Assembly: GCA_005808475.1 (NCBI GenBank)
Contig: SYLY01000250.1
Location: 1-64,000 of the forward strand
Length of the DNA: 64,000 nt
Reading direction: 5' to 3'
From: Acidobacteriota bacterium
GTDB lineage: Bacteria > Acidobacteriota > Terriglobia > Bryobacterales > Bryobacteraceae
The translations under genes and the position numbers were made by a program. The notes beneath the pieces are model-generated. The model had not been told where the DNA came from, did no database searches, and saw only the letters and a list, made by a program, of their open reading frames with translations. Shown here in pieces: positions 1 to 64,000 of the stretch (positions are counted from its first letter, which is position 1; each line of letters opens with the position of its first letter).

Positions 1-1
1 C

Positions 2-214
2 TCCTGGCCCATTGGCATGCCCCTCGTGCGAGGGTTGGGCGATGGTCTGTGGGAAGTGCGCAGCGATCTTACGGACGGAAAAATAGCCCGCGTGATCTTC
101 ACGGTGGATCATGGCTCGATGGTGCTTTTGCACGGCTTCATCAAGAAGACCCAGAAGACACCGAAACAGGATTTGGACGTGGCGCTCAAACGCAAGAAAG
201 GAGGCGGCGCATGA
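2..214 (+). CDS. RelE/HigB-family toxin, N-terminus outside window
   Basis: This is the C-terminal part of a type II toxin of the RelE/ParE superfamily (HigB or phage Gp49-like branch), whose known members are mRNA interferases. The reading frame is open to the first base of the window, so the true start lies upstream; the ATG at 17 is internal. Visible family features are a short beta strand run ending in LWEVRSDL, a second strand around VIFTVDHGSMVLLHGF, and the basic KKTQKTPKQDLDVALKRK tail typical of the family. The stop overlaps the start of the antitoxin gene by four bases, the usual arrangement in which toxin precedes antitoxin in HigBA systems. The family call rests on sequence pattern and gene order. 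Confidence 0.8.
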   Translation, partial: SWPIGMPLVRGLGDGLWEVRSDLTDGKIARVIFTVDHGSMVLLHGFIKKTQKTPKQDLDVALKRKKGGGA

Positions 215-492
215 AAAAGAAAAACATCGGATCATTCTTCGATAGTTGGCTCCGCGAAGAGGGGATCTACGAAGAGACGACAGCCGTCGCCATCAAACGC
301 GTTTTGGCCCGGCAACTGGAAGCGGCGATGAAGGCGCAAAATGTCTCGAAAGCCGAGATGGCCCGCCGTATGCAGACGAGCCGCGCGGCATTGGACAGGC
401 TTCTCGACCCTGATAACGAGGCTGTCACCCTTGCGACCCTCCAGAAGGCGGCAGGTGCTGTGGGGAGAGAGATCAGGCTCGAACTCATTTGA
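211..492 (+). CDS. XRE/HigA-type antitoxin
   Basis: This 93-residue helix-turn-helix protein is expected to neutralise the toxin encoded just upstream and to repress their shared promoter. The start at 211 is chosen because an AAAGGAGG ribosome site lies 7 bases upstream and it gives a 4-base overlap with the toxin stop; an open frame extends further upstream but lies inside the toxin gene. The helix-turn-helix is visible at about residues 45-70 (VSKAEMARRMQTSRAALDRLL), followed by TLATLQKAAGAVGREI, the standard C-terminal helix of the XRE family. The N-terminal 35 residues, with FFDSWLREEGIYEE, are typical of antitoxins paired with Gp49-like toxins. Confidence 0.85.
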   Translation: MKKKNIGSFFDSWLREEGIYEETTAVAIKRVLARQLEAAMKAQNVSKAEMARRMQTSRAALDRLLDPDNEAVTLATLQKAAGAVGREIRLELI

Positions 493-516
493 TCCCCTGC
501 CGAAAGGAAGTTGCAC

Positions 517-750
517 ATGGCCCCGCTTGATTGGTCCCAATGCCCTGCCGTGGAAAGCGTTCCCGGCCGCGTGAGCGGTGCGTGGGTCTTCAAGGAGCCG
601 TCGATGGTCAAGAAGGACGGATACGTCGATGTCCCGAAAAAGCCCGGATGGGGCGTCGCGCTCAACGAGGAGGCCTTCAAGAGCATGCCTCCGCAGCCTT
701 GGAGGCGCGGCGCCAACTTCCGCGCCGATAGTTCGCCATACTTCCAGTAG
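517..750 (+). pseudogene. Chimeric remnant: DUF433 N-terminus fused to enolase-superfamily C-terminus
   Basis: The 77-residue open frame appears to be made of two unrelated pieces. Residues 1 to about 26 (LDWSQCPAVESVPG then SGAWVF) read like the start of a DUF433 antitoxin-like protein, which should continue with a 'KGTRIPV' type segment. Instead, from about residue 28 (EPSMVKKDGYVDVPKKPGWG, then a short PPQPW segment), it reads like the extreme C-terminus of a mandelate racemase/muconate lactonising enzyme family protein. The join is in frame near 590-600. An AAGGAAG ribosome site precedes the ATG at 517; a TTG at 511 is an alternative start. No catalytic part of either family is present, so a function is unlikely unless the fusion was co-opted. 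Confidence 0.55.
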
Positions 751-756
751 GAGACT

Positions 757-1782
757 ATGAACGAAAGCATCTTCCTTCGATACCGACGCAACGGCGTCGA
801 TGTGCCGGTCACCGCGTTCGACCGCAAGCGCGGTGTTGAACTCGCGGGCGAGACCAGCGCGCCCCCGATCGGCTTCCGCTTCCAGATTACCCCCGGGCAC
901 GTTGCGGAATTCCAGTTGGACGCGATCCGCCGCGTGGAGGATTGGCAACCACACGAGCAGGTCTTTACCGTGGCGCTGGAGGATGGCGGTATCCGGCTGC
1001 GGGGCGGTGGAAAGCGGCGGCCGGAGAGGTCGCTGCCGCCGGGCCGGTACGAGATCCTGCTTGGCTTGGCGGACATCAAGCTCGAGGAGACGCAGTTCGA
1101 TATCGACGTGCCGAGCGGCGGCGAGGCGACCGTCGTCGTCGAGGAAAAGGCCGACCGGCAGTTCAGGTTCTTCAACGATCCCGGCTTCGAGCCGGCCACC
1201 TTCGGAATTCTGGCCCACCCCGAATCCGGCTTGGACGGAATGCCGGTGCTGAACTGGATAGTAGATCCACTGCGCCGCACCGCGCGGAAATGCTGCCTGC
1301 TGAACGTGCTGGCCAAGCTCAGAAGCTTGGGGCTGGCAGCGCACGTGGACTCGATCGCGCACGGCCAGATCGACCGGGTCTATTTCCGCGCCAAGCCGTC
1401 CCTGTTCGACGAACTGAAAAAGAGCGCATCCTTCACCAAGGACTCCGGTCCGTTGGACGGAACCCACATCGCGGTGGCGCACGAGCGGCTGGGGGCGAAC
1501 TTCAAACGATACGAAATTATCAGTTTCCGCGAGGAGGTCGCGCGGCGTTCGATGCAGATCATCGTGAACCAGCCCGACTCCTCCGACCTGCCGACATTCG
1601 CCGAGATGGATATCGACCTGTTCAACCCGAAGATCGACGCGGCGAGCCTGTTCGGCCACGTGGGCGAATTGCTGGACTCCGGCAAGACCGACCACGTCGC
1701 GCTGTTCGACAGGCTGTCGAACGACGGCCTGGACGACTTCCTGTACTACAAGCTGGAACGGGCCCATGGCGCGAACCGATAA
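757..1782 (+). CDS. Hypothetical protein of unknown function
   Basis: This 341-residue protein is not one I recognise. It has no signal peptide or membrane segment and looks soluble and cytoplasmic. The first 120 residues are rich in beta-strand-like stretches (for example RYEILLGLADIKLEETQFDIDV), suggesting a small beta domain, and a mixed alpha/beta part follows from about residue 140. A GAG ribosome site lies just before the ATG at 757. It sits in the accessory stretch next to toxin-antitoxin genes and pseudogenes, so it may be horizontally acquired. The 243 bases between its stop and the receptor remnant hold only a weak overlapping open frame (ATG at 1809) for which I see no family resemblance. 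Confidence 0.55.
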   Translation: MNESIFLRYRRNGVDVPVTAFDRKRGVELAGETSAPPIGFRFQITPGHVAEFQLDAIRRVEDWQPHEQVFTVALEDGGIRLRGGGKRRPERSLPPGRYEILLGLADIKLEETQFDIDVPSGGEATVVVEEKADRQFRFFNDPGFEPATFGILAHPESGLDGMPVLNWIVDPLRRTARKCCLLNVLAKLRSLGLAAHVDSIAHGQIDRVYFRAKPSLFDELKKSASFTKDSGPLDGTHIAVAHERLGANFKRYEIISFREEVARRSMQIIVNQPDSSDLPTFAEMDIDLFNPKIDAASLFGHVGELLDSGKTDHVALFDRLSNDGLDDFLYYKLERAHGANR

Positions 1783-2025
1783 CGCGCAGCCTGGCCGCGG
1801 TGGCCGCCATGACGCTTGCCTCCCGCTCCCAGACGAAGCCGCCGCCGGCGCCCCAATTCGTCGATGGCTTCGTGCACAAGTTCCTCTCCTACTCGCCCGT
1901 GCCGGCCGGCTCGTCCGGGCTCCACTCGCACGAGGGAGTATCAATGGACGAGGCCGTCGACTCGTTCGACGCGCGGGACTTGGCTGTAAATTGTTTGCCC
2001 GCTCCCGGCGCCCACCGGGTCCGCA

Positions 2026-3800
2026 TCAGAAGATGTACTTTAGGGCCAGTTGCATCTGCCGCGCGCTGCCGGCGCCGAGGATCTGCCCGATCGTCGCGAC
2101 GCCGGTTTGTGTTCCGGGCGTTCCCAGATTCACGTGGTTGACGGCGTTGAAACTCTCGGCCCGGAACTGGATCTCGTGTCCCTCGAACAGCCGGAAATTC
2201 TTCATCAGACCGAGGTCGAGTCCATGGAAACCAGGACCGTCCAGGATCCCGATTCCGGAGTTGCCGAAAGCCGACCGGGCTGGAGCGGCGAAGGCCGCCG
2301 TGTTGAACCATCGCGCGGCGGTGGGGGTTTCGGCCTTCGGGTCGCCGACGAGGTTCGCGCGGGTGTTGAGTCCGTTGCCGAGCGTGGCGCCGGGCGTGGA
2401 GACGGTGAGCGGGCGGCCGGAGATGAATTGGTAGATCGCGCTGATCTGCCATCCGCCGAGGGCGAGGTTGGCGGCGCGGTTCGATTTGGCGAGGAACTTG
2501 CGGCCGTTCCCGAACGGAAGTTCCCACACGCCGTTGAAAGAGAGAACGTGCTTTCGATCGAGACCGGAGCGCCCGCGATTGTACCCCCGCGGTGCGAACG
2601 GAACGGCGAAGTCGCTGATGATGCTGTTATCGCGGCTGGCGCCCGCGTTGCCCACGCCTTCGTCGATCTGTTTTCCGCGCGAGTAGGAGAGGCCGAACGA
2701 GAGGCCGCTCGAGAAGCGGCGCTCCACCCGCAACTGCCCTGCGTGGTAGGAACTCGAGGCGACGTTGCGGTAAAGATTGATATTGGCGAACACCGGAAAC
2801 GGCCGCGCGGCCTGCAGGTTCGCGTAAGTGCCGGGCGCGACTTCGTTCTTCGGGTCAAGCGCGAACAGGTCCACGCCGCGCGTGCCGGCGTAGGAGATGG
2901 TGACGGCGGTCTTGAACGGCAGTTCCTTCTGGATCGTAACGTTCCACTGGTGGATCTTCTCGATCGCGGCGTCGATTGCCGGTCCCTGCACGTTCCCGGC
3001 ATTGGCGAACGCGCTTGGATTTGCCGGCCACGTGGTCTCCCAGCGTTGCGGGGATGTCCGCGTGAAGGTCAACGTTTCCAGAGCCCAGTACGGCAGGCCG
3101 ATGACGGAAGAACCCAGGGAGTTGCCGACCACGTCGCCGGTGAACAGGCCGTAGCCTGCCCGGAAAACCAGATCGCCTTTGGACTTCAACCGCCACGCCA
3201 CGCCGATTCTCGGGGAAAGATACTCGCGCCCGCCCACCAAGCCGCGCGGCGCGCCCGCCTGTGACGCCGCCACCCACGAGTTCGGGAACGCGGCGGCGAA
3301 GAAGCGCGAAACCGCGAGGGCGGTCAGATCGACTTGACCCTTGTGATCCTCGGCTGCCACTGCTTTTCCCAGGCGGGGATCGAAGCTCGTGCCGATGCCG
3401 CGCACGGGAGCTTTCGGGTGCCAGTAGTCGAAGCGGAGTCCGGCGCTGATGGTCACGCGGGGAGTGATCTTCCAGAAGTCCTGCAGGTAGATCGCGGAGT
3501 AGGGCGTGTTGGCGGTGCCGAAGAGTTCGAGAGGAAAATTGCGCTGTGTGGAAGCGGGAAGCCCCAACAGGAAGTCCGCAAAGCCGTCGCCGCTGTACTG
3601 ATTGTTGAAGGTCCACGAGCCATTGGCGGCGGCCGAGACGTAGCGCTGGCGGAAGCGCTTGTCGTTGAAGTCGTACCCGAGGGTCAGCGAATGCGCGCCG
3701 CGAATGAGGTTGGCCGCCACTTTGGCGTTGCCCCCGCGTGGCAGAAACGTGCGAGGGGTGTCGGGATAGTTGATTCCCGTATAGCCGGTGAAGTTCAGAA
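2026..3800 (-). pseudogene. Oar-like TonB-dependent receptor, 3' fragment only
   Basis: About 590 residues of the beta-barrel of an Oar-like TonB-dependent outer membrane receptor remain. Intact relatives in this window are 971-1027 residues and start with a signal peptide, a carboxypeptidase-like regulatory domain and a plug; all of that is missing here. Recognisable barrel features include the WKITPRVTISAGLRFDYW strand, HVLSFNGVWELPFGNGRKF, and the terminal QMQLALKYIF ending in aromatic Phe as barrel proteins do. Homologous sequence begins at about 3800; beyond it the open frame runs antisense into a second receptor fragment on the other strand, so the first ~18 residues of the longest frame (to 3855) are not receptor sequence. 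There is no start or export signal, so it is almost certainly dead. Confidence 0.8.
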
Positions 3801-4442
3801 TCCTTCTACCTGGTCTCTTACACCTGGTCGAAGGCCACCCGCTTCGCCAACACACCCGCCGTGGGTGGCAACACCGCGTGGGAACGCGCGCCGGCCGGCT
3901 TCGACATTCCTCACAACCTCGCCATCAGCAGCGGTTGGGAACTGCCGTTCGGCAAGGGCAAGCAGTTCCTCACCAACAGCAATCGCATGGTGGACGGACT
4001 GCTCGGCGGCTGGACCATGCAAGGCATCCTCGTCATTCGCAGCGGACGCCCGTTCACCCCCACCGTTACACGCGACGTCACCAACAACGGCATCGGCGGC
4101 TAGCGCCCCAATCGCATCGCCTCGGGCAAGCTGAACAACCCCACGCTCGACAATTAGTTCGACAAGGCGGCCTTCACGGCGCCCGCTAACTTCACCTACG
4201 GCAACTCCGGTGGCAATATCCTCCGCGAAGGCCACTTCCGCGGCATGGACTTCTCGGTCTTCAAACAATTCCAGGTCACCGAAGGCAGCCGCGTGCAGTT
4301 CCGCGCCGAGTTCTTCAACCTGACCAACACGCCCAGCTTCCTCGGCCCCAACACCAATATCGACGTCGCCGCAGGTGGCCGCGTCACCGCTAGCGCCAAC
4401 ACGCCGCGCCAGGTCCAGTTCGCGCTCAAGTACACGTTCTGA
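3795..4442 (+). pseudogene. Second Oar-like TonB-dependent receptor, 3' fragment with two in-frame TAG stops
   Basis: Read in frame from about 3795, this strand encodes the last ~210 residues of another acidobacterial TonB-dependent receptor: SFYLVSYTWSKA, then ISSGWELPFGKGKQFL, GGWTMQGILVIRSGRPFTP, and a final VQFALKYTF. Two TAG codons interrupt it, at 4101-4103 (after NNGIGG) and 4156-4158 (before FDKAAF). Both lie where homologues are expected to have sense codons, and the frame continues unchanged past each, so they are point nonsense changes and not frameshifts. The fragment starts exactly where the opposite-strand receptor fragment stops, so the two are joined head to head. It has no start codon or signal peptide. 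Confidence 0.8.
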
Positions 4443-4479
4443 ACAAGTATGCGCTACTTTGTTTTATTCTTCGCCCTGG

Positions 4480-5018
4480 AGCCACACGGCCGCCACGTTC
4501 GCCCGCAAGCATGAGGTCGCCGCCAAGCACGGCGTCAATTTCGAAGGCGCGGTCACGTCGGCTTTCGAGTTCGAAGGCCAACCCTACTTCGATGGCTTCC
4601 GCGATCTGGCCAACGGCCGCCAGTGGAGAACTCCGGCGCGGCGGCCATCGCCGACAGGATCAAACGCGGCGTGAAGGCTCAGGCCGGCATTAACGCCTTC
4701 GCCAGCCGCGCCGAACGCGCCATCCACGTGATGGCTTGGAACCATCACGACGACGACCTGCCCGTGGCGCCCGCCGCCATCAAGACGTCCGTCGCCGGCA
4801 TCCCGCTCAGCGCGCGACGCGTTCTCGTCAGGCATTTCCGAATCGAAGGCCATTGGTTCCCCGCAACAGCCGACGCCGGGGCAGTATGCCCAACTCGAAT
4901 CCGCCGGCCAATTGCAGTTGCTCACGCCGCCGGAATGGCGCACGCCCGCCAATGGCAGTTCGAGCTCGATTTCGCTCTGCCTCGGCAAGGCGTGCCGCTG
5001 GTCGAGATCAGTTGGTAA
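4480..5018 (+). pseudogene. Degraded GH39 beta-xylosidase C-terminus
   Basis: Pieces of a glycoside hydrolase family 39 beta-xylosidase C-terminus can be read across shifting frames. HTAATFARKHEVAAKHGVNF and AFEFEGQPYFDGFRDLA lie in one frame up to about 4610. IHVMAWNHHDDDLP and ARRVLVRHFRIEG lie in the next frame from about 4625 to 4845. GSPQQPTPGQYAQLESAG and LLTPPEWRTPANGS return to the first frame, and FELDFALPRQGVPLVEISW ends in the second frame at the stop. At least three indels and one or more internal deletions (the segment expected after FRDLA, and the SNSY...W segment after FRIEG) are implied. The catalytic TIM-barrel part is absent. The gene is clearly non-functional and belongs to the decayed block begun by the receptor remnants. 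Confidence 0.75.
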
Positions 5019-5020
5019 GC

Positions 5021-6277
5021 CTAAGGCTTGCCAGGCTGATCGAGCCACATCCCGCGCAGTCCAAACAAGTGGATCAGATGGCGGTCGACCATGCGCTCGC
5101 CCGCGCCGATCTCGATGCGCGTGGTCACATCGGCGCCGTAACCGCCGTACGCCGCCGAGCGCAAGTCCGGAAGATAGCCGGGCCACGCGGCGCCCGTCGA
5201 ATCGGTGTAGCCGTAGAAGAAGGCGTGCGGCACGTCGGCCTCGCGCTTCCAGCGCGTCTGCAGGCGATGCAGAGGCTCGCCCGGCATAGCGGCCAGGGAG
5301 ATGTCCTTGCCGATCAGCACCGTGGTCAGTCCCACGTCCATCGTCTTCGCCTTGTCCCAGCGTTCGTGGAACCGCAGCGTCTCCGTCGTGTGCCGGATAG
5401 CGCCCGTCCACGGCGCGGTGGCAATGGCTCGCGCGGCGGGCGCCACGCTGGCGGCGATCCATTCGCCGAACTTGCGGACCGTGGCGAAGTCGTCATCTTC
5501 GCGGCCGGTGCGCGCCATGAAGAGCGGGTTGATGTCGCCCGCCGCGCCTTGCACAAACATCGCCTGCGCCCCCGGCAGTTCGGCCTCGAGCCGCGCCTGC
5601 AACACGCCCGGATAATCGGCCGAGTACTTGCAGTTGGTGGAGCCGAGCACCACGGCATGCACGGCGTAGTGCACCAGCACGGCCTTAGCGTTGCCCGCGC
5701 GGCCGTCCACGCGCAGGATCATGAATTCGGGATCCACCGGCGTCAGCGGAATGCGTTCGAGATTGTCGAATAGCGCGCGGGCGCGGCCATCGTCTCGTTT
5801 CACCAGGCGGTTGTAGCCGGCCTGGATCTTACCGCTGCCGACACCGAAGCGCGCCGGGAACATCGATTGCCGCGCCTGCTTCAGCGCGCCAAGGATCTTG
5901 TCCTCCACCTCGCGCCGATACGGCGCGCCCTGCTCCGCACTGACCGAGGGCGGAATGAACGCCGGCGTCGAGTGGCTATGCGAGGCCGCCAGCAGCAGCG
6001 GCTTGATACCCAGGCGCTCCGCCTCCTCATGCAGGCGCGCGGAGACCAGGCTGCCGAGATCGGCTGTAACGATGCCGAGTTGCACGCCCCCGCCGCGGAG
6101 GATCAACACCTTCGCGAAAAGCGGATCGTGCACGCCGGTTGAAGGGCCGCACTTGCGATTGGCGTAGCCGTACATCGGCATGGAGCCGGAGGGCGTGATT
6201 TCGACCCGGGCGAGCCCGGCATCGATCTCCTGGGCAAAGGAGCCCAGGGCCAGCAGAGGGAGAAACGCGAACTTCAT
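5021..6277 (-). CDS. Secreted neutral/alkaline ceramidase-like protein
   Basis: This 418-residue protein belongs to the N-terminal domain family of neutral/alkaline non-lysosomal ceramidases, which hydrolyse the amide bond of ceramides. The start at 6277 gives a short hydrophobic signal peptide (KFAFLPLLALGSFAQ) followed directly by the family's opening AGLARVEITPSGSMPMYGYANR; a longer open frame to 6376 only adds a basic non-signal leader. Family-typical features are the AASHSHSTP block with the zinc-ligand histidines, HYAVHAVVLGSTN, and VQGAAGDINP. It is shorter than true ceramidases because the C-terminal immunoglobulin-like domain is missing, as in many acidobacterial and planctomycete homologues, so the real substrate is uncertain. 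It is divergent from the DUF1501 gene. Confidence 0.85.
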   Translation of the reverse strand: MKFAFLPLLALGSFAQEIDAGLARVEITPSGSMPMYGYANRKCGPSTGVHDPLFAKVLILRGGGVQLGIVTADLGSLVSARLHEEAERLGIKPLLLAASHSHSTPAFIPPSVSAEQGAPYRREVEDKILGALKQARQSMFPARFGVGSGKIQAGYNRLVKRDDGRARALFDNLERIPLTPVDPEFMILRVDGRAGNAKAVLVHYAVHAVVLGSTNCKYSADYPGVLQARLEAELPGAQAMFVQGAAGDINPLFMARTGREDDDFATVRKFGEWIAASVAPAARAIATAPWTGAIRHTTETLRFHERWDKAKTMDVGLTTVLIGKDISLAAMPGEPLHRLQTRWKREADVPHAFFYGYTDSTGAAWPGYLPDLRSAAYGGYGADVTTRIEIGAGERMVDRHLIHLFGLRGMWLDQPGKP

Positions 6278-6390
6278 GGCTGGCGACAAGTTTATCGCGG
6301 CCAACTTGGCCGCTTTGGGCTTCGTTCCGCGCCAGTTGCCCGTCCCGCGACGCCAAGCCTCCCAGGCGCCGCGCAATGTATGATGTTGCC

Positions 6391-7797
6391 ATGACGCCCC
6401 CGCGCGGCCTGTCGCGCCGCCAACTCCTGGAACGTACCTGTCTCGGGTTCGGCGGCATGGCGCTCGCGGACCTGCTCCGCGGATCCACCGCCGGTTCCCC
6501 CAATGATCTGAAGGTGCGGAGCACGCATTTTCCCGCGAAGGCGAAGGCGGTGATTCAGCTCGTGCAGAATGGCGGTCCGAGCCAGATGGATCTGTTCGAT
6601 CCGAAGCCCGAACTCGCCAAGAGGGCGGGACAGCCGCTGCCCGGCGGCGTGGAGATCCACCAGCCGAACAACGTCAACACGCTGTTGCCGTGCCCGTTCG
6701 AGTTCCGCAAGCATGGGCAGTGCGGGATGGACATTTCGGAAATGCTTCCGCACATCGCGGGAATTTCGGACGAGCTCTGCTTCATCCGTTCGATGCACAC
6801 CGAGCACAACAATCACCTCGAGGGGTTGAACATGCTGCTGACGTGCAAGATCTTCCCCGGGCGTCCGGTGATGGGCTCGTGGATCGGATACGCGCTCGGC
6901 ACGGAGAACCAGAGCCTGCCGGCCTACGTCGTCCTACGAGATCCCACCGGGTACACGATCGGTGGCAAGCAGCTTTGGGCGAACGGCTACTTGCCCGCGC
7001 TGTATCAGGGCGTCGAGTTCAGCATGAAGGGCGCGCCGGTGCATCATCTGAATCCGCCGGAGACGCTGGCGCCAGGCGCGCAGACCGCGACGCTCGGCCT
7101 GCTGGCGAAGCTCAACGAGAAGCATCTGGCGGACCATCCGGGCGAATCGGAACTCGAGGCGCGCATCCGCAATTTCGAACTGGCCGCTCGGATGCAGTTA
7201 GCGGCGGGCGAGGTGCTCGACATCGCGAAGGAATCGGACGCGACCAAGAAGCTCTACGGGGTCGACGATCCCAAGGCGGGCCCATACGGGTTGCGTTGTC
7301 TGATGGCTCGCCGGCTGGTGGAGCGGGGCGTTCGATTCGTGCAGGTGACCACCAGTCCCGGCCAGCCGTGGGACCACCACAACAACATCAAACGCGACAT
7401 GAACAAGATCGCGCTCGAGACCGATCAAGGGTCGGCGGCGCTGGTGAAGGATCTGGCCAGCCGGGGTCTGCTCGACAGCACCATCGTGATGTGGGCCGGC
7501 GAGTTCGGCCGCCTGCCCACCACGCAGAACGGCGACGGCCGCGACCATAACCGCAACGCGTTCACGATCTGGTTCGCGGGCGGCGGATTCAAGAAGGGGC
7601 TGATTTACGGGGAGACCGACGAGTTCGGCTACAAGTCGGTGGTGAATCGCGTGGCCGTGCCCGACATGATCGCGACGGTGCTGCATCAGATGGGGCTGGA
7701 TCACCAACGCGTCCGCTATCCGCACGGCGGCCGCCTGGAGACTCCGTCCGACGTCACGGTGACCGGCGCCAAGCCGGTGATGGATCTGGTCGCATGA
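6391..7797 (+). CDS. DUF1501 (sulfatase-like) protein with Tat signal
   Basis: This 468-residue protein has a twin-arginine signal at its N-terminus (GLSRRQLLERTCLGFGGMALADLL), so it should be exported folded across the inner membrane. The rest matches DUF1501, a family of the alkaline phosphatase/sulfatase fold: IQLVQNGGPSQMDLFDPKPEL, FIRSMHTEHNNHLEG, RFVQVTTSPGQPWDHHNN, VMWAGEFGRLPTTQNGDGRDH, followed by a C-terminal YPHGGRLETP. The start at 6391 fits a Tat leader; the upstream ATG at 6376 adds five residues. It overlaps the next gene by four bases. DUF1501 genes are habitually paired with DUF1549/DUF1553 genes in planctomycetes and acidobacteria, but the function of the pair is not established. 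Confidence 0.9.
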   Translation: MTPPRGLSRRQLLERTCLGFGGMALADLLRGSTAGSPNDLKVRSTHFPAKAKAVIQLVQNGGPSQMDLFDPKPELAKRAGQPLPGGVEIHQPNNVNTLLPCPFEFRKHGQCGMDISEMLPHIAGISDELCFIRSMHTEHNNHLEGLNMLLTCKIFPGRPVMGSWIGYALGTENQSLPAYVVLRDPTGYTIGGKQLWANGYLPALYQGVEFSMKGAPVHHLNPPETLAPGAQTATLGLLAKLNEKHLADHPGESELEARIRNFELAARMQLAAGEVLDIAKESDATKKLYGVDDPKAGPYGLRCLMARRLVERGVRFVQVTTSPGQPWDHHNNIKRDMNKIALETDQGSAALVKDLASRGLLDSTIVMWAGEFGRLPTTQNGDGRDHNRNAFTIWFAGGGFKKGLIYGETDEFGYKSVVNRVAVPDMIATVLHQMGLDHQRVRYPHGGRLETPSDVTVTGAKPVMDLVA

Positions 7798-10649
7798 GCC
7801 GCCGCTGTCTCATCGCGCTGGCGATCCTCTCGCTTCCCGCGGCGGGCGAAGCGCCGCGATTCGAGAAGGATGTGCTGCCGATCCTGACCAAGTACTGCTT
7901 CACGTGTCACGGCCAAAGTTCACCGAAGCTGGGGCTGGACCTGCGCACGGCCGTGTCCGCTCTCAAAGGCAGTTTCAACGGACCTGTTATCGCGAAGGGC
8001 AAGCCGGACGAGAGCCTGCTGTGGAAGAAAGTGTCCACGCGGCAGATGCCGCCCGCGATCTATGGGCAGAAGATGCCCGACTCGGATCTGGAGACGATCA
8101 AGACCTGGATCGCCGAAGGGGCGGCGTTCGACGCGCCCATTGGCGATCCGGCGCGCAACGCCTCCGAGCAGCGCGCCCGGTTCGAGCGCGAGTTGCAGCC
8201 GGTTTTCCAGGCTCGATGCGTGAGTTGCCACGGGGCCAACAAACCCGCGGCCGGGTTGAGTTTGACCACGATGTCGGGTGTGTTGAAGGGTGGAACCAAC
8301 GGTCCGGTCATCATCGAGGGCTTCTCCGAACGCAGCCTGCTGGTGCGCCGGGTTGCGAATCGGACGATGCCGCCGGCGGGGACGGGCAACCCGCTGAGCG
8401 AGGTGGAGGTGCGGTCGATCCGCGAATGGATCGATCGCGGCAACTTCGCCGAATCGGTGTCGATGGATTCCGCCGAGCGGCCGTTCACGTCTCTGGAAGC
8501 GCCGCCCCTCACCGCCGAACAGCGCCTGTTCTGGGCGTTTCAAAAGCCGGTGGCAGCGACGCCGCCCAACGTGAAAGCGAAGGGGCGGATTCGCACGCCG
8601 GTGGATCGCTTCGTGCTGGCCAAACTCGAGTCGAAGGGACTCTCCTATTCGCCGGACGCGACCGATGCCAAGCTGATGCGGCGCGCATACCTGGACCTCA
8701 CCGGCCTGCCGCCATCGCCGGAGCCGGTTGCCGAGTTCGCCGCCGATGCACAACCGGGCGCGTACGAACGCCTGATCGACCGGCTGCTGGAGTCTCCGCA
8801 CTACGGCGAGAAATGGGGCCGCCAATGGCTGGACGCGGCGGGTTATGTCGACACCACGGGGAAGGACTTCAATCCCATCAAGGCCGAATACGCCGACGGC
8901 ATGTGGCGCTATCGCGACTACGTGATCCGCTCGTTCAACGCCGGCAAGCCGTGGGACCGCTTCCTGACCGAACAGATCGCCGGCGATGAACTGGTCGACT
9001 GGCGCCCGGCGGACCAGTACACGCCGGAGATCACCGAGTTGCTCACGGCAACCGGCTATCTGCGCACCATTCTCGACATCACCGAGGAGGACATCAGCAA
9101 CCTGCCCGTGGAGCGTTACGAGGCGTTGTTCAAACTGGTGGAAAAGGTGTCGAGCAGCACGCTGGGGCTGACGGTCAATTGCGCCCGCTGCCACACCCAC
9201 AAGTTCGATCCCATCCCGCAGCGCGACTACTACCGGTTCCTGGCGCTATTCACCACCTCCTACAATCCAACCGATTGGCTGCGGCCGCAGGAACGGCATC
9301 TGTACATGGTCGCCAAGCCCGCCAAGGAGGAAATCGACAAGCACAACGAGAAGCTCGACAAGCCGATCGGCGAAGTGAAGAAGAAGATCTCGGCGGTGCG
9401 AAAGCCACACGAGTCGCGGCTGCTGGACGGGAAGCTGAAGACGGTCCCCGACGCCATCCGGGCCGACGTCAAGACGGCGCTCGAGACCGAGGCGGGCAAG
9501 CGCGACGAGGTGCAGAAGTACCTGTTCGGCAAGTTCAACGGCGAGTTGAAAATCGCTCCCAAGGATGTCGAGAAGCTGTTGTCGGAGGACGAGAAGGCCA
9601 CGATCGCGAAGCTCGACGAGGAGGTGGCGGCGCTCGAGAAGCAAAAGAGGAAACTCGACAAGATTCAGGCTCTCTGGGACGTGGGCGTTCCTCCCTCCAT
9701 TCGGCTGCTACAGCGCGGCAGCGCGGACGCTCCCGGCCCCAAGGTGACGCCGGGCTTCTTCGAGATCTTCTCGGAAATGGCCGGCCTGGACGCCGTGAAG
9801 CCGCCGGAGACCAAGGGCGCGACCTCGGGCACGCGGCTCGCGTTCGCCAAGTGGCTCACCAATCCCGATCATCCGCTCACCGCGCGCGTGATCGTGAACC
9901 GGATCTGGCAGGGGCACTTCGGCACGGGCATTGTGGCCACTCCCGACAACTTCGGGTCCACCGGGGCCAAGCCCACCAATCAGGAGTTGCTCGACTATCT
10001 GGCGGTGGATTTCGTGAAGAACGGCTGGAGCGCCAAGCGACTACACAAGCTCATCATGACTTCGACGGCGTACCGGCAGACCACCCAACAGCGCGGCCAA
10101 CCGTGGCTCGAAAAGGCGCGGACGATCGACCCGGACAACGCGCTGCTCTGGCGGATGAATCTGCGGCGGCTGGATGCCGAGTCGCTGCGGGATTCGATCA
10201 TTTCCGCGTCGGGGAAGCTCGACCGGACGGCCGGTGGGCCTCCGATCGAACTCGAAATGCGGGGCGACGGCTTGCAGGTGGTATCCACGAAGGCGGGCGA
10301 GCCGGCGAAGTGGCGGCGCAGCGTCTATGTGACTTCGCGGCGTACGTATCCGCTGGGGTTCCTAGGCGTCTTCGATTTTCCGGTGATCGACGCCAACTGC
10401 GTGCGGCGCGTGCCGTCGGCGACGCCGTTGCAGTCGCTGACGCTGATGAACGACGATTTCGTGTGGAGCGCGGCGTCGGCACTCGCCGAGAGGGCGGGGG
10501 GCGACGTGGACCGGGCGTATCTGCTGGCACTGTCGCGGAAGCCCGATCCGGGCGAGCGGGATCTGGCGGCGAGCTATCTGCGGTCGAACCCGTTCAAGAG
10601 TCTCGCCCAGGTGCTGCTGAGTTCGAACGAGTTCCTGTACATCGATTGA
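7794..10649 (+). CDS. Planctomycete-type cytochrome c / DUF1549 / DUF1553 protein
   Basis: This 951-residue secreted protein begins with a signal peptide (RRCLIALAILSLPAAGEA), then two Planctomycete cytochrome c modules with CxxCH haem sites at about residues 35-39 (CFTCH) and 142-146 (CVSCH), each followed by an MPP methionine candidate ligand. DUF1549 follows (RTPVDRFVLAKLESKGL, AYLDLTGLPPSPE, YGEKWGRQWLDAAGY), containing a third CxxCH at about 463 (CARCHTHKFDPIPQRDYY). A charged coiled-coil-like insertion spans about 505-620, and DUF1553 closes the protein (LAFAKWLTNPDHPLTARVIVNRIWQGHFG, LRRLDAESLRDSIISASGKL, LTLMNDDFVW). The ATGA overlap with DUF1501 indicates translational coupling. A role in surface redox or polysaccharide breakdown is often proposed but unproven. 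Confidence 0.92.
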   Translation: MSRRCLIALAILSLPAAGEAPRFEKDVLPILTKYCFTCHGQSSPKLGLDLRTAVSALKGSFNGPVIAKGKPDESLLWKKVSTRQMPPAIYGQKMPDSDLETIKTWIAEGAAFDAPIGDPARNASEQRARFERELQPVFQARCVSCHGANKPAAGLSLTTMSGVLKGGTNGPVIIEGFSERSLLVRRVANRTMPPAGTGNPLSEVEVRSIREWIDRGNFAESVSMDSAERPFTSLEAPPLTAEQRLFWAFQKPVAATPPNVKAKGRIRTPVDRFVLAKLESKGLSYSPDATDAKLMRRAYLDLTGLPPSPEPVAEFAADAQPGAYERLIDRLLESPHYGEKWGRQWLDAAGYVDTTGKDFNPIKAEYADGMWRYRDYVIRSFNAGKPWDRFLTEQIAGDELVDWRPADQYTPEITELLTATGYLRTILDITEEDISNLPVERYEALFKLVEKVSSSTLGLTVNCARCHTHKFDPIPQRDYYRFLALFTTSYNPTDWLRPQERHLYMVAKPAKEEIDKHNEKLDKPIGEVKKKISAVRKPHESRLLDGKLKTVPDAIRADVKTALETEAGKRDEVQKYLFGKFNGELKIAPKDVEKLLSEDEKATIAKLDEEVAALEKQKRKLDKIQALWDVGVPPSIRLLQRGSADAPGPKVTPGFFEIFSEMAGLDAVKPPETKGATSGTRLAFAKWLTNPDHPLTARVIVNRIWQGHFGTGIVATPDNFGSTGAKPTNQELLDYLAVDFVKNGWSAKRLHKLIMTSTAYRQTTQQRGQPWLEKARTIDPDNALLWRMNLRRLDAESLRDSIISASGKLDRTAGGPPIELEMRGDGLQVVSTKAGEPAKWRRSVYVTSRRTYPLGFLGVFDFPVIDANCVRRVPSATPLQSLTLMNDDFVWSAASALAERAGGDVDRAYLLALSRKPDPGERDLAASYLRSNPFKSLAQVLLSSNEFLYID

Positions 10650-10698
10650 GGCGGGTGGGATCGTCCCGCACCGGCGAGCGCGAGCGCCGCGCCCCGAA

Positions 10699-12267
10699 TC
10701 ACCGGGAAGCGTTCCCCGGACCGTACAACACGCGGCCGGGCAATTCGCCCGTCATCTTGCCGTCGCGCAGGACCACGCGGCCGTTCACCAGCACGTGGGC
10801 GAATCCCTCCGCGTACTGGTGCGGCTTTTCGAACGTCGCCGTGTCGCGCACCTTGGCCGGATCGAATACCGCGATGTCCGCCTTCATGCCGGGGCGCAGC
10901 AATCCGCGATCGCCGATCTTGAAGCGCGTGGCCGGCAGCGAACTCATCTTTCGCACCGCGTCCTCGAGCGTCAGCGCATGGCGGTCGCGGACGTAGCGTC
11001 CCAGCACGCGCGCGAACGTGCCGTAGCTGCGCGGATGTGGCACGTCCTGCCCGAACACCGGGATGCCACCGTCGGACGCCACCATCGTGTGCCGGTGTTT
11101 CAAAATGCGCTCGAGGTCCTGCTCGTTCATCGAATGGTAGATGGTGGAGCAGCCGCCCTTCTTCTGGATCTCGATGGCCGCCTCCGCCGCGTTCTCGATC
11201 GTGACGGGCTGTCCTTTGGCCGCCACCACGTCGGCTAGCGTCTTGCCCGCCAGCGTCTTGTCGAACGCGCAACTGGCGAACTGCACGTTCTTCGGATCGC
11301 CAGCGCCGCGATCGGTGCGGATGCGATCGACGATCACCGCCTTGATCCGCGCGCGGGTTTCGGGTGCGTCCAACCGTTCGCGGAGCGCCTTGGCTCCGCC
11401 CGCTTGCGACCACTGCGGGAAGAGCGCCGCCGATCCGGTGTTGGACGCGGTGTAAGGGTACTGATCGATGGTCACGTCGACGCCGCGCGCGCGAGCCTCG
11501 TCCACCATGCGGAGCGAGTCCACGCTCTTGCCCCAGTTCGGTCCGCCGATCACTTTGTGGTGAGTCAACTGGGTGGGCAGGCCGCCCTCCTCGCCAATGC
11601 GGATCGTTTCCGCCACGGCGTCCAGCAGCGCGGCCGCTTCGTCCCGCATGTGCGAAGTGTGAAGGCCGCCATATTGGGCCGCCACCTTCGCCAGTTCGAT
11701 CACCTCTTCGGTGGCGGCGTAGTTGCCAGGCACGTAGAACAGGCCGGTGGACAAGCCGAACGCGCCGTCGAGCATCGCCTGCCGCGTCAGCGTCCGCATC
11801 TTCGCGATCTCGGCGGGGGACGATTTTCGATTCTCGGTTCCCATTACCGCCGATCGTATGGAGCCGTGGCCGGCCATCATGCCGAAGTTGATCGATACGC
11901 GGGCCGCCGCGACCTTTGCCAGGAATGGCGCCAATGGAATGGGAGAGGAGCCGTCCGGACCTTCGATCACCGTGGTGACGCCCTGCCGAATGTAGTTCTC
12001 CGCCGCCGGAACCTCGAAGACCCCGCCTCGTGCGTGCGAGTGGGTGTCGATGAATCCGGGCGTGGCGATGAGTCCGTTCAGTTCGATCGATGTCTTGCCT
12101 TCGGCGGCCGGAATGCGGCCGATGCGCTCGATCGCGCCGCCACGCACGCCGATATCGGCCACGTACCAGGGATTGCCCGATCCGTCCAGAATCCTGCCGT
12201 TGCGGAGCACCACGTCGTAGGTCTGCGCGGACGCGATCGCTGTCATCGCGAGCCATGCCAGTCTCAT
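10699..12267 (-). CDS. D-aminoacylase / N-acyl-D-amino acid deacylase family amidohydrolase
   Basis: This 522-residue enzyme belongs to the amidohydrolase superfamily branch of N-acyl-D-amino acid deacylases, which release D-amino acids from acylated or peptide-linked forms. The signature metal-binding HxH lies at residues 76-78 (GFIDTHSHARGG). Other family blocks are GLSTGLFYVPGNYA, GLHTSHMRDEA, TQLTHHKVIG, DQYPYTASNT, MVASDGGIPVFG and the C-terminal GLLRPGMKADIAVFDPAKV. A short hydrophobic N-terminus (RLAWLAMTAIASAQ) suggests export. The start at 12267 is preferred because it overlaps the methyltransferase stop by four bases and yields the signal peptide; the longer open frame upstream is the methyltransferase's shadow. 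It is the last gene of a four-gene operon read from 15447. Confidence 0.9.
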   Translation of the reverse strand: MRLAWLAMTAIASAQTYDVVLRNGRILDGSGNPWYVADIGVRGGAIERIGRIPAAEGKTSIELNGLIATPGFIDTHSHARGGVFEVPAAENYIRQGVTTVIEGPDGSSPIPLAPFLAKVAAARVSINFGMMAGHGSIRSAVMGTENRKSSPAEIAKMRTLTRQAMLDGAFGLSTGLFYVPGNYAATEEVIELAKVAAQYGGLHTSHMRDEAAALLDAVAETIRIGEEGGLPTQLTHHKVIGGPNWGKSVDSLRMVDEARARGVDVTIDQYPYTASNTGSAALFPQWSQAGGAKALRERLDAPETRARIKAVIVDRIRTDRGAGDPKNVQFASCAFDKTLAGKTLADVVAAKGQPVTIENAAEAAIEIQKKGGCSTIYHSMNEQDLERILKHRHTMVASDGGIPVFGQDVPHPRSYGTFARVLGRYVRDRHALTLEDAVRKMSSLPATRFKIGDRGLLRPGMKADIAVFDPAKVRDTATFEKPHQYAEGFAHVLVNGRVVLRDGKMTGELPGRVLYGPGNASR

Positions 12268-13358
12268 GCGATTCTCACCTCGCCCACCACCAATCCCAGT
12301 TCGCGTTCGTCGCCGTTTCCCGGCGTGTGGATCTTGTCGAGTTCGAACTCCACCAACAACGGCGGCTTCATTCCAGCGGGACTCGGGGCCGTGTACTTGG
12401 CATCGCCCGGGGAGTCGAAGCGGGCGCGCTCGAGATCCACGCCGTTCACGCGGGCGGAGAGCGTCACGCCGGCCATTGCATCCGGAACGTATGCGTTCAG
12501 GATCAGCATCCGGCCGGATCGCGCCCATTCGGCGGAGAAGCGGCGCTCGGTCCAGCGCCAGGTCTGCCATCCTTCCTGCGTGTGCCAGCCGTGCAGCATT
12601 CGGCCGCCGGCGGCGGGCTGACGGTTATTTTCCGCCAGAACGAACATTCGCTCGTCGCCCTCCTCCGTCGCCGGATCGGAGGCGGCGGTATTGCCCACCG
12701 ACAGCGAGTCGAGGACGCGCCAGCCGGTGCGCGCCAGAATGCGTTCGAGGCCGGTGGGGGAAAAAATCCAGTAGTTGGTGACGTCGTTGTTGGTTTCCGA
12801 GTCGCCGGCCAGATACGCCACGGGTATGTGCGACAGCGGCGTCTTCCGGTCCGCCGCCAGCCGGGCGACGCGAGTGCTCAACAGCAGATATCGTCCGTGA
12901 CGCGACAACGACTCGAGCAGCCGGAACGGATTTTTGACGTGATAGAGAACTCCTAATAAGAGGATCAAGCCGTAGCGCTCGGCCGGTGGGCGCGGGTCGT
13001 CGTCGATGTCGCGCTCGAAGATCTCGACGCCCGAACTCATCGCGTGGGTCAACGCGCGAATGCCTTCCATTCGATTGCAGTTGGTATCGGGGTTGTCCAC
13101 CGCGTGAACGGCGCAGCCGAGCGAATCGAGGAACAGGGCCATGTCGCCGTCGGCGCATCCGATGTCGAGGACCGGCATTCCCGCCGTGAGATCCAGTAGC
13201 CGCCGCCGATCGCCGGTCAGCATGGCGGCGAGTGTGAAGAAGTTACCGAGAGAGTCGTATCGATACCAGCCGTAGGCTCCGGGCGCCAGCCGCGCGCGCG
13301 TCTCGTCCAGCCGCGACTGGAACGCGGCTGCCTTGGCGGCGATCTCCTCGATCGTCAA
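12264..13358 (-). CDS. Class I SAM-dependent methyltransferase with C-terminal beta domain
   Basis: The 364-residue protein carries a Rossmann-type SAM-binding motif (MPVLDIGCADGDMALFL), an acidic second strand (AVHAVDNPDTNCNRM), and a motif resembling the tRNA U34/CmoB-like methyltransferases (LILLLGVLYHVKNPFRLLESLS). The last ~100 residues (from WTERRFSAEW) form a separate beta-rich region of unknown role. The start is a TTG at 13358: it is preceded by GGAGG and overlaps the MFS stop by two bases, whereas the open frame continuing upstream to 14543 runs through the transporter gene in the wrong frame. Its acceptor cannot be read from sequence; it could methylate a small molecule handled by the neighbouring transporter and hydrolases. 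Confidence 0.8.
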   Translation of the reverse strand: MTIEEIAAKAAAFQSRLDETRARLAPGAYGWYRYDSLGNFFTLAAMLTGDRRRLLDLTAGMPVLDIGCADGDMALFLDSLGCAVHAVDNPDTNCNRMEGIRALTHAMSSGVEIFERDIDDDPRPPAERYGLILLLGVLYHVKNPFRLLESLSRHGRYLLLSTRVARLAADRKTPLSHIPVAYLAGDSETNNDVTNYWIFSPTGLERILARTGWRVLDSLSVGNTAASDPATEEGDERMFVLAENNRQPAAGGRMLHGWHTQEGWQTWRWTERRFSAEWARSGRMLILNAYVPDAMAGVTLSARVNGVDLERARFDSPGDAKYTAPSPAGMKPPLLVEFELDKIHTPGNGDERELGLVVGEVRIA

Positions 13359-14602
13359 GCTTCCGCCTCCGTCTTTCGCAGATCCGCGCGATAGAGCCAG
13401 ACGGCGGTTCCGATCAGGAACGCCACCGAAATCCAGCCGAGCGACGCCGCCGCGCCGAACATCGTGGCGACGGGATAGTGGCCCTTGAACGCGCCGACCA
13501 GAAGGGACGACAGTCCGCCGAACAGTCCGCCCAAACTGTTGCAGAAGCCCACCGCGAACGCGGCGCGATCCTTCGGCGATACGGCCAGCAGCGCGGCCCA
13601 CACGTTGGCCGAGAACATTCCCTTGAAGACACCGTAGCCGATCGAGGCCAACCGCATTTCCGCCAGCGTGCCGCTCGCGGCGATCAGGTAGATGAACGGA
13701 GAACTGAGGAACAGGCCCGCCGCCATGACCCAGATCCGGCCGCTTTCGCCGCGCCTGGACGCCCAGTCGCCGAGCGGCGCTCCGATCGCCAGGCCCAGGA
13801 TCATGGAGATCTGCACGTACGCGGTGGCGTTCAATCCGGCCGAGCCCGCGGACAACTGGAAGCGTTCGCGAACGATGTCGGGCAGCCACGTGTAGACGAT
13901 CCACAGCATTGCGTTCACGGCGACGAAGGCGAGGCTGATCGTCAGGTAGGAAGGCGTGCGGAAGATGGCGCCCATCGGCGACTTGGGCGAGGATGCCGCT
14001 CGATCGCCCGGGCTTTCCGGGGTCCGTTTCCGCAACGCGAGATGGAGCAGCAACGCGTAGAACAGCGTCACCGCCGCGATCGAAAAGAACATCGCCCGCC
14101 AGCCGATCCATTCGGAAGCCATTCCGCCGTACCAGCCGCCCGCGATCACGCCCATGTACTGCGCGGTGGCGTGCGTGGTGATCGCGGTGGCCCGTGTAGC
14201 CTTCGAGTGCAATTGCGAAATGAAGGCGACGGCGGTTGGCGCGTACAATCCCTGTGCGATCGCCAGCGCCGCGCGGCCGGCAAGCAGCGCCACCGGCGAC
14301 CATGCCATCCCCATCAACGCGGTGGCGCCCGACCACAACACCAGGCTCAGCGCGATCACGCGGGGCTTGGAGAAACGGTCGCCGATCCAGCCCGCCAACG
14401 GGTTCATCAGCGCGTAGGTCCAGAGGAAGACAGTGCCAGTCAGGCCGAGTTGCGCCTCGGTGAAACCGAGTTCGGAGCGCAGTACGCCGAACGTCGACGA
14501 GACCGACTGCCGCGACGTGTAGGCGAGGAAGAACGCGATCCACAGGAATCCAACCACTACCCAGCCGGTGCGATTCGCGGCGATGGCCTGGAGGAGCTTC
14601 AT
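13355..14602 (-). CDS. MFS transporter
   Basis: This 415-residue inner-membrane protein has the twelve hydrophobic segments of the major facilitator superfamily and the loop 2-3 signature GWIGDRFSKPRVIAL after the second helix (residues ~65-80), with a degenerate counterpart GDWASRRGESGRIWV in the second half. It resembles the anion:cation symporter / sugar-phosphate transporter branch, with FLAYTSRQSVSSTFGVLRSELGF in helix 1 and the following loop. The start at 14602 overlaps the amidohydrolase stop by one base, and its own stop overlaps the methyltransferase start. The neighbours suggest uptake of an organic acid or acylated amino compound that the two hydrolases process, but the substrate is not determined. 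Confidence 0.88.
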   Translation of the reverse strand: MKLLQAIAANRTGWVVVGFLWIAFFLAYTSRQSVSSTFGVLRSELGFTEAQLGLTGTVFLWTYALMNPLAGWIGDRFSKPRVIALSLVLWSGATALMGMAWSPVALLAGRAALAIAQGLYAPTAVAFISQLHSKATRATAITTHATAQYMGVIAGGWYGGMASEWIGWRAMFFSIAAVTLFYALLLHLALRKRTPESPGDRAASSPKSPMGAIFRTPSYLTISLAFVAVNAMLWIVYTWLPDIVRERFQLSAGSAGLNATAYVQISMILGLAIGAPLGDWASRRGESGRIWVMAAGLFLSSPFIYLIAASGTLAEMRLASIGYGVFKGMFSANVWAALLAVSPKDRAAFAVGFCNSLGGLFGGLSSLLVGAFKGHYPVATMFGAAASLGWISVAFLIGTAVWLYRADLRKTEAEA

Positions 14603-15447
14603 CACCCGATTCCGAGGATGCCGAGCGTGTCGCGATGGAACATCTCTTCCATCTTGTCCATGTCGAGGCGGGGCAACGCCGTGCCGGCGAGCATATCGTT
14701 CAACTTTCGCATGCCGTCCACCGACGCGTCCACGGTGGTAAACGGATAATCGCTGCCGAACAGGATCTTGTCCCACACGCCGTATTCCTGCACCAGCATC
14801 AGCGAATGGTAGAGCTGGAACGGACGGTAGTGCAGCGCGGAGCAGTCGGCGTAGACGTTGGGATGCTTTCGAATCGTGACCACGCATTCGCCCTCGTAAG
14901 GATGGCCGATGTGCGCGGCTATGATCTTCACGTCCGGCCACCGGGTGGCCACTTCGTCGAGATGGCGCGGCAGGGTGTATTCGAGCGGGGCTTGGGCGAC
15001 GAAGGTGGTTCCGGTGTGCAGCAGCACGGGAAGCTGGTGGCGCGTGGCGTACCACCAGAGATGGTCGAGCCGGCGATCCTGGGGCAGGAAGCCCGCGTAC
15101 ATCGGCAGCAGCTTGATGCCGCGCATCTTGAAATCCCGGTGGCCTTGCACCAGTTCGTCCTGCCAGCCCGGTTGCGTCGGGTCGACGGACAGGTACGGGA
15201 TCAGGTTGTCCGGGTGCGCGGCGGCGTAGGCGGCGACATCGGCGTCGGGAACCCACAGACCGGAGAGCTTCGCCTTGCCGCCGAAGACGACGGTCTTGGA
15301 GGCGAGCGTGGCGCCGCGGGCATAGTCTTCCCAGTGGACGGTGAGATCCACTTCCACGCCGCGGCGGGCGCGTTTGGCCTGGTCGCGGAACGAATCGGTG
15401 AAGTGTGCCGGGTAGCGGAAAAAGTGGCTGTGGCAGTCGACGATCAA
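14602..15447 (-). CDS. Amidohydrolase family 2 metal-dependent hydrolase
   Basis: This 281-residue TIM-barrel enzyme is of the amidohydrolase-related family that includes 2-pyrone-4,6-dicarbonate hydrolases and aminocarboxymuconate decarboxylase-like enzymes. The metal HxH is at the very start (IVDCHSHFF), with further ligands expected in LPVLLHTGTT, KIIAAHIGHPYEGE and the Asp of ILFGSDYPF. No signal peptide is present, so it is cytoplasmic. The start codon is TTG at 15447; the in-frame sequence upstream offers no ATG, and GGAG lies at ribosome-site distance. It is the first gene of the 15447-10699 operon and is divergent from the receptor gene at 15530, leaving 82 bases that must contain both promoters. 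Confidence 0.85.
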   Translation of the reverse strand: MIVDCHSHFFRYPAHFTDSFRDQAKRARRGVEVDLTVHWEDYARGATLASKTVVFGGKAKLSGLWVPDADVAAYAAAHPDNLIPYLSVDPTQPGWQDELVQGHRDFKMRGIKLLPMYAGFLPQDRRLDHLWWYATRHQLPVLLHTGTTFVAQAPLEYTLPRHLDEVATRWPDVKIIAAHIGHPYEGECVVTIRKHPNVYADCSALHYRPFQLYHSLMLVQEYGVWDKILFGSDYPFTTVDASVDGMRKLNDMLAGTALPRLDMDKMEEMFHRDTLGILGIG

Positions 15448-15529
15448 TGCGTTGCTCCGTTCATCGAAATTTCACGGGTCTGGATTATCCTAATACTTAG
15501 CACCCCCATCTCGCTCAGGAGTTGACAGA

Positions 15530-18500
15530 ATGAATCGTATCGCCGCCCTTCTCGGGCTGGGAATTTTTCTCGCCGGTCCGGCGCTTCCGCAGGCCGATGG
15601 CAACAAGGGCCAGATCAGCGGCACGGTGTTCGACGCGAATCAGGCCGTGATCGCGAACGCCAAACTCCGCGCGCGAAACATAGCCACCGGCCTCGAGCGC
15701 GAGGCTTCGACGAACGAAGTGGGGCAGTACCGGTTCGTCCAACTCGATCCCGGCAGGTACGACCTCACGGCGGAGAGCGCGGGATTCGCCGCGTCGAAGG
15801 CGGAAGGCGTGCAGTTGACCGTGGGCGCCTCGCTGGGCATCGATCTGGTGCTGCAGGTAGGAACCACCACCACCATCGTCGAAGTCGGCGCGGCGCAGAT
15901 CAACGTCGCTTTGCCGGCTCCCTCCACCACGGTGGAACTCTCCGCGATCACCAACCTGCCGATCAACGGCCGCCGCTTCCAGGATTTCGCCGTGCTGACG
16001 CCCACCGCGCAGGTGGATCCGCAGCGGGGACAGCTCTCCTTCGCCGGACAGCGGGGCGTCAACGCCAACATCATGCTCGACGGCGCCGACTACAACCAGC
16101 CGTTCTTCGGCGGGATTCGGGGTGGCGAGCGCAGCAACAACATCTTCACCGTGCCGCAGGGCGCGATCCAGGAGTTCCAGGTGATCACCACCGGCTACTC
16201 CGCCGAATACGGACGGTCGACGGGCGGCGTGCTGAACACGATCACCAAGTCGGGAACCAACGCCACGCACGGCGACGCGTTCTACCAGCTTCGCCACAAG
16301 GAGATGGGACTGAAGGATCCGGTGCAGTTGATCGCTTCGCTCGAGACGCAGCATCAATGGGGCGGATCGGCGGGCGGGCCCGTCAAGAAGGACAAGCTCT
16401 TTTGGTTCGCCGCGTTCGAGCGGCAGACGGCCGCGCAGCCGCGGCGGGTGCTGTTCGCGCAGTTGCTAGGGCGGAGCGCAACGGCGGCCACGCAGGAGGC
16501 CTTCACGTTCCTCAAGGGTCTGGAGCAGTCGTTCAACCAGACCAACGACGGTTCGGCGCTCACCGCTCGCGGCGATTATCAACTCCCCGCCGGCCACCGG
16601 CTCACGTTGCGCTACAACTTCTCCGACGCCAACGCCGAGAACGCCGTGTCCGTGGGCGGAGCGCTCGATCCGTTCACTAATCGCGCCTTCAGCAACGACG
16701 GCATCGAGAAGGATCGCACGCACACCGGCACGGCGCAGTACACGCACCTGCTGTCGCCCACGATGGTCAACGATGTCAAGGCCGGCTGGACCTACGAACT
16801 GCGTCCCCGGCTTGCCAACTCCGCTCTACCGCAGGTGGACGCCCGCCCCATCGGCATCTTCGGCGCGCGCAATTTTCTGCCCACCACGCAAGACGACAAG
16901 CGCTTCCAGGTGAGCGACAGCCTTTCGATCATCAAGGGCAAGCACACGATGAAGGTGGGCTTCGACTTCAGCCGCGTTTCCGCGGGGCAGATCTTCGGCT
17001 TCAATCAATACGGCGGATTTACCATCGCCAGCTCCAACATCGATCAGATCCTCACCATCCTTTCGGCGCGCTCCGGCCAGAACCGCTTCGATTCCAATCT
17101 GGTCACCTACGACCGCCAACTCGGCAACCTGACCGCGACCGTCAACATGACGCAGGCCGCGATCTTCGCTCAGGACAGCTTCCGCGTCAACAGCAACCTC
17201 ACGCTCGATTTCGGCTTACGTTGGGAAGGCCAGTACAATCCCGCCGCCGAGGCCAGCAACACCGCGCTCATCGCTCAAGTGCAAGGCTTCCGCTTTCCGA
17301 ACGGCGCCACGCTCGATCCCACCAACATACCCGACGCCACCAAGCAGTTCATGCCGCGGTTCGGCTTCGCCTACACGCCGTTCGGCGGATCGCGGGCGGT
17401 GATTCGCGGGCACGCGGGCATCTTCCACGCGTCGACGCCGCTGCTGTGGTTCACCGGTCCGGCGAATAATTTCCGCAACCCCCCGGGCGACGTTTCCATC
17501 CGGCTCGCTCCGTTGGGCGGCCTGAGCGTGTACCAGCAACTCCGCAATGTGGGCCTGGACCTCAAGGGGACGCCGCTCGACAAGCTGCCCGTGATTCCCC
17601 TGGAAACGGTACAGCGCGCCGCGGCGGCCGCCGCCGGCGGAACGGCGCGAGATCCGTTCATCGGCGCGAGCCTGATCGCGGCGGCCAGCGACTACCAGAA
17701 CCCGAGGGCGTTCCAGGCGGGGCTCGGCTATGAGACCGAGGTGTTCCACAACTTCGTCGCCGGCATCCAGTTCAACTACGTCAATACCGTGCATCTCGGC
17801 AGGAATCGAGACTACAATCTGCCGGCGCCTGTGGTCCGCCCCACCGACGCGTCGCGCCGCCCGAACTACACGCTGCGCACCGGCGGCCTGCGCCCGCTGC
17901 GGAATCTGGGTTCGATCACCGTGCGCGAGACATCGGCCCGTTCGATGTACCGCGCGATCACCTATTCGGCGCAGTATCGCGGCAAGAAGCTGCAGTTCGG
18001 AACGCACTACACCTACGCGGGCAACTACTCCGACGACGACACCGAACGCGACGCGACTGGCTTCAACTACTCCGATCCGTTCAACTTCGGGACGGACTAT
18101 AGCTGGTCGCGCTCCGACATCCGGCATCAGTTCACCAGCTTCGCCGTGTACGCGTTGCCGATGGGCATCGAACTCGGCGGGAGCGTTCGCGCGCGCAGCG
18201 GATTGCCGGTCAACCCGGTGACCGGCGGCGACACCAACGAGGAGTTCGGCAACAACGACCGGCCTTTTTCGGCGCCGGGCGTGCCGTTGGTCCGCAACTC
18301 GTTCCGCAACCGGAAGGTGGTGAACAACGATCTCCGCGTGATGAAGAATTTCCGGCTCAACGATCGCATGAGGGTGCAGTTCTCCACGGAGTTCTTCAAT
18401 CTGCTGAACCGCGACAACGTCGTCTTTTCGGGTCCGAACGGCAACTTCCTCGCCGGCGGCGTCTACGGTCTTGGTATCGACGCGGCCGGACGCCAAGTGG

Positions 18501-18613
18501 GAGTGGACCCGCGGTTCATGCGGCTGCGGCTGCCGGACGGGACCTACGACCGCAACAACCAGCAGTCGGGCACGCCGTTGCAGGTGCAGTTCGGTTTGCG
18601 CTTCTTCTTCTAG
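15530..18613 (+). CDS. Oar-like TonB-dependent receptor with N-terminal carboxypeptidase-like regulatory domain
   Basis: This 1027-residue outer membrane protein has a signal peptide (about 1-22), then a carboxypeptidase-regulatory-like fold at ~28-115 (GQISGTVFDANQAVIANAKL, GQYRFVQLDPGRYDLTAESAGF). The plug-like region includes LPINGRRFQDFAVLTP, GVNANIMLDGADYNQ, and the FQVITTGYSAEYGRSTGGV block followed by NTITKSGTN. The rest is a beta-barrel ending in VQFGLRFFF. Such receptors import large or complexed nutrients using TonB energy. GGAG lies nine bases before the ATG. The next gene downstream is a Tat-exported sugar isomerase-like protein in the same direction 51 bases on, so the substrate may be a glycan or polyol. 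Confidence 0.93.
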   Translation: MNRIAALLGLGIFLAGPALPQADGNKGQISGTVFDANQAVIANAKLRARNIATGLEREASTNEVGQYRFVQLDPGRYDLTAESAGFAASKAEGVQLTVGASLGIDLVLQVGTTTTIVEVGAAQINVALPAPSTTVELSAITNLPINGRRFQDFAVLTPTAQVDPQRGQLSFAGQRGVNANIMLDGADYNQPFFGGIRGGERSNNIFTVPQGAIQEFQVITTGYSAEYGRSTGGVLNTITKSGTNATHGDAFYQLRHKEMGLKDPVQLIASLETQHQWGGSAGGPVKKDKLFWFAAFERQTAAQPRRVLFAQLLGRSATAATQEAFTFLKGLEQSFNQTNDGSALTARGDYQLPAGHRLTLRYNFSDANAENAVSVGGALDPFTNRAFSNDGIEKDRTHTGTAQYTHLLSPTMVNDVKAGWTYELRPRLANSALPQVDARPIGIFGARNFLPTTQDDKRFQVSDSLSIIKGKHTMKVGFDFSRVSAGQIFGFNQYGGFTIASSNIDQILTILSARSGQNRFDSNLVTYDRQLGNLTATVNMTQAAIFAQDSFRVNSNLTLDFGLRWEGQYNPAAEASNTALIAQVQGFRFPNGATLDPTNIPDATKQFMPRFGFAYTPFGGSRAVIRGHAGIFHASTPLLWFTGPANNFRNPPGDVSIRLAPLGGLSVYQQLRNVGLDLKGTPLDKLPVIPLETVQRAAAAAAGGTARDPFIGASLIAAASDYQNPRAFQAGLGYETEVFHNFVAGIQFNYVNTVHLGRNRDYNLPAPVVRPTDASRRPNYTLRTGGLRPLRNLGSITVRETSARSMYRAITYSAQYRGKKLQFGTHYTYAGNYSDDDTERDATGFNYSDPFNFGTDYSWSRSDIRHQFTSFAVYALPMGIELGGSVRARSGLPVNPVTGGDTNEEFGNNDRPFSAPGVPLVRNSFRNRKVVNNDLRVMKNFRLNDRMRVQFSTEFFNLLNRDNVVFSGPNGNFLAGGVYGLGIDAAGRQVGVDPRFMRLRLPDGTYDRNNQQSGTPLQVQFGLRFFF

Positions 18614-18664
18614 AAGTCCGCCGCCCGCGGACGATGTCCCCGGCGCGACGATATACTTCTAGCC

Positions 18665-19567
18665 ATGACGTCACGCCGCCAATTCCTGGCCGCCTCCGCG
18701 GCCGCCACGCTCGCCCAAGCCGCCTCGCTCGATACGGTGCGGCTGGGCGTCACCACCGACGAGATCGACGACGACGTGGACACAGCGCTCCGCTTCCACT
18801 CCGAGTTCGGACTGAAGTGGTGCGAGATGCGCAATATCTGGGGCAAGTACAACACCGCTCAGCCGCTCGATCGCATCCGCGAGGCGAAAGGGCTGCTCGA
18901 CAAGCACGCAATCAAGCTTTCGATCCTGGGCACGGGCTTCTTCAAGATTCCGCTGCCGCCGGACAACGCGGAAGGCCGGGCGATCCTGGACAACCAGTGG
19001 TCGCTGCTGGACACGGCGATGGAGCGGGCGAAGATCCTCGGCACGGAGCGGATTCGCACGTTTGCGTTCACCTACAAGGACGGCGCGCTGCCCGATCCGA
19101 AGGCGTATGGCCGGATCTGGGAACTGGTGACAGAGTCGGCGCGGCGGGCCAAGGCGCGCGGATTCCGGCTGGCGGTGGAGAACGTCGGGTCGAGCTACGT
19201 GTGGAGCGGCGCCGAGGCGGGGCGTTTGCTGAAGCACGTGAAGGCGGACAATCTGGGGCTCACGTGGGATCCGAATAACGCGGGCCAGACGGGCGAGAAG
19301 TCGTTCCCCGAAGGCTACGCGGCGCTCGATCCGGCTCGTATCTTCCATGTCCACCTGCGCGATTTCCGCAAGGACGCGTCGGGCAAGTGGGAATGGTGCG
19401 CGGTCGGCGAGGGCGTGATGGACAATCTCGGCCAGATCCGGCGATTGTTGAAGGACGGCTACAAGGGCAACTTCACGCTCGAGACTCACTACAAGAGCCC
19501 GCAAGGAAAGACGCACGCCAGCCGGACTTCGCTGACGGCGTTGCTGCAGGTGGTGGAGCGGGTCTGA
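18665..19567 (+). CDS. Sugar phosphate isomerase/epimerase-like TIM-barrel protein with Tat signal
   Basis: This 300-residue protein has a twin-arginine leader (MTSRRQFLAASAAATLAQAA) and a xylose isomerase-like TIM barrel (AP endonuclease family 2 fold). Candidate metal ligands are in the strands WCEMRNIWG, FRLAVENVGSSY, LGLTWDPNNAG and IFHVHLRDF, and the protein ends with NFTLETHYKSPQGK. Members of this family are cytoplasmic sugar isomerases or epimerases in most bacteria, but acidobacteria and planctomycetes have many exported copies whose substrates are unknown. It follows the TonB receptor with a short gap and may be co-transcribed with it. Confidence 0.87.
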   Translation: MTSRRQFLAASAAATLAQAASLDTVRLGVTTDEIDDDVDTALRFHSEFGLKWCEMRNIWGKYNTAQPLDRIREAKGLLDKHAIKLSILGTGFFKIPLPPDNAEGRAILDNQWSLLDTAMERAKILGTERIRTFAFTYKDGALPDPKAYGRIWELVTESARRAKARGFRLAVENVGSSYVWSGAEAGRLLKHVKADNLGLTWDPNNAGQTGEKSFPEGYAALDPARIFHVHLRDFRKDASGKWEWCAVGEGVMDNLGQIRRLLKDGYKGNFTLETHYKSPQGKTHASRTSLTALLQVVERV

Positions 19568-19593
19568 CGGACATATTTCGAACGGAGACAGCG

Positions 19594-20190
19594 ATGGCTA
19601 CTGTGCTCTCACCGGTTCCGGCGTCAATGGATCCGCTTTGGCGGATCACAGTCGATCAGTATCATGCGATGATCGACGCGGGCATCCTCAGTTCCGACAG
19701 TCCCGTGGAGTTGGTCGACGGAGTCTTGTTGCAAAAAATGCCGAAGAAGCCTCGCCACAGAATAGCGACCCATACGGCTCGAACCGCCATCGAGGCAGCC
19801 TTGCCGGCGGGCTGGTACGCCGATAGCCAGGAGCCGGTGACCCTACCCGACAGCGAGCCCGAGCCGGACATCACAGTCGCGCGGGGCAACTCTGCCGACT
19901 ACACCGATTCCCACCCAGGACCAGGCGATATCGCGCTGGTTGTGGAAGTCGCCGATTCCACGCTCGCCCGCGATCGCGGAGTCAAGGCGCGCGCCTACGC
20001 GCGCGCGGGCATTCCCGTCTACTGGCTCATCGATCTGACCACGGACCAGGTCGAGATCCGCTCCAGCCCGGAAGGAGACGCCTACCGTGTGTTGACGATC
20101 CATCCGCGCGGCGACAGCATTCCTCTTCTGATCGAAGGGGAGCCCGTAGCCGCGATCGCGGTCTCCTCCGTGCTTCCCGCCGGCTCGTGA
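19594..20190 (+). CDS. Uma2 family (DUF820) PD-(D/E)XK endonuclease-like protein
   Basis: The 198-residue protein shows the Uma2 pattern: ITVDQYHAMIDAGIL, DSPVELVDGVLLQKMPKKPRH, LPDSEPEPDITVARGN, DIALVVEVADSTLARDRGVKARAYARAGIPVYWLIDL. The catalytic-type residues of the PD-(D/E)XK fold are the Asp of PEPDI, the Glu of VVEVADST and the Lys of RGVKARAYA, so the nuclease core looks intact. The biological role of Uma2 proteins is not established; they are abundant and often mobile in cyanobacteria, planctomycetes and acidobacteria. The gene ends inside a palindrome that also covers the candidate starts of the next gene. Confidence 0.85.
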   Translation: MATVLSPVPASMDPLWRITVDQYHAMIDAGILSSDSPVELVDGVLLQKMPKKPRHRIATHTARTAIEAALPAGWYADSQEPVTLPDSEPEPDITVARGNSADYTDSHPGPGDIALVVEVADSTLARDRGVKARAYARAGIPVYWLIDLTTDQVEIRSSPEGDAYRVLTIHPRGDSIPLLIEGEPVAAIAVSSVLPAGS

Positions 20191-20208
20191 TATGCTTGCC
20201 AAGCATAT
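20190..20208. repeat. Perfect 9-bp inverted repeat at the Uma2 stop / cytochrome b start
   Basis: ATATGCTTG and CAAGCATAT are exact reverse complements separated by a single C. The repeat begins on the last base of the Uma2 stop codon and covers the ATG at 20192, reaching into the second candidate ATG at 20207. Its symmetry, nine-base arms and one-base spacer resemble an operator for a dimeric helix-turn-helix regulator, but its position over the start codons could also mean a small RNA hairpin that hides the start. Confidence 0.7.
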
Positions 20209-20911
20209 GGCGGCTTCCACCGCGAACCTGACCGCCGGCAATACGGCTGCGGCCGTTGTTCCCCGGCATGCCGGCGTCGTGCGCGCGACCCATTGGATCG
20301 CCGCCGGGTGTCTGTTCGCCCTGCTTTTGAGTGGAGTCGAGATCCTGATCTCGCACCCGCGGTTTTATTGGGGCGAGACCGGCAATGTGCAGATGGAGCC
20401 CTTGTTCACGCTGCCAATTCCGGCATCGCGAGGATCGGTGCCCACGGGCTACGGATTCGTGCTGAAGGATCAAAACGGCTGGAGCCGCTCGCTCCACTTC
20501 CAATCCGCGTGGCTGCTCGTATTCACCGGCGCTCTTTACGCGGCGTTCGGGCTGGTGGCGCGGCACTTCCGGCGGAACCTTCTGCCTTCCGGCGGCTGGT
20601 CACGGATGGCGGCGGACGACCCGTGGTCGTACAACTCGTTGCAGCGGATCGCGTATTCGGGCGTGGTATTCTGCCTGGTTCCGCTGATGATCTGGACGGG
20701 CCTGGCGATGTCGCCCGGATTCGTGGCCGCGTTCCCGTTCACGGTCACGGTGCTCGGAGGCCAGCAATCGGCGCGCACGATTCACTTCTTCGCCACCGTG
20801 CTGCTGGTTCTGTTCGTGGTGGCGCACGTGACGATGGTCTGGAGGGCGGGATTCACGGAACGTGTGCGAGCCATGATCACGGGCCGCATGACTCGAAAGG
20901 AGGACGCATGA
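20192..20911 (+). CDS. Cytochrome b/b561-type membrane subunit of a molybdoenzyme
   Basis: This 239-residue integral membrane protein has four hydrophobic helices and the haem-ligand histidines of the di-haem cytochrome b561/Ni-hydrogenase cytochrome b family (RATHWIAAGCLFALLLSG; SRSLHFQSAWLLVFTGALYAAFGLV; ARTIHFFATVLLVLFVVAHVTMVW). The conserved SLQRIAYSGVVFCLVPLMIWTGLAM block is typical of partners of Tat-exported molybdopterin oxidoreductases. The start could be ATG 20192 or ATG 20207; neither has a clear ribosome site and both lie in the palindrome. The stop overlaps the start of the molybdoenzyme gene by four bases, so the two are one complex passing electrons between quinone and the periplasmic enzyme. 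Confidence 0.88.
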   Translation: MLAKHMAASTANLTAGNTAAAVVPRHAGVVRATHWIAAGCLFALLLSGVEILISHPRFYWGETGNVQMEPLFTLPIPASRGSVPTGYGFVLKDQNGWSRSLHFQSAWLLVFTGALYAAFGLVARHFRRNLLPSGGWSRMAADDPWSYNSLQRIAYSGVVFCLVPLMIWTGLAMSPGFVAAFPFTVTVLGGQQSARTIHFFATVLLVLFVVAHVTMVWRAGFTERVRAMITGRMTRKEDA

Positions 20912-21651
20912 GCGGTTTCACTCGCCGCGCGCTGATTGGTTCGGCCGCGGGTGCATCTGGCTTGGCCGCGGCCAAGCTCGCCGGCAGTTATGGATTGATT
21001 CCACCCGACGGCGGCGGCATCTGGGGACCCGGCGAGACCCTCACCTATGCAGCCCAACGGGTGCTGGGGCGCGACGCTCTGGCGCGGGAATTCCGGAAGG
21101 ACCAGATCTCTCAGCCTTCCTACGCCAACGGAAAGCCTCCGAAAGACGAAGCGTATCTACGGTCCCAGGCCGCGGGCTTCGCCGATTGGCGGCTGACGGT
21201 GGATGGCATGGTCGACCGCCCGGCCGAGTTCTCGGTCGCCGATTTGAAGACGCATCCATCGAGCAGCCAGATTACGCACCTGGCGTGCGAGGAGGGGTGG
21301 TCGTTCATCGCGGAGTGGACGGGGATTCCACTGTCGCGCGTGCTGGAACTGGTGGGCGCGTCGGCGCAAGCCAAGTACGTCGTCTATCGCTCGATTCAGC
21401 CGCGTTGGTGGGACAGCGTCGATATGGCCGACGCGCTGCATCCGCAAACGCTGATCGCGTACGGGATGAATGGCGGCGACTTGCCGGATCGCCATGGCGG
21501 CCCGCTGCGGGTTCGCGTGCCGCGGCAGCTCGGCTACAAGAGCGTGAAGTACGTCACGCGTCTGACGGTCACCGACAGCGTGGACGGATTCGGCAAGGGC
21601 AAGGGCTCGTTCGCCGCCGAGCGCGGCTACGCCTGGTACAACGGGATTTGA
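20908..21651 (+). CDS. Sulfite oxidase-fold molybdopterin oxidoreductase with Tat signal
   Basis: This 247-residue protein carries a twin-arginine-like leader (FTRRALIGSAAGASGLAAAK) and a sulfite oxidase/YedY-type molybdopterin domain. The cysteine expected to ligate molybdenum is C127 in QITHLACEEGWSFIAEW, and the cofactor pocket includes DRHGGPLRVRVPRQLGYKSVKYV. It lacks the C-terminal dimerisation domain found in true sulfite oxidases, as in YedY/MsrP. Coupled translation with the cytochrome b gene fits an MsrPQ-like periplasmic system, but the cytochrome here is of the b561 type and not MsrQ, so the substrate (methionine sulfoxide, sulfite or another) is open. Confidence 0.88.
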   Translation: MSGFTRRALIGSAAGASGLAAAKLAGSYGLIPPDGGGIWGPGETLTYAAQRVLGRDALAREFRKDQISQPSYANGKPPKDEAYLRSQAAGFADWRLTVDGMVDRPAEFSVADLKTHPSSSQITHLACEEGWSFIAEWTGIPLSRVLELVGASAQAKYVVYRSIQPRWWDSVDMADALHPQTLIAYGMNGGDLPDRHGGPLRVRVPRQLGYKSVKYVTRLTVTDSVDGFGKGKGSFAAERGYAWYNGI

Positions 21652-21657
21652 CGGAGC

Positions 21658-21678
21658 AGCGCCGCGGCGCTAGCGCCG
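21658..21678. terminator. Overlapping GC palindromes between convergent genes
   Basis: Two exact 14-base palindromes overlap here: AGCGCCGCGGCGCT (21658-21671) and CGGCGCTAGCGCCG (21665-21678). They sit between the molybdoenzyme stop at 21651 and the end of the oppositely oriented phytase gene, whose stop they contain. Either could form a stem on both strands and act as a shared terminator. No T-run follows, so intrinsic termination is not certain. Confidence 0.35.
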
Positions 21679-22656
21679 TCCGCCCGATCTCCGCAAAGCC
21701 GCCTCGATCGCCTTCCAATCGGCCAGGATGAAGTTCCGGCGGCTGTCGTTCATCGCGACGAACAGCCCGGCGCCGATCTCGATGCCGTCCGTGACGGCGG
21801 ATCCTACCCGGAACACTCCGGTCTCTTTCAGCGTGTCTCGCGAGAACACGTGGAACTCGGACTCCGGACTCATCTGATCGGTGGCCACGATGTAGCCGCC
21901 GTGAACCGCGATGCCTTCCCGGTCCCCTCGCCAGCCGGAGACTCCGAAGAGCGCCAGTTCCCGGCCGGCTTCGGGGTGGTCCGGATCGGCGTGGTACTTG
22001 CGAATCCCCGCGGCTTCATCCGAGTAGTAGACGTGCTCCCGCTCGCGATCCACCGCCACCGCTTCGATCTCCCCGGTTCCGCCGAACGCGCCGAACTCGC
22101 GGACCTTCTCCGCCGACGGCTTTCCGTCCGCGCCGGTCCGCAGACGGTACTGCCACAGGTAGCTTCCGCTCGGGCCGTTCTTGCGGCTGACGATCGCGAA
22201 CAGCGCCCTGTCCCGGCGGCGGGTGTAGAGCGCAATCCCCATCGGCTGCGCGCGCGGTCCGGTTTCTCCTTCGAACACCGGGAGACTGGCGGCGTCCTCC
22301 AGCCCCACGCCGGGAACCACGCGGAACAACCGCAGCCGGCTCTTGTTGCGCTCGGTGGCGGCGGCGATGTCGATCGTACGGCCGCCCGCCGCGAAGCCGT
22401 AGGCCACGTCGATGTTGTTCGGACGGTCGAGGCCTTCGATTCGCTGGATCCGCTTGCCGTCGAGCCGGTAGACGGAGATGGCGCCGAGCGGAGCGGCCAT
22501 CTTGACCGTGCCGAATATCAGCGCCTGGCGCGGCGCCTTCGGATCCTGCCAGATCGCCGGATCGTCGGTCTGATAGGCCTCCGGCTCGGTCTCGCGCAGC
22601 GGCGCCACCTGCACCGTCCGCGCCATGAGGCAGACGGCCAGAAGCGGGAGCCTCAT
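21670..22656 (-). CDS. Beta-propeller phytase (3-phytase)
   Basis: This 328-residue protein matches beta-propeller phytases, calcium-dependent enzymes that remove phosphates from inositol hexakisphosphate. Family motifs are DDPAIWQDPKAPRQALIFGTVK, LDRPNNIDVAYGF, ERNKSRLRLFRV, ARAQPMGIALYTRR-like GPRAQPMGIALY, YYSDEAAGIRKYHADP, GDREGIAVHGGYIVATDQ, and DGIEIG near the end. A short N-terminal hydrophobic segment (RLPLLAVCLMA) supports export. The start overlaps the stop of the upstream TonB receptor gene by one base, so the two are translated together. TonB receptor-phytase pairing is a known arrangement for phytate use in Gram-negative soil bacteria. Confidence 0.9.
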   Translation of the reverse strand: MRLPLLAVCLMARTVQVAPLRETEPEAYQTDDPAIWQDPKAPRQALIFGTVKMAAPLGAISVYRLDGKRIQRIEGLDRPNNIDVAYGFAAGGRTIDIAAATERNKSRLRLFRVVPGVGLEDAASLPVFEGETGPRAQPMGIALYTRRRDRALFAIVSRKNGPSGSYLWQYRLRTGADGKPSAEKVREFGAFGGTGEIEAVAVDREREHVYYSDEAAGIRKYHADPDHPEAGRELALFGVSGWRGDREGIAVHGGYIVATDQMSPESEFHVFSRDTLKETGVFRVGSAVTDGIEIGAGLFVAMNDSRRNFILADWKAIEAALRRSGGRR

Positions 22657-25571
22657 TAGAAATTGAGCCGGAGCATCAACTGGATCTGGCGCGAGGTTCC
22701 GGTCCCGGTAGCGCCGTCGTTCGCGGTCGCCAGAATCTGGCCGAAAGTGGAGTTCTGCCGCGCGTTGATGGGATTGCCGTATTGGGCGCGGTTGAACAGG
22801 TTGAACGCTTCGCCCCGGAAGTCCAGGTTCACCCGTTCGGCGACGCGGATCTTCTTCGACACGCCGAGGTCGGCCTGCCAGAGGGCTGGTCCGCGGAACC
22901 GGTTGCGTCCGGAGTTGCCGTAGACGCCGGCGGCAGGGAGCCCAAAGGCTGCTGGATTGAGCCAGCCGTCCGGTCCCTTGTTATCGAGGTAGACGGGCCC
23001 TCCCAGATAGGCGGCGCGCTGGCTCTGGGTTTGGCCGGAGGGAACGGTGGCGGCGGTCCGTGCGATCGTGACAGAAAACGGCGTCCCCGTTCGCGCTGTG
23101 AACAGACCGCTCAGGTCCCAGCCTCCGAACCACTTGTCACGCACGAAGGGGAGTTGGTATACGCTATTCGCCGTCAGAGTCTGGCGGATATCGTAGTCGG
23201 AGTCGCCACGATCGCAAGCGCGGCACGCGACATTCTGGATCTGTCCGCCTTCTCCCGATCCGGCGTTGTCGGAAATCGCGTGGCCCCAGAGATATTGGGC
23301 CTGGAATAGAAAGCCCTTGGAGAACGAGCGGGTGAGCGAGGACTGCAGGCCATGGAAGCCACTGACTCCGTCGAACCGCTTCTCGTCGATCTGCCCGAAC
23401 GCGGCCAGAGGGCGCGTCCGCGTGACCGGATCGATCGTGTTGACATAGGTTCGAGTGAGCTGGTTGTGGCCGGTGTTGCCCACGTAGGCCACTTGGCCCA
23501 CCGTGCCTCCCGGCAGTTGCCGCTGCACGGAAAGCGTCCACATGTGCGACTCGGGTTCCTTCCGGTCGCGCTGCACGCTGCGGGGCGTTTGGCCCTGGGA
23601 GCGGAGCCGGTCCAGGAATGCCGCGGGTGGATACGACAGACCGGGCGCGTCCGCGGCGGAAAGAGAGAAGTTCTCCGGGAGGCTGTCGATGGCGGCGGTC
23701 ACGTCGTCGTTCTGGCCCGGTCCGTAGTAACGCCCGTACCCGGCGCGGATCACGGTTTTCCCATCGGCCACCGGAGCCCACGCCAGGGATAGCCGGGGCG
23801 CGATGTTGTCGTTGTCCGGGAAGAACCATGCCGTGCCTGGAGCGCAGAATCCCCGGCATCGCACGATGTCGAAGACGCGTCCGCGGCCATACACATCCTT
23901 GGACACCGTGTACTGTTCGTACCGGAGGCCGGCGTTCAAGGTAAGACCCGGGCGCAGGCGGAACTCGTCTTGAAAATAGACGGAGTGGAAGGTGCGCCGC
24001 ACACCCACGGTGTCCAGCCTGCCGCCAACGGAGACCGTGTTCAAAGCGTTTCGCTGAAACGCGTCGAGGCTGGCGAATGCGACCGATGTGGCCGCGCCGT
24101 TGCCGACGTTCAAGTGAATGCGGCGGATTTCACCGCCCGCTTTCAGGTTGTGGCGGCCGCGGACCCAGGAGAAATTATCGACGATCGAGTAGGCGCTTGG
24201 CTTCTCCACCAGATAGGAGGTGGGCTGGGTGGAGGTGAATCCGGGGATCGCGACGCCTTCGGGGAACAGTCCCACGTCGTTCCGCGTGAGCGCGGAACGG
24301 TTGAATCCGGCCTTGATCTCGTTGACCGCAAAGGGTGTCCATACCTGCTGCCACTGGGCGGTTGCGTTGGAAGGGCGGATCGAGGAGTCGCGCGTTTCCA
24401 GCAGGCCGTTGCGGATCTGGCTGATGAACCCGTCCGTCATCGCGAAGCGGAAAAACAAGCTGTGAGTGTCGTTGATCCGGTGATCGACACGCGCCATGCC
24501 GGAGTGCTCGTTGCGCCGTTCCGGAGTCTGCGCAATCAGACGATCGGCGTTGGCGTTCGCGCCTGGTGCGTTGCCCACCGGATACGCGTCGATCAACGCC
24601 CGTAGCGGGGCCGGCGCGGCGCGGCGGAAGGCGGCGGAGGGAACCAGCCCGTCCGCTCGCGAGATCGTCAGCCGCTGCACCAGACCCTCGTAGTTGGCGA
24701 AATAGAAAGTCCTGTCCTTCACGATGCGGCCGCCCAAATTGGCGCCGAACTGATTCAGCCGGAACGGCGGCGGATTCGCGCCGTCGAACGGGCGCCTCGC
24801 ATCCAGCGAAGAGTTGCGAAGGAACTCGTAGGTGGAGCCATGCAGGTCGTTGGAGCCGGTCTTGGAGACCAGATTGATTTGCGCTCCGCCACCGGTTCCG
24901 CCCTCCGCCGTGAAGGGCAGCGAATTCACACGGAACTCGGCGATCGAATCCGTGGAGATGACCAGCCGTAGATTGCCCTCTTGCCGGGGGTCTTTGATTC
25001 CCGTGGCGTCCACCCCGTCGAACGTCCAATTATTGTCGTCGCGCGGGCGGCCGAAAAACCGGATCGAGTTCTGGTTGCCCTCGCCCACGTTGACCGCGCC
25101 GGGCGCCAACTGCATCAGCGACGCCCAGTGCCGTCCGTTCAAGGGGATGTTCCGGATCTGCTGTTCTCCGATGGCGATGCCGATTTCCGCGCTGGTTTGT
25201 TCCAGTGGCGCGGAGCCGGCCTCCACTTGAATGGAATTCGACACCGCGCCGATCGTGAGTTGGGCGTCGAGCGTGAGGGACTGGCCCACGGCCAAAACCA
25301 CCCGGTCGATGGTCGCCGGAGCGAATCCCACCTTGGAGATTTTCACCGAATACACGCCCACCGGCAGCCCCGGCAACCGGTAGACCCCGTGCGCCGAGGA
25401 TACGGCTTCGCGGCGGAGGCCGGAGGCGCTGGATTCGATGGAGATCGAGGCGTTGTCCACGATCGCGCCGGAAGCATCGGTGACGGTTCCGCTGAGGCTT
25501 GCCCTGTCCACTTGAGCCTGCATCGCCGAAACCGCGAACATTAGAAGGGATGACGTTTTCCAAACACGCAT
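22656..25571 (-). CDS. Oar-like TonB-dependent receptor paired with phytase
   Basis: This 971-residue outer membrane receptor has a signal peptide (1 to ~19), a carboxypeptidase-regulatory-like domain (ASLSGTVTDASGAIVDNASI, GVYRLPGLPVGVYSVKISKVGF), a plug region (NIPLNGRHWASLMQLAPGAV, FFGRPRDDNNWTFDGVDAT, SIAEFRVNSLPFTAEGGTGGG), and a barrel finishing RQIQLMLRLNF. AGGGGA stands just before the ATG at 25571. The gene is translationally coupled to the phytase gene, so the substrate may be phytate, a metal-phytate complex or another inositol phosphate; that is inference from context only. Confidence 0.92.
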   Translation of the reverse strand: MRVWKTSSLLMFAVSAMQAQVDRASLSGTVTDASGAIVDNASISIESSASGLRREAVSSAHGVYRLPGLPVGVYSVKISKVGFAPATIDRVVLAVGQSLTLDAQLTIGAVSNSIQVEAGSAPLEQTSAEIGIAIGEQQIRNIPLNGRHWASLMQLAPGAVNVGEGNQNSIRFFGRPRDDNNWTFDGVDATGIKDPRQEGNLRLVISTDSIAEFRVNSLPFTAEGGTGGGAQINLVSKTGSNDLHGSTYEFLRNSSLDARRPFDGANPPPFRLNQFGANLGGRIVKDRTFYFANYEGLVQRLTISRADGLVPSAAFRRAAPAPLRALIDAYPVGNAPGANANADRLIAQTPERRNEHSGMARVDHRINDTHSLFFRFAMTDGFISQIRNGLLETRDSSIRPSNATAQWQQVWTPFAVNEIKAGFNRSALTRNDVGLFPEGVAIPGFTSTQPTSYLVEKPSAYSIVDNFSWVRGRHNLKAGGEIRRIHLNVGNGAATSVAFASLDAFQRNALNTVSVGGRLDTVGVRRTFHSVYFQDEFRLRPGLTLNAGLRYEQYTVSKDVYGRGRVFDIVRCRGFCAPGTAWFFPDNDNIAPRLSLAWAPVADGKTVIRAGYGRYYGPGQNDDVTAAIDSLPENFSLSAADAPGLSYPPAAFLDRLRSQGQTPRSVQRDRKEPESHMWTLSVQRQLPGGTVGQVAYVGNTGHNQLTRTYVNTIDPVTRTRPLAAFGQIDEKRFDGVSGFHGLQSSLTRSFSKGFLFQAQYLWGHAISDNAGSGEGGQIQNVACRACDRGDSDYDIRQTLTANSVYQLPFVRDKWFGGWDLSGLFTARTGTPFSVTIARTAATVPSGQTQSQRAAYLGGPVYLDNKGPDGWLNPAAFGLPAAGVYGNSGRNRFRGPALWQADLGVSKKIRVAERVNLDFRGEAFNLFNRAQYGNPINARQNSTFGQILATANDGATGTGTSRQIQLMLRLNF

Positions 25572-25646
25572 TCCCCTTCATGTTTGCAAGCGGGCGATGA
25601 CAATCCGATGAACGCCGCGTCACAATTCCGCAACGAAACCGGCTGG

Positions 25647-26714
25647 CTACCGCCGGAGCGCCACAGCCTGCCCGGTCGCGATCGACTTCTTCGCGGCGTC
25701 GATAATTTCAACCACGTCCACGTTGATGTCGATCGCCGTCAATCCCTCCACGGCCTTCCCCGTCCGCATGCAGTGCACCATGTACGCGATCGGCTCGGAC
25801 AGTTCCGGCGCCAGCGGCGCGATGGACGCTTCCTGGGCCGCCTCCCGCCCCTTGCGGACCTCCACCTTTCCGTTCACCATGTAGACGCTGCCGCCCAGCC
25901 CGAAAATCTCCAGGTCCTGGAAGCCGCGCGGCAGGTCCCAGCTTCCCTCGAACAGCCCGACGCCGTTCTTGTACGACAGGATCATCGTGGAATTGTCTTC
26001 CACCTTCGGAAACGTTTCCGGTCTCAAATGGTTTACGTGCGCGAAGACTTTGTCTGGCTTGCCCAGGTACCACAGGCTCCACAGGGCGTTGTAGCAGCCG
26101 AAGTCCATCAGCGCGCCGGCGCCGTTCTTCACCGGGTCGGTGAGCCAGCCGAAGAACGTTTCGCTACGCGCGCCGCGGCTTCCGGGGCCGCCGTGTCCCA
26201 CGATTCCGCGGAGGCGCCACGGCTTGCCCGCCATGCCCGAGTCCACCAGCCGTTTGGCCTCGTACTGGGACGGCCACCATGCCATCTGGTAGTTGGTCAT
26301 CACCTGGATTCCGTGCTTTCTTGCCAGCGCGGCGATCGCCACCGAATCCTTGTACGTCGAGGCAAGCGGCTTCTCGAAGATCACGTGGATCTTGCGGGGC
26401 GCGCACAGTTTGACCACGTCGAGATGGCGGTCGTTTTCGTTGAACGCCCAGACGATCTCCGGCTTGGCGGCATCGAGCATCCTGGCGTCGTCGGTGAAGA
26501 ACACGGAGTCCGGCGCGCCGGCTTTCTTCGCCTCGGCGATGAGGGCCGGAATGGTCTCGGAGATCCCCACCAGCCGGGCCGGTTCTCCCTTGACCATCTT
26601 GGGCAGGTGGCCCCAGACGTGGGAGTGGCGGAGGCCGATGACGGCGATCTTGGGAGCTTCGGCCCACAGGGCGGCGGAAGCGAGGAGGAACAGTACGGTT
26701 ATGGGCATGCTCAA
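25647..26714 (-). CDS. Gfo/Idh/MocA family oxidoreductase, exported
   Basis: This 355-residue protein begins with a signal-like hydrophobic segment (PITVLFLLASAALWAEA) followed by the Rossmann strand KIAVIGLRHSHVWGHLPKM. The family's catalytic lysine motif is present as VIFEKPLASTYKDS, and the C-terminal domain has ALMDFGCYNALWSLWYLG. The usual GxGxxG of the nucleotide loop is replaced by GLRHSH, so NAD(P) binding may be altered; this is common in the exported acidobacterial and planctomycete branch. ATG 26714 and ATG 26708 are both possible starts. It is divergent from the large orphan gene at 26828. Confidence 0.85.
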   Translation of the reverse strand: MSMPITVLFLLASAALWAEAPKIAVIGLRHSHVWGHLPKMVKGEPARLVGISETIPALIAEAKKAGAPDSVFFTDDARMLDAAKPEIVWAFNENDRHLDVVKLCAPRKIHVIFEKPLASTYKDSVAIAALARKHGIQVMTNYQMAWWPSQYEAKRLVDSGMAGKPWRLRGIVGHGGPGSRGARSETFFGWLTDPVKNGAGALMDFGCYNALWSLWYLGKPDKVFAHVNHLRPETFPKVEDNSTMILSYKNGVGLFEGSWDLPRGFQDLEIFGLGGSVYMVNGKVEVRKGREAAQEASIAPLAPELSEPIAYMVHCMRTGKAVEGLTAIDINVDVVEIIDAAKKSIATGQAVALRR

Positions 26715-26827
26715 TACCGGATTTTACATCCAAGGCCTGCCCGGGGTCGCGCGGAGTGGTAAATTAGGTAACCACAGAGCGTGGCGCGAGAGCGCGAAGT
26801 CAAAGTCGGGACCTGAAGGGTAGGACC

Positions 26828-29800
26828 ATGGCAATTCGAACGTTGATCGTCCTTCTGGGTGGGTGCATCGCTTCCGCATGGGCCCAGGACGCGGTCGTCC
26901 GTGCGCGGCAATTGGAAATGAGCGGGGACACCCAGGCAGCGCTGCAAGCGCTGCGCGAGGCCGCCAAGGGCGGAGGAGCGGCGCCGTTGCGGGCTCTGGC
27001 GGAATTTCTGGACCGCCGCCACGATCCCGGAGCCCGGGGCGTCTACGAGAAGCTGCTCGCCGCGAATCCTTCCGCCGGCGTGAAGACGTCCGCCCTGCGG
27101 CGGCTGACCGTGCTGAACCTGCTCGCCGGCGACAGCGCCGCCGCTTCGCGCCACCTGGGCGCCTACGCCGCGGCCGGCGGTTCCGATCTGCCCGGGCGCA
27201 TGCCCGAATTCGCCACTCCGGAGAAGCACCCCACCGTAGAGATTCCCGGACCGATTTCCAGCTTCTCCCGCATGGCTGCGCTGTCGCCGGACTTGAGGCC
27301 CGACGAACTGCTGCCCGCGCTCGCCCGCAACATCGTCACCAACGGCTACCAGGCGTCCAACAGCCAGGAGGCGCTCGAGCAGACGGAATACCTGAAGCTG
27401 GTCTTCCGCTACCTCTCCCAGGCGCGTGAGTTCGAGAAGCTGGCCGGCGAGTCGAAGAAAATCTCCATCGAGCAGTGCGACTCCACCAAGACCGCCGACT
27501 TGCTCAAGATCGCCGGCTATCGCATGCGCGGCGCCTGCGGCGGCGACCTGACGCTCGAAACCGTCAATGCCAACCGCGCCTTCCTGACCATCGACTCCGG
27601 CTTTCCGCTCGCCGAACTCGAACAGGCGCTCCGCACCAACCGCCCCTTCGAAATCGACTACAGGCCGACCGCCGTACCCGTTATCCACGGTCCCGAGTAT
27701 TGGCTCTCGGTCGAAAAGAAGGACAAGGGCGAGTTCATCGACACCTTCATGTCGGACCCGTTGCTTTGCCGCCTCTACCTGGGGTTGGCCAAGATCGACC
27801 GCGAGACGGCGCTCGAACTCAAGAAGGCGATTCCGATCCAGCGTCTCCGCGCGTTCGGGCACGTGCTCGATTTCTTCGGCGGCATGTTCCAGATCCGCGG
27901 CGGCAAAGCCGAGGTTCCTGGCGCTCCCGGCAGCGAAGCCGCGTGGGCCGAACTGGCCGGCGCTCCGCCGTCGCAGGGAGCGGCGTTCCTCGAGAAGCTT
28001 ACGGTGAAGGATGACGGCTGGTTGACCAGCTATTTCGATTCGCTTTCGCGCATCGAGGGCCCAGTGCAGTCCTACCTCACCGATCCGACGCGCATGAAGC
28101 GTTTTTACGCGGCGTTGCGCGGCCGGGTGACCAGCCCCGGCCCGGCGCGTCCGGTCTTCCGCTCCAACACGGATCTGATGCTGCTCACCACTCGTCTTCG
28201 CATGGACCGCGACGGGCAACCCCACCTTCCCGGCGGCATCGAGATGTGGAGGAACCTGTTCGTCAACCATCCGCACGGCAAGTACGACGGCAAGCTGACC
28301 AAGGCCGCGGCTGGATGGAAGACGTCCGACGACGGGCTGGAAGCGCTGTTCGCGCTGTCGCGCAAGGCGGTGGAGAACGAGCCACTGAAGATCTTCATGG
28401 CGCTGAGCGACCTCAATCGCAAGCGGTCCAAGCCGGTGTCGGCCGCCGTGGCCGATCGCGTCGCCCGCAACTGGCGCGCGGTGTCCTCGCAGCTTCCGGT
28501 GTTGACCGAAGCCGACCTTTCCGACGAAACCATCGTCGAGTACCTGGATACAGTGGCCGATATCAGCGCGATCAAGGATCAGAGTCTGCGCGCCGACACG
28601 GCGGGCTCCATGCAGGGGCTGGTGAGTCTCTGGCAGATCTTCACCCGGAACTCGCTGATCCCGCCATCGTCGGCCGAGCAGGCGCTCAAGGACATCCTGA
28701 ACGAGTTCGGGAAATCCAAGGACATGGCCGAGATCTTCGACGGCTCGGTGCAGGGCGTGCGGTTCTTGATGAAGGCCTCGGGCGTCGCCGAAAGCGCCAA
28801 CCCCCAGGAGAAGATGCTCGAACTTCTGGCCGGCAGCCTAAAGCCCGGGGACGAAGAAGCGCATCAGCAGATGATTGCCGACATGAACCGCATCTTCGAG
28901 GCGCAGAAGCTGATCTCGCTGAAGACGCTGCTGGATCTGGCGGCGAATATCGACGGCATCGCGAAGGGCGGGAAGGTCGACATGGCGCTGGTGAACCGGT
29001 TGCAGCAGCGCATGCAGGAGATCCAACTGCCCCGCGCGTCTCTGACCGGAGCCGAAAAGAACGCGCTCTCGTTCGGCTACTGGACGGAAAAACACATCGA
29101 AGGGCAACGTAAGCTGGCGCTCCGCCAAACGCTCGAGAAGGCCGGCGCGGACGGCGCCAAACTCGCCTCCGCTCGCGCGATGCTCGCGCCCATCCTGCGC
29201 GACACGCTGGTCGGCTTCAGCTATCTCTACTACGCTCCTCCCGGCGCGCAACTGCTCAAGACGAATCCTCTGTTCGTGCGCAGCCACGATTTTCTCGGCG
29301 TGCAGGGCGCCAACCAGACGTGGCGCAACACCGAGATCCTCGGCACCGGCTGGCCATCGAGCGCCGGCGGCCGTCTGGTAGGCTCGCTGGCGGGTCTCGC
29401 CTACGCACTGGCCGAAGCCGAGCAGAACTTCCTCATCCCCACGCGCGAACAGGCGCTGATCTGGGGCGATCTGGTTCCGCAAATGGTGCTGATGGCCAAG
29501 GCTCCGCGCTGGTGGACCGTGTCGCCGCAACAGATGCACTTCGTGGGTGTGAACATGCGGCTGGGTGAATCGGTGCTCGCCGAATCGGTGATCGACCCCA
29601 AGCGGCGCGCGGAGACGATGAAGGTGCTCGGCCGCCAAGCCACGCCCGCGCGGACGTCCCGCGTGGAGACTCTACTCTCGGAGGGCAACCTGAGCGCGGC
29701 GCTCGACAACGTGACGGCCTCCGAACTGATGGCCATCGGCACTGACTGGACCGCCAAGCACGAGACCGGCGACGACGTGTTCTCCCGCGAGATCCGCCAA

Positions 29801-30178
29801 CTGCGCGCCTATGCGCCCGCGATGATCAACTCGCAAGCCATCTCCCGCGCCTTCGGAACGCCCAAGCCGACGCTCACCTCTTCGTTTCAGCCGGAACTGC
29901 TCAGTCTGCGCACGTTTCCCACCCTGATGGGCTATTCGAGCCGGATCATGGCGGAGAGCTGGGAGTCGAGTCTGCTTTACTTCGCCGCCATCGCCGACGA
30001 ATCCGGAATGAACCCCGGCCGGCTCAACGTCGCGATCCCCGAATGGACCGCCGACGCGGTGCAACGCATCTTCGCCACTCACCTCGAGGACTGGCCGGCG
30101 CTGCTGCGCTCGCTCCGGTCGGTGGGCGAAGATGTCCGCAAGAAGGCCGCGAACGGCGAAAAAGCCGGTGGGGAATGA
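26828..30178 (+). CDS. Very large secreted protein of unknown function
   Basis: I do not recognise this 1116-residue protein. It has a clean signal peptide (about 1-19, RTLIVLLGGCIASAWAQ) and no later membrane segment, so it is periplasmic or secreted. Residues ~20-115 look like TPR-type helical hairpins (VRARQLEMSGDTQAALQALREAA, GARGVYEKLLAANPSAGVKTSALRRL). Most of the remainder is predicted helical, with conserved-looking aromatic patches such as GFSYLYYAPPGAQLLKTNP and RWWTVSPQQMHFVGVNMRLGE. The start is supported by GAAGGGTAGG 6 bases upstream. It is followed by a VWFA protein gene 32 bases later in the same direction, and the two may form a secreted module. Codon use matches the neighbours, so it looks native. 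Confidence 0.75.
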   Translation: MAIRTLIVLLGGCIASAWAQDAVVRARQLEMSGDTQAALQALREAAKGGGAAPLRALAEFLDRRHDPGARGVYEKLLAANPSAGVKTSALRRLTVLNLLAGDSAAASRHLGAYAAAGGSDLPGRMPEFATPEKHPTVEIPGPISSFSRMAALSPDLRPDELLPALARNIVTNGYQASNSQEALEQTEYLKLVFRYLSQAREFEKLAGESKKISIEQCDSTKTADLLKIAGYRMRGACGGDLTLETVNANRAFLTIDSGFPLAELEQALRTNRPFEIDYRPTAVPVIHGPEYWLSVEKKDKGEFIDTFMSDPLLCRLYLGLAKIDRETALELKKAIPIQRLRAFGHVLDFFGGMFQIRGGKAEVPGAPGSEAAWAELAGAPPSQGAAFLEKLTVKDDGWLTSYFDSLSRIEGPVQSYLTDPTRMKRFYAALRGRVTSPGPARPVFRSNTDLMLLTTRLRMDRDGQPHLPGGIEMWRNLFVNHPHGKYDGKLTKAAAGWKTSDDGLEALFALSRKAVENEPLKIFMALSDLNRKRSKPVSAAVADRVARNWRAVSSQLPVLTEADLSDETIVEYLDTVADISAIKDQSLRADTAGSMQGLVSLWQIFTRNSLIPPSSAEQALKDILNEFGKSKDMAEIFDGSVQGVRFLMKASGVAESANPQEKMLELLAGSLKPGDEEAHQQMIADMNRIFEAQKLISLKTLLDLAANIDGIAKGGKVDMALVNRLQQRMQEIQLPRASLTGAEKNALSFGYWTEKHIEGQRKLALRQTLEKAGADGAKLASARAMLAPILRDTLVGFSYLYYAPPGAQLLKTNPLFVRSHDFLGVQGANQTWRNTEILGTGWPSSAGGRLVGSLAGLAYALAEAEQNFLIPTREQALIWGDLVPQMVLMAKAPRWWTVSPQQMHFVGVNMRLGESVLAESVIDPKRRAETMKVLGRQATPARTSRVETLLSEGNLSAALDNVTASELMAIGTDWTAKHETGDDVFSREIRQLRAYAPAMINSQAISRAFGTPKPTLTSSFQPELLSLRTFPTLMGYSSRIMAESWESSLLYFAAIADESGMNPGRLNVAIPEWTADAVQRIFATHLEDWPALLRSLRSVGEDVRKKAANGEKAGGE

Positions 30179-30210
30179 GATTCCGATAGACTCTTGGAAG
30201 GAACATCGAG

Positions 30211-31248
30211 ATGCGTAAATCGATTCATGCGGGAATTGGGGTGGCGCTCCTGGGAGCCGCCGCCGCTTCCCTCTGGACACTGACGCCGGAAGCTTTCGCG
30301 CAGCAACCCACACAGGCGGAGAAGCCCACCTTCCGCACCGAAGTCAACATGGTGGTGTTGAGCTTCACCGTCACCGACAGCAAGGGACGCTACAAGAACG
30401 ACCTCAAGCACACCGACTTCCGGATCCTCGAGGACGGCATCGTTCAGAAGATGAACACCTTCGCGGAAGGCAATCGCCCCCCGGTGCAGGTACTCGAGGA
30501 CGGCGGCACCCGTCAACTCATCGCCACCGGCGGCGACGCGCAAAAGAAGGAAGGGGAAGGCGATCCCCGGCTCGACTCGTTCGTCGGCACCAACGTGTTC
30601 GTGCTCTTCGACACGAGCAACTACATGTACAAGGGCTTCGTTTACGCCTCCGACGCCATCGCCGATTTCATCCGCGGGCTGGACCGGGCGGACTCGGTCG
30701 CGGTCTACACATTCAGCCGCAATCTCTCCAAGGCCGCCAATCTCACGCGCGACCGCAGCCAGGCGATCTTCGGTCTCCGCAAGGCGGTGGCCGGCGACGA
30801 CTCCGCTCTCTACAACGCCCTGCTGCTCGCCCTTCGCGACGCCGCCAAGGTCGCCGGGCGCAAGGTGGTGATCGTGTTCTCGAACGGGCCCGACAACGCC
30901 AGCATGGTGGCGCCGGACGACGTGCGCGCCGTCGCCGAGGACGAAGGCATTCCGATCTACGTGATCTCCACCAGCGACGTGAGCAGCGACCCGATCTCGT
31001 CGAGCGTGTTCCGCCGCATCTCGCAGCGCACCGGCGGCCAAGTCTACTTCGCCAAGACCTGGCAGAAGCAGGTGGAGGCATTCGAGGCCATCCGCGAATC
31101 GCTGGGCAACTCGTACACCATCACCTACTATCCGCAAAACAACACGAACGAGGGCTTCCGCAAGATCGCCGTCGAGATCACATCCGACGCCGGCAAGAAG
31201 TTCCGCGTCCGCGCCCGCCCCGGGTACCGGCCCACGCGCACCTTCTAA
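30211..31248 (+). CDS. VWFA-related Acidobacterial domain protein
   Basis: The 345-residue protein fits the acidobacterial VWFA-related family: a signal peptide (about 1-31), a leading beta domain (FRTEVNMVVLSFTVTDSKGRYKNDL, then DFRILEDGIVQKMNTF), and a von Willebrand A fold with a MIDAS-like strand NVFVLFDTSNYM, followed by DRADSVAVYTFSRNLSKAANLTRD and GDDSALYNALLLALRDAAKVAGRKVVIVFSNG. The MIDAS motif is imperfect: DTSNY has replaced DxSxS, so metal binding may be weakened. The end, TITYYPQNNTNEGFRKIAVEI, is family-typical. Acidobacteria carry many copies, whose role in adhesion or extracellular assembly is unproven. It probably shares a transcript with the orphan gene upstream and the fusion gene downstream. 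Confidence 0.9.
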   Translation: MRKSIHAGIGVALLGAAAASLWTLTPEAFAQQPTQAEKPTFRTEVNMVVLSFTVTDSKGRYKNDLKHTDFRILEDGIVQKMNTFAEGNRPPVQVLEDGGTRQLIATGGDAQKKEGEGDPRLDSFVGTNVFVLFDTSNYMYKGFVYASDAIADFIRGLDRADSVAVYTFSRNLSKAANLTRDRSQAIFGLRKAVAGDDSALYNALLLALRDAAKVAGRKVVIVFSNGPDNASMVAPDDVRAVAEDEGIPIYVISTSDVSSDPISSSVFRRISQRTGGQVYFAKTWQKQVEAFEAIRESLGNSYTITYYPQNNTNEGFRKIAVEITSDAGKKFRVRARPGYRPTRTF

Positions 31249-31251
31249 GTC

Positions 31252-33372
31252 GTGCTCGTCACTCGCCGCGATCTGGCCGGTCTGGCCGCCTTCTTCCAGG
31301 GCTCGGGACCGCGCCGGATCGCGGCGCTGGTTAGCGAATACCGCCCCGGATCGCACGCCGACGCGATCGTGGGCAAGGTTCTGGACGGCCTCTGGTACGA
31401 GGGCCCGCGCGCGCCCCGGCTCCGCGTCGCGTCGATGTACACCGATCAGGTCCCCGACGAGGACATGAGCCGCGGTCTTGCCGCCAAGCATGGTTTCAAG
31501 CTGGCCTCGTCGATTCGCGAAGCGCTCACCGGCGTCTCCGATACCTCGGCCGGATCGCGCGCACTCGCCGTCGACGGCGTGCTCCTGATCTGCGAGCACG
31601 GCGCGTATCCGTACAATGCCCTCGGGCGGAAACTCTATCCTCGCTTCGAATTCTTCCAGCAGGTAGTGGACGTGTTTCGCGAGACGGGCCGCGTCGCGCC
31701 GGTCTTCGTCGACAAGCACTTCTCCCACGACTGGCATCGAGCCCGCCGCATGTATGACGCGGCGCGGGAGTTGAAGATCCCGCTGATGGCGGGCTCGGTG
31801 GAGCCGCTGTCGCGCGATCCGGCGATCCGCCTGGATTCGGGGCTCGAACTCGAACGGGTGGTCACCACGTGGCAGGCCGATTTCTTCGACAGCAAGGACT
31901 CATACGGGTTCCATGCGATCGAGAACCTGCAAAGCCTGATCGAGTCGCGCAAGGGTGGCGAGACCGGTGTTCGCGCCGTGCAGTGCCTCGAGAACGCCGC
32001 CGTGTGGGAGTGGACGCGCGAGACGCCGTGGGCGGCCGGTCTGCTCGGCGCGGCCATGGCGAAGGGCCCGCTCGATCTGGCGGCGCTGGAGAAGGCCGTG
32101 CGCCGCCCGCTGGTATTCCGCGTCGAGTACGCGGACGGGCTGGAAGCGGCTGCGTATCGCCTGAACGGAGCGCCGGGAGGCCGCGCGCTGGCCGCGGCAG
32201 TGCGAGGCCGCCCGGAACCGCTGACGATCGCGACCATGTGGCGTCCGTCGCCCGCGGTGTCCGCGCCGGCGGACCAGCGCCGCCAGTATCCTTACAACCA
32301 CTTCAGCGCCACCGTGCACGCGTTCGAGCGGCTGGCCATCGAGGGCGCCGCGCCGAATCCGGTGGAACGCACTTTGCTCACGACAGGCGTGCTGGCGGCC
32401 CTGTTCGAGTCGAGCTACCAGCCCGCGCCGATGTACGGCCGCAGCCTGCAGCACGGCACGCTGCTCGACCGCGGCCGGCGGATCGAGACGCCGCATTTGA
32501 ACATCGCGTACGGGCAACCCTCGGCGGTCTCGAGCGCCGATCCCTGGCTGCCGCCGGTTCCCGCGGATCAGGCGGTGAAGGGTTGGCGTCCCGGCCGGTT
32601 CGCCAGCGCCACGCTGGGCCGCGAGGCCGGCTACTGGATCTACACGCCGCCCGGCCATGACTCCGGCCGCGAGCGATTCCCGGTCGTCTTCTGGCTACAC
32701 GGTTTCAACGGCTCGCCCACGTCGGCTACGCCGTTCCTCGAGCGATTACGCCTGGCGGTGGAACGCGGGCAGGCTCCGCGCATGATCGTGGTGTCGTGCG
32801 TCGATCCGCTTCACATCAGCCAGTGGACCGACTCCAAGGACGGCGGGAATCCCGTCGAAACCGTGATCGTGCGCGATCTGGTTCCGCACATCGAAAAGGC
32901 GTACCGCACGATTCCGGGCCGCGCCGGCCGCGCGATCGAGGGCTATTCGATGGGCGGCTACGGCGCCGCCTACCTGGGCTTCAAGTACCCGGAGCTGTTC
33001 TCCGCCGTGTCGATCCTCGCGCCCGGCATGTTGTCGCCGGAGCGGATGAGCAAGGTTCGCGACGGAATCATCTTCGACAAGATCTACGGCCGCGATCCCG
33101 ATTACGCGGTCAGCCATTCGGCGTGGACCGTCACCCGGAACCAGGTGGATGCGGTGAAGCGATGGAAACCGCTCGTGCGCCTGTTCGTGGGCGACCGCGA
33201 CATTTCCATGGACCAGAGCATCCAATATCACGAGACGCTGACCGAACTGGGCATCGCTCACGAATGGGGCCTGGTTCCGGGTGCGGAACACAATACCGGC
33301 CAGACGTTCGATCTCTGGCCGGGCAATCCGTTCGACTTCTTCGCGAAGGCGTTTCCGTCGGCGAAGCGATAG
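31252..33372 (+). CDS. Fusion of a dehydrogenase-like N-terminal region and a C-terminal putative esterase
   Basis: This 706-residue protein has two parts. Residues ~20-420 resemble an acidobacterial/planctomycete family related to Gfo/Idh/MocA proteins (RIAALVSEYRPGSHADAIVGK, VDGVLLICEHGAYPYN, VFVDKHFSHDWHRARRMY, YPYNHFSATVHAFERLAIEG). Residues ~460-706 are an alpha/beta hydrolase of the esterase D/feruloyl esterase type: FPVVFWLHGFNGSP forms the oxyanion side, the nucleophile Ser lies in GYSMGG at about residue 565, and a candidate His is in GAEHNTGQ near the C-terminus. The start is GTG at 31252, four bases after the VWFA stop; no ATG is nearby. No clear signal peptide is visible. Substrate is unknown. 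Confidence 0.8.
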   Translation: MLVTRRDLAGLAAFFQGSGPRRIAALVSEYRPGSHADAIVGKVLDGLWYEGPRAPRLRVASMYTDQVPDEDMSRGLAAKHGFKLASSIREALTGVSDTSAGSRALAVDGVLLICEHGAYPYNALGRKLYPRFEFFQQVVDVFRETGRVAPVFVDKHFSHDWHRARRMYDAARELKIPLMAGSVEPLSRDPAIRLDSGLELERVVTTWQADFFDSKDSYGFHAIENLQSLIESRKGGETGVRAVQCLENAAVWEWTRETPWAAGLLGAAMAKGPLDLAALEKAVRRPLVFRVEYADGLEAAAYRLNGAPGGRALAAAVRGRPEPLTIATMWRPSPAVSAPADQRRQYPYNHFSATVHAFERLAIEGAAPNPVERTLLTTGVLAALFESSYQPAPMYGRSLQHGTLLDRGRRIETPHLNIAYGQPSAVSSADPWLPPVPADQAVKGWRPGRFASATLGREAGYWIYTPPGHDSGRERFPVVFWLHGFNGSPTSATPFLERLRLAVERGQAPRMIVVSCVDPLHISQWTDSKDGGNPVETVIVRDLVPHIEKAYRTIPGRAGRAIEGYSMGGYGAAYLGFKYPELFSAVSILAPGMLSPERMSKVRDGIIFDKIYGRDPDYAVSHSAWTVTRNQVDAVKRWKPLVRLFVGDRDISMDQSIQYHETLTELGIAHEWGLVPGAEHNTGQTFDLWPGNPFDFFAKAFPSAKR

Positions 33373-33378
33373 GCCCGC

Positions 33379-34485
33379 TCAGAGATTGATCTTGCGGACC
33401 GCCTGCTGGTTCGCTTCCCAGTAGGTCTTCTTGAGCGCGATGGACGGATCGCCGGCCTCCGGCTGCACGCGCCCTCGCGCGTCGGTGGCGCGGCTGGCCA
33501 CGGTGTGTTCGCCCGGCTTGGCTCCGCGCCACTCGTAGGACCAGAACGTCCAGCAATGCTCCGCGCCCTTGCGGCGCTCGAGTTTCGCCTCCGCCCACTC
33601 GCCGCCGTCGATCCGCACATCGACGGACTTAATGGGCGTGCCGTCGCTCCACGCCGCGCCTGTCACGCGGATGGAGCCATCCTCGCGCCGCGCCGCGCGC
33701 GCCGCCACCGATTTCAAGTTCATGCGGCCGACGGCGGTCTCGCGCCAGATCGTCTTGTCACCCTGCTTTTCGCCGCGGATCGTCACGTAGTCGCGGCCCA
33801 TGAAGCGCGCCTGATACTTGCGATCGTGGAGTTCGATTCTGGTGAGCCACTTCACCCACGCGATGCCATACCAGCCGGGCACGATCAACCGCAGCGGGGC
33901 GCCGTGGTTCTTGTCGAGGGGCTCGCCGTTCAGCGCCCAGCACAGCAGCACGTCAGGCTTGATGGCGTCCCGCAGGTCGAGACTCCGCGCGAACTGCTGT
34001 TCGTAGTCGTTGTTGCGGATCTTCTCCTTGCCCTGATCGGCCGCGAAGAACACCGCCTCGATCGCCTCGCTCTTCACGCCGCACTCCTTCAGCAGCGGCG
34101 CCAGCGGCGTTCCGGTCCACTTCGAGTTTCCGATCAGGCCGCCCGCCGGGCCGTTGCCGGAGCACTCGATGGTGACCGTACGTTCCTTCGCCGCGCGGCG
34201 CTTCAATTGGTCCAGGCTCAGCGACCGGGGGCGCTCCACCATGCCGCCGATGTCGAGTTTCCACTTCGCCATGTCGACGTCCGGAAAGCCATAGTGGCCC
34301 ACGCGGAACAACTCCGGCGTGGGCGTGAGCCACGACTCGAGCTTGTCCCACGGCAGGTTCGGGCGTTCCGGGTTGAACGGTTTCGCGTCGGCGAAGGGAA
34401 CCGGAGTCTCTCCCGGAGCGGCGGCGGAGAAGCGCGCGAACGCGGCGGTGGCGGCCGCGGAGGGGAACAATTGGCGGCGGGTCAT
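33379..34485 (-). CDS. Sulfite oxidase family molybdoprotein with dimerisation domain and Tat signal
   Basis: The 368-residue protein starts with a twin-arginine leader (MTRRQLFPSAAATAAFARF) and contains a full sulfite oxidase core: the molybdenum-ligand cysteine is C108 in VTIECSGNGPAGG, and the cofactor pocket includes NHGAPLRLIVPGWYGIAWVKW. A C-terminal immunoglobulin-like Mo-co dimerisation domain follows (RVTGAAWSDGTPIKSVDVRIDGGEW, WTFWSYEWRGAKPGEHTVASRATDARG). ATG 34485 is chosen because it places the RR motif at residues 3-4; the longer frame from 34503 adds six residues. No cytochrome partner gene is adjacent, unlike the other molybdoenzyme at 20908. It should oxidise sulfite or a related compound in the periplasm. 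Confidence 0.9.
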   Translation of the reverse strand: MTRRQLFPSAAATAAFARFSAAAPGETPVPFADAKPFNPERPNLPWDKLESWLTPTPELFRVGHYGFPDVDMAKWKLDIGGMVERPRSLSLDQLKRRAAKERTVTIECSGNGPAGGLIGNSKWTGTPLAPLLKECGVKSEAIEAVFFAADQGKEKIRNNDYEQQFARSLDLRDAIKPDVLLCWALNGEPLDKNHGAPLRLIVPGWYGIAWVKWLTRIELHDRKYQARFMGRDYVTIRGEKQGDKTIWRETAVGRMNLKSVAARAARREDGSIRVTGAAWSDGTPIKSVDVRIDGGEWAEAKLERRKGAEHCWTFWSYEWRGAKPGEHTVASRATDARGRVQPEAGDPSIALKKTYWEANQQAVRKINL

Positions 34486-34520
34486 TTCGCTATCATAGGG
34501 CAAACGGAGGTTGTGAACAT

Positions 34521-35354
34521 ATGAGACTACTGATCGCGGCGCTGTGCGGGCTGCCCCTGTTGGCCGATTTAGTGGAGGTCCAACCGCGCCGCACGCGCGA
34601 CTACGATGAGCGCGCCAATCAAGGCTGGTGCTCGATCCGCGTTTGGGTTGACGAGGAAGTCAATATCTTCCTGGAAGGGGAACGCGTGATGTTCGAAACG
34701 GTGCGCGGCGCGCCGGCGCGTGACGTGGGCACCGAGTGCTCGCAGCCGATGCCGCGCGGAAACGCTCTGAGCGACTTTCAGTTCAAGGGCATCGACGGAC
34801 GCGGCGAGGTGCGTCTCATCGAGGACCCGCAGCAACGCAACCGCTATCGCGCCTGGGTGCGCATCCGCGACACCAAGAAGGGCGCCGAGGAGCACCATTT
34901 CCGGCTGAACTGGAAGAACACGTGGACGCAGTACGGAAACACGCGCGGGAACACAGGTTCGAGCGGCCGCGACACGCGCGGCGGCGGCCGCGGCGGCTCC
35001 GTCACGCAGTCGATCTCCGGGCGCGCCGACGCGAGCGGCCGCTACTTCGACGAGCGCGACCGCACCTGGCGTTTGGAAGGCGACGGAGTCTGCTTCTATA
35101 CCGATCGCGATTTCCGCGGCGACGCGTTTTGCTCCCGCGTTGGAGAGGACCGCGCTACCATGGGCCGCGTGCTTTCGAGCAGCTACCAGTCGATGCGCCT
35201 GTTTGGACGCGCGCGGGAAGTGGAAGCGTTCGACCAGGAGGACTACCGCGGCGCGTCGGCCCGCCTCACGCGCGAGGAACGCGATCTCGGGGCCGTTCGC
35301 ACCAGCCGCGGCGACTCGATGGCCGGCCGCGTGCAATCGTTCCGCGTGCGATAG
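34521..35354 (+). CDS. Secreted protein with C-terminal beta/gamma-crystallin or peptidase inhibitor I36-like domain
   Basis: This 277-residue protein has a short signal peptide (RLLIAALCGLPLLA), an N-terminal region of about 115 residues of unknown fold rich in charged strands, and a Gly/Arg-rich linker (about 140-165, GNTGSSGRDTRGGGRGGS). The C-terminal half contains two Greek-key-like motifs: VCFYTDRDFRGDAFCSRVG and VEAFDQEDYRGASARL, which match the beta/gamma-crystallin/I36 inhibitor pattern (aromatic-x-D-x2-F-x-G). The two cysteines of the first motif could form a disulphide. A role in calcium binding or protease inhibition is possible but only by family analogy. The coding direction is opposite to the sulfite oxidase gene, with 35 bases between the starts. 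Confidence 0.7.
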   Translation: MRLLIAALCGLPLLADLVEVQPRRTRDYDERANQGWCSIRVWVDEEVNIFLEGERVMFETVRGAPARDVGTECSQPMPRGNALSDFQFKGIDGRGEVRLIEDPQQRNRYRAWVRIRDTKKGAEEHHFRLNWKNTWTQYGNTRGNTGSSGRDTRGGGRGGSVTQSISGRADASGRYFDERDRTWRLEGDGVCFYTDRDFRGDAFCSRVGEDRATMGRVLSSSYQSMRLFGRAREVEAFDQEDYRGASARLTREERDLGAVRTSRGDSMAGRVQSFRVR

Positions 35355-35375
35355 GGGCCGGGTTATCCTTATCGA

Positions 35376-36233
35376 ATGTTCGAGATCGTTTACCGCTACG
35401 ACCCGGAGAGTCCGCATCTCCCGGTTCCCCAGACCGCGTCCGAGGCCCGGCTGGCGCTCGAAAGGGGAAATCGCCACTTCGCGGAAGTGCTGCAAGGCTG
35501 CGATCTCCACGTGCCGGGCCAACGCGTATTGCCGCTCGATCCGCTCGACTACGGCCTGGGCGGAGACGAAGGCTCGGCCCCGGCGCAGGAGCCCTGGGCC
35601 GCCGTGCTCGGGTGCGCCGACGCGCGCGTGCCGGTGGAGATCATATTCGAGCAAGGCTGCAACGACCTGTTCGTGGTCCGCGTGGCGGGCAATGTCGTTG
35701 GCAGCGAGTGTCTGGGCAGCCTCGGCTACGCCACGCACAACTTCCATTCGCTGAAGTTGATCGCGGTGCTGGGCCATCTCCACTGCGGCGCGGTGGCGGC
35801 CACCGTGGACGCGTACCTGAATCCGTCGGCGTTCGTCTCGATCGCCAACAACTACCCGCTCCAGTCGATCGTGAATCGCGTGCTGGCGCCGGTTCGCGCC
35901 TCGGCGATGGCGCTGCAAGGCGTGCATGGCGAAGGAGTGCGCCAGAACCCCGGCTACCGCAACGCGCTGGTCGAAACGTCGGTGACGGTCAACGCAGCCT
36001 GGGGCGCGCACAGTTTGCAGTTGGAGTTGACCGACCGGGACGAGGGCGGCCGGCAGGTCGTCTTCGGAGTCTACGACTTGGCGAGCCGGTTCGTGCGGCT
36101 GCCGCTCGAGCGCTCCACCTCGTCCGGGGCCGACATCGGGCTGCACGATCCCCCGCGCGATTCTCGAGGCTTCGAGGAGTTGGCCCAACGATTGGCGGCG
36201 GGCGAATACATGCGCGGCCTGTTGGGAATGTAG
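35376..36233 (+). CDS. Beta-class carbonic anhydrase
   Basis: This 285-residue enzyme interconverts carbon dioxide and bicarbonate. The beta-class active site is complete: C80-x-D82-x-R84 in [12 protein letters not shown] and H134-x-x-C137 in [10 protein letters not shown] supply the zinc ligands and the Asp/Arg dyad. Other family blocks are [18 protein letters not shown] and [20 protein letters not shown]. It is longer than the usual ~200-220 residues, with an N-terminal leader of ~20 residues and a C-terminal extension of about 60 residues after [19 protein letters not shown]. There is no signal peptide, so it is cytoplasmic. It lies 21 bases after the crystallin-like gene and converges on the pncB gene. 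Confidence 0.92.
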
Positions 36234-36234
36234 G

Positions 36235-37554
36235 CTATCGCGTGGCCCGTGCGCGGAGGTCCTCGTATAGCTTGGTCAGTTCCGCGCTGTACTCGACGCG
36301 ATACGGATGGTCTTGATCGTAAAGGCCGCGCACGGACGCGGGCAGTTGCGCGAGCGCCCGCTTGGCCCGGATTCGCGCCTCGTCCGCCGTTGGGAGCGAT
36401 TCCACCAGTTCGCCCCGCAGGATCACCGGGCGCAGCAGCGGGGCGGGGACCGGTTCCTTGTCGCACGGGCACTCCCAGTGGCAGGTGACCATGTCGTGAC
36501 CGGGAAAGCGGAAGATCTGTTTGGCGCCGGGATAGGTGTGTTTGTCGGGGCTGAACTTCGCGGTGAAGCGCGCATCGATCTGGGCCAGCTTGTACACCGC
36601 GCCGAGCGTGGGCGAATCGGAGGAGGCCGCCAGATCGGTTCCGACCCCCATGGCGTCGATGGGCAGCCCCGCCGCCACCAGTTCGAGGATCTTGTATTCG
36701 TTCAGATCGCCCGACACCATGATCTTGGCATCGCTCAATCCGGCATCGTCGAGGATGCGGCGCGCGGCGCGGCTGAGCTCGGCGAGGTTGCCGGAGTCGA
36801 GCCGTACGCCCCACAGCGGCTTGCCGAGCGACGCGGCGCGCCGCGTGCCTTCGATCGCGTCGTAGGTGTCCACCAGATAGACCGTGCCCGCGCCGAGCAG
36901 ATCGCGCAAGCGGCGGAACGACTCCAACTCGCTCTCGAACGACTGCACCCAGGAGTGGGCCGCCGTGCCGAGCACGGGTATTCCGAACCGCCGCCCGGAC
37001 TCCACATTCGACGTTCCCGAGCAGCCGCCGATGTAGGCCGCCCGCGCCGCCAGGACGCCCGCCTCCGGCGAATGCGCCCGCCGCGTGCCGAACTCCACCA
37101 CCGAGCGTCCGCCGGCGGCCTCCACCACGCGCGCCGCCTTGGACGCAATCATCGTCTGGAAGCTCACCATCGAGAGCAGATACGTCTCCGGGATCTGCGC
37201 TTCCACGATCGGCGCGCGGACTGTCAGCAACGGCTCGCCCGCGAACACCGGCGTGCCTTCGGGGACGGCCCATAGATCGCCGGTGAAGCGGAAATTGCGC
37301 AGCAGGTCCCAGAACGCGGGCGGCGCCAGCGCGAACTGCGGCAGGCTCCGCAGGTAGTCGAGATCTTCCGGCTGAAACCGCACGTTCAGCAGGTAATCCA
37401 CCGCCTGCGCGAGACCCGCCGCGATCAGATAGTTGCGATTGGGCGGCAGCCGCCGCACGAACAACTCGAAGGTGGCCACCTCGCCGGCTTTCCCGGCCGC
37501 CGCGTATCCGGCGGCCATGGTCAGCTCGTAGAGATCGGTGAGGAGGGCGCGCAC
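36235..37554 (-). CDS. pncB: Nicotinate phosphoribosyltransferase
   Basis: This 439-residue cytoplasmic enzyme makes nicotinate mononucleotide from nicotinate and PRPP in the NAD salvage (Preiss-Handler) pathway. Family blocks are LLTDLYELTMAAGY at the start, RRLPPNRNYLIAAGL, SVVEFGTRRAHSPEAG, AYIGGCSGTSNV, GTAAHSWVQSF, WGVRLDSGNL, KIMVSGDLNEYKI and GVGTDLAASSDSP with the phosphate-binding loop. The start is GTG at 37554, four bases after the stop of the upstream DUF4340 gene, so it is probably the last gene of the ABC transporter operon although its function is unrelated. No ATG start is available in the upstream overlap. Confidence 0.93.
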   Translation of the reverse strand: MRALLTDLYELTMAAGYAAAGKAGEVATFELFVRRLPPNRNYLIAAGLAQAVDYLLNVRFQPEDLDYLRSLPQFALAPPAFWDLLRNFRFTGDLWAVPEGTPVFAGEPLLTVRAPIVEAQIPETYLLSMVSFQTMIASKAARVVEAAGGRSVVEFGTRRAHSPEAGVLAARAAYIGGCSGTSNVESGRRFGIPVLGTAAHSWVQSFESELESFRRLRDLLGAGTVYLVDTYDAIEGTRRAASLGKPLWGVRLDSGNLAELSRAARRILDDAGLSDAKIMVSGDLNEYKILELVAAGLPIDAMGVGTDLAASSDSPTLGAVYKLAQIDARFTAKFSPDKHTYPGAKQIFRFPGHDMVTCHWECPCDKEPVPAPLLRPVILRGELVESLPTADEARIRAKRALAQLPASVRGLYDQDHPYRVEYSAELTKLYEDLRARATR

Positions 37555-37558
37555 TCCG

Positions 37559-38914
37559 CTACTTCTTCTTCTCGTCCTTCTTGCCGTCTTCCTTCTTGGG
37601 CGGTTCCGGCGGCTTGACGTCGGCGGCCGCCTTTTGCAGCGCCTCGAACGCGGTCTTGTCGATCTCGTACACCGCCGGCTCGTTGTCGCGCCTGGCGTAG
37701 TACTTGTCGCCCGCCTTCGAGATCAGGACCTTCTCGTTGCGCTTGCCTTCGTTCGACGTGACCGACGCGTCGAACACCGGAGTGGTGAACCCGGTATCCA
37801 GGAACTTGATCGAAGCGAGGTCGCGCAGTCTGTCAATGAGGTTCTGGACCGAGGTGGAGTCCATCTCCTTCTTGTCCGCCATCCACTTGTCACCGGTCTT
37901 GGCGAGCGAGACCGTCTTGGCTCCGTCGTGAACCTCCACTTTCGACGGATCGCTCCAGCCGAAGTCGAACAGCTTCTTCTGCCGGTAGTCGTCCGCGGCC
38001 TTGTTCAGCCCGTCGCCGAGATCGGTGGCCGCCTTGAAGACGCCTTCGGCGGCGGAGCCCTTCACGTAGTAGTTGTTGTCCTTGGCCTTGCGAACCTCGA
38101 GGGTCTGCGTTCCGGCGGCGTCGGTGACCTTGGCCACGGCCACCACCGCCGACGCGCCCCATGCAGCCGTGTTCCTGACAAGCTCTTCAGCCGGCACGGA
38201 GGTATCCATCTTGGCGTCGCGGATCTTGCGCACGAGTTCTTCCACGTTGCCGCCGTCGGCCCGGCCGGCTTGCGGTTTGACGATCGCCCACTCGTTGCCG
38301 GCGTTCTTGCCGAACTCGAGCGTTTGTCCCTTCACGGTGAGTTCCACGCGTGACAGTTTTTCCTGGTCGAACGTCACCAGCCGCTTGTCCTGGAGATCCT
38401 TGTAGCTCTTCTCGATGCTCGTCTTGTTGACGTTGGCGAGCACGAAGACGCGGGGGTCGCCGTCGATGCGGGCGAAAACGCCGCTCTGGGTCGGTGTGTC
38501 GTCGCCGAGCAGCAGCTTGGTGGACTTCCCGTCCTTCCTGGTAACGGTGACCGTGGTGGCTGGGGCCTCGAGGCCGAAGCTCTTCAGTTCGGAAGCCTTC
38601 TCCTCCACCAGCCGGTCGGACGCGAGCGAGGTGAAGGTGTTGGCAACGCCGTTGGCCGAATCCTGATCGGCGCGGAGCGGCTTGGGCGACGAGACCGCCC
38701 ACTTGCCGTCCGTGCCCCGCTCGATCGACGTGGTCTCGCCGGCCTTGGCGACCTCGATCTTCTTGATATCGCCCGCCGGGATTTCGACGATCTTCGGGGG
38801 AGCGTCGGCGGCGGGTTTGCCCTCTTTGTCCTTCTCGTTCTTGTTCGAAAAATAAATGCCGATCGCCAGCACGGCAAGTGCGGCGGCGGCGGCTAACAAG
38901 CCGCGAAACTGCAT
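37559..38914 (-). CDS. DUF4340 domain protein of a Gld-type ABC exporter operon
   Basis: The 451-residue protein has one N-terminal membrane helix (about 5-22, GLLAAAAALAVLAIGIYF), a charged linker, and a repeated beta-rich periplasmic region typical of DUF4340 (IVEIPAGDIKKIEVAKAGETTSI; WAVSSPKPLRADQDSANGVANTFTSLASDRLVEEK; TKLLLGDDTPTQSGVFARIDGDPRVFVL; YRQKKLFDFGWSDPSKVEVHDG). It ends in a lysine-rich tail (PPEPPKKEDGKKDEKKK). DUF4340 proteins are the usual fourth partner of GldA/GldF/GldG-like ABC transporters, whose function outside gliding bacteria is unknown. It follows the GldG gene by 22 bases. Confidence 0.88.
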   Translation of the reverse strand: MQFRGLLAAAAALAVLAIGIYFSNKNEKDKEGKPAADAPPKIVEIPAGDIKKIEVAKAGETTSIERGTDGKWAVSSPKPLRADQDSANGVANTFTSLASDRLVEEKASELKSFGLEAPATTVTVTRKDGKSTKLLLGDDTPTQSGVFARIDGDPRVFVLANVNKTSIEKSYKDLQDKRLVTFDQEKLSRVELTVKGQTLEFGKNAGNEWAIVKPQAGRADGGNVEELVRKIRDAKMDTSVPAEELVRNTAAWGASAVVAVAKVTDAAGTQTLEVRKAKDNNYYVKGSAAEGVFKAATDLGDGLNKAADDYRQKKLFDFGWSDPSKVEVHDGAKTVSLAKTGDKWMADKKEMDSTSVQNLIDRLRDLASIKFLDTGFTTPVFDASVTSNEGKRNEKVLISKAGDKYYARRDNEPAVYEIDKTAFEALQKAAADVKPPEPPKKEDGKKDEKKK

Positions 38915-38936
38915 GCGCGCTTACCTCCTGTTTCCT

Positions 38937-40145
38937 TTACCGGCGCCGCCACCAGACATTGATGCCGGCGGCGATGATGATGAGCGGAATCGCGAGCAAA
39001 TAGAACCCGAAGGTCCAGATTTGCCGCTGCGACATGGTGAGCCTTCTGTCTTCCGGTTCCTTGGGACGGATGGAAATCAGATCCTCGTCCGCCGAGAGCC
39101 AGTTCAGCATGTTGAGAGCCAGATCGCGATTGCCGCCGAACCGTAGGGCGTTGTTGGCGACGAAGTTCGACGTGCCCACGACGACGAAGCGGCCCTGTTC
39201 CTTTTCCTTGCCGGTGGGGATGGTTCCGGCCGCGGCCAGGGTGAACGGACCCTTCTTCTCGTTACCCGCGATGCGGATCTCGGCGGCGCTCAGGTTGTTG
39301 GTGGAAACGCTTCCGGCCGAGGTATTCAGCAGCTTTTCCGCCGTGCCCTTGGCCGGCGATTTGACTTCCAGCGAGCGGACCTCGGGGAAAGCGGTGGCGG
39401 TCTCCTTCATGTCGCGCACGATGGCGTGCGATTCGTAGCTGGCCACCAGCGGCGTCACCGGCCCCAGTCCGAACATCTGAGCCACGCCGGAAAGTTCGAG
39501 CACCAGATCGTTGTTCAGCGTCACGCCCCAGCCGGCCAGCACCTTGCTCAGCGCCGCGTTTTCGTCGGTCTCGTAGCGGGCCATCTTGAGCGGCGGATCC
39601 AGCAGGAACAGCGCGTGGCCGCCGCCTTCGACATACGCCTTCAGCGCATCGACGGCCGGTTGCACGTAGTCGCGGCGGGGACCGCCCACAATGACGATCG
39701 TGCAGTCCTTGGGGACCTCGGCCTTTTCGAGCAGCGAGATCTTCATCGTCTTGTAGTTGTTACGTTCGACGATTTCCTTGAACCCGGACATTCCGTTACG
39801 GCCGGAATCCTCCATGTCGTGCTCGCCGGAGCCGCCGGTCCAGCAGACGTTGCGGGCTCCACCCTTCATCGCTCGGATGAGCGCGCCGGTGATCTCTTCC
39901 TCGCTGATCGACCGGGCTTCCTCGCGCTTGCCGTTCGCCTCGATGTACGTCGCGTTATACGAGCGCACACCCATCGACTTGGCCTTTCCCGGATGCCTGT
40001 CGGGGTCGACGTACTCCACGGCGAGTTTGGCCGAGAGGTTGTCGTACCGGTCCAGCAGGTCGCGCGCGTTCCCGCGGGGATCGGTGAGCCGGCTGGTCTG
40101 ATCGAAGTGCGTGATCTTGACGTCGGAGGCCAGCCCGGAGACCAC
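38937..40145 (-). CDS. GldG-family ABC transporter auxiliary protein, main part after a premature stop
   Basis: These 402 residues match the periplasmic and C-terminal parts of GldG-like (ABC_transp_aux) proteins: LLDRYDNLSAKLAVEYVDPD, NATYIEANGKREEARSISEEEITGALIRAMKGG, CTIVIVGGPRRDYVQPAVDALKAYVEGGG, and a terminal membrane helix (TFGFYLLAIPLIIIAAGINVWWRRR). The frame is open back to a TAG at 40146-40148; in front of that stop the same frame continues as the missing N-terminal membrane part. GTG 40145 could allow re-initiation, but the product would lack the first membrane helix. So it is either a genuine nonsense mutation, a re-initiated split gene, or a base error in the source sequence. 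Confidence 0.8.
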   Translation of the reverse strand: MVSGLASDVKITHFDQTSRLTDPRGNARDLLDRYDNLSAKLAVEYVDPDRHPGKAKSMGVRSYNATYIEANGKREEARSISEEEITGALIRAMKGGARNVCWTGGSGEHDMEDSGRNGMSGFKEIVERNNYKTMKISLLEKAEVPKDCTIVIVGGPRRDYVQPAVDALKAYVEGGGHALFLLDPPLKMARYETDENAALSKVLAGWGVTLNNDLVLELSGVAQMFGLGPVTPLVASYESHAIVRDMKETATAFPEVRSLEVKSPAKGTAEKLLNTSAGSVSTNNLSAAEIRIAGNEKKGPFTLAAAGTIPTGKEKEQGRFVVVGTSNFVANNALRFGGNRDLALNMLNWLSADEDLISIRPKEPEDRRLTMSQRQIWTFGFYLLAIPLIIIAAGINVWWRRR

Positions 40146-40316
40146 CTACACCGTCTGGTCGGACAGGCTGAAGCGTTTGTTGGCCGTCAAGTCCCAGGAC
40201 TTGTTGTGGCGCTGCGCCAGGAAGTTGGCCGCGCCGAGCACGCCGAGCACGATGGCGCCGTAAACGACGGCGTAGCCGAGGAACTGGGTTTGTTTCGCTT
40301 TGAGGAATCCGCTCAT
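40146..40316 (-). pseudogene. GldG N-terminal fragment ending at an in-frame TAG
   Basis: From ATG 40316 the frame encodes 56 residues: SGFLKAKQTQFLGYAVVYG, one membrane helix (about 12-33), then NKSWDLTANKRFSLSDQTV, a hallmark GldG segment that should run straight into the VVSGL of the downstream part. Codon 57 is TAG, where homologues have Lys or a similar residue, so a single base change (for example AAG to TAG) explains the break. The start is two bases from the stop of the permease gene, as expected for the first codon of the intact gene. Confidence 0.8.
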
Positions 40317-40317
40317 C

Positions 40318-41085
40318 TTACGACCTCCACCGCAGCGATTCCATCGATCGCGAAGTCAGGAACAATCCGAAGAAGATCACCGACAAGTAGAAGATCAGGT
40401 CCTTGGTGTCGAGCACGCCCTTGGAGAATCCTTCGAAGTGCTGCACCACCGACAGGTAGGAAATGACCTTGCCGCCGGTGGAAGTGGCGAACGCGGTCAC
40501 CCAGTCGAGCACCCAGAGGAGCAGGCAGATGGCGAAGGTCGCCACGCCGGCCACAATCTGATTCCTGGTGCAGGTGGAGATGAACGTTCCGATCGCCAAC
40601 AGGCTGCCGCCTTGCAGCAGCAGGCCGAGGTATCCGATGAGCATCGGCTTCCAGTCGGGCTTGCCCCACGCGAACAGCGCCACCAGGCCGATCAGCGAAA
40701 CTCCGAGAACGGCGCCGTACATCAGCACCGATGCCAGCCACTTGCCGAGAATCACTTGCAGGTCCGTGACCGGCGACGTGGTGAGCAACTCGATGGTGCC
40801 CGACCGTTTCTCTTCGGCGAACAAACGCATGGTGATCATCGGGATCATGAACAGGCCGATGACGGAAACGTTCATCAACACCGGCCGGATCACCCATTCG
40901 TTCAGATCCATCGGCATGCCGCGTCCCATCATCTGCGACTCCATGCCGCGCTGGACGAAGATCGCGGTGGCCATGAACGAGAAGTAGCCGGCGATCACGG
41001 CGAAAAACACCATCAGCCCGTAGGCGATGGGAGAGGCGAAGTATCCCTTCAGTTCTTTTCTACAAATCACCCAGATGCTGCTCAT
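40318..41085 (-). CDS. ABC-2 type permease of a Gld-type exporter
   Basis: This 255-residue inner-membrane protein has six hydrophobic helices and the ABC-2 permease features IWVICRKELKGYFASPIAYGLMV at the start, RLFAEEKRSGTIELLTTSPVTDLQVILGKWLAS in the coupling region, and SYLSVVQHFEGFSKGVLDTKDLIFYLS near the end, which is distinctive for GldF-like permeases. It overlaps the ATP-binding protein gene by four bases and is followed by the GldG-like gene with one base between. Together they form the core of an ABC exporter whose cargo is not known outside gliding Bacteroidetes. Confidence 0.9.
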   Translation of the reverse strand: MSSIWVICRKELKGYFASPIAYGLMVFFAVIAGYFSFMATAIFVQRGMESQMMGRGMPMDLNEWVIRPVLMNVSVIGLFMIPMITMRLFAEEKRSGTIELLTTSPVTDLQVILGKWLASVLMYGAVLGVSLIGLVALFAWGKPDWKPMLIGYLGLLLQGGSLLAIGTFISTCTRNQIVAGVATFAICLLLWVLDWVTAFATSTGGKVISYLSVVQHFEGFSKGVLDTKDLIFYLSVIFFGLFLTSRSMESLRWRS

Positions 41086-42038
41086 TGCGCTCCTCCCGCG
41101 GCTTGAGACGATGTCAGCTCGATGAACACTTCCTCGAGCGAGAAGGCGGCCGAATGCAACTCGTGGAGCTGCCAGCCGGATTCCACCACCGCCCGGGCCA
41201 GATCGGGCCGGATCTGCCGGCCCTGCAAGCTTTCCACTTCGAACTTCAACATGCCGCCGCGGCCCTCCTTGGCGACCACGCGGCTCACGCCGGAGACCAG
41301 TTCCAGCTTCCGCTGCACATCGTCCGCGCCGGGCGCGCCGGTCAGTTCCACCGTGACCGCTTCCGATCCACGCAGGCGGTGGGTCAGGTTGTCGACCGTG
41401 TCGGTGGCGACCACCTTGCCCTTGTTGATGATGATGACCCGCTCGCACACCGCCTCCACTTCGGGCAGGATGTGCGTGGAAAGGATGATGGTGTGATCGC
41501 CCGCGAGCGACTTGATCAGGTCGCGCGTCTCGATGATCTGCTTGGGATCCAGGCCCGAAGTCGGCTCGTCCAGGATGAGCACGTCGGGGTTGTGAATGAT
41601 CGCCTGAGCCAGTCCGACGCGCTGCCGGTAGCCCTTGGAGAGCTTGCCGATCAGCTTCGTCTTGACGTCGGCGATCGAGCACCGCTCGGCCACTTCGTCG
41701 AGACGCTGCTTCAGGTTCGATTTGGGCACGCCCTTCAGACGGCCGACGAACTCGAGATACTCGCAGACCTCCATGTCCGGGTAGAGCGGCGGGGTCTCGG
41801 GGAGATACCCGATCCGGCGCTTCACTTCCATCGGCTGGGTAGTGACGTCGTATCCGGCTACTTCGGCTCGCCCTTCGGTGGCGGGCAGGAAGCATGTGAG
41901 AACGCGCATGGTGGTCGTCTTGCCGGCGCCGTTGGGTCCCAGGAAGCCGACGATCTGGCCCTTGGCGACCTCGAAGGACACGTTGTCCACGGCCGCCATG
42001 CGCGCGTAGCGCTTGGTTAAGCCTTCCACTTTGATCAT
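41082..42038 (-). CDS. ABC transporter ATP-binding protein, GldA-like
   Basis: The 318-residue ATPase has an intact Walker A (GFLGPNGAGKTTT, about residues 32-44), signature motif (LSKGYRQRVGLAQAI), Walker B (VLILDEPTSGLDPKQI) and the H-loop histidine (ILSTHILPEVEAVC). A C-terminal domain of about 95 residues (RGSEAVTVELTGAPGADDVQRKL onward) is typical of ABC-2 exporter ATPases. ATG 42038 is the best start; an open frame to 42113 adds residues without family resemblance. It is the first gene of the operon 42038-36235, preceded by a near-consensus promoter about 90 bases upstream. Confidence 0.92.
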   Translation of the reverse strand: MIKVEGLTKRYARMAAVDNVSFEVAKGQIVGFLGPNGAGKTTTMRVLTCFLPATEGRAEVAGYDVTTQPMEVKRRIGYLPETPPLYPDMEVCEYLEFVGRLKGVPKSNLKQRLDEVAERCSIADVKTKLIGKLSKGYRQRVGLAQAIIHNPDVLILDEPTSGLDPKQIIETRDLIKSLAGDHTIILSTHILPEVEAVCERVIIINKGKVVATDTVDNLTHRLRGSEAVTVELTGAPGADDVQRKLELVSGVSRVVAKEGRGGMLKFEVESLQGRQIRPDLARAVVESGWQLHELHSAAFSLEEVFIELTSSQAAGGAQ

Positions 42039-42128
42039 TTTTTTGCTCGATTTGAGGTTGTTGGAACTCCGCTCGAGGAAAGCGGAAACGCAAGCGTACG
42101 GCGGACGCCGCACGCCGGCGCAATCATT

Positions 42129-42157
42129 ATGATAGAGAGACGCTCGACGCGTGTCAA
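42129..42157 (-). promoter_or_regulatory. Near-consensus sigma-70 type promoter for the ABC exporter operon
   Basis: On the minus strand the sequence reads TTGACA (42157-42152), a 17-base spacer, then TATCAT (42134-42129): six of six and five of six matches to the -35 and -10 consensus with ideal spacing. Transcription would start near 42122, giving a leader of about 84 bases before the ATG at 42038. It is one of the few obvious promoters in the window and points at the ABC exporter genes; the 165-base region holds no gene. Confidence 0.75.
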
Positions 42158-42203
42158 CGTTTCGAAGCCCCTGTCGTCGTGGATCGCGGCGATTGCCGGG
42201 AAG

Positions 42204-43688
42204 TCACTTCCGCAGCCAGACCTCGACGCGCCGGTTCTTCTCCCGGCCCTCCTCGGTGTCGTTCGGCGCCACCGGCAGTGACGCTCCAAAGCCGGTGATT
42301 ACGGCCGGTTGGATGCCGCGCCGCCTCAACTCGTCGGCCACGGCGGCCGCGCGATCCTTCGACAACACCAGGTTCGCCGCCGGGTTGCCGGAGGAATCGG
42401 CGAACCCGATCAGGACGATGTGACGGCCCGCGTACTTGGGGTCCTTCAGGATCTCCACGATGCGGCCCAGGTCGTCGAGCGCCTTCGAGTCGAGTTCGCG
42501 GCTGGCGTAGCGGAATCGCAGATCGATGGTGATGCGTTCGGAACTGGACGCGAGCCCGGTGTACTCGGGCGGGGGAGGCGGATTCACAGGCAGCACCGGG
42601 GGCGGCACCACTTCGGGCGTCTGGCCCACGAAACGGAGTTCCTCGAGCTTCTTCTGCGCGGGCTTGGACCGGGCGAACTCGTCGAACTCGCGGGCCTGCG
42701 GCGACGCGTTCGCGGGGATGTAGAAGTAGAGGCGCCGGGTCCATGGATCGGCCTCCGTCTCCTGCCGCAGGGACGTCGCGGCCGCCATCGGGATCGCCTT
42801 CGACTTCGACACGAAGGCGCGGCTGAGGAAGGCGATTCCGCCAGGGTCCGCCGCGACGGCCGCGTCCAGAGCTTCGCTCGAGGCAGCCGACACGGCATCG
42901 GCCGCAATCGCGCCGCCCTTCAGCAGCCGCGTCGCGGCGAAATCGCGCGTCGCCGATCCCGGCGCTCGCGAGTGCACTCGAGCGGCAGGTCCGCCGGGCC
43001 ATTGTCTGGTCTCGCCGGACAGCAGCTTGGCCGCGTCCGCCTCGGAGAGCGTAGCCGCGCCGTTCGAAGGATGCACCGCCGCGACCACGACGTCGAGCGC
43101 GACGACCTTCTCCGACGCGTTGGAAGCGAGATCGCCGAGAGCTTTCAAGCTGTCCACTTCCGCCGCGCGGATCTTGCGCGAGGACATGGCGATATCGGCT
43201 TGGCCTGCCCCGAGCGCCGCGAATCCGCTATCGCTGCCGTTGCCCTGGATCTCGAACGCAACCGCGCCGCCGGAGATGCGCGTTTCGTTCGGACCTGGTC
43301 CCGCCGTTCGTTGTGGCGACCCGCCCTTGGACCGTATGAACTCCTCCGCGAGCGTAGCGGCCGCGAGCGCGACGGTGTTCGAACCCTTCAGGCGCACCAC
43401 CGGCGACGCATCCGGCTTGGGGCCGTCCTGCTTCCGTTCCGGCTCGGGCGGCTTCCCGTCCGGCCGCGTCGCCCACCATCCGCCGATCGCCACCGCAAGC
43501 AGCAGCGTGACCCCGAGCAGCGCCTTCACCCAGCCGGGCGTGCCCGCCGCGGGGGGATTCGCCGGGAACAGCCGTTTTTCGCACTCGGGACAAAGCGGCT
43601 CTTCGCCAGGCGCGATCTCGACGATCTCTTTCTTGTCCGCTTTCGTGCATCCCCCGAAGTTGGTGCACTTGAATTTGAGGTTGGCCAT
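42204..43688 (-). CDS. Four-cysteine ribbon, membrane anchor, PstS-like domain and OmpA-like peptidoglycan-binding domain
   Basis: This 494-residue protein is a four-part fusion. Residues 1-40 are a ribbon-type metal site (C8, C14, C33, C36; KCTNFGGCTKAD, then CPEC) facing the cytoplasm. Residues ~52-71 are one membrane helix (WVKALLGVTLLLAVAIGGWW). Residues ~95-330 resemble a phosphate-binding PstS-like solute-binding fold (VVRLKGSNTVALAAATLAEEFI, ALGAGQADIAMSSRKI, DPGGIAFLSRAF). Residues ~385-494 are an OmpA C-terminal domain (LDDLGRIVEILKD, HIVLIGFADSSGNPAANLVLSKDRA, EGREKNRRVEVWLRK) that should bind peptidoglycan. AGGAGG precedes ATG 43688. It is the last gene of the tubulin-like operon and would link a cytoplasmic ribbon to the cell wall. 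Confidence 0.88.
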   Translation of the reverse strand: MANLKFKCTNFGGCTKADKKEIVEIAPGEEPLCPECEKRLFPANPPAAGTPGWVKALLGVTLLLAVAIGGWWATRPDGKPPEPERKQDGPKPDASPVVRLKGSNTVALAAATLAEEFIRSKGGSPQRTAGPGPNETRISGGAVAFEIQGNGSDSGFAALGAGQADIAMSSRKIRAAEVDSLKALGDLASNASEKVVALDVVVAAVHPSNGAATLSEADAAKLLSGETRQWPGGPAARVHSRAPGSATRDFAATRLLKGGAIAADAVSAASSEALDAAVAADPGGIAFLSRAFVSKSKAIPMAAATSLRQETEADPWTRRLYFYIPANASPQAREFDEFARSKPAQKKLEELRFVGQTPEVVPPPVLPVNPPPPPEYTGLASSSERITIDLRFRYASRELDSKALDDLGRIVEILKDPKYAGRHIVLIGFADSSGNPAANLVLSKDRAAAVADELRRRGIQPAVITGFGASLPVAPNDTEEGREKNRRVEVWLRK

Positions 43689-43704
43689 CCGGCCTCCTGT
43701 GAAA

Positions 43705-44640
43705 TTAGAAGAAGCCCTTCCTGGGCGCGTACCCTTCGGTCAGCCGGTCGCCCGCGCAGAGCAGAGTCATCGCTTGCACGACGATGGGACCGCCCGGTAG
43801 CTTCTGGCCGAATCCGCTCACTGGACTGTAGCGGCCTAGCCCATAAGAGATTCCCGTGGCGCCGCCGTTCTCGCAGAACGTCTCCGGCTGCAGGTCGTCG
43901 TAGCCGGTGTTTTGGAATGGAATCTGCCGGGCGCGCGAGTCGGTGAGGGGCGCCCAGGTGCGATACTGCAGCCGCGAGCCGAACTGGCTGGTGGTGCGCG
44001 CGTTGTTGACGCCGGTTCTGGCGGCGTAATCGCGGTCGAACACCATGAAGCCCTTGGGTCCGCGCCCGTCGATGTCGAGCGCCAACGTGGCGGCCGAGCG
44101 AATCATCGCGCACTCGAAGCGCACGTCTTTCAGATAGAGTCCGTTGCCGCTGGTGAACGCGCGAAATCCCGAGATCATGTGCTGGCCGGGGCACCCCATC
44201 GTGAGTTGATGTTGGCCGCCGCCGGGAGTTCCCGCCGAAGCGGTGGCGGGCGCGCCCTGCCAGAAATAGCGCCGTCCGCGAGCGTCCCACCTCACGGTGG
44301 AGCAGTGGATCTGCATGTGATCCACCACGCCGCCGACGCGAATCGTCACTCCCACCATCGCTTCTCCGGCGCGGCACCGCAGGACGCCGACGGTTCGCTG
44401 GCCCGGGACGGCTGCCATCGTGTAGCGCCCATCGACGACTCCGCCCACCTGCTGCGAGCCGAGTTCGAGGAAGTACTTCTCGCCGATGATGTAGTCCTTG
44501 TTGTACGGGTCGACCTCGTTGCCGGTCTTGGCGGACCGGTTGGGCCAGAACTGCCCCACCGCCGCCGCCGGCAACAAGATCGCGACCGCGAGACTACTTC
44601 GGCGCCACCACCGTTTCGATGAATTGGGATGCCTGAACAT
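43705..44640 (-). CDS. Secreted protein of unknown function in the tubulin-like operon
   Basis: I do not recognise this 311-residue protein. It has a twin-Trp, basic n-region and a hydrophobic core (KRWWRRSSLAVAILLPAAAVGQF, about residues 9-31), so it is exported. The mature part has cysteine/glycine-rich repeats with similar spacing (VGVLRCRAGEAMVGVTIRVGG, MQIHCSTVRWDARG, LTMGCPGQHMISGFRAFTSG, VRFECAMI), suggesting two copies of a disulphide-linked beta module, perhaps carbohydrate binding. The start at 44640 lies 47 bases inside the end of the tubulin-like gene; no later ATG would preserve the signal peptide, so the long overlap is real and implies coupling. Confidence 0.75.
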   Translation of the reverse strand: MFRHPNSSKRWWRRSSLAVAILLPAAAVGQFWPNRSAKTGNEVDPYNKDYIIGEKYFLELGSQQVGGVVDGRYTMAAVPGQRTVGVLRCRAGEAMVGVTIRVGGVVDHMQIHCSTVRWDARGRRYFWQGAPATASAGTPGGGQHQLTMGCPGQHMISGFRAFTSGNGLYLKDVRFECAMIRSAATLALDIDGRGPKGFMVFDRDYAARTGVNNARTTSQFGSRLQYRTWAPLTDSRARQIPFQNTGYDDLQPETFCENGGATGISYGLGRYSPVSGFGQKLPGGPIVVQAMTLLCAGDRLTEGYAPRKGFF

Positions 44641-47599
44641 AGGCCTTGTACGTCTTATCTAGAGGATTCTTCTTTTCCGCGCGGACGGCCGCGACCTGAG
44701 CTTCCACCTTCTTCATGAGCTCCTCGCGCTTGGCGCGGTGCAGGTAGTCGGTTTGCAACAGCGGCATCACGGTGGACTGGATGGAATCCTGGCTCGCCAG
44801 GCTGGCGTCCGAGATGGCTTCTTCCATGGTTTTGCCGAGATTCACCGGCTCGAGTTCCTTGCCGTTCTTGTCGCGCGGCATCAGATACAGGCTGGTGACG
44901 CCGGTATCCGGATCCTCGAGGGCCGCCACCACCTCCATCGCCTGTGCCAGCATCAGATAGCCGCGGAGCTTGGTGGGATTGACATCCTCGATGAACAGGT
45001 CGGGCAGGTTCGATCCGTCGCCTTCGGCGTGCAGTTCCATCTTCGCTTGCGCCCCATCCGCGCCGTTGACGCGCTGCATGTACTTTTCGCGCAGGAACGA
45101 GGCGTCGGTGACGAAGCGGCCCGGGAACAGGTTGGTGATATTGACCAGCGTGATCTCGTTCGGACGGCCGGTGGTGGGAACGATTTCCTTCTCGCCGGTG
45201 GCGGCGTTTTCGAGTTCGTGTTTCAATTGCTCGCGGAACTCGCCGAGTTCCTTGGCTTCCGGCAGCAGGATGGACAGATACGAAGTGAATCCGCCGCCGG
45301 TGGTTCCGGGGCCCTGGCGGCGCACTTCCGCGTCGTTGAAGCAGATGTAGTTCTTGGCGCGTGAAACCACGTTGATCACGTAGCCGCGCAGGCTATCGGG
45401 GTTGCCGCCGTACTCGCGTTGCAGGCGCTCGATCACGTTGACGCCCAGTATCCGCTGGCGGTCGGGGTTGCCGGCCACCAGATTGTTGTGCGCCTCCACG
45501 GCGGAACGCTCGCAGCATTCTTCCAGCACGGAGATGAACTTCGGGCGGTTGACGCGCGAATTGAACGTGGCGAAGTTCTGCGTGTCTCCCAGCAGCTTGG
45601 CCACTTCGTTGCGGACGGTGGCAGTCTGCTTCTGCTGCTCGCCACGATCGCGAACCAGCGCTTTGGCGAAGTCCTTCACCTTCTCGGGTTCGTAGAAGCG
45701 GATCACCTGCTTCTGCAGATCCGCCGCGCCGGTATCGGCGCAACGCGCCGCCATCTGATCGTTGAACGCCTTCAGCGATTCGGCGATCATGCTGTTGGCC
45801 CGTCCGATCTCGGCCGACAACGCGCTCAATTCGGCGATCAAGGCCTGCATCAGGCGCTTCTGGAAATCCAGACCCTCGATGCGGGTGCGAATGATGTAGA
45901 GCTGGGTGAGCACCTCGCCCTGCGCGTCGAAGATGTTGTCGTCCTTGCCGACCATGCGCGACAGGACGCCCAGCTTGGACCACTCCCGCTTGTTGGCCGT
46001 GACCTTGGCGGCGACGGAAGCTTCGTTCTCCTTGGCCTTGGACGCCTTGTCGTCGATCGCGGCCAAGCGCTCCTCGAGCGACATCACCAGGGCCGACATC
46101 AGGCGCGACAAGTCGAACATCGACTTCACGCCCGTCGTCCACTCCTGGAACAGGTCCGCCTCGATCCGCGCCCGCAGTTCGCGCACGTGATCCTTTTGCT
46201 CGCCGCGCTTGGTCTCGTAGAATTTTTTGACCCCCAGGTCGCGGTAGTTCTGCGAATAGGCGGTTTCGCAAAGCTTCTCGAGTTCGTCCATCCACGCCGC
46301 GCCGTTCTTGGCGTGGGTCTCGCGGACGTGCGACTTGAAGTTGGGGATCAGATCCATCCAGAACTGCGTGATGGGTTTCCAGCGCTTGTTCTTGATTTCG
46401 TCGGGAAGGAGGCCTTCGGAAAGCTGCAGGCGCTCGTCGGTGATGTGCCAGCGCTCGACGGTCTCCTTCTGGCGGACGTACTCGTTGAAGCTCTGATTGA
46501 CCGGTTCCTCGGTGTAGCCGAAATCGTCCGACCAGCGGTTGAACATCAACTGCAGCGACGCCTGGCGCGCGAACGAGTACGCGATGTACTCCCGGATCTC
46601 CTCTTCCGGATACGCGATCCGCTTGACGCCGAACGCGAAGAACAGACGCGAGCGGACGGGCGTCTTGCTCGACGGCGATTCCTCCGGGCGGAAGTCCATG
46701 TTCTCGAAGGTTTCGAGGCGGCGCAAGGCGTTCCAGGCGACCTTTGCGTTGGTCACGATCTTCTCGTACAGGAACGACGAGACCAGCTCGGGAATCTCCT
46801 TGTCGATATCGATGCGGTTGTGGTCCTGGTTCTCGTCGGTGATCAGGTAGCAGCAGTTGAATGGATCTTGCAGTTCCTGCCGTCCCTGCCTTTGCCCGCT
46901 GACGTCGAACGGCTTGTACGCGCCGGTTCCCAGCGCGTTCAGCTCGAGCAGCGCGCCGTACCCGTTGGCGTGGTAGTTCGCGCCGGCCCAGTTGGGGTTC
47001 GGGGATTTGTCCGGTAGTAGCGCATAAATGAGAATGCGGTACTGCTTGCCGGGATACGTCATGCGGAGCTGCGTCACCACGTCGATCACGCTGCCCGATC
47101 CGGTTCCGCCGGCGAGTCCACAACACACGTGGAAGGTGACCGACGCCGTTGCGCCGACCTCCATCTCCTTCACCAGCGCCTTGGCCTGATCCATGAACTT
47201 GTCGGCCTTGCAGGCGAACAGGAACCGCCCGAGCCGCCGCTTCTGGCCGCCGACGATGTTGGCCGCGTCCGCCGAACTCAGGATATTGCGGAACTGGTCC
47301 TTGCTGCCGAGCCACGGGCTGATGCCAGGATAGCTTCCGACGTTATCCAGCACCTGCCCCAGATTGAGTCCGTCGATCGCCAATTGCGACGTCTTCTTCA
47401 ATTGCACGCTGTGGCCCAGGATCTTCCAGGTGGGATCGTCGTGAGCCATCATTTCCTTGCTGGAGTCGACGTACAGGTAACGGACGCGGGCGCCGCTGGG
47501 ATCCTCCGCGCGAAAGTTCTGGAAAACCAGTTTCCGGAAAGAGCGGATGATTTTTCCGCCGGTTCCCCCTAGGCCGATGACGAGGTGGTTGGTGGGCAT
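44594..47599 (-). CDS. Tubulin/FtsZ-superfamily (Tubulin_2-like) GTPase, central gene of an undescribed operon
   Basis: This 1001-residue protein opens with a tubulin-type nucleotide fold: HLVIGLGGTGGKIIRSF (residues 5-21, first phosphate loop) and the tubulin/FtsZ G-box GLAGGTGSGS (161-170) after VTFHVCC, followed by IDVVTQLRMTYPGK and YALLPDKSPNPNW. Family members of the Tubulin-like (PF13809) or FtsZl type are larger than FtsZ and are predicted to remodel membranes. Beyond about residue 300 it is long and mostly helical, with probable coiled coil around 480-600 (EERLAAIDDKASKAKENEASVAAKV). No membrane segment is present, so it is cytoplasmic. It sits in the middle of a seven-gene operon whose other products are all membrane-anchored or exported. 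GTP binding is predicted from the motifs; polymerisation is not shown. Confidence 0.88.
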   Translation of the reverse strand: MPTNHLVIGLGGTGGKIIRSFRKLVFQNFRAEDPSGARVRYLYVDSSKEMMAHDDPTWKILGHSVQLKKTSQLAIDGLNLGQVLDNVGSYPGISPWLGSKDQFRNILSSADAANIVGGQKRRLGRFLFACKADKFMDQAKALVKEMEVGATASVTFHVCCGLAGGTGSGSVIDVVTQLRMTYPGKQYRILIYALLPDKSPNPNWAGANYHANGYGALLELNALGTGAYKPFDVSGQRQGRQELQDPFNCCYLITDENQDHNRIDIDKEIPELVSSFLYEKIVTNAKVAWNALRRLETFENMDFRPEESPSSKTPVRSRLFFAFGVKRIAYPEEEIREYIAYSFARQASLQLMFNRWSDDFGYTEEPVNQSFNEYVRQKETVERWHITDERLQLSEGLLPDEIKNKRWKPITQFWMDLIPNFKSHVRETHAKNGAAWMDELEKLCETAYSQNYRDLGVKKFYETKRGEQKDHVRELRARIEADLFQEWTTGVKSMFDLSRLMSALVMSLEERLAAIDDKASKAKENEASVAAKVTANKREWSKLGVLSRMVGKDDNIFDAQGEVLTQLYIIRTRIEGLDFQKRLMQALIAELSALSAEIGRANSMIAESLKAFNDQMAARCADTGAADLQKQVIRFYEPEKVKDFAKALVRDRGEQQKQTATVRNEVAKLLGDTQNFATFNSRVNRPKFISVLEECCERSAVEAHNNLVAGNPDRQRILGVNVIERLQREYGGNPDSLRGYVINVVSRAKNYICFNDAEVRRQGPGTTGGGFTSYLSILLPEAKELGEFREQLKHELENAATGEKEIVPTTGRPNEITLVNITNLFPGRFVTDASFLREKYMQRVNGADGAQAKMELHAEGDGSNLPDLFIEDVNPTKLRGYLMLAQAMEVVAALEDPDTGVTSLYLMPRDKNGKELEPVNLGKTMEEAISDASLASQDSIQSTVMPLLQTDYLHRAKREELMKKVEAQVAAVRAEKKNPLDKTYKAYVQASQFIETVVAPK

Positions 47600-47612
47600 G
47601 TGTTCGATGTCC

Positions 47613-48386
47613 TCAGACTTGCTGCTTCAAATCCTTGTAGGCGGCGTAGCCTATCACGGTAAACGGAATCGCCTGGAAAAACAGGAAAAGAAAGATCGCG
47701 GCCGTGCGGGACAAGCCCACCACGCGCTGGGTTTGGGGCTCCAGCGCGCCGCGGATCAACCGCACCGCCAAGTCGATCGCCTGCGTATCCATGTAGGTTC
47801 CACCGGGGTTCCGCTCGAAGTATCTTCTCAAATCCGACTCCACCGCGGATTTCGGCACTTGCGTTTCCGGCCAGATAAGGCGGCTCAGGAAGGAGTGCTT
47901 GCGTTGGAAATCGCGGCACGCCTCGTCGGCGTACGTCTTCGCGTAGAGCGTCCGCGAGGGTTCGTGGCTCAACGGGATCCGCCGTCCCGTGGGGGGAGGC
48001 GGGTAATCCGCGAAGTTCTCGAGGTTCAGCCCCTTCACGGCGTAGTAGGCCTTGGCGAAGGTGCCGCTCTTGAACGCCTGGTCGGCCTGGATCCCGCGCT
48101 GCCAGGAGTTGACGGTGATCGCCGCCAAGTCGCGCGTGTGCCGCAACGCGACATAGGTTAGGGTGAATACGAGCGTCGCCATTGCGGCGACTCCGCAAAG
48201 CACATGGTGGAAGACGGTAATGTGATAGCGGGTGTTCCACAGCCGCGAGTAGTTGGTGCAGACCCACCAGCACACGCCCGCCAGCGTGAAGGCTCCGATC
48301 ACGGTTCCGAGAAACGCGCGTGGCGTTGTCCGGGACAAGATGCCGATACACGTGACGGCCAATTCGATGGCGTCCGAAAAATTCAT
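47613..48386 (-). CDS. Three-helix membrane protein B of the tubulin-like operon
   Basis: I do not recognise a named family in this 257-residue protein. It has two N-terminal membrane helices (about 27-45 FLGTVIGAFTLAGVCWWVC and 60-82 HVLCGVAAMATLVFTLTYVAL), a periplasmic-sized region of ~130 residues (from about 85 to 220), and a C-terminal helix (RTAAIFLFLFFQAIPFTVIGYAAY). Its sequence is clearly paralogous to the neighbouring protein A: both share CTNYxRLWN, HHxLCxVA, LVFTxxYVxxR, AYYAVKxxxLE and FQAIPFxVIGxAAYxDL. The two genes overlap by four bases. The shared architecture suggests a hetero-oligomer in the inner membrane that could be the site the tubulin-like protein acts upon. Confidence 0.8.
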   Translation of the reverse strand: MNFSDAIELAVTCIGILSRTTPRAFLGTVIGAFTLAGVCWWVCTNYSRLWNTRYHITVFHHVLCGVAAMATLVFTLTYVALRHTRDLAAITVNSWQRGIQADQAFKSGTFAKAYYAVKGLNLENFADYPPPPTGRRIPLSHEPSRTLYAKTYADEACRDFQRKHSFLSRLIWPETQVPKSAVESDLRRYFERNPGGTYMDTQAIDLAVRLIRGALEPQTQRVVGLSRTAAIFLFLFFQAIPFTVIGYAAYKDLKQQV

Positions 48387-49141
48387 CGCTGCTCCCGGAG
48401 ATCCTGGTAGGCGGCGAATCCGATTACCGCGAACGGAATCGCCTGGAACAGCAAGAGTAGCAGGATGGCCAGCCGCCGCACATACGTCACGGTCCTGGGC
48501 GACTGCGGCACGAGCAGATCGCGGGTGTGCGTCGCGGCCAGATCCACGGCCCGGGACATGTCGTAGTTCTTGCCCGGATTCGCCTTCGTGAACCGGTCGC
48601 GATCGGCCTGGATCTTGCCGAGCGGCGGATCGGGCAGACTCAGCGCGCGCACCAGGAACGGGTTCTTCTTGCGGAAGTCGTCCAGCAGTTCCGCGACGTA
48701 CGATTTGGAGGCGAGTTCGCGCGTGTCCTGCCGGCTGAGCGGCAGCATCGCACCCGGCTGGCCCGGCAGCGGCGCCTTGGAGAAGTCCTCGAGTCCGGTC
48801 GCCTTTACCGCGTAGTAGCCGCGGGCGAACGCGGCGTCGATCAATTTGCGATCCTTCCGCGCGCCTTCATGCCATTGGGAGATGGCGCGGTTGGTGATCT
48901 CCGCGGTGTTGCGCATGCTCACGTAGACCACCGTGAACACCAGCGTCATCGCCGCCGCGACGGCGCACAGCGCGTGGTGGATCCCACCGATGCGGAACCG
49001 GAGATTCCACAGGCGGTAGTAGTTGGTGCAGATCCACCAGAACGCGCCCGCCACGATGATCGCTCCGGCGATGGTCAGCAGGAAGGTTCGCGGACTGCTC
49101 CGGGCCAGCATGGCCACGCACTCCATGAGGAATCCAATCAC
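48383..49141 (-). CDS. Three-helix membrane protein A of the tubulin-like operon, paralogue of B
   Basis: This 252-residue protein is a duplicate of the adjacent protein B. It has helices at about 20-38 (FLLTIAGAIIVAGAFWWIC) and 54-76 (ALCAVAAAMTLVFTVVYVSM), a ~125-residue soluble region, and a C-terminal helix (RRLAILLLLLFQAIPFAVIGFAAYQDL). The soluble part keeps the pattern YYAVKATGLEDFSKAPLPGQPG, LSRQDTRELASKSYVAELLDDFRKKNPFLVRALSLPDPPLGK, and GKNYDMSRAVDLAATHTRDLL, so it is a real domain and not a linker. The identity between A and B is high enough to see by eye along the whole length, pointing to tandem duplication within the operon. The start follows the ribbon protein gene by ten bases. 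Confidence 0.8.
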   Translation of the reverse strand: MIGFLMECVAMLARSSPRTFLLTIAGAIIVAGAFWWICTNYYRLWNLRFRIGGIHHALCAVAAAMTLVFTVVYVSMRNTAEITNRAISQWHEGARKDRKLIDAAFARGYYAVKATGLEDFSKAPLPGQPGAMLPLSRQDTRELASKSYVAELLDDFRKKNPFLVRALSLPDPPLGKIQADRDRFTKANPGKNYDMSRAVDLAATHTRDLLVPQSPRTVTYVRRLAILLLLLFQAIPFAVIGFAAYQDLREQR

Positions 49142-49151
49142 TCGAGCCTCC

Positions 49152-49961
49152 CTACCGCGCCACGGACCAGTCGATCACGATCCGGCGCTTTCCTTTGCCT
49201 TTTACGCGCAGCACCATGCGGCGGTAGTCCGACGTGGATTGCGGCGTCATGGCGATGCCTGCGTTCTTCAAGTCCTGCAGAGAGAGCACCACCGGAGCGC
49301 CGCCCGGGAGCGCTCCCGAAACAAGCTGTCCTTTATCGACCGAGGTTCCATCGATGGTGACGAGCGCCTCCTTCTCGTCGACCTGGCCCTCCCAAACGAT
49401 GCGGCCAGAGCCAGCTCCGGAAATCGGCTCGGGCGTGGGCGCGGGCCTGGGCTCCGTCGCCGGGACCGGTATGGGCGTGGGGGCCGGTGGAATGACGACC
49501 GGATCGGGATTCGGAACCGGATTCGGCTTCGGACGGGGGATCGGCGCGGGAGACGGGATGGGTTCGGCCGACGGCGATGGCGACGGCGATGGCGATGGGA
49601 CCGGCGCGGGCGTCACGGGATCGGGCGCGGGCGCGGGGATAGGCTCAGTCGGACCGGGGCCAGGGCCCGGCGCCGGTTCGGGAATGGGTACGGGCTCGGG
49701 CGGCGTGACGGGCTCGTCCTGAGGCAGCAGGAAGAACGCTCCGGCGAGCAGCACCGCGATCGCGCCGCCGGCAATTCCCGCCTTCTTCGCGGGAAAGCCG
49801 CCGCGGGAGCCGGAGGAGGCTCCGCCAGCCTTGGCAGAGGTTGCCGTCAGCGCCTTGCCGCATTCCGGACAGGCAAAGTCCGCGCCCGCTTCCATCGCCT
49901 CGCGGGCGTCGGCCTTCGCGCATAGGCCGAAGTTAACGCACTTGCCGAATTTCGCCGCCAT
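49152..49961 (-). CDS. Four-cysteine ribbon, membrane anchor, Pro-rich stalk and small C-terminal beta domain
   Basis: The 269-residue protein has a ribbon at 1-37 (C8, C14, C31, C34; KCVNFGLCAKAD, CPECG), a Gly/Ser-rich hinge, and a membrane helix at about 59-80 (KAGIAGGAIAVLLAGAFFLLP). An extreme proline stalk of ~90 residues follows (PEPVPIPEPAPGPGPGPTEP-type, with a run of Ser-Pro pairs), then a compact C-terminal domain of about 75 residues (GRIVWEGQVDEKEALVTIDG onward, ending RMVLRVKGKGKRRIVIDWSV). The ribbon and helix are nearly identical to those of the next upstream gene, which has a different exterior. The stalk could span the periplasm or cell wall. The Ser-Pro run is encoded by a six-base repeat near 49570-49600. 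Confidence 0.8.
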   Translation of the reverse strand: MAAKFGKCVNFGLCAKADAREAMEAGADFACPECGKALTATSAKAGGASSGSRGGFPAKKAGIAGGAIAVLLAGAFFLLPQDEPVTPPEPVPIPEPAPGPGPGPTEPIPAPAPDPVTPAPVPSPSPSPSPSAEPIPSPAPIPRPKPNPVPNPDPVVIPPAPTPIPVPATEPRPAPTPEPISGAGSGRIVWEGQVDEKEALVTIDGTSVDKGQLVSGALPGGAPVVLSLQDLKNAGIAMTPQSTSDYRRMVLRVKGKGKRRIVIDWSVAR

Positions 49962-49963
49962 GA

Positions 49964-51055
49964 CTATTGCCTGGGATCGGAAAGCGCCAACGTGAACACG
50001 GAGCCCTTGTTCAGCTCGAGCTCCTTGCCGGCCGCGGTGATCGTGTAGGAGGACACGACGCCAGCGGCGGCTCCCGCTCCCGCCCCGATGGCCGCCCCTC
50101 GGGCGCCACCGGCGACGGCGCCGATACCCGCTCCGATGCCAGCGCCGATCGCTCCGAACAAAGCGCGCTTCTTCTTCGACATCGACTGTCCGATCGCCCG
50201 GCCTTCTTCGTCGACATTCACCTGGCCTCGCGAATTCCGGATGCCCTTCAAATCCGCGCTGATCGGAATCGTCTGGCCGCCGGCGGCGATCTCCTCGAAC
50301 GAGAACGCGATCTCCGACTTGCCGCGGCCGACGAGCTTTCCGGGTCCTTTCGCCTTGTTGACACGGGCCCGGACCTGACCGCCGCGGTAGGGGCCGCCTT
50401 CCACCATCAGCAGGAACACATCGCCCTCGCGGGCCGTCCGGGTGCTGAGGTCGGAGAGCAGCCGCGCCTGGATCGTACCGGACACGGCGGGTCCCCCGGA
50501 CGGCCGCGGTTTCGCTCCGCCGCCCTCGCCATCCGGCGGAATGATTCCTGGATCGCCGCCGCGCAGGACGGGAGCTCCACCGCCGCCAGTGACGGGCGGC
50601 CGGCCACCGCCTCCGATGACGGGAGGCTGACCGCCGCCTCCGATGACGGGAGGCTGACCGCCTCCACCGATGATGGGTGGCTCACCGCCTCCGCCGGTAA
50701 TGGGCGGTTGTCCACCACCACCGATTACGGGCGGTTGGCCGCCATCGATGGGACTCACCGCCGCGCCGCCGGCGCCGCCAGGATCCTGGGAGACGGTCGC
50801 ATCCGACGGAAGCAGGAAGTACACGCCGGCGAGCAGCGCCACGATGCCTCCGCCGATCAGGCCGGCTTTCTTCGCGTCCAGCCCTCCGCCACCGCGGCTG
50901 GAGCCGCCTCCTCCGCCTCCTCCTCCCGCAACCGCGGAGAGTGGGCGTCCGCACTCCGGGCACGAAAAATCCGAGCCCTCCACACCGATCGCGTCACGGT
51001 TGTCGGCTTTGCCGCACAGGCCGAAATTACTGCATCTTCCAGTTCTCGCTGCCAT
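49964..51055 (-). CDS. Four-cysteine ribbon, membrane anchor, Gly-rich repeat stalk and glycine-zipper C-terminus
   Basis: This 363-residue protein is the first gene of the tubulin-like operon. The ribbon (C8, C14, C32, C35; RCSNFGLCGKAD, CPECG) is followed by a poly-Gly hinge and a membrane helix at ~60-82 (KKAGLIGGGIVALLAGVYFLLP). Then come six 9-residue repeats of the QPPVIGGGG kind, a beta domain of ~120 residues (SGTIQARLLSDLSTRTAREG, VFLLMVEGGPYRGGQVRARV), a glycine zipper (FGAIGAGIGAGIGAVAGGA and on) that could insert in a membrane, and a closing strand LELNKGSVFTLALSD. ATG 51055 has GGAGGAGGTG upstream; the longer frame to 51121 lacks the conserved MAAR start. It could bridge inner membrane and envelope. 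Confidence 0.8.
   Translation of the reverse strand: MAARTGRCSNFGLCGKADNRDAIGVEGSDFSCPECGRPLSAVAGGGGGGGGSSRGGGGLDAKKAGLIGGGIVALLAGVYFLLPSDATVSQDPGGAGGAAVSPIDGGQPPVIGGGGQPPITGGGGEPPIIGGGGQPPVIGGGGQPPVIGGGGRPPVTGGGGAPVLRGGDPGIIPPDGEGGGAKPRPSGGPAVSGTIQARLLSDLSTRTAREGDVFLLMVEGGPYRGGQVRARVNKAKGPGKLVGRGKSEIAFSFEEIAAGGQTIPISADLKGIRNSRGQVNVDEEGRAIGQSMSKKKRALFGAIGAGIGAGIGAVAGGARGAAIGAGAGAAAGVVSSYTITAAGKELELNKGSVFTLALSDPRQ
50577..50738 (-). repeat. Six tandem 27-bp repeats encoding the Gly/Pro stalk
   Basis: Six consecutive units of 27 bases run from 50577 to 50738, inside the coding sequence. The second and third units (50604-50630 and 50631-50657) differ at one base; the outer units are more diverged. 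Each encodes nine residues of the form QPPVIGGGG. Unit length is a multiple of three, so gain or loss by slippage would change stalk length without breaking the frame. Confidence 0.85.
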
Positions 51056-51171
51056 GGTCTTGGACACCTCCTCCTTGGCTTCAAGACGGTCTCCACATCG
51101 CCTCTCAGGGGTAGTGGACACAGTCTACCAGGATATAGCGTGACCGCGCCAGAACTTTCGAATTAGCGGTA

Positions 51172-52269
51172 CTATCGCCCTGTCCGTCCCGGAATCCTCC
51201 AGACCGCTTCGAGCAAGCCTCCCCGCAGGGCGCACATCTCGTCGTGCAGACAGACGGTGCTGTCGGTGTATCCGGGCACGAACTCCACGACATCGCCCAC
51301 GCGCAACGAGTCGTCCGGCGATTCCAGCTCGATCGTGCCGTGCTCCGCGGAAAGCACGACACTCCTCACCGGCGCGCCGATCAGCGGCTGGGGCAATCCG
51401 TGCTGCACGCTCATCGTCTTGAATCCGGCATCGACAATAATGCGGGTGGGCGTTGGGCGGCTGGCGACCCGTGTGACGACGGTCAGCGCGAATTCGTGGT
51501 CCGTGAGCCCCCATTTCCGGTAGTTCAGGTCGGAGAACACGCCGCCGCCCGCCTGCACTTCGGTGATCCCGGCGGTGCGCGTCGCGTCGAGGAACGTGCC
51601 GCTTCCCGCCGCGCTCACGATGGCGATTTCAAACCCCTCCGCCCGGCACCGTTCCGCCGTTTCGACGAGCGCGCTCATCGCCGCGGCGATCTTCGCCGAT
51701 TTGTCCTCTCCGGGCTCCTTCACGGCGTGCCCTTCCCAGCCCATCAGGCCCGCCAGCCGGATGCCGGGCGTGACCACCGCCGCGCTCACCAGATCGATGG
51801 CGGATTCGCCGGGCTCGATGCCGCAACGATTCATGCCGACGTTCAACTCGATCAGCACCGGGATCGTGACGCCTTCGGCGCGCGCCGCCTCGCCGAGTTG
51901 CGCCAGGTGCGCGTGACTGTCGGTGGCCGAGATCAGGCCGCACCGGCCGGCCAGCCGCGCCAGACGCCGTTGCTTGCGCGCGCCTACGGTCTCATGAGCG
52001 AGCAGTATCGATTCGACGCCGGCATCGGCCATCGCCTCCGCTTCGTAAAGCGTGGCGCAAGTGACGCCGATCGCGCCGGCCTCGAGCGCCAGTGTGGCCA
52101 ACTGCGGCGCCTTCTGGCCCTTCATGTGGGGACGCCACGCGACGCGGGCCGCGCGGAGGACGGTGGCCATCCGGTCCACGTTGCGCCGGTACGCATCCAG
52201 GTCGAGGCAGAGCGCTGGAGTTTCCAGCTCGTGTTTGGCGAGGCCGATGGCCCCAGAGTTCGCGGACAT
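51172..52269 (-). CDS. D-threonine aldolase / D-serine dehydratase-like PLP enzyme
   Basis: This 365-residue enzyme belongs to the fold-type III PLP family of D-threonine aldolases and alanine racemase-like proteins. The PLP lysine is expected in WRPHMKGQKAPQLA (about residue 51-54), with GVTCATLYEAEAMADAG, VLIELNVGMNRCGI, LAGLMGWEGH, SAAGSGTFLDATRTAGITEVQAGGGVFSD and a C-terminal metal-binding H-x-C-like site near PGYTDSTVCLHDEMCALRGG, which in this family lies near Asp/His/Cys ligands. ATG 52269 is preferred over the TTG at 52275. There is no signal peptide. It probably degrades or makes a D-amino acid; the window also encodes a D-aminoacylase far away, but linkage is not implied. Confidence 0.9.
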   Translation of the reverse strand: MSANSGAIGLAKHELETPALCLDLDAYRRNVDRMATVLRAARVAWRPHMKGQKAPQLATLALEAGAIGVTCATLYEAEAMADAGVESILLAHETVGARKQRRLARLAGRCGLISATDSHAHLAQLGEAARAEGVTIPVLIELNVGMNRCGIEPGESAIDLVSAAVVTPGIRLAGLMGWEGHAVKEPGEDKSAKIAAAMSALVETAERCRAEGFEIAIVSAAGSGTFLDATRTAGITEVQAGGGVFSDLNYRKWGLTDHEFALTVVTRVASRPTPTRIIVDAGFKTMSVQHGLPQPLIGAPVRSVVLSAEHGTIELESPDDSLRVGDVVEFVPGYTDSTVCLHDEMCALRGGLLEAVWRIPGRTGR

Positions 52270-52310
52270 GGTCAATGAGCTAGGCTACAATAATTTGACG
52301 TTGTTCCAAA

Positions 52311-52910
52311 ATGCACACTCGTAGACTTTGCAGTCTGCTGCTCGGCGCGTGGCTCGCGGGCAGTTTGTTCATGGTGTGGGTCGCCACGCACAATCTCGGC
52401 AATGTCGATCCGATGATGGCGAATCCGGGCATGCAGGCGCAACGCCACATTCGCGATATCGGGCCGGACCGGGTGCGAATGCTGATGCGGTTCCAGGCCG
52501 GTGAACTGAATCGCTACTACTTCGAAACCTGGGAGGTGGCCGAGATCATTCTCGGGATCGTGCTCGCGGTCACCTTGCTCTTCGCGACGAACGGCAACCG
52601 GCTGATGATGGCGCTGGCGGGAGGAATGATCGCCATTCCGCTCATTCAGCACTTCACCATCACGCCGCAGATCCTGGAATTGGGGCGGGGATTGGATTTC
52701 GCCACGCCCGATCAGATGCAGGCCGAGCGCCAGTCTTTCTGGGGCTACCACAACTTTTATTCGATGCTCGAGATCGTCAAGATCGCGCTCGGCTTCGGAC
52801 TGGCGGCGCGTCTGCTCATCTCGATGGGCAATTCGACAGGCCGCCGGCGGCGGTCGTCATCCAAGATCGATTCGATCGATGACGCCAATGACGGCCATGT
52901 CAATGGGTGA
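52311..52910 (+). CDS. Four-helix membrane protein of unknown function
   Basis: I do not recognise this 199-residue protein. It has four hydrophobic segments (about 7-25 CSLLLGAWLAGSLFMVWVA, 74-91 VAEIILGIVLAVTLLF, 97-113 LMMALAGGMIAIPLI, and 150-168 EIVKIALGFGLAARLLI) with the arrangement of a small inner-membrane protein, and an Arg/Ser-rich, charged C-terminus (GRRRRSSSKIDSIDD). A histidine/Gln stretch (RDIGPDRVRMLMRFQAGELNRYYFETWE) between helices 1 and 2 could be periplasmic. Its last 54 bases overlap the end of the convergent microcompartment gene, so the overlap is 3' to 3'. Function cannot be inferred from neighbours. Confidence 0.65.
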   Translation: MHTRRLCSLLLGAWLAGSLFMVWVATHNLGNVDPMMANPGMQAQRHIRDIGPDRVRMLMRFQAGELNRYYFETWEVAEIILGIVLAVTLLFATNGNRLMMALAGGMIAIPLIQHFTITPQILELGRGLDFATPDQMQAERQSFWGYHNFYSMLEIVKIALGFGLAARLLISMGNSTGRRRRSSSKIDSIDDANDGHVNG

Positions 52911-53126
52911 TTCGGGACGGCCGACGCTGGTCATGGCGCTGTAGCCTTCGGTGACCAGCAGGACCCGGTCGCCGATGCCCGCGTCCACCGAGTCGAGCGC
53001 CACCACGGCGTCTCCGCGATCGGAGCCATCGAGATTTAGCGGCTGCACGATCAGCGCTTTCCTGCCGTGATGGCTGTCGTGTTTCTGGGTCGCGACCAGG
53101 TCGCCGATCACGCGCGCGATCAGCAT
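52857..53126 (-). CDS. BMC-P shell vertex protein (EutN/CcmL family), third copy
   Basis: This 89-residue protein forms the pentameric vertices of a bacterial microcompartment shell. The family pattern is clear: IARVIGDLVATQKHDSHHGRKALIVQPLN at the start, DAVVALDSVDAGIGDRVLLVTEGYSA in the middle, and the closing DMAVIGVIDRIDL. ATG 53126 lies seven bases inside the end of the preceding BMC-P gene. It is the last gene of the locus on this strand. Confidence 0.93.
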   Translation of the reverse strand: MLIARVIGDLVATQKHDSHHGRKALIVQPLNLDGSDRGDAVVALDSVDAGIGDRVLLVTEGYSAMTSVGRPESPIDMAVIGVIDRIDLG

Positions 53127-53413
53127 GCCCGCTCGTTCGCTTTCGCGCGCTGAGCGTGCACTTCGTCCACGATGCCGACGATGGTTGCGTCGGTGGGAAC
53201 CTCCACCGGGAGGAAGGGAAAACTGGATTCCTTGCCTTTGCACCAATAGACGAGTTCGCCCGCTCCCGCGCCCACGGCGTCGGTGCAGACGAGGGGCTTG
53301 CCGGTTTTCGACAACTCCGGCGTCAGCGGCTGAACCACCAGCAGGCGTTGTCCCTCGAGCGGGCGGTTCTTGACCGTCGCCCAAACGCGGCCCACCACGC
53401 GGCCGAGCGTCAC
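53120..53413 (-). CDS. BMC-P shell vertex protein (EutN/CcmL family), second copy
   Basis: This 97-residue vertex protein starts with GTG at 53413, overlapping the stop of the upstream copy by four bases. The core reads LGRVVGRVWATVKNRPLEGQRLLVVQPL, LVCTDAVGAGAGELVYWCKGKESSF and TDATIVGIVDEVHAQR. It carries a cysteine pair (one in LVCTDA and one in YWCKG) and a hydrophobic SSFPFLP loop not shared with the other two copies, consistent with a specialised vertex subunit. The GTG start is supported by absence of an ATG within the expected N-terminus. Confidence 0.92.
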   Translation of the reverse strand: MTLGRVVGRVWATVKNRPLEGQRLLVVQPLTPELSKTGKPLVCTDAVGAGAGELVYWCKGKESSFPFLPVEVPTDATIVGIVDEVHAQRAKANERAC

Positions 53414-53697
53414 CGCTTGCCTTCGGGCGGATCGTCCAGGCTCACCGTGTCGACGATGCCGATGATGCTGGTGTCGACCGGCGTGTCCTTGCAGCCGTCG
53501 GCCATTCGCGCCGAGCTTCCGGAAACCAGCAACACCAATTCGCGATTGCCCGCGCTGACGGTATCGACCGCAACGAGGTAGTTCCCCTCGTCCTTGCCCT
53601 CCGGACTGACGGGCTTGACGATCAGGAGCTTCTTGCCCTCGAGCCTCGGATCTTTCCGGGTGGCGACCACGGTGCCCACGACGCGGGCGAGAATCAT
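53410..53697 (-). CDS. BMC-P shell vertex protein (EutN/CcmL family), first copy
   Basis: This 95-residue protein has the vertex-protein pattern LARVVGTVVATRKDPRLEGKKLLIVKPV, YLVAVDTVSAGNRELVLLVSGSSARM and TSIIGIVDTVSLDD. It lies nine bases after the BMC-H gene and overlaps the next BMC-P gene. Three different BMC-P genes with a single BMC-H is the pattern known from the planctomycete/verrucomicrobial type of microcompartment and its relatives in acidobacteria, which handle aldehydes from fucose or rhamnose breakdown. Confidence 0.93.
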   Translation of the reverse strand: MILARVVGTVVATRKDPRLEGKKLLIVKPVSPEGKDEGNYLVAVDTVSAGNRELVLLVSGSSARMADGCKDTPVDTSIIGIVDTVSLDDPPEGKR

Positions 53698-53706
53698 GCG
53701 GCCGCT

Positions 53707-54000
53707 CTACTTGTGATTGGACTGCGCCTTGCCGATCGGCAGGACGTCCTCGAGACTCGGGTGGGGGCGCGGGATCACGTGCACCGAAACCAGTTCGCCC
53801 ACGCGGCGGGCGGCGGCGGCTCCGGCGTCGGTGGCGGCCCGGACGGCGGCCACGTCGCCCCGTACCAGCGCGGTCACGTATCCGGATCCGATCTTCTCCC
53901 ACCCCACCACGGTGACCTTGGCGGCCTTCACCATGGCGTCGGCGGCTTCGATCATGGCCACCAGTCCGCGGGTCTCGATCATTCCGAGTGCTTCACCCAT
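53707..54000 (-). CDS. BMC-H hexameric shell protein
   Basis: This 97-residue protein has the BMC domain in its simple, non-permuted form: [66 protein letters not shown], with the [12 protein letters not shown] signature and the helical [19 protein letters not shown] end. Six copies tile to make the facets of the polyhedral shell, and the KIGSGY loop would line the central pore. It is encoded directly after the aldolase gene (32 bases) and before the three vertex proteins. Confidence 0.95.
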
Positions 54001-54032
54001 TCGACCTCCACATCTGAATCAACCCTATCAGC

Positions 54033-54806
54033 TTACGATATTCCACGGGCCAGCAACACTTCGTCCACCAACCCCACCAGTTCGTCGCGCGTGACCAGGA
54101 ACTTGCCCGGAGCCGCCGCGTCTTCGTAGGCAACGGGACAGCCGGGTTCGCCGGCCACCTTCGCTTTCACGCCGTATCGCGTGCGCGAATCGAGCAGCTT
54201 GTTCACTTCCACCCGGGGCAGCACGCGCGCGCCTCCGAGAAGTTCGGCCACCAGGGCGATGCGGGCGAAGTGCTCCACCGTTTCCATCTTGAAGAACGCC
54301 TTCCACACGTCGTCCGAATAGCAAACCGCGCCGTGGTTGGCGAGCAGAATCGCGTCGTACTTGGGGATCAGCGGGAGCATCGGCTCGGTGAGCGCGGGCG
54401 TACCCGGCAGTCCGTACGCGGCCAGGGGAACGCAGCCGAGCGTGATGACCACTTCCGGAAGCAGCGCCTCGTTGAGCGGACGCCCCGCCGCCGCGAATCC
54501 GGTGCAGACGGGAGGGTGCGTGTGGACCACGGCCTTCACGTCGGGACGCAGATTGTAGATCGTGAGATGCATCATGATCTCGGAGGTCCGCTCCTTGCGG
54601 CCTTCGAGCTTGTTGCCCTGGGGATCGCAGACGATGAGGTCGTCCGGATGCATCATGCCCTTGCTCACGCCGGTGGGCGTGCAGAGGATGCGATCGGGTC
54701 CCAGCCGGATGGAAATGTTGCCGTCGTTGGCGGCGACCCAGCCCTTTTGGTAGACGAGTTGGCCGATCCGGACGATATCGTCCCGCAACTCCCGTTCGGT
54801 TTTCAT
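54033..54806 (-). CDS. Class II aldolase of a microcompartment, L-fuculose-phosphate aldolase-like
   Basis: This 257-residue zinc aldolase should cleave a sugar phosphate to dihydroxyacetone phosphate and an aldehyde. Family motifs are GWVAANDGNISIRLG, LCTPTGVSKGMMHPDDLIV, the SEIMMHLTIYNLRPDVKAVVHTHPPVCTGFA block with the zinc histidines of HTHP, and LLANHGAVCYSDDVWKAFFKMETVEHFARI with the third histidine. After a linker (YEDAAAPGKFLV) it ends in a short amphipathic helix (TRDELVGLVDEVLLARGIS) typical of encapsulation peptides that direct enzymes into microcompartments. ATG 54806 is used; the longer frame to 55031 has no family resemblance. It is the first gene of the microcompartment operon. 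Confidence 0.9.
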   Translation of the reverse strand: MKTERELRDDIVRIGQLVYQKGWVAANDGNISIRLGPDRILCTPTGVSKGMMHPDDLIVCDPQGNKLEGRKERTSEIMMHLTIYNLRPDVKAVVHTHPPVCTGFAAAGRPLNEALLPEVVITLGCVPLAAYGLPGTPALTEPMLPLIPKYDAILLANHGAVCYSDDVWKAFFKMETVEHFARIALVAELLGGARVLPRVEVNKLLDSRTRYGVKAKVAGEPGCPVAYEDAAAPGKFLVTRDELVGLVDEVLLARGIS

Positions 54807-54921
54807 CGTTGTTCGGGGAAGCTTCGATTGTATCAGGCGCGCCGGTGAGTCCGGCGCGGAACGGCGCGCTAGGGGTGGTACCTTGAAAGACTGGCATCCC
54901 GCCGCATTCCGTCCTGGACGA

Positions 54922-56265
54922 ATGGCTCTCACCTCACCCGAATATCTCTGTTTCCTGGCGATCCTTTTCGCGGTGTACTGGCTCGCCGGGGCGCGCAAGG
55001 CTTGGCTGCCGGCGATCGTTGTCGCGGCCAACGTGTTCTTCTACTGGCGATGGGCGCCCATCTACGCGGCCATCGTGCCGGCGGCCGCCACCGTGGACTA
55101 CTTCATCGCGTGGGCCATCCACCTATCGCCGGAAGCCGGCCGCCGCCGTTTGCTGATGGCGCTGAGCCTCACCGTGAATCTCGGCCTGATCGCGGTGACA
55201 AGGCTGAGTCCGGGGACTTGGGTGATCAGCCTTTCCTTCTATGCGTTCCAGGCGTTGACCGGGACCATCGATGTGTTTCGCGGCGACTCCCGCCCTAGTC
55301 CCAGCCTGCTGCGGCACCTGGCGTCCGCGCTGTTTTTTCCCACTACGCTGGCAGGTCCCATCGCGCGGCTTTCCGCGTTGATTCCGCAATGGGACGCCGT
55401 GCGCGCGCCGCTGGCCGAGGCCGAAGGAGGACGCGCGCTGTTCCTCATCGGATTGGGCGCGGCCAAGAAGTTCCTGGTGGCGGACTACCTGGCGAACAAC
55501 CTCGTGGAGCGGGTGTTCGACACGCCCAAGCTGTATTCGGCCGTGGAAGTGCTGGCCGGCGTCTACGGCTACGCGTTCCAGCTCTATTACGATTTCTCCG
55601 GCTACACCGACATCGCCATCGGCAGCGCCCTGTTGCTCGGCATCAAGCTGCCCGCCAACTTCAACCGTCCTTATGAAGCGGCGAACATCGCCGAATTCTG
55701 GCGGCGGTGGCACATCACGCTTTCCAACTGGCTGCGCGACTACCTGGTCTTCTCACTGCCGGGCCAGCGCACCAAGGCCGGACCCTACCTGGGCCTGATC
55801 CTAACGATGGTGCTCGGCGGTTTGTGGCACGGCTTCGCGTGGACGTTCGTCATCTGGGGCGGATTGCATGGGCTGGGTCTCGCCGTCACGCGCGGATTCC
55901 AAGCCCTGCGGGGACGCCGCGCGCCGTCCGCCGCAGGCCGGGTGGTAGCCGCTGTCGCGACGTTTCACTTCGTCGCGTTCTGCTGGATCTTCTTCCGCGC
56001 CGCCCAGCCCGCCGCGGCCCTGGACATGCTGGGCCAGTTGGCCTCCGGTTCCACCGAAGCCGCGAATGTCACCGCCGGATTCGCGGTGGTGCTTGCGGTG
56101 GCGGCGGTGTTCCACTACCTTCCGCGCGCGGTTTACGATCTGGCGCAACGCTCGTTCGTGGCCGCGCCCGCCCCGGTGCAGGCGCTGACGCTTTTGGCGC
56201 TGACGGCGGGGATTCAATACACCGGATCGACCGGCGCCGCGCCGTTCCTCTACCAGAAGTTCTGA
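54922..56265 (+). CDS. MBOAT family O-acyltransferase
   Basis: This 447-residue polytopic membrane protein belongs to the membrane-bound O-acyltransferase family (AlgI/DltB/PatA branch), which moves acyl groups across the inner membrane onto sugars or polymers. The family block from QLYYDFSGYTDIAIGSALLLGIKLPANFNRPY through FWRRWHITLSNWLRDYLVF to LGGLWHGFAWTFVIWGGLHG is complete; the catalytic histidine is that of WHG at about residue 303. At least nine hydrophobic helices are visible. ATG 54922 gives an N-terminus that begins like AlgI (TSPEYLCFLAILFAVYWL); a TTG at 54883 would add 13 residues. The stop overlaps the start of the next gene by one base. It is the first gene of a five-gene acylation operon. 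Confidence 0.92.
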   Translation: MALTSPEYLCFLAILFAVYWLAGARKAWLPAIVVAANVFFYWRWAPIYAAIVPAAATVDYFIAWAIHLSPEAGRRRLLMALSLTVNLGLIAVTRLSPGTWVISLSFYAFQALTGTIDVFRGDSRPSPSLLRHLASALFFPTTLAGPIARLSALIPQWDAVRAPLAEAEGGRALFLIGLGAAKKFLVADYLANNLVERVFDTPKLYSAVEVLAGVYGYAFQLYYDFSGYTDIAIGSALLLGIKLPANFNRPYEAANIAEFWRRWHITLSNWLRDYLVFSLPGQRTKAGPYLGLILTMVLGGLWHGFAWTFVIWGGLHGLGLAVTRGFQALRGRRAPSAAGRVVAAVATFHFVAFCWIFFRAAQPAAALDMLGQLASGSTEAANVTAGFAVVLAVAAVFHYLPRAVYDLAQRSFVAAPAPVQALTLLALTAGIQYTGSTGAAPFLYQKF

Positions 56266-57653
56266 TGGCGCGGTTCCCTCGAAAGACGATGCTGGCCGCG
56301 GCGCTGTACCTGGCGGCGATGGCCGCCATGGAGTGGATTCCCGGGCTCGACTGGCATCGGGCGCCGTCCGCGGCCACGTTGTCGGCGATTCTGCGGAATC
56401 CGCCGCCTTCTCCTCCGCGCGCCGAGCCTCCGCCCGATCCGGCGCCCAAGCCGAAGGAGCCAACCGCCGGTCCGATGAGGCCGCCCGTGGAAGTTCCGCG
56501 CCGGCCGGACTTCGTATCGGCGCCCGGAAAGCCGCGGATCACCGATCCGGCGGGCTCGCTCGCCCCGTTTTTCGCCGCCATGCGACGGGCGGAGGAGCGG
56601 CAGCCCGGCGCCGTGGTGCGCGTGCTGCATTACGGCGATTCGCCCACCACGGCGGATTCCATCACCGGCGACGTGCGGTTGCTGCTGCAGCGCCGGTTCG
56701 GCGACGCGGGCCACGGGTTCCTGCTGATCGCCAAGCCGTGGGCCTGGTACGGACATCACGGCGTCGGGTTGAAGGCCGAGGGTTGGATCGCCGAGCCGTC
56801 CAGCCACATCGGCCGCGCCAGGGACTCGCTGCACGGCTTGGGGGGCGTCAATTTCATCGGCTACTTCGGCGCCTACTCCCAGGTGACGCTCCCCGGCGCG
56901 CCCGCCACCCGCGTCGAGATTCACTACCTGCGGCAGCCCGGCGGAGGCGAGTTCAAGGTGGAAGCGGGTGGCCGCCAGGTGTTGACGGAATCCAGCGCCG
57001 GAGCCGAAAAGTCGCCGGGTTATGCGTCCGGGGAGGTTGCCGGCGGGGCGGATTCCTTCAAGCTCACTGTCACGCGCGGAGGAGTGCGCCTTTACGGGTG
57101 GAATTTCGAGAACTACGGCCCCGGCGTGGTTTATTCGAGCATCGGGCTGAACGGCGCCTCCGTCCAGACTCTGGTGAACTACTTCGACGAGAAGCAGTGG
57201 GGCGATCAGTTGCGCCGCGGCAAGCCCGCCCTGGTGGTGCTGAACTATGGATCCAACGAAAGCGTGAGCAAAGACTACGTGGAAAAGTATTACACCGGCG
57301 AACTGCGAAAGCTGGCCGCGCGGGTGCGGTCCGCACTTCCCGATACGCCAATACTTATAATGAGTCCAATGGACCGCGGCGAGAGGGACAAGACCGGCGG
57401 CATCGCGACCGTGCCTACCGTGCCACGGATCGTGGAAATCCAGCGACAGGTGGCGCTCGAAACCGGCTCGGCGTTTTTCGATACGTTCGCCGCCATGGGC
57501 GGTTCGGGGACGATGGCACAGTGGTACGCCGCCACGCCGCGTCTGGTGAGCGCCGATTTCCTGCATCCCACTCCCGGCGGAGCGGCCCGCGTGGGCGCGC
57601 TGTTGGAACAGGCGCTTCTCGAGAGCTACGGCCGCTGGAAGGCGGCGCAATGA
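56265..57653 (+). CDS. SGNH/GDSL hydrolase-like protein 1, membrane-anchored, in acylation operon
   Basis: This 462-residue protein has an N-terminal membrane/signal helix (MLAAALYLAAMAAMEWI), a proline-rich linker (about 45-80), and an SGNH hydrolase fold: block I VLHYGDSPTTADS with Ser126, block III VVLNYGSNESVS with the oxyanion Gly/Asn, and block V DFLHPTPGG with the catalytic His. A beta-jellyroll-like insert spans about 190-290 (YLRQPGGGEFKVEAGG, GWNFENYGPGVVYSSIGLNGAS). Such proteins act as acyltransferases or esterases beside MBOAT proteins, comparable to DltD, AlgJ/AlgX and PatB. Its start overlaps the MBOAT stop. Confidence 0.88.
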   Translation: MARFPRKTMLAAALYLAAMAAMEWIPGLDWHRAPSAATLSAILRNPPPSPPRAEPPPDPAPKPKEPTAGPMRPPVEVPRRPDFVSAPGKPRITDPAGSLAPFFAAMRRAEERQPGAVVRVLHYGDSPTTADSITGDVRLLLQRRFGDAGHGFLLIAKPWAWYGHHGVGLKAEGWIAEPSSHIGRARDSLHGLGGVNFIGYFGAYSQVTLPGAPATRVEIHYLRQPGGGEFKVEAGGRQVLTESSAGAEKSPGYASGEVAGGADSFKLTVTRGGVRLYGWNFENYGPGVVYSSIGLNGASVQTLVNYFDEKQWGDQLRRGKPALVVLNYGSNESVSKDYVEKYYTGELRKLAARVRSALPDTPILIMSPMDRGERDKTGGIATVPTVPRIVEIQRQVALETGSAFFDTFAAMGGSGTMAQWYAATPRLVSADFLHPTPGGAARVGALLEQALLESYGRWKAAQ

Positions 57654-58978
57654 AGTTTGCCCCGGCGGCGCTGGGGATTTTCTTTCTGGCGCTGGCGGCG
57701 TGGCCGCAGAATTCGGGCGCGGCCAAGAAAGGCGCGCCGGCCAAGCAGTCGAAATCCGCCCCCAAGAAGGCGGCGCGCCGGACCTACAAGGCTCCGGTCA
57801 AGCGTGCTCCGGCGATCACGTACGCGCAGCGCCAGGAGGCAAACGCCGATGTCGCCGAAGTCCTCTCCGTGGAGCCGGAGTATTTCGGCAACGGAGCCGG
57901 TTTGGTACCGTTCTTCGAACGGCTCTACCGGTCGCAGACGGAGCCCAGGCCGGTGCACGTGATTCACTACGGCGATTCGCACACCGCGTCCGACGACTTG
58001 GCGGCGACCCTGCGCGAGGCCATGCAGACGCGGTTCGGCAATGGCGGCCCGGGCTTCACCATGCCCGGTAATCCTTACCTGGGGTTCCGCCGCCGCGATC
58101 TGGCCCAGTACTACAATTCGCGCGGCTGGATGACGGAAGGAGCGTTGTTCCGCAAGGGCGACGGCAGACACGGCATGGGCGGCGTGAGCCTCACCGCGTA
58201 CCGGCCGGGCGAGACGCTGGGGCTCCGCGCCGGCGGCGACACCGCGGAACTGCTGTTCTTGCAACAACCCGGCGGCGGCTCGTTCGAACTTTGGATCGAT
58301 GGCCAGCCGCGTGGCGCATACTCCACCGACGGCCCGCTCGGCCCCGCGTCGCTCGACATGACTACCGTACCGGGAGAGCGGCAGTTCCTGGTCAAAACCT
58401 CGTCCGGCGGCCCGGTGCGGCTGCTGGGCGCCATGATCGACAACGCCTCGGGCGTCACCTGGGAAACCTGCGGGATCAACGGCGCGCAGGCGAGCATCAT
58501 CGGCGAGTGGGAGCCTCGCATCATGGCCGCGCATCTGGCCAAGCGCGACCCGGCGCTGATCGTGCTCGCGTACGGAACCAACGAAGCCAACGGCCCGGCG
58601 TGGGATCCGGACGGCTACGCCGCTTCGCTGCGGCAGGTGCTGGCGAAACTGCGGGCGTTGGCTCCCCTTTCGAGTATCCTGTTGATAGGTCCCCCGGATT
58701 GCCGGATCCGGTCGCCGCGAGCGCTCGACGAGGCAGTCGAATTGCAAAGGAAAATCGCGGCGGAGATGCGTTGCGGATTCTGGGATTGGCGCGGCCGGAT
58801 GGGCGGCCCCGGGTCGATGCGGAAGTGGGTAGTCGCGGGTTTGGCTCAGTACGACTACGTACACTTCACCGGACCCGGCTACCAACTGGTGGGCCGCACG
58901 CTATTCGACGATTTGATGCGCCTGTTCGATCGTTTCCTGCGGGCGCGCGTGGAGGTGGACGATGACAAGGGCAGATAA
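57650..58978 (+). CDS. SGNH/GDSL hydrolase-like protein 2, exported, in acylation operon
   Basis: This 442-residue protein is a diverged paralogue of the preceding one: signal peptide (FAPAALGIFFLALAAWPQ), a lysine/proline-rich linker (about 25-55, KKGAPAKQSKSAPKKAARR), block I VHVIHYGDSHTASDD with Ser110, block III VLAYGTNEANG, and block V YDYVHFTGPGY. The central insert again shows LFLQQPGGGSFELWIDGQP and ETCGINGAQAS, matching protein 1. Two such proteins next to one MBOAT recall alginate acetylation (AlgJ plus AlgX) and may pass the acyl group in sequence. Translation is coupled to the upstream gene by an ATGA overlap, and its end overlaps the acyl carrier protein start by 17 bases. Confidence 0.87.
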   Translation: MKFAPAALGIFFLALAAWPQNSGAAKKGAPAKQSKSAPKKAARRTYKAPVKRAPAITYAQRQEANADVAEVLSVEPEYFGNGAGLVPFFERLYRSQTEPRPVHVIHYGDSHTASDDLAATLREAMQTRFGNGGPGFTMPGNPYLGFRRRDLAQYYNSRGWMTEGALFRKGDGRHGMGGVSLTAYRPGETLGLRAGGDTAELLFLQQPGGGSFELWIDGQPRGAYSTDGPLGPASLDMTTVPGERQFLVKTSSGGPVRLLGAMIDNASGVTWETCGINGAQASIIGEWEPRIMAAHLAKRDPALIVLAYGTNEANGPAWDPDGYAASLRQVLAKLRALAPLSSILLIGPPDCRIRSPRALDEAVELQRKIAAEMRCGFWDWRGRMGGPGSMRKWVVAGLAQYDYVHFTGPGYQLVGRTLFDDLMRLFDRFLRARVEVDDDKGR

Positions 58979-59198
58979 GGTGCGGGCGATCGTGAAGGAA
59001 GTCTCGGGCAAGAGCAGCCTTCCCGGCGACGACGCGTCGTTGTTCGACGCGCAGGTGCTGGACTCGTTCGCGCTGGCCGATCTGGTGGCGGCGATCGAAG
59101 GCCGTTTTCCGGTGAAGGTGCCCGATTCCGACCTGCGTCCCCGTGTGTTCGAGTCGGTGGAAAAGATCGACGCTTATCTAGCCAAGCGCGGAGTCTGA
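58962..59198 (+). CDS. Acyl carrier protein of the acylation operon
   Basis: This 78-residue protein is a small acyl carrier protein: the phosphopantetheine attachment serine is Ser35 in VLDSFALADLVAAIEGRF, matching the DSL/DSx signature with Phe in the third position. Its helices are acidic around the site. The start lies 17 bases inside the end of the SGNH gene. A dedicated carrier in an MBOAT operon is known from dlt systems (DltC), where it carries D-alanine; the presence here of a KASIII-like gene next door suggests an acyl chain in place of an amino acid, though that is inference. Confidence 0.9.
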   Translation: MTRADKVRAIVKEVSGKSSLPGDDASLFDAQVLDSFALADLVAAIEGRFPVKVPDSDLRPRVFESVEKIDAYLAKRGV

Positions 59199-59204
59199 TA
59201 GTCG

Positions 59205-60149
59205 ATGGCGTTCCTGCGCGGGTTCGGTTCCTACCTGCCGGAGCGGGTGGTGGCCAACGCGGATCTGGCGCCGCGGATCGGCAAGGACGCCTCCTGGATT
59301 CTGGAAATGACCGGCATCGCCGAGCGGAGATGGGCGGGGCCGGAGGCTTCGGTGGCCGGTCTCGGCGAAGCGGCGGCGCGCGATTGCCTGAGCCGCGCGG
59401 GCGTCGAGCCGTGCGAGGTGGGCGCTCTGGTGATGGCTTCCGGCACCTCCGAACGCCGGTTCCCGGGACCGGCTTCCACGGTCGCTCACCGGCTGGGACT
59501 GGGCACGGCGCCCGCCATCGATCTGCCGGTGGCTTCGGCGGGCGCGCTGTTCGGCATGGCGCTGGCGGCCCGGCTGACGGCGGACTATCCCAATGTGCTG
59601 GTGGTGGCGGCGGAGAAGATGTCGACGGCGGTCGACCGCGACCCGATGGACCCGAACTCGGGCATGCTCTTCGGCGACGGAGCCGGAGCCTGTCTGGTGT
59701 CGGCGGCCGAGGGCCGCTGGCGGGTGCTCGACTGGGTGCTGCATTCCGATGGAGCCGCGTCCGAGGCGATCCGGCTGCCGTTAGATGGCGGTTTCGCCAT
59801 GGATGGGATGGCGGTGATCATGCACGCTTCCCGCAAGATCCCGGCGGCGATCTCGGAAGCGCTGAAGAGGGTTTCGCTCGAGCCGGGACAGGTAGACCAA
59901 TTCCTGCTGCATCAGGCGAACCTGAATCTGCTGACACGGATCGCGAAGTCGCTAGGCGTGCCGGTGGAGCGGATCTTTTCCAACATCGCGCGCTACGGCA
60001 ACACATCGTCGGCCAGCATGCTGATCGCCGCGGCGGAGGCAGGTCCGGCGCCAGGAACGTTGTGCTTCGCCGCGTTCGGAGCGGGGCTCCACTGGGGCGC
60101 GCTGGTGGCGTCGTCAGCGGCCGTCCACCGTCCAGCGGATGGCGGCTGA
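59205..60149 (+). CDS. KASIII (FabH)-like protein with Ser in place of the catalytic Cys
   Basis: This 314-residue thiolase-fold protein aligns along its length with FabH: GFGSYLPERVVANADL, WILEMTGIAERRW, LFGDGAGACLVSAAEG, LLHQANLNLLTRIAKSLG (His236), ARYGNTSSASM (Asn266) and FAAFGAGLHWGALV. In FabH the nucleophilic cysteine lies in an AACAGF segment; here the matching residues are VASAGA and the codon at 59535-59537 is TCG, giving Ser111. Serine nucleophiles are known in a few KASIII relatives that act in acyl transfer (for example DpsC). So it may load or move an acyl group to or from the neighbouring carrier and not condense it. It is the last gene of the operon and converges with the cytochrome gene, overlapping it by 36 bases. 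Confidence 0.88.
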   Translation: MAFLRGFGSYLPERVVANADLAPRIGKDASWILEMTGIAERRWAGPEASVAGLGEAAARDCLSRAGVEPCEVGALVMASGTSERRFPGPASTVAHRLGLGTAPAIDLPVASAGALFGMALAARLTADYPNVLVVAAEKMSTAVDRDPMDPNSGMLFGDGAGACLVSAAEGRWRVLDWVLHSDGAASEAIRLPLDGGFAMDGMAVIMHASRKIPAAISEALKRVSLEPGQVDQFLLHQANLNLLTRIAKSLGVPVERIFSNIARYGNTSSASMLIAAAEAGPAPGTLCFAAFGAGLHWGALVASSAAVHRPADGG

Positions 60150-60734
60150 GTCCACCGCCGCGTAACGAAGCTCGGCTTCCAGGCGGAGCGTGGGAGGCCA
60201 GCGGGGACTGGTGTCGAACCGGAACTCGGTGGCCCGGTCCGGCGCGGTGATCGCCGCGTCGCGGAAAAGCTCCTGTCCGCCGCGCCCCAGCACCCGCAGG
60301 ACCAGATAGCCGCGCGCGGGCCCGCTCCAGGAGGCGCTGTGCGACGCCGCTCGCGGCACGTCGCGCACCGAGCGCCAGTCCGGCGGGGACGGCTTGTCCT
60401 CCCGCGCCCCATCCGCGATCCAACGCCGGAACAGAGCGATGGCATCGGCGGGCAGCGGCGCGGCTTCCAGCGGCATTCGGCGCGGCTCGCCCCGGCGCCC
60501 CTCCAGGAACTCCATCAGCGGGCTCGCTGCCGGATCCCCAGGGATGACCGCCGGTCCGAGCGCCCCGCCCCGCATCAGGCCGGCATGGGACCGCGTGTCG
60601 AGTCCGCCCGCCGCGGTGGAATCGCCATGGCATCGATTGCAGTGGAACGCGAGCAGCGGGGCGAGGTCGCGATGGAACGCCGGAGCCTGTCCGAAAGCGG
60701 CCGTGACGGCGAACATCCACATGGTAGACTGCAT
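60114..60734 (-). CDS. Planctomycete-type cytochrome c domain protein
   Basis: This 206-residue secreted protein has a short signal segment (MWMFAVTAAFGQA) and one Planctomycete cytochrome c module: CxxCH is the CNRCHG site at about residue 33, with later MPLEAAPLPADAIALFRRWIADGA typical of the module. The last ~75 residues form a beta-rich region (YLVLRVLGRGGQELFRDAAI to the end). Starts at 60734 or at the in-frame ATGs at 60722 and 60716 are possible; the first leaves only three bases to the divergent ATG at 60738. Its 3' end overlaps the end of the KASIII-like gene by 36 bases. Confidence 0.8.
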   Translation of the reverse strand: MQSTMWMFAVTAAFGQAPAFHRDLAPLLAFHCNRCHGDSTAAGGLDTRSHAGLMRGGALGPAVIPGDPAASPLMEFLEGRRGEPRRMPLEAAPLPADAIALFRRWIADGAREDKPSPPDWRSVRDVPRAASHSASWSGPARGYLVLRVLGRGGQELFRDAAITAPDRATEFRFDTSPRWPPTLRLEAELRYAAVDSAAIRWTVDGR

Positions 60735-60737
60735 CGC

Positions 60738-61859
60738 ATGATTCGCAAGACTGCATTGATTCTTCTTGCCGCGTCGGCGATCGCTTTCGCCCAGCGGCCG
60801 CGCGGCAAAGTGGTGAACCGGCTCGAGAAGCTGCTCTACGTGACGGACTCCAAGGGAATCTCCGTCTACGACATCAACGACGGGCACAAGTTTCTCCAGA
60901 AAATCGACGTGCCGGACACCGGTTCCTACAAGGGTATCAGCGCCAGCGTCCAACTCGGGCTGCTGCATCTGGCGTCGAATCTGAAAGACGACCTCGTCGC
61001 CATGGATCTGGCCACCAACAAGGTCGTCTGGCGCAAGAACCACGGCCTGTATCCCGATAGCCAGGCCGTCACCCCCGATGGCAAGCTGCTCTACGTCCCC
61101 TATCGCGGCGAGGACAACTGGAAGGTAATCCGCGCGGACAACGGCGAACTGGTGGCGTCCATTCCCGTGGGACGCGGGAAGAACTACGACGACTCGCCGA
61201 TCGGCAGCATCGGGCCGCACAACACGTGGATGCATCCGTCCGGCGAGCGCGTGTACTTCGAGGTGCTGACGCTGCCCTACGTCTATATCTGCGACACGCG
61301 GTCGAACAAGATCATCGGCAAGGTGGGACCGTTCAGCAAGGGCATTCGGCCGTTCACGGTGAGCGACGACGAGAAGTTCGTCTACGCCAACGTGGATGCG
61401 TTGCTGGGTTTCGAAACCGGCCTGGTGAAGACGCCGCAGGGCGATTGGGGCGGTCCGATGATCCACCGCGCGGAGAACAAGACGCCGGCGGCGCGCTTGG
61501 AAGACATCCCCAATCCGCCCGCGCGCAAGCCGCATTCGACGCCGAGCCACGGAATCAATCTGCGGCCGGATCAGAAGGAAGTGTGGCTGGTCGACGGAGT
61601 TTACGGGTACGTCTATGCGTGGGATGTGACGAAGCTGCCGCCGAGGATGGTCGCGGAGATGCCGCTTTTCAAGGATCGAAGCGAGCGGCCGCATCCGGGC
61701 TGGGTGTCGTTCAGTATCGACGGCAAATACGCGTATCCCGACGGCGGGGTGGTGTTCGACGCCCATACGCACAAGCCGGTGGCGCGGATTCCAACGAGCG
61801 AAAAGCTGATCGAGATCGACTTCATGGATGGCAAGCCGGTCCGGGCGGGTCATCGCTGA
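60738..61859 (+). CDS. Secreted YVTN-type beta-propeller protein
   Basis: This 373-residue protein has a signal peptide (MIRKTALILLAASAIAFAQ) and repeated beta-propeller blades of the YVTN/quinoprotein-like kind: KLLYVTDSKGISVYDINDG, GLLHLASNLKDDLVAMDLATNKVVW, KLLYVPYRGEDNWKVIRADNGELVASIPVG, RVYFEVLTLPYVYICDTRSNKIIGKV, KFVYANVDALLGFETGL, and EVWLVDGVYGYVYAWDV. Seven blades are plausible. No catalytic residue can be named. It begins three bases away from the divergent cytochrome protein, so each promoter must lie within the other gene or be shared; the two may be expressed together in a periplasmic redox role. Confidence 0.82.
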   Translation: MIRKTALILLAASAIAFAQRPRGKVVNRLEKLLYVTDSKGISVYDINDGHKFLQKIDVPDTGSYKGISASVQLGLLHLASNLKDDLVAMDLATNKVVWRKNHGLYPDSQAVTPDGKLLYVPYRGEDNWKVIRADNGELVASIPVGRGKNYDDSPIGSIGPHNTWMHPSGERVYFEVLTLPYVYICDTRSNKIIGKVGPFSKGIRPFTVSDDEKFVYANVDALLGFETGLVKTPQGDWGGPMIHRAENKTPAARLEDIPNPPARKPHSTPSHGINLRPDQKEVWLVDGVYGYVYAWDVTKLPPRMVAEMPLFKDRSERPHPGWVSFSIDGKYAYPDGGVVFDAHTHKPVARIPTSEKLIEIDFMDGKPVRAGHR

Positions 61860-61870
61860 GGCATCTCATG

Positions 61871-61898
61871 TGTCAGAAAGAGTGCTACACTTCTGACA
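61871..61898. promoter_or_regulatory. Operator-like inverted repeat of the AbiE toxin-antitoxin operon
   Basis: TGTCAGAA (61871-61878) and TTCTGACA (61891-61898) are exact reverse complements with a 12-base spacer. The spacer contains TGCTACAC, which together with the next T forms an extended -10 like TGcTACACT (61883-61891), so a dimeric repressor bound here would cover the promoter. AbiEi antitoxins repress their own operons by binding inverted repeats just upstream, in agreement with this position, 9 bases before the antitoxin start. Confidence 0.7.
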
Positions 61899-61907
61899 GG
61901 AGGTTCC

Positions 61908-62507
61908 ATGGAGATCGAGATCGGCGGCAGGCTCGAGGAGTACGCCTGCCGTTTGCCGGAAGGCACGCCACTGACCGCCAAAGACCTGCTGCATATGGGC
62001 ACGCGGGCCGCCGTGGATCAATCGCTATCGCGCCTGGCGCGGAGAGGCGTCCTGATGCGCGCGGGCCGCGGCATCTACGTCCGGCCCACGCAGAGCCGTT
62101 TCGGTGCGCGGCCTCCCGCCGCGGAGATTCTGGTCGCCGCGCTGGCCTCTCGCCGGGGAGAGCGTGTGGCTCCGCACGGCGCGGCCGCCGCCAATCAACT
62201 CGGGATGACCACGCAGGTACCCGTCCGCGAAGTCTACCTGACTACTGGCCGGGCCCGGACCCTGCAACTGGGAGCGCAGGTGATCGAACTCCGCCACGCG
62301 CCGTCGTGGCAATTGGCTTTGGGCGGCCGGCCGGCCGGCGCGGCGATCCGCGCGCTCGCATGGCTGGGGCCGGAGCAGGCCGGCGAAGCGATTCGCGTCC
62401 TGCGCGCGAAGCTCCCGCCCGAGGAACGGCAGGCGATGCTCGACACCCGCTCCGTGCTTCCCGCGTGGATGGCCCAGGCCGTCAGCGCGCTGGCGGTGGA
62501 TGTCTGA
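61908..62507 (+). CDS. AbiEi-type antitoxin (DUF6088-like) of a type IV toxin-antitoxin system
   Basis: This 199-residue protein has an N-terminal winged helix (about 15-65: LPEGTPLTAKDLLHMGTRAAVDQSLSRLARRGVLMRAGRGIYV) and an AbiEi-like C-terminal region with EILVAALASRRGERVAPHGAAAANQLGMTTQVPV and REVYLTTGRARTLQLG. The protein is expected to bind its own promoter and oppose the toxin without direct contact, the type IV arrangement. AGGAGG lies five bases before the ATG at 61908. It overlaps the toxin gene by eight bases. Confidence 0.88.
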   Translation: MEIEIGGRLEEYACRLPEGTPLTAKDLLHMGTRAAVDQSLSRLARRGVLMRAGRGIYVRPTQSRFGARPPAAEILVAALASRRGERVAPHGAAAANQLGMTTQVPVREVYLTTGRARTLQLGAQVIELRHAPSWQLALGGRPAGAAIRALAWLGPEQAGEAIRVLRAKLPPEERQAMLDTRSVLPAWMAQAVSALAVDV

Positions 62508-63513
62508 ACGGTTCCTCCAACTGCCCGCGGCCGACAGGCGCGAAGCGTTGGGGGTGGCCGTCGCGTTGACCGGACGGCCTTTGCACTTGCTGGACAAGGA
62601 CGTGTGGCTGGTCTGGACCCTCGAGGTCCTGTTCCAGACGGACTTCGCGTCCCACCTCGTCTTCAAGGGCGGCTCCTCGCTGTCCAAGGCGCACCGGATC
62701 ATCGACCGGTTCTCCGAAGACGTCGACCTCACCTACGACATCCGCGCGCTGGCGCCCGATCTGGTGGAAGCCGGCGAGGAACCGCTGCCTCCCACTCGCA
62801 GCCAGGAGAAGCGGTGGACCAAGGAGATCCGCTCGCGCCTTCCCGCCTGGGTGAGCGATCGCGCCGCACCCGCGATTCGCGCCGCGCTGGCCGCTCAGAG
62901 TCTTCCCGCCCGGATCTCGCCACAGGGCGACGTAGCTTTCATCGAGTACGAGCCGCTCGCGACGGGGACGGGCTACACCCGCCCCGCCATCATGCTGGAG
63001 TTCGGCGCCCGCTCCACCGGCGAGCCCTGCGAAAGGCGGCCCGTGCGTTGCGACGCGGCGGACTGCGTCGCCGGCGTCGAGTTTCCCGCCGCGAATCCCC
63101 GTGTGATGCGTCCCGAACGCACTTTTTGGGAGAAGGCCACGGCCATTCACGTCTACTGCGCGCAGGGCGAATTCCGCGGAGGCAACCGGTTCGCGCGTCA
63201 CTGGCACGACCTCACCCGGCTCGTCCGCTCCGGCGCTGCCTCCAACGCGATCGGCGATCGCGAACTCGCCATGACGGTGGCTCGTCACAAGTCCGCTTTC
63301 TTCGCGGAGAAGAACGTCGATTACGCCGCCGCGGTTTCCGGCGCACTCCGTTTGATCCCGGATGGCGCGGCCTTCGAGGCGCTCGCCGCGGACTATGCGC
63401 GGATGGTGGAAGACGGACTGTTGTCCGCCCCCGCCGAATCGTTCGAAGAGATCATGGACAGTTGCCTGTCGCTACAGGATCGAGCCAACCGCCGGCGCGC
63501 CGCCCACGCATAG
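62500..63513 (+). CDS. AbiEii-type nucleotidyltransferase toxin
   Basis: This 337-residue protein carries the AbiEii/MenT nucleotidyltransferase pattern: LVFKGGSSLSKAHRIIDRFSEDVDLTYD (about residues 48-76), where GGSSLSK and the DVD acidic pair form the active site. Downstream regions with PERTFWEKATAIHVYC and RHWHDLTRL are family-typical. Known members transfer nucleotides to tRNA 3' ends or other targets and block growth, giving phage defence in some systems. The gene starts inside the end of the antitoxin gene, as usual for abiE operons, and is followed by the oppositely oriented kinase gene with no gap. Confidence 0.9.
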   Translation: MSERFLQLPAADRREALGVAVALTGRPLHLLDKDVWLVWTLEVLFQTDFASHLVFKGGSSLSKAHRIIDRFSEDVDLTYDIRALAPDLVEAGEEPLPPTRSQEKRWTKEIRSRLPAWVSDRAAPAIRAALAAQSLPARISPQGDVAFIEYEPLATGTGYTRPAIMLEFGARSTGEPCERRPVRCDAADCVAGVEFPAANPRVMRPERTFWEKATAIHVYCAQGEFRGGNRFARHWHDLTRLVRSGAASNAIGDRELAMTVARHKSAFFAEKNVDYAAAVSGALRLIPDGAAFEALAADYARMVEDGLLSAPAESFEEIMDSCLSLQDRANRRRAAHA

Positions 63514-64000
63514 TCACGCGGAAACTCCCGGCCAGGGAACCTCGAAGCCCACCGTCGAACCGTCCGGCGAGGACGAGATTCGCAACTCCGCCCCCTCGCC
63601 GTAGCAGAGACGAAGGCGGCGCGACACGTTCTCGAGTCCTACGCCGTGGCCGGAACTGTCCTGGACGGTGTCGAAGCCCGGCCCGGTGTCGGAGACGCGG
63701 ATGGCGACCTGGCCGTTCCGCACCGCCGCCGATATCGTCAGCTTGCCTCCTTGCGGCCGCGCCGCGATGGCGTGCTTCACCGCGTTCTCCACCAGCGACT
63801 GCAACGAGAGCACCGGGATCGGAACGGCCCGGGCTTCCGGCGCCACCAGGATCTCCACCGCGAGGCGGCCGCCCAGGCGCAGCTTCTCGATTTCGAGGTA
63901 CGCCTCCACGACGCGAAGCTCCTCGTCGAGCGCGATGAAGGTCTTGTCCTGCTTCAACGAATAACGGAGGATATCGGCGAGGTTCAGCACCGTGCGGCGC
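63514..64000 (-). CDS. LytS-type sensor histidine kinase, C-terminal part
   Basis: About 162 residues at the C-terminus of a histidine kinase of the LytS/YpdA type are visible; the rest lies past the window end. The frame is open to the last base. The visible portion covers the end of the His_kinase domain (LNLADILRYSLKQDKTFIALDEELRVVEAYLEIEKLRLG) and the ATPase domain: N-box SLVENAVKHAIA and G-boxes DTGPGF and GHGVGLENVSRRL. Such kinases usually partner a LytTR response regulator encoded next to them, which would lie outside this window. Confidence 0.9.
   Translation of the reverse strand, partial: RRTVLNLADILRYSLKQDKTFIALDEELRVVEAYLEIEKLRLGGRLAVEILVAPEARAVPIPVLSLQSLVENAVKHAIAARPQGGKLTISAAVRNGQVAIRVSDTGPGFDTVQDSSGHGVGLENVSRRLRLCYGEGAELRISSSPDGSTVGFEVPWPGVSA

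Follow-up and report, generated by a model that had tools for sequence, protein, structure and literature searches.

An acidobacterial operon encoding a Tubulin_2 (FtsZl1) family protein, zinc-ribbon membrane proteins and a candidate trans-envelope assembly

A seven-gene operon of a soil-type acidobacterium encodes TubL, a protein of the tubulin superfamily, together with membrane and exported proteins, three of which carry an N-terminal zinc ribbon followed by one transmembrane (TM) helix. This ribbon and TM-anchor module is rare, and what appears to be new here is a distinct TubL clade whose members, judging from the sequences, adjoin it. We tentatively propose, with slightly less than even confidence, that the operon specifies a trans-envelope assembly organised by TubL as a tubulin-superfamily GTP-binding protein.

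Organisation of the operon

The operon lies in a window of 64,000 nt, which is the whole stretch of DNA that was analysed. Seven ORFs were confirmed, all encoded on the minus strand from 51055 to 42204, and the successive intergenic gaps from g1 to g7 are +2, +10, -4, +13, -47 and +16 nt, in agreement with a previous reading made from the sequence alone (hereafter the sequence-only reading), which had described seven genes on one strand with overlaps or gaps of at most 16 bases. The first gene, g1 (49964..51055), encodes a protein of 363 aa composed of a zinc ribbon (ribbon profile match, E 2.0e-22), a TM helix, a Gly/Pro stalk, a beta domain and a glycine zipper (Gly-zipper_YMGG, 1.5e-6, slightly below the Pfam cut-off), and the same layout is found in its homologues at loci L082 (genome G555) and L081 (genome G524). 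It is followed, as at L082, by g2 (49152..49961; 269 aa), which encodes a zinc ribbon (2.5e-21), a TM helix, a proline-rich stalk and an end domain of ~75 aa. The next two genes, g3 or memA (48383..49141) and g4 or memB (47613..48386), overlap by 4 nt and are paralogues, as had been read previously, with 44% identity; MemA comprises three or four TM helices and a soluble domain of ~140 aa and matched no Pfam family. A Pfam match of MemB to FtsX (1.2e-4) was sub-threshold and was discarded. Members of this mem family are present at L011, L052, L081 and L082.

The fifth gene, g5 (44594..47599), encodes TubL, and overlaps by 47 nt with g6 (43705..44640), which encodes an exported protein with a signal peptide and a Cys-containing, probably all-beta domain; a structure model of the latter built with three sequences is all-strand, at low confidence (pLDDT 37.6). 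The last gene, g7 (42204..43688), encodes a protein of 494 aa with a zinc ribbon, a TM helix, a PstS-like periplasmic binding domain (PBP_like_2, 4.6e-20 in Pfam) and an OmpA peptidoglycan-binding domain (2.8e-16). The downstream ABC transporter genes (37559-42113) and an upstream racemase/dehydratase-like gene (51172-52275) were left out of the unit, because no homologues of them occur around the other TubL genes of the clade.

The tubulin-like protein TubL

TubL is a protein of 1001 aa that matches Tubulin_2 (PF13809, FtsZl1) at 2.4e-60, with 205 bits against a curated cut-off of 27, over residues 6-347 and profile positions 1-354 of 356; this domain is followed by a probably helical middle, visible in a low-confidence model only, and by a C-terminal part. 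A match to PF00091 (5.1e-4) covers residues 116-185. The nucleotide loops are conserved in the clade, namely a T1-like loop (GLGGTGG) and the T4 loop (GLAGGTGSGS), the latter being located at residues 161-170, conforming to the GGGTG(S/T)G-like signature of the FtsZl1 family, and invariant across the five aligned members. The length, the position of this motif and the membership of the tubulin superfamily asserted by the sequence-only reading are thus borne out, the last by sequence. A structure prediction from a two-sequence alignment was unusable (pLDDT 36.6), and a search of the PDB with the TubL profile gave a weak G-loop similarity to tubulin beta alone (residues 137-186, E 0.26). Profile comparison of TubL with the FtsZ proteins of the same genomes gave a spurious match of 25 columns only, and T6-H7 and the T7 catalytic loop were not placed. 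TubL is not the division FtsZ: Pfam gave no FtsZ_C match in it, and a canonical FtsZ is encoded elsewhere in the same genome, so that TubL is additional. It matched none of the PADLOC defence models.

Linkage of the zinc ribbon to a TubL clade

The five ribbon-neighbour TubL proteins included in the tree form one clade (support 100/100). A ribbon-TM gene is located at most two genes downstream of TubL in all six readable loci (the window, L011, L052, L053, L031 and L042), and no ribbon was found at 17 other Tubulin_2 loci used as controls. Ribbon matches (E<1e-5) are limited to six of the 257 genomes of the order, and the three genomes in which a clade TubL is largely sequenced are all among them (hypergeometric 7e-6), although these linkage statistics come from few loci, mostly in metagenome-assembled genomes. 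Among 396 genomes of the phylum, matches below 1e-8 are confined to two, both carrying a clade TubL, and in the 7.9 Mb genome studied here the ribbon profile has five sites in all, three of them in the operon. Genomes G524 and G471 encode ribbon proteins but no Tubulin_2 protein, and the ribbon can therefore occur independently of TubL.

The sequence-only reading had described ribbons on g1, g2 and g7, and all three proteins indeed begin with a four-Cys ribbon, after which comes a single TM helix; the span from cytoplasm to peptidoglycan that it had suggested is backed by domain order and charge pattern. The part that follows the ribbon and TM helix differs by locus, being either a PstS-like binding-protein (PBP) domain with OmpA, SBP_bac_3 with LysM, TPR, or a short tail, and an NMT1 domain with OmpA is carried by a ribbon protein whose gene is distant from TubL within the same genome. 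The architecture of g7 is repeated at L011, L053 and L080. PstS-like motifs and the OmpA D/R peptidoglycan residues are conserved. The operon does not correspond to a PstS phosphate transporter, since the PBP domain is present but permease genes are absent from the clade loci, nor to a known anti-phage defence system, since PADLOC yielded only OmpA/MotB-like and caspase matches and g7 matched ZorB through its OmpA domain alone.

Recurrence of the gene set

The gene set was found again in another genus of the same family, and counterparts exist in another class of the phylum and on a Paraburkholderia megaplasmid, so the neighbours do recur in distant genomes. A homologous operon is present in the sequenced Paraburkholderia sp. 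PREW-6R. In a sister species, g3-g5 are gone, and a deletion relic connects the ribbon of g1/g2 with the end of g6. The mem genes are absent from the G482, G097 and Paraburkholderia loci, and memA and memB are therefore not core. A plasmid search returned one full-length relative, viral contigs contained none, and a single-sequence scan of the genome contigs gave one locus. A second module, composed of caspase, DUF4384 and TPR, has the ribbon and TubL in common with this operon, and its caspases have intact His-Cys dyads at L063, L042 and L016. No match to vWA, which is usual at other Tubulin_2 loci, was obtained with Pfam in any of the seven proteins. Homologues of g6 are encoded at L011, one of them fused to PF15644 (papain-fold toxin 1). 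No toxin domain was found in g6 of the window, and no immunity gene was recognised for the L011 homologue, so that the pairing of an exported toxin with an immunity gene that marks a polymorphic toxin system was not found.

Proposed role and alternative explanations

Starting from the known family and gene set, we infer a topology, a docking mode and a ligand gating as follows. TubL could bind GTP and serve as a scaffold at which inner-membrane proteins with a ribbon dock, linking them to ligand sensing and peptidoglycan, which we regard as possible, again a little short of even. The ribbon would be cytoplasmic and would form the handle by which TubL docks, while the TM helix would bear exchangeable periplasmic modules, i.e. 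small-ligand PBP domains of several families and OmpA or LysM domains holding peptidoglycan. MemA and MemB would make up an inner-membrane platform, the glycine-zipper (g1) and proline-stalk (g2) proteins would reach through the periplasm, and the exported g6 would be a client. Binding of a ligand outside might then alter the clustering or release of ribbon membrane proteins by TubL, GTP-bound and perhaps polymerised. The output is a guess: it may be the control of exported-effector deployment or a stress response, with caspase/DUF4384/TPR as the putative output module of the sister operons. Somewhat more cautiously still, the sequences suggest that the ribbon could be a dedicated docking tag, with which TubL would recruit ribbon membrane proteins from the operon or from elsewhere in the genome. 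In this way, GTP-dependent assembly in the cytoplasm would be coupled to exchangeable sensors in the periplasm, to peptidoglycan anchors and, in the sister operons, to the caspase module.

Other explanations were considered. TubL could polymerise on the inner membrane and bend or pinch it while OmpA and membrane proteins provide the anchorage, in line with the 2010 proposal for FtsZl1; the main text of that paper (PMC2875224) describes the same family with overlapping partners (OmpA, TM proteins), and filaments are usual among FtsZ/tubulin relatives. Membrane remodelling nevertheless seems rather improbable, given that the gene set contains no known membrane-bending component and has ligand-binding domains as its recurring feature instead, that the elements of FtsZ-type filaments were not identified in TubL, and that a reviewer objected in 2010 that an FtsZ-like protein located in the cytoplasm would be unable to work with periplasmic and outer-membrane partners (PMC2875224, main text). 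The ligand-binding domains could also point to a sensor or transport accessory in which the PBP proteins would detect phosphate or similar solutes, with TubL doing no more than positioning them, neither toxin nor remodelling being involved. Ribbon proteins do carry three PBP families, with conserved PstS-like motifs, and PBPs near FtsZl1 were pointed out by a reviewer in 2010 (PMC2875224, main text), but the operon travels without an ABC or TRAP permease and the ABC genes that follow it in the window are not conserved near other clade TubL genes, which makes this explanation quite doubtful. Polaromonas naphthalenivorans is a species whose FtsZl1 has a PBP neighbour.

A contact or conflict system, in which the assembly would display or export g6-type proteins with variable C-terminal toxin domains and the caspase operons would be a suicide arm, is in our opinion unlikely: the papain-fold glutamine deamidase toxin domain at L011, the intact caspase dyads and a patchy distribution with loss argue for it, whereas the lack of a toxin domain in the window g6, the lack of a recognised immunity gene and the restricted PADLOC matches argue against it. 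Finally, patchy occurrence and flanks that vary among genomes would fit a mere patch of unrelated envelope genes. This is very improbable and already largely refuted by recurrence: the spacing is tight, the gene order recurs in another genus, TubL and ribbon are linked within the clade, and the relic points to a joint deletion. Indeed, the operon is not a chance arrangement, because the gene set recurs elsewhere and three of the five ribbon sites of the genome are located here.

FtsZl1/Tubulin_2 proteins are widespread in bacteria and archaea, and our literature search found no paper giving this family a mechanism. The clade offers an answer to the reviewer's objection, as one type of protein combines a presumably cytoplasmic zinc ribbon and one TM helix with domains for binding a ligand and the cell wall, and could form a physical connection between the cell wall and a tubulin-like protein inside the cell. 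Should the ribbon act as a docking tag, sequence alone could reveal the clients of such a tubulin-like protein in bacteria.

Comparison with known systems

TubL shares with FtsZ the tubulin superfamily and the T4-loop signature, but differs from it by its length and by the lack of a match to the FtsZ C-terminal domain. The middle domain of g7 resembles the PstS family (model TIGR02136, 5.4e-23, under the model cut-off; PstS-like motifs), whereas g7 is membrane-tethered and fused to a ribbon and OmpA, and pstCAB is not nearby. As in the MotB, ZorB and Pal anchors, a membrane anchor precedes an OmpA-type peptidoglycan-binding domain with conserved D and R residues, but g7 adds a zinc ribbon before the TM helix and a binding-protein domain before OmpA, and no MotA/ZorA-type partner was recognised. 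The Synechocystis Sll0445-Sll0447 cluster (PMC9880817) is similar in encoding a Tubulin_2 protein together with envelope/division-type partners, which are however FtsA-like and DivIC-like; Sll0445 co-purifies with pilus proteins, and phototaxis is impaired in its mutant (PMC9880817).

The sequence-only reading knew of no characterised system with this composition. That claim has to be amended, since Makarova and Koonin published FtsZl1 operons with OmpA, vWA and membrane neighbours in 2010 (PMC2875224, main text), so that this kind of operon is not new. The two have in common the family, an FtsZ-like domain at the N-terminus with a long additional region behind it, and neighbours with OmpA domains or membrane proteins. 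The main text makes no mention of ribbon-TM-PBP proteins with a peptidoglycan-binding domain, of a paralogous membrane pair or of a caspase module. In comparison with the operons it describes, the present one is without a vWA, kinase or P-loop GTPase gene and is distinguished by ribbon-TM proteins with PBP and OmpA or LysM domains, the memA/memB pair, the exported g6, the caspase sister module and a distinct clade.

The operon and its tubulin-like protein

Seven successive ORFs occupy positions 51055-42204 of the window's minus strand; the spacings between them are +2, +10, -4, +13, -47 and +16 nt. The ORFs encode a ribbon-TM-stalk-glycine zipper protein (g1) and a ribbon-TM-proline stalk protein (g2), the ribbon being an N-terminal four-Cys zinc ribbon; the paralogous membrane proteins memA and memB (g3 and g4; 44% identity to each other); the tubulin-like protein TubL (g5), the largest of the seven (1001 aa); a protein whose start resembles a signal peptide and for which the Pfam search matched no family (g6); and a ribbon-TM-periplasmic binding protein (PBP)-OmpA protein (g7). 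Residues 6-347 of TubL match Tubulin_2 (Pfam, 2.4e-60), with a weak match to PF00091, and its motif GLAGGTGSGS (residues 161-170) is invariant across five aligned relatives. A canonical FtsZ is also encoded in the genome. The structure models of TubL and g6 were both unusable, probably because the alignments were too shallow; strands in the poor g6 model suggest an all-beta domain.

Next to the operon (37559-42113, minus strand) is a cassette for an ABC-2 exporter that includes GldG-like and DUF4340 proteins; no homologue of this cassette was found around other genes of the Tubulin_2 branch that comprises TubL and its relatives (clade TubL). Four bacterial microcompartment shell genes (52857-54806, minus strand), of which three are EutN/CcmL and one has a BMC domain, precede a class II aldolase gene; they are separate from the operon.

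Distribution, recurrence and loss

Most compared genomes are MAGs, and genes at other loci were called with a codon-based caller written for this analysis. The closest named relative of TubL (64% identity, full length) is encoded at locus L011 of a Bryobacterales (Acidobacteriota) MAG; L011 is apparently contig C659 of genome G555. Other full-length relatives include a protein at a second G555 locus (L052, 50%), one divided between two contigs of G482 (L053/L054), one from another class of the phylum (L031 of G097, 45%) and, from a search that covered plasmids and viral contigs outside Acidobacteriota, one on a Paraburkholderia megaplasmid (L042, 31%). Clade TubL is rarer than Tubulin_2 as a whole: Tubulin_2 is present in 7/61 relatives, and clade TubL in 4/257 genomes of the order (one a fragment only), with full-length matches in 2/396 genomes of the phylum sample. 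In a tree of 22 N-terminal domains, the five TubLs with ribbon neighbours form a single branch (support 100/100), nearest to which is L016 of G001, adjoining a caspase gene. Three Tubulin_2 matches occur in succession at L018 (G017, contig C68).

The gene set was found again in G555, spread over two contigs that we infer to be neighbouring: C869 carries ribbon-glycine-zipper and ribbon-proline-stalk genes as well as the beginning of a mem gene, and C659 begins within a mem gene, followed by TubL, ribbon-PBP-OmpA and two g6-like genes. In G001, from the window's genus, a deletion relic (L079 9713-10257) consists of a ribbon-TM-stalk of g1/g2 type (52% identity) that runs on, in the same reading frame, into residues 239-269 of g6, whose end follows after a frame shift. 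Nothing is left of g3-g5, and the flanks differ from the window's. The seven-gene unit was once present in the genus and has since been lost; it is therefore dispensable and probably mobile.

Linkage with the zinc ribbon

In each of the six loci where the sequence downstream of TubL could be read, TubL is followed within two genes by a ribbon-TM gene. The part following ribbon-TM is exchanged: PBP_like_2+OmpA (window, L011, L053), SBP_bac_3+LysM (L031), TPR (L042) or a short tail (L052). PstS-like motifs and peptidoglycan-binding residues are conserved. Because of the charges flanking the TM helix of g1 and g2 (Lys before, acidic or Pro-rich after), their sequences suggest a ribbon inside and downstream domains outside. 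No ribbon was detected at 17 other Tubulin_2 loci, which sit mostly with vWA-type genes, as judged by eye from gene maps.

Ribbons at E<1e-5 occur in 6/257 genomes of the order, including all three with largely sequenced clade TubL (hypergeometric 7e-6 for co-occurrence across the 257). In the phylum sample, strong ribbons are confined to the window's genome and G097, exactly the two with clade TubL. Counter-examples are G524 (ribbon-glycine-zipper and a mem gene) and G471 (ribbon-PBP-OmpA), neither genome having a Tubulin_2 gene. Directly after the G471 gene comes one whose product weakly resembles tail-sheath proteins (phrog_279, 2.6e-5; L080 750-4147).

Within the window's genome the ribbon profile gives five matches. 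Three fall in the operon, one on contig C192 (ribbon-TM, 99 aa) and one on C339, a ribbon-TM-NMT1-type PBP-OmpA protein (L062 1759-3426). The C339 gene adjoins a relA-like gene and is distant from TubL.

Caspase module and g6-like proteins

The C192 ribbon belongs to a series (L063 1980-7953) of ribbon-TM, DUF1318-TPR, a 604-aa protein, caspase (His-Cys dyad intact), DUF4384 and M48-like genes; TubL does not adjoin this series. A series of this type comes after TubL in G555 (identities 45%, 37% and 45%; the third covers only the first part of the caspase gene, where the contig ends), and the Paraburkholderia order is caspase, DUF4384, TubL, ribbon-TPR. That a single TubL serves both modules in the window's genome is a guess. 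At L011, g6-like genes span 4748-7593: one is fused to PF15644 (papain-fold toxin 1/glutamine deamidase domain, 2.7e-11), absent from the window's g6, and a second fusion (6397-7593) ends in a C-terminal part matched to no family.

Proposed assembly and known systems

The favoured reading is that the operon encodes a trans-envelope assembly, supported by the protein families, the neighbours, the clade, the module swap and the kept motifs. TubL would be its predicted GTP-binding member inside the cell, the ribbon a putative docking handle and memA/memB the platform; the PBP may act as ligand sensor, presumably gating the assembly, OmpA or LysM would be the cell-wall anchor in the topology envisaged, and the putative output would be g6 or the caspase module. 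Possible alternatives to such an assembly are a conflict system, a plain sensor and membrane remodelling, the last being the role that Makarova and Koonin proposed in 2010 for the family FtsZl1 (PF13809; PMC2875224).

These authors also tied FtsZl1 to OmpA-domain, vWA and membrane proteins, so the TubL family was already known. The sequence-only reading, which knew of no characterised system of this composition, holds only as regards experiments. In Synechocystis, the Tubulin_2 gene sll0445 is reported to be required for normal phototaxis, and the Sll0445 protein to associate with pilus proteins (PMC9880817).
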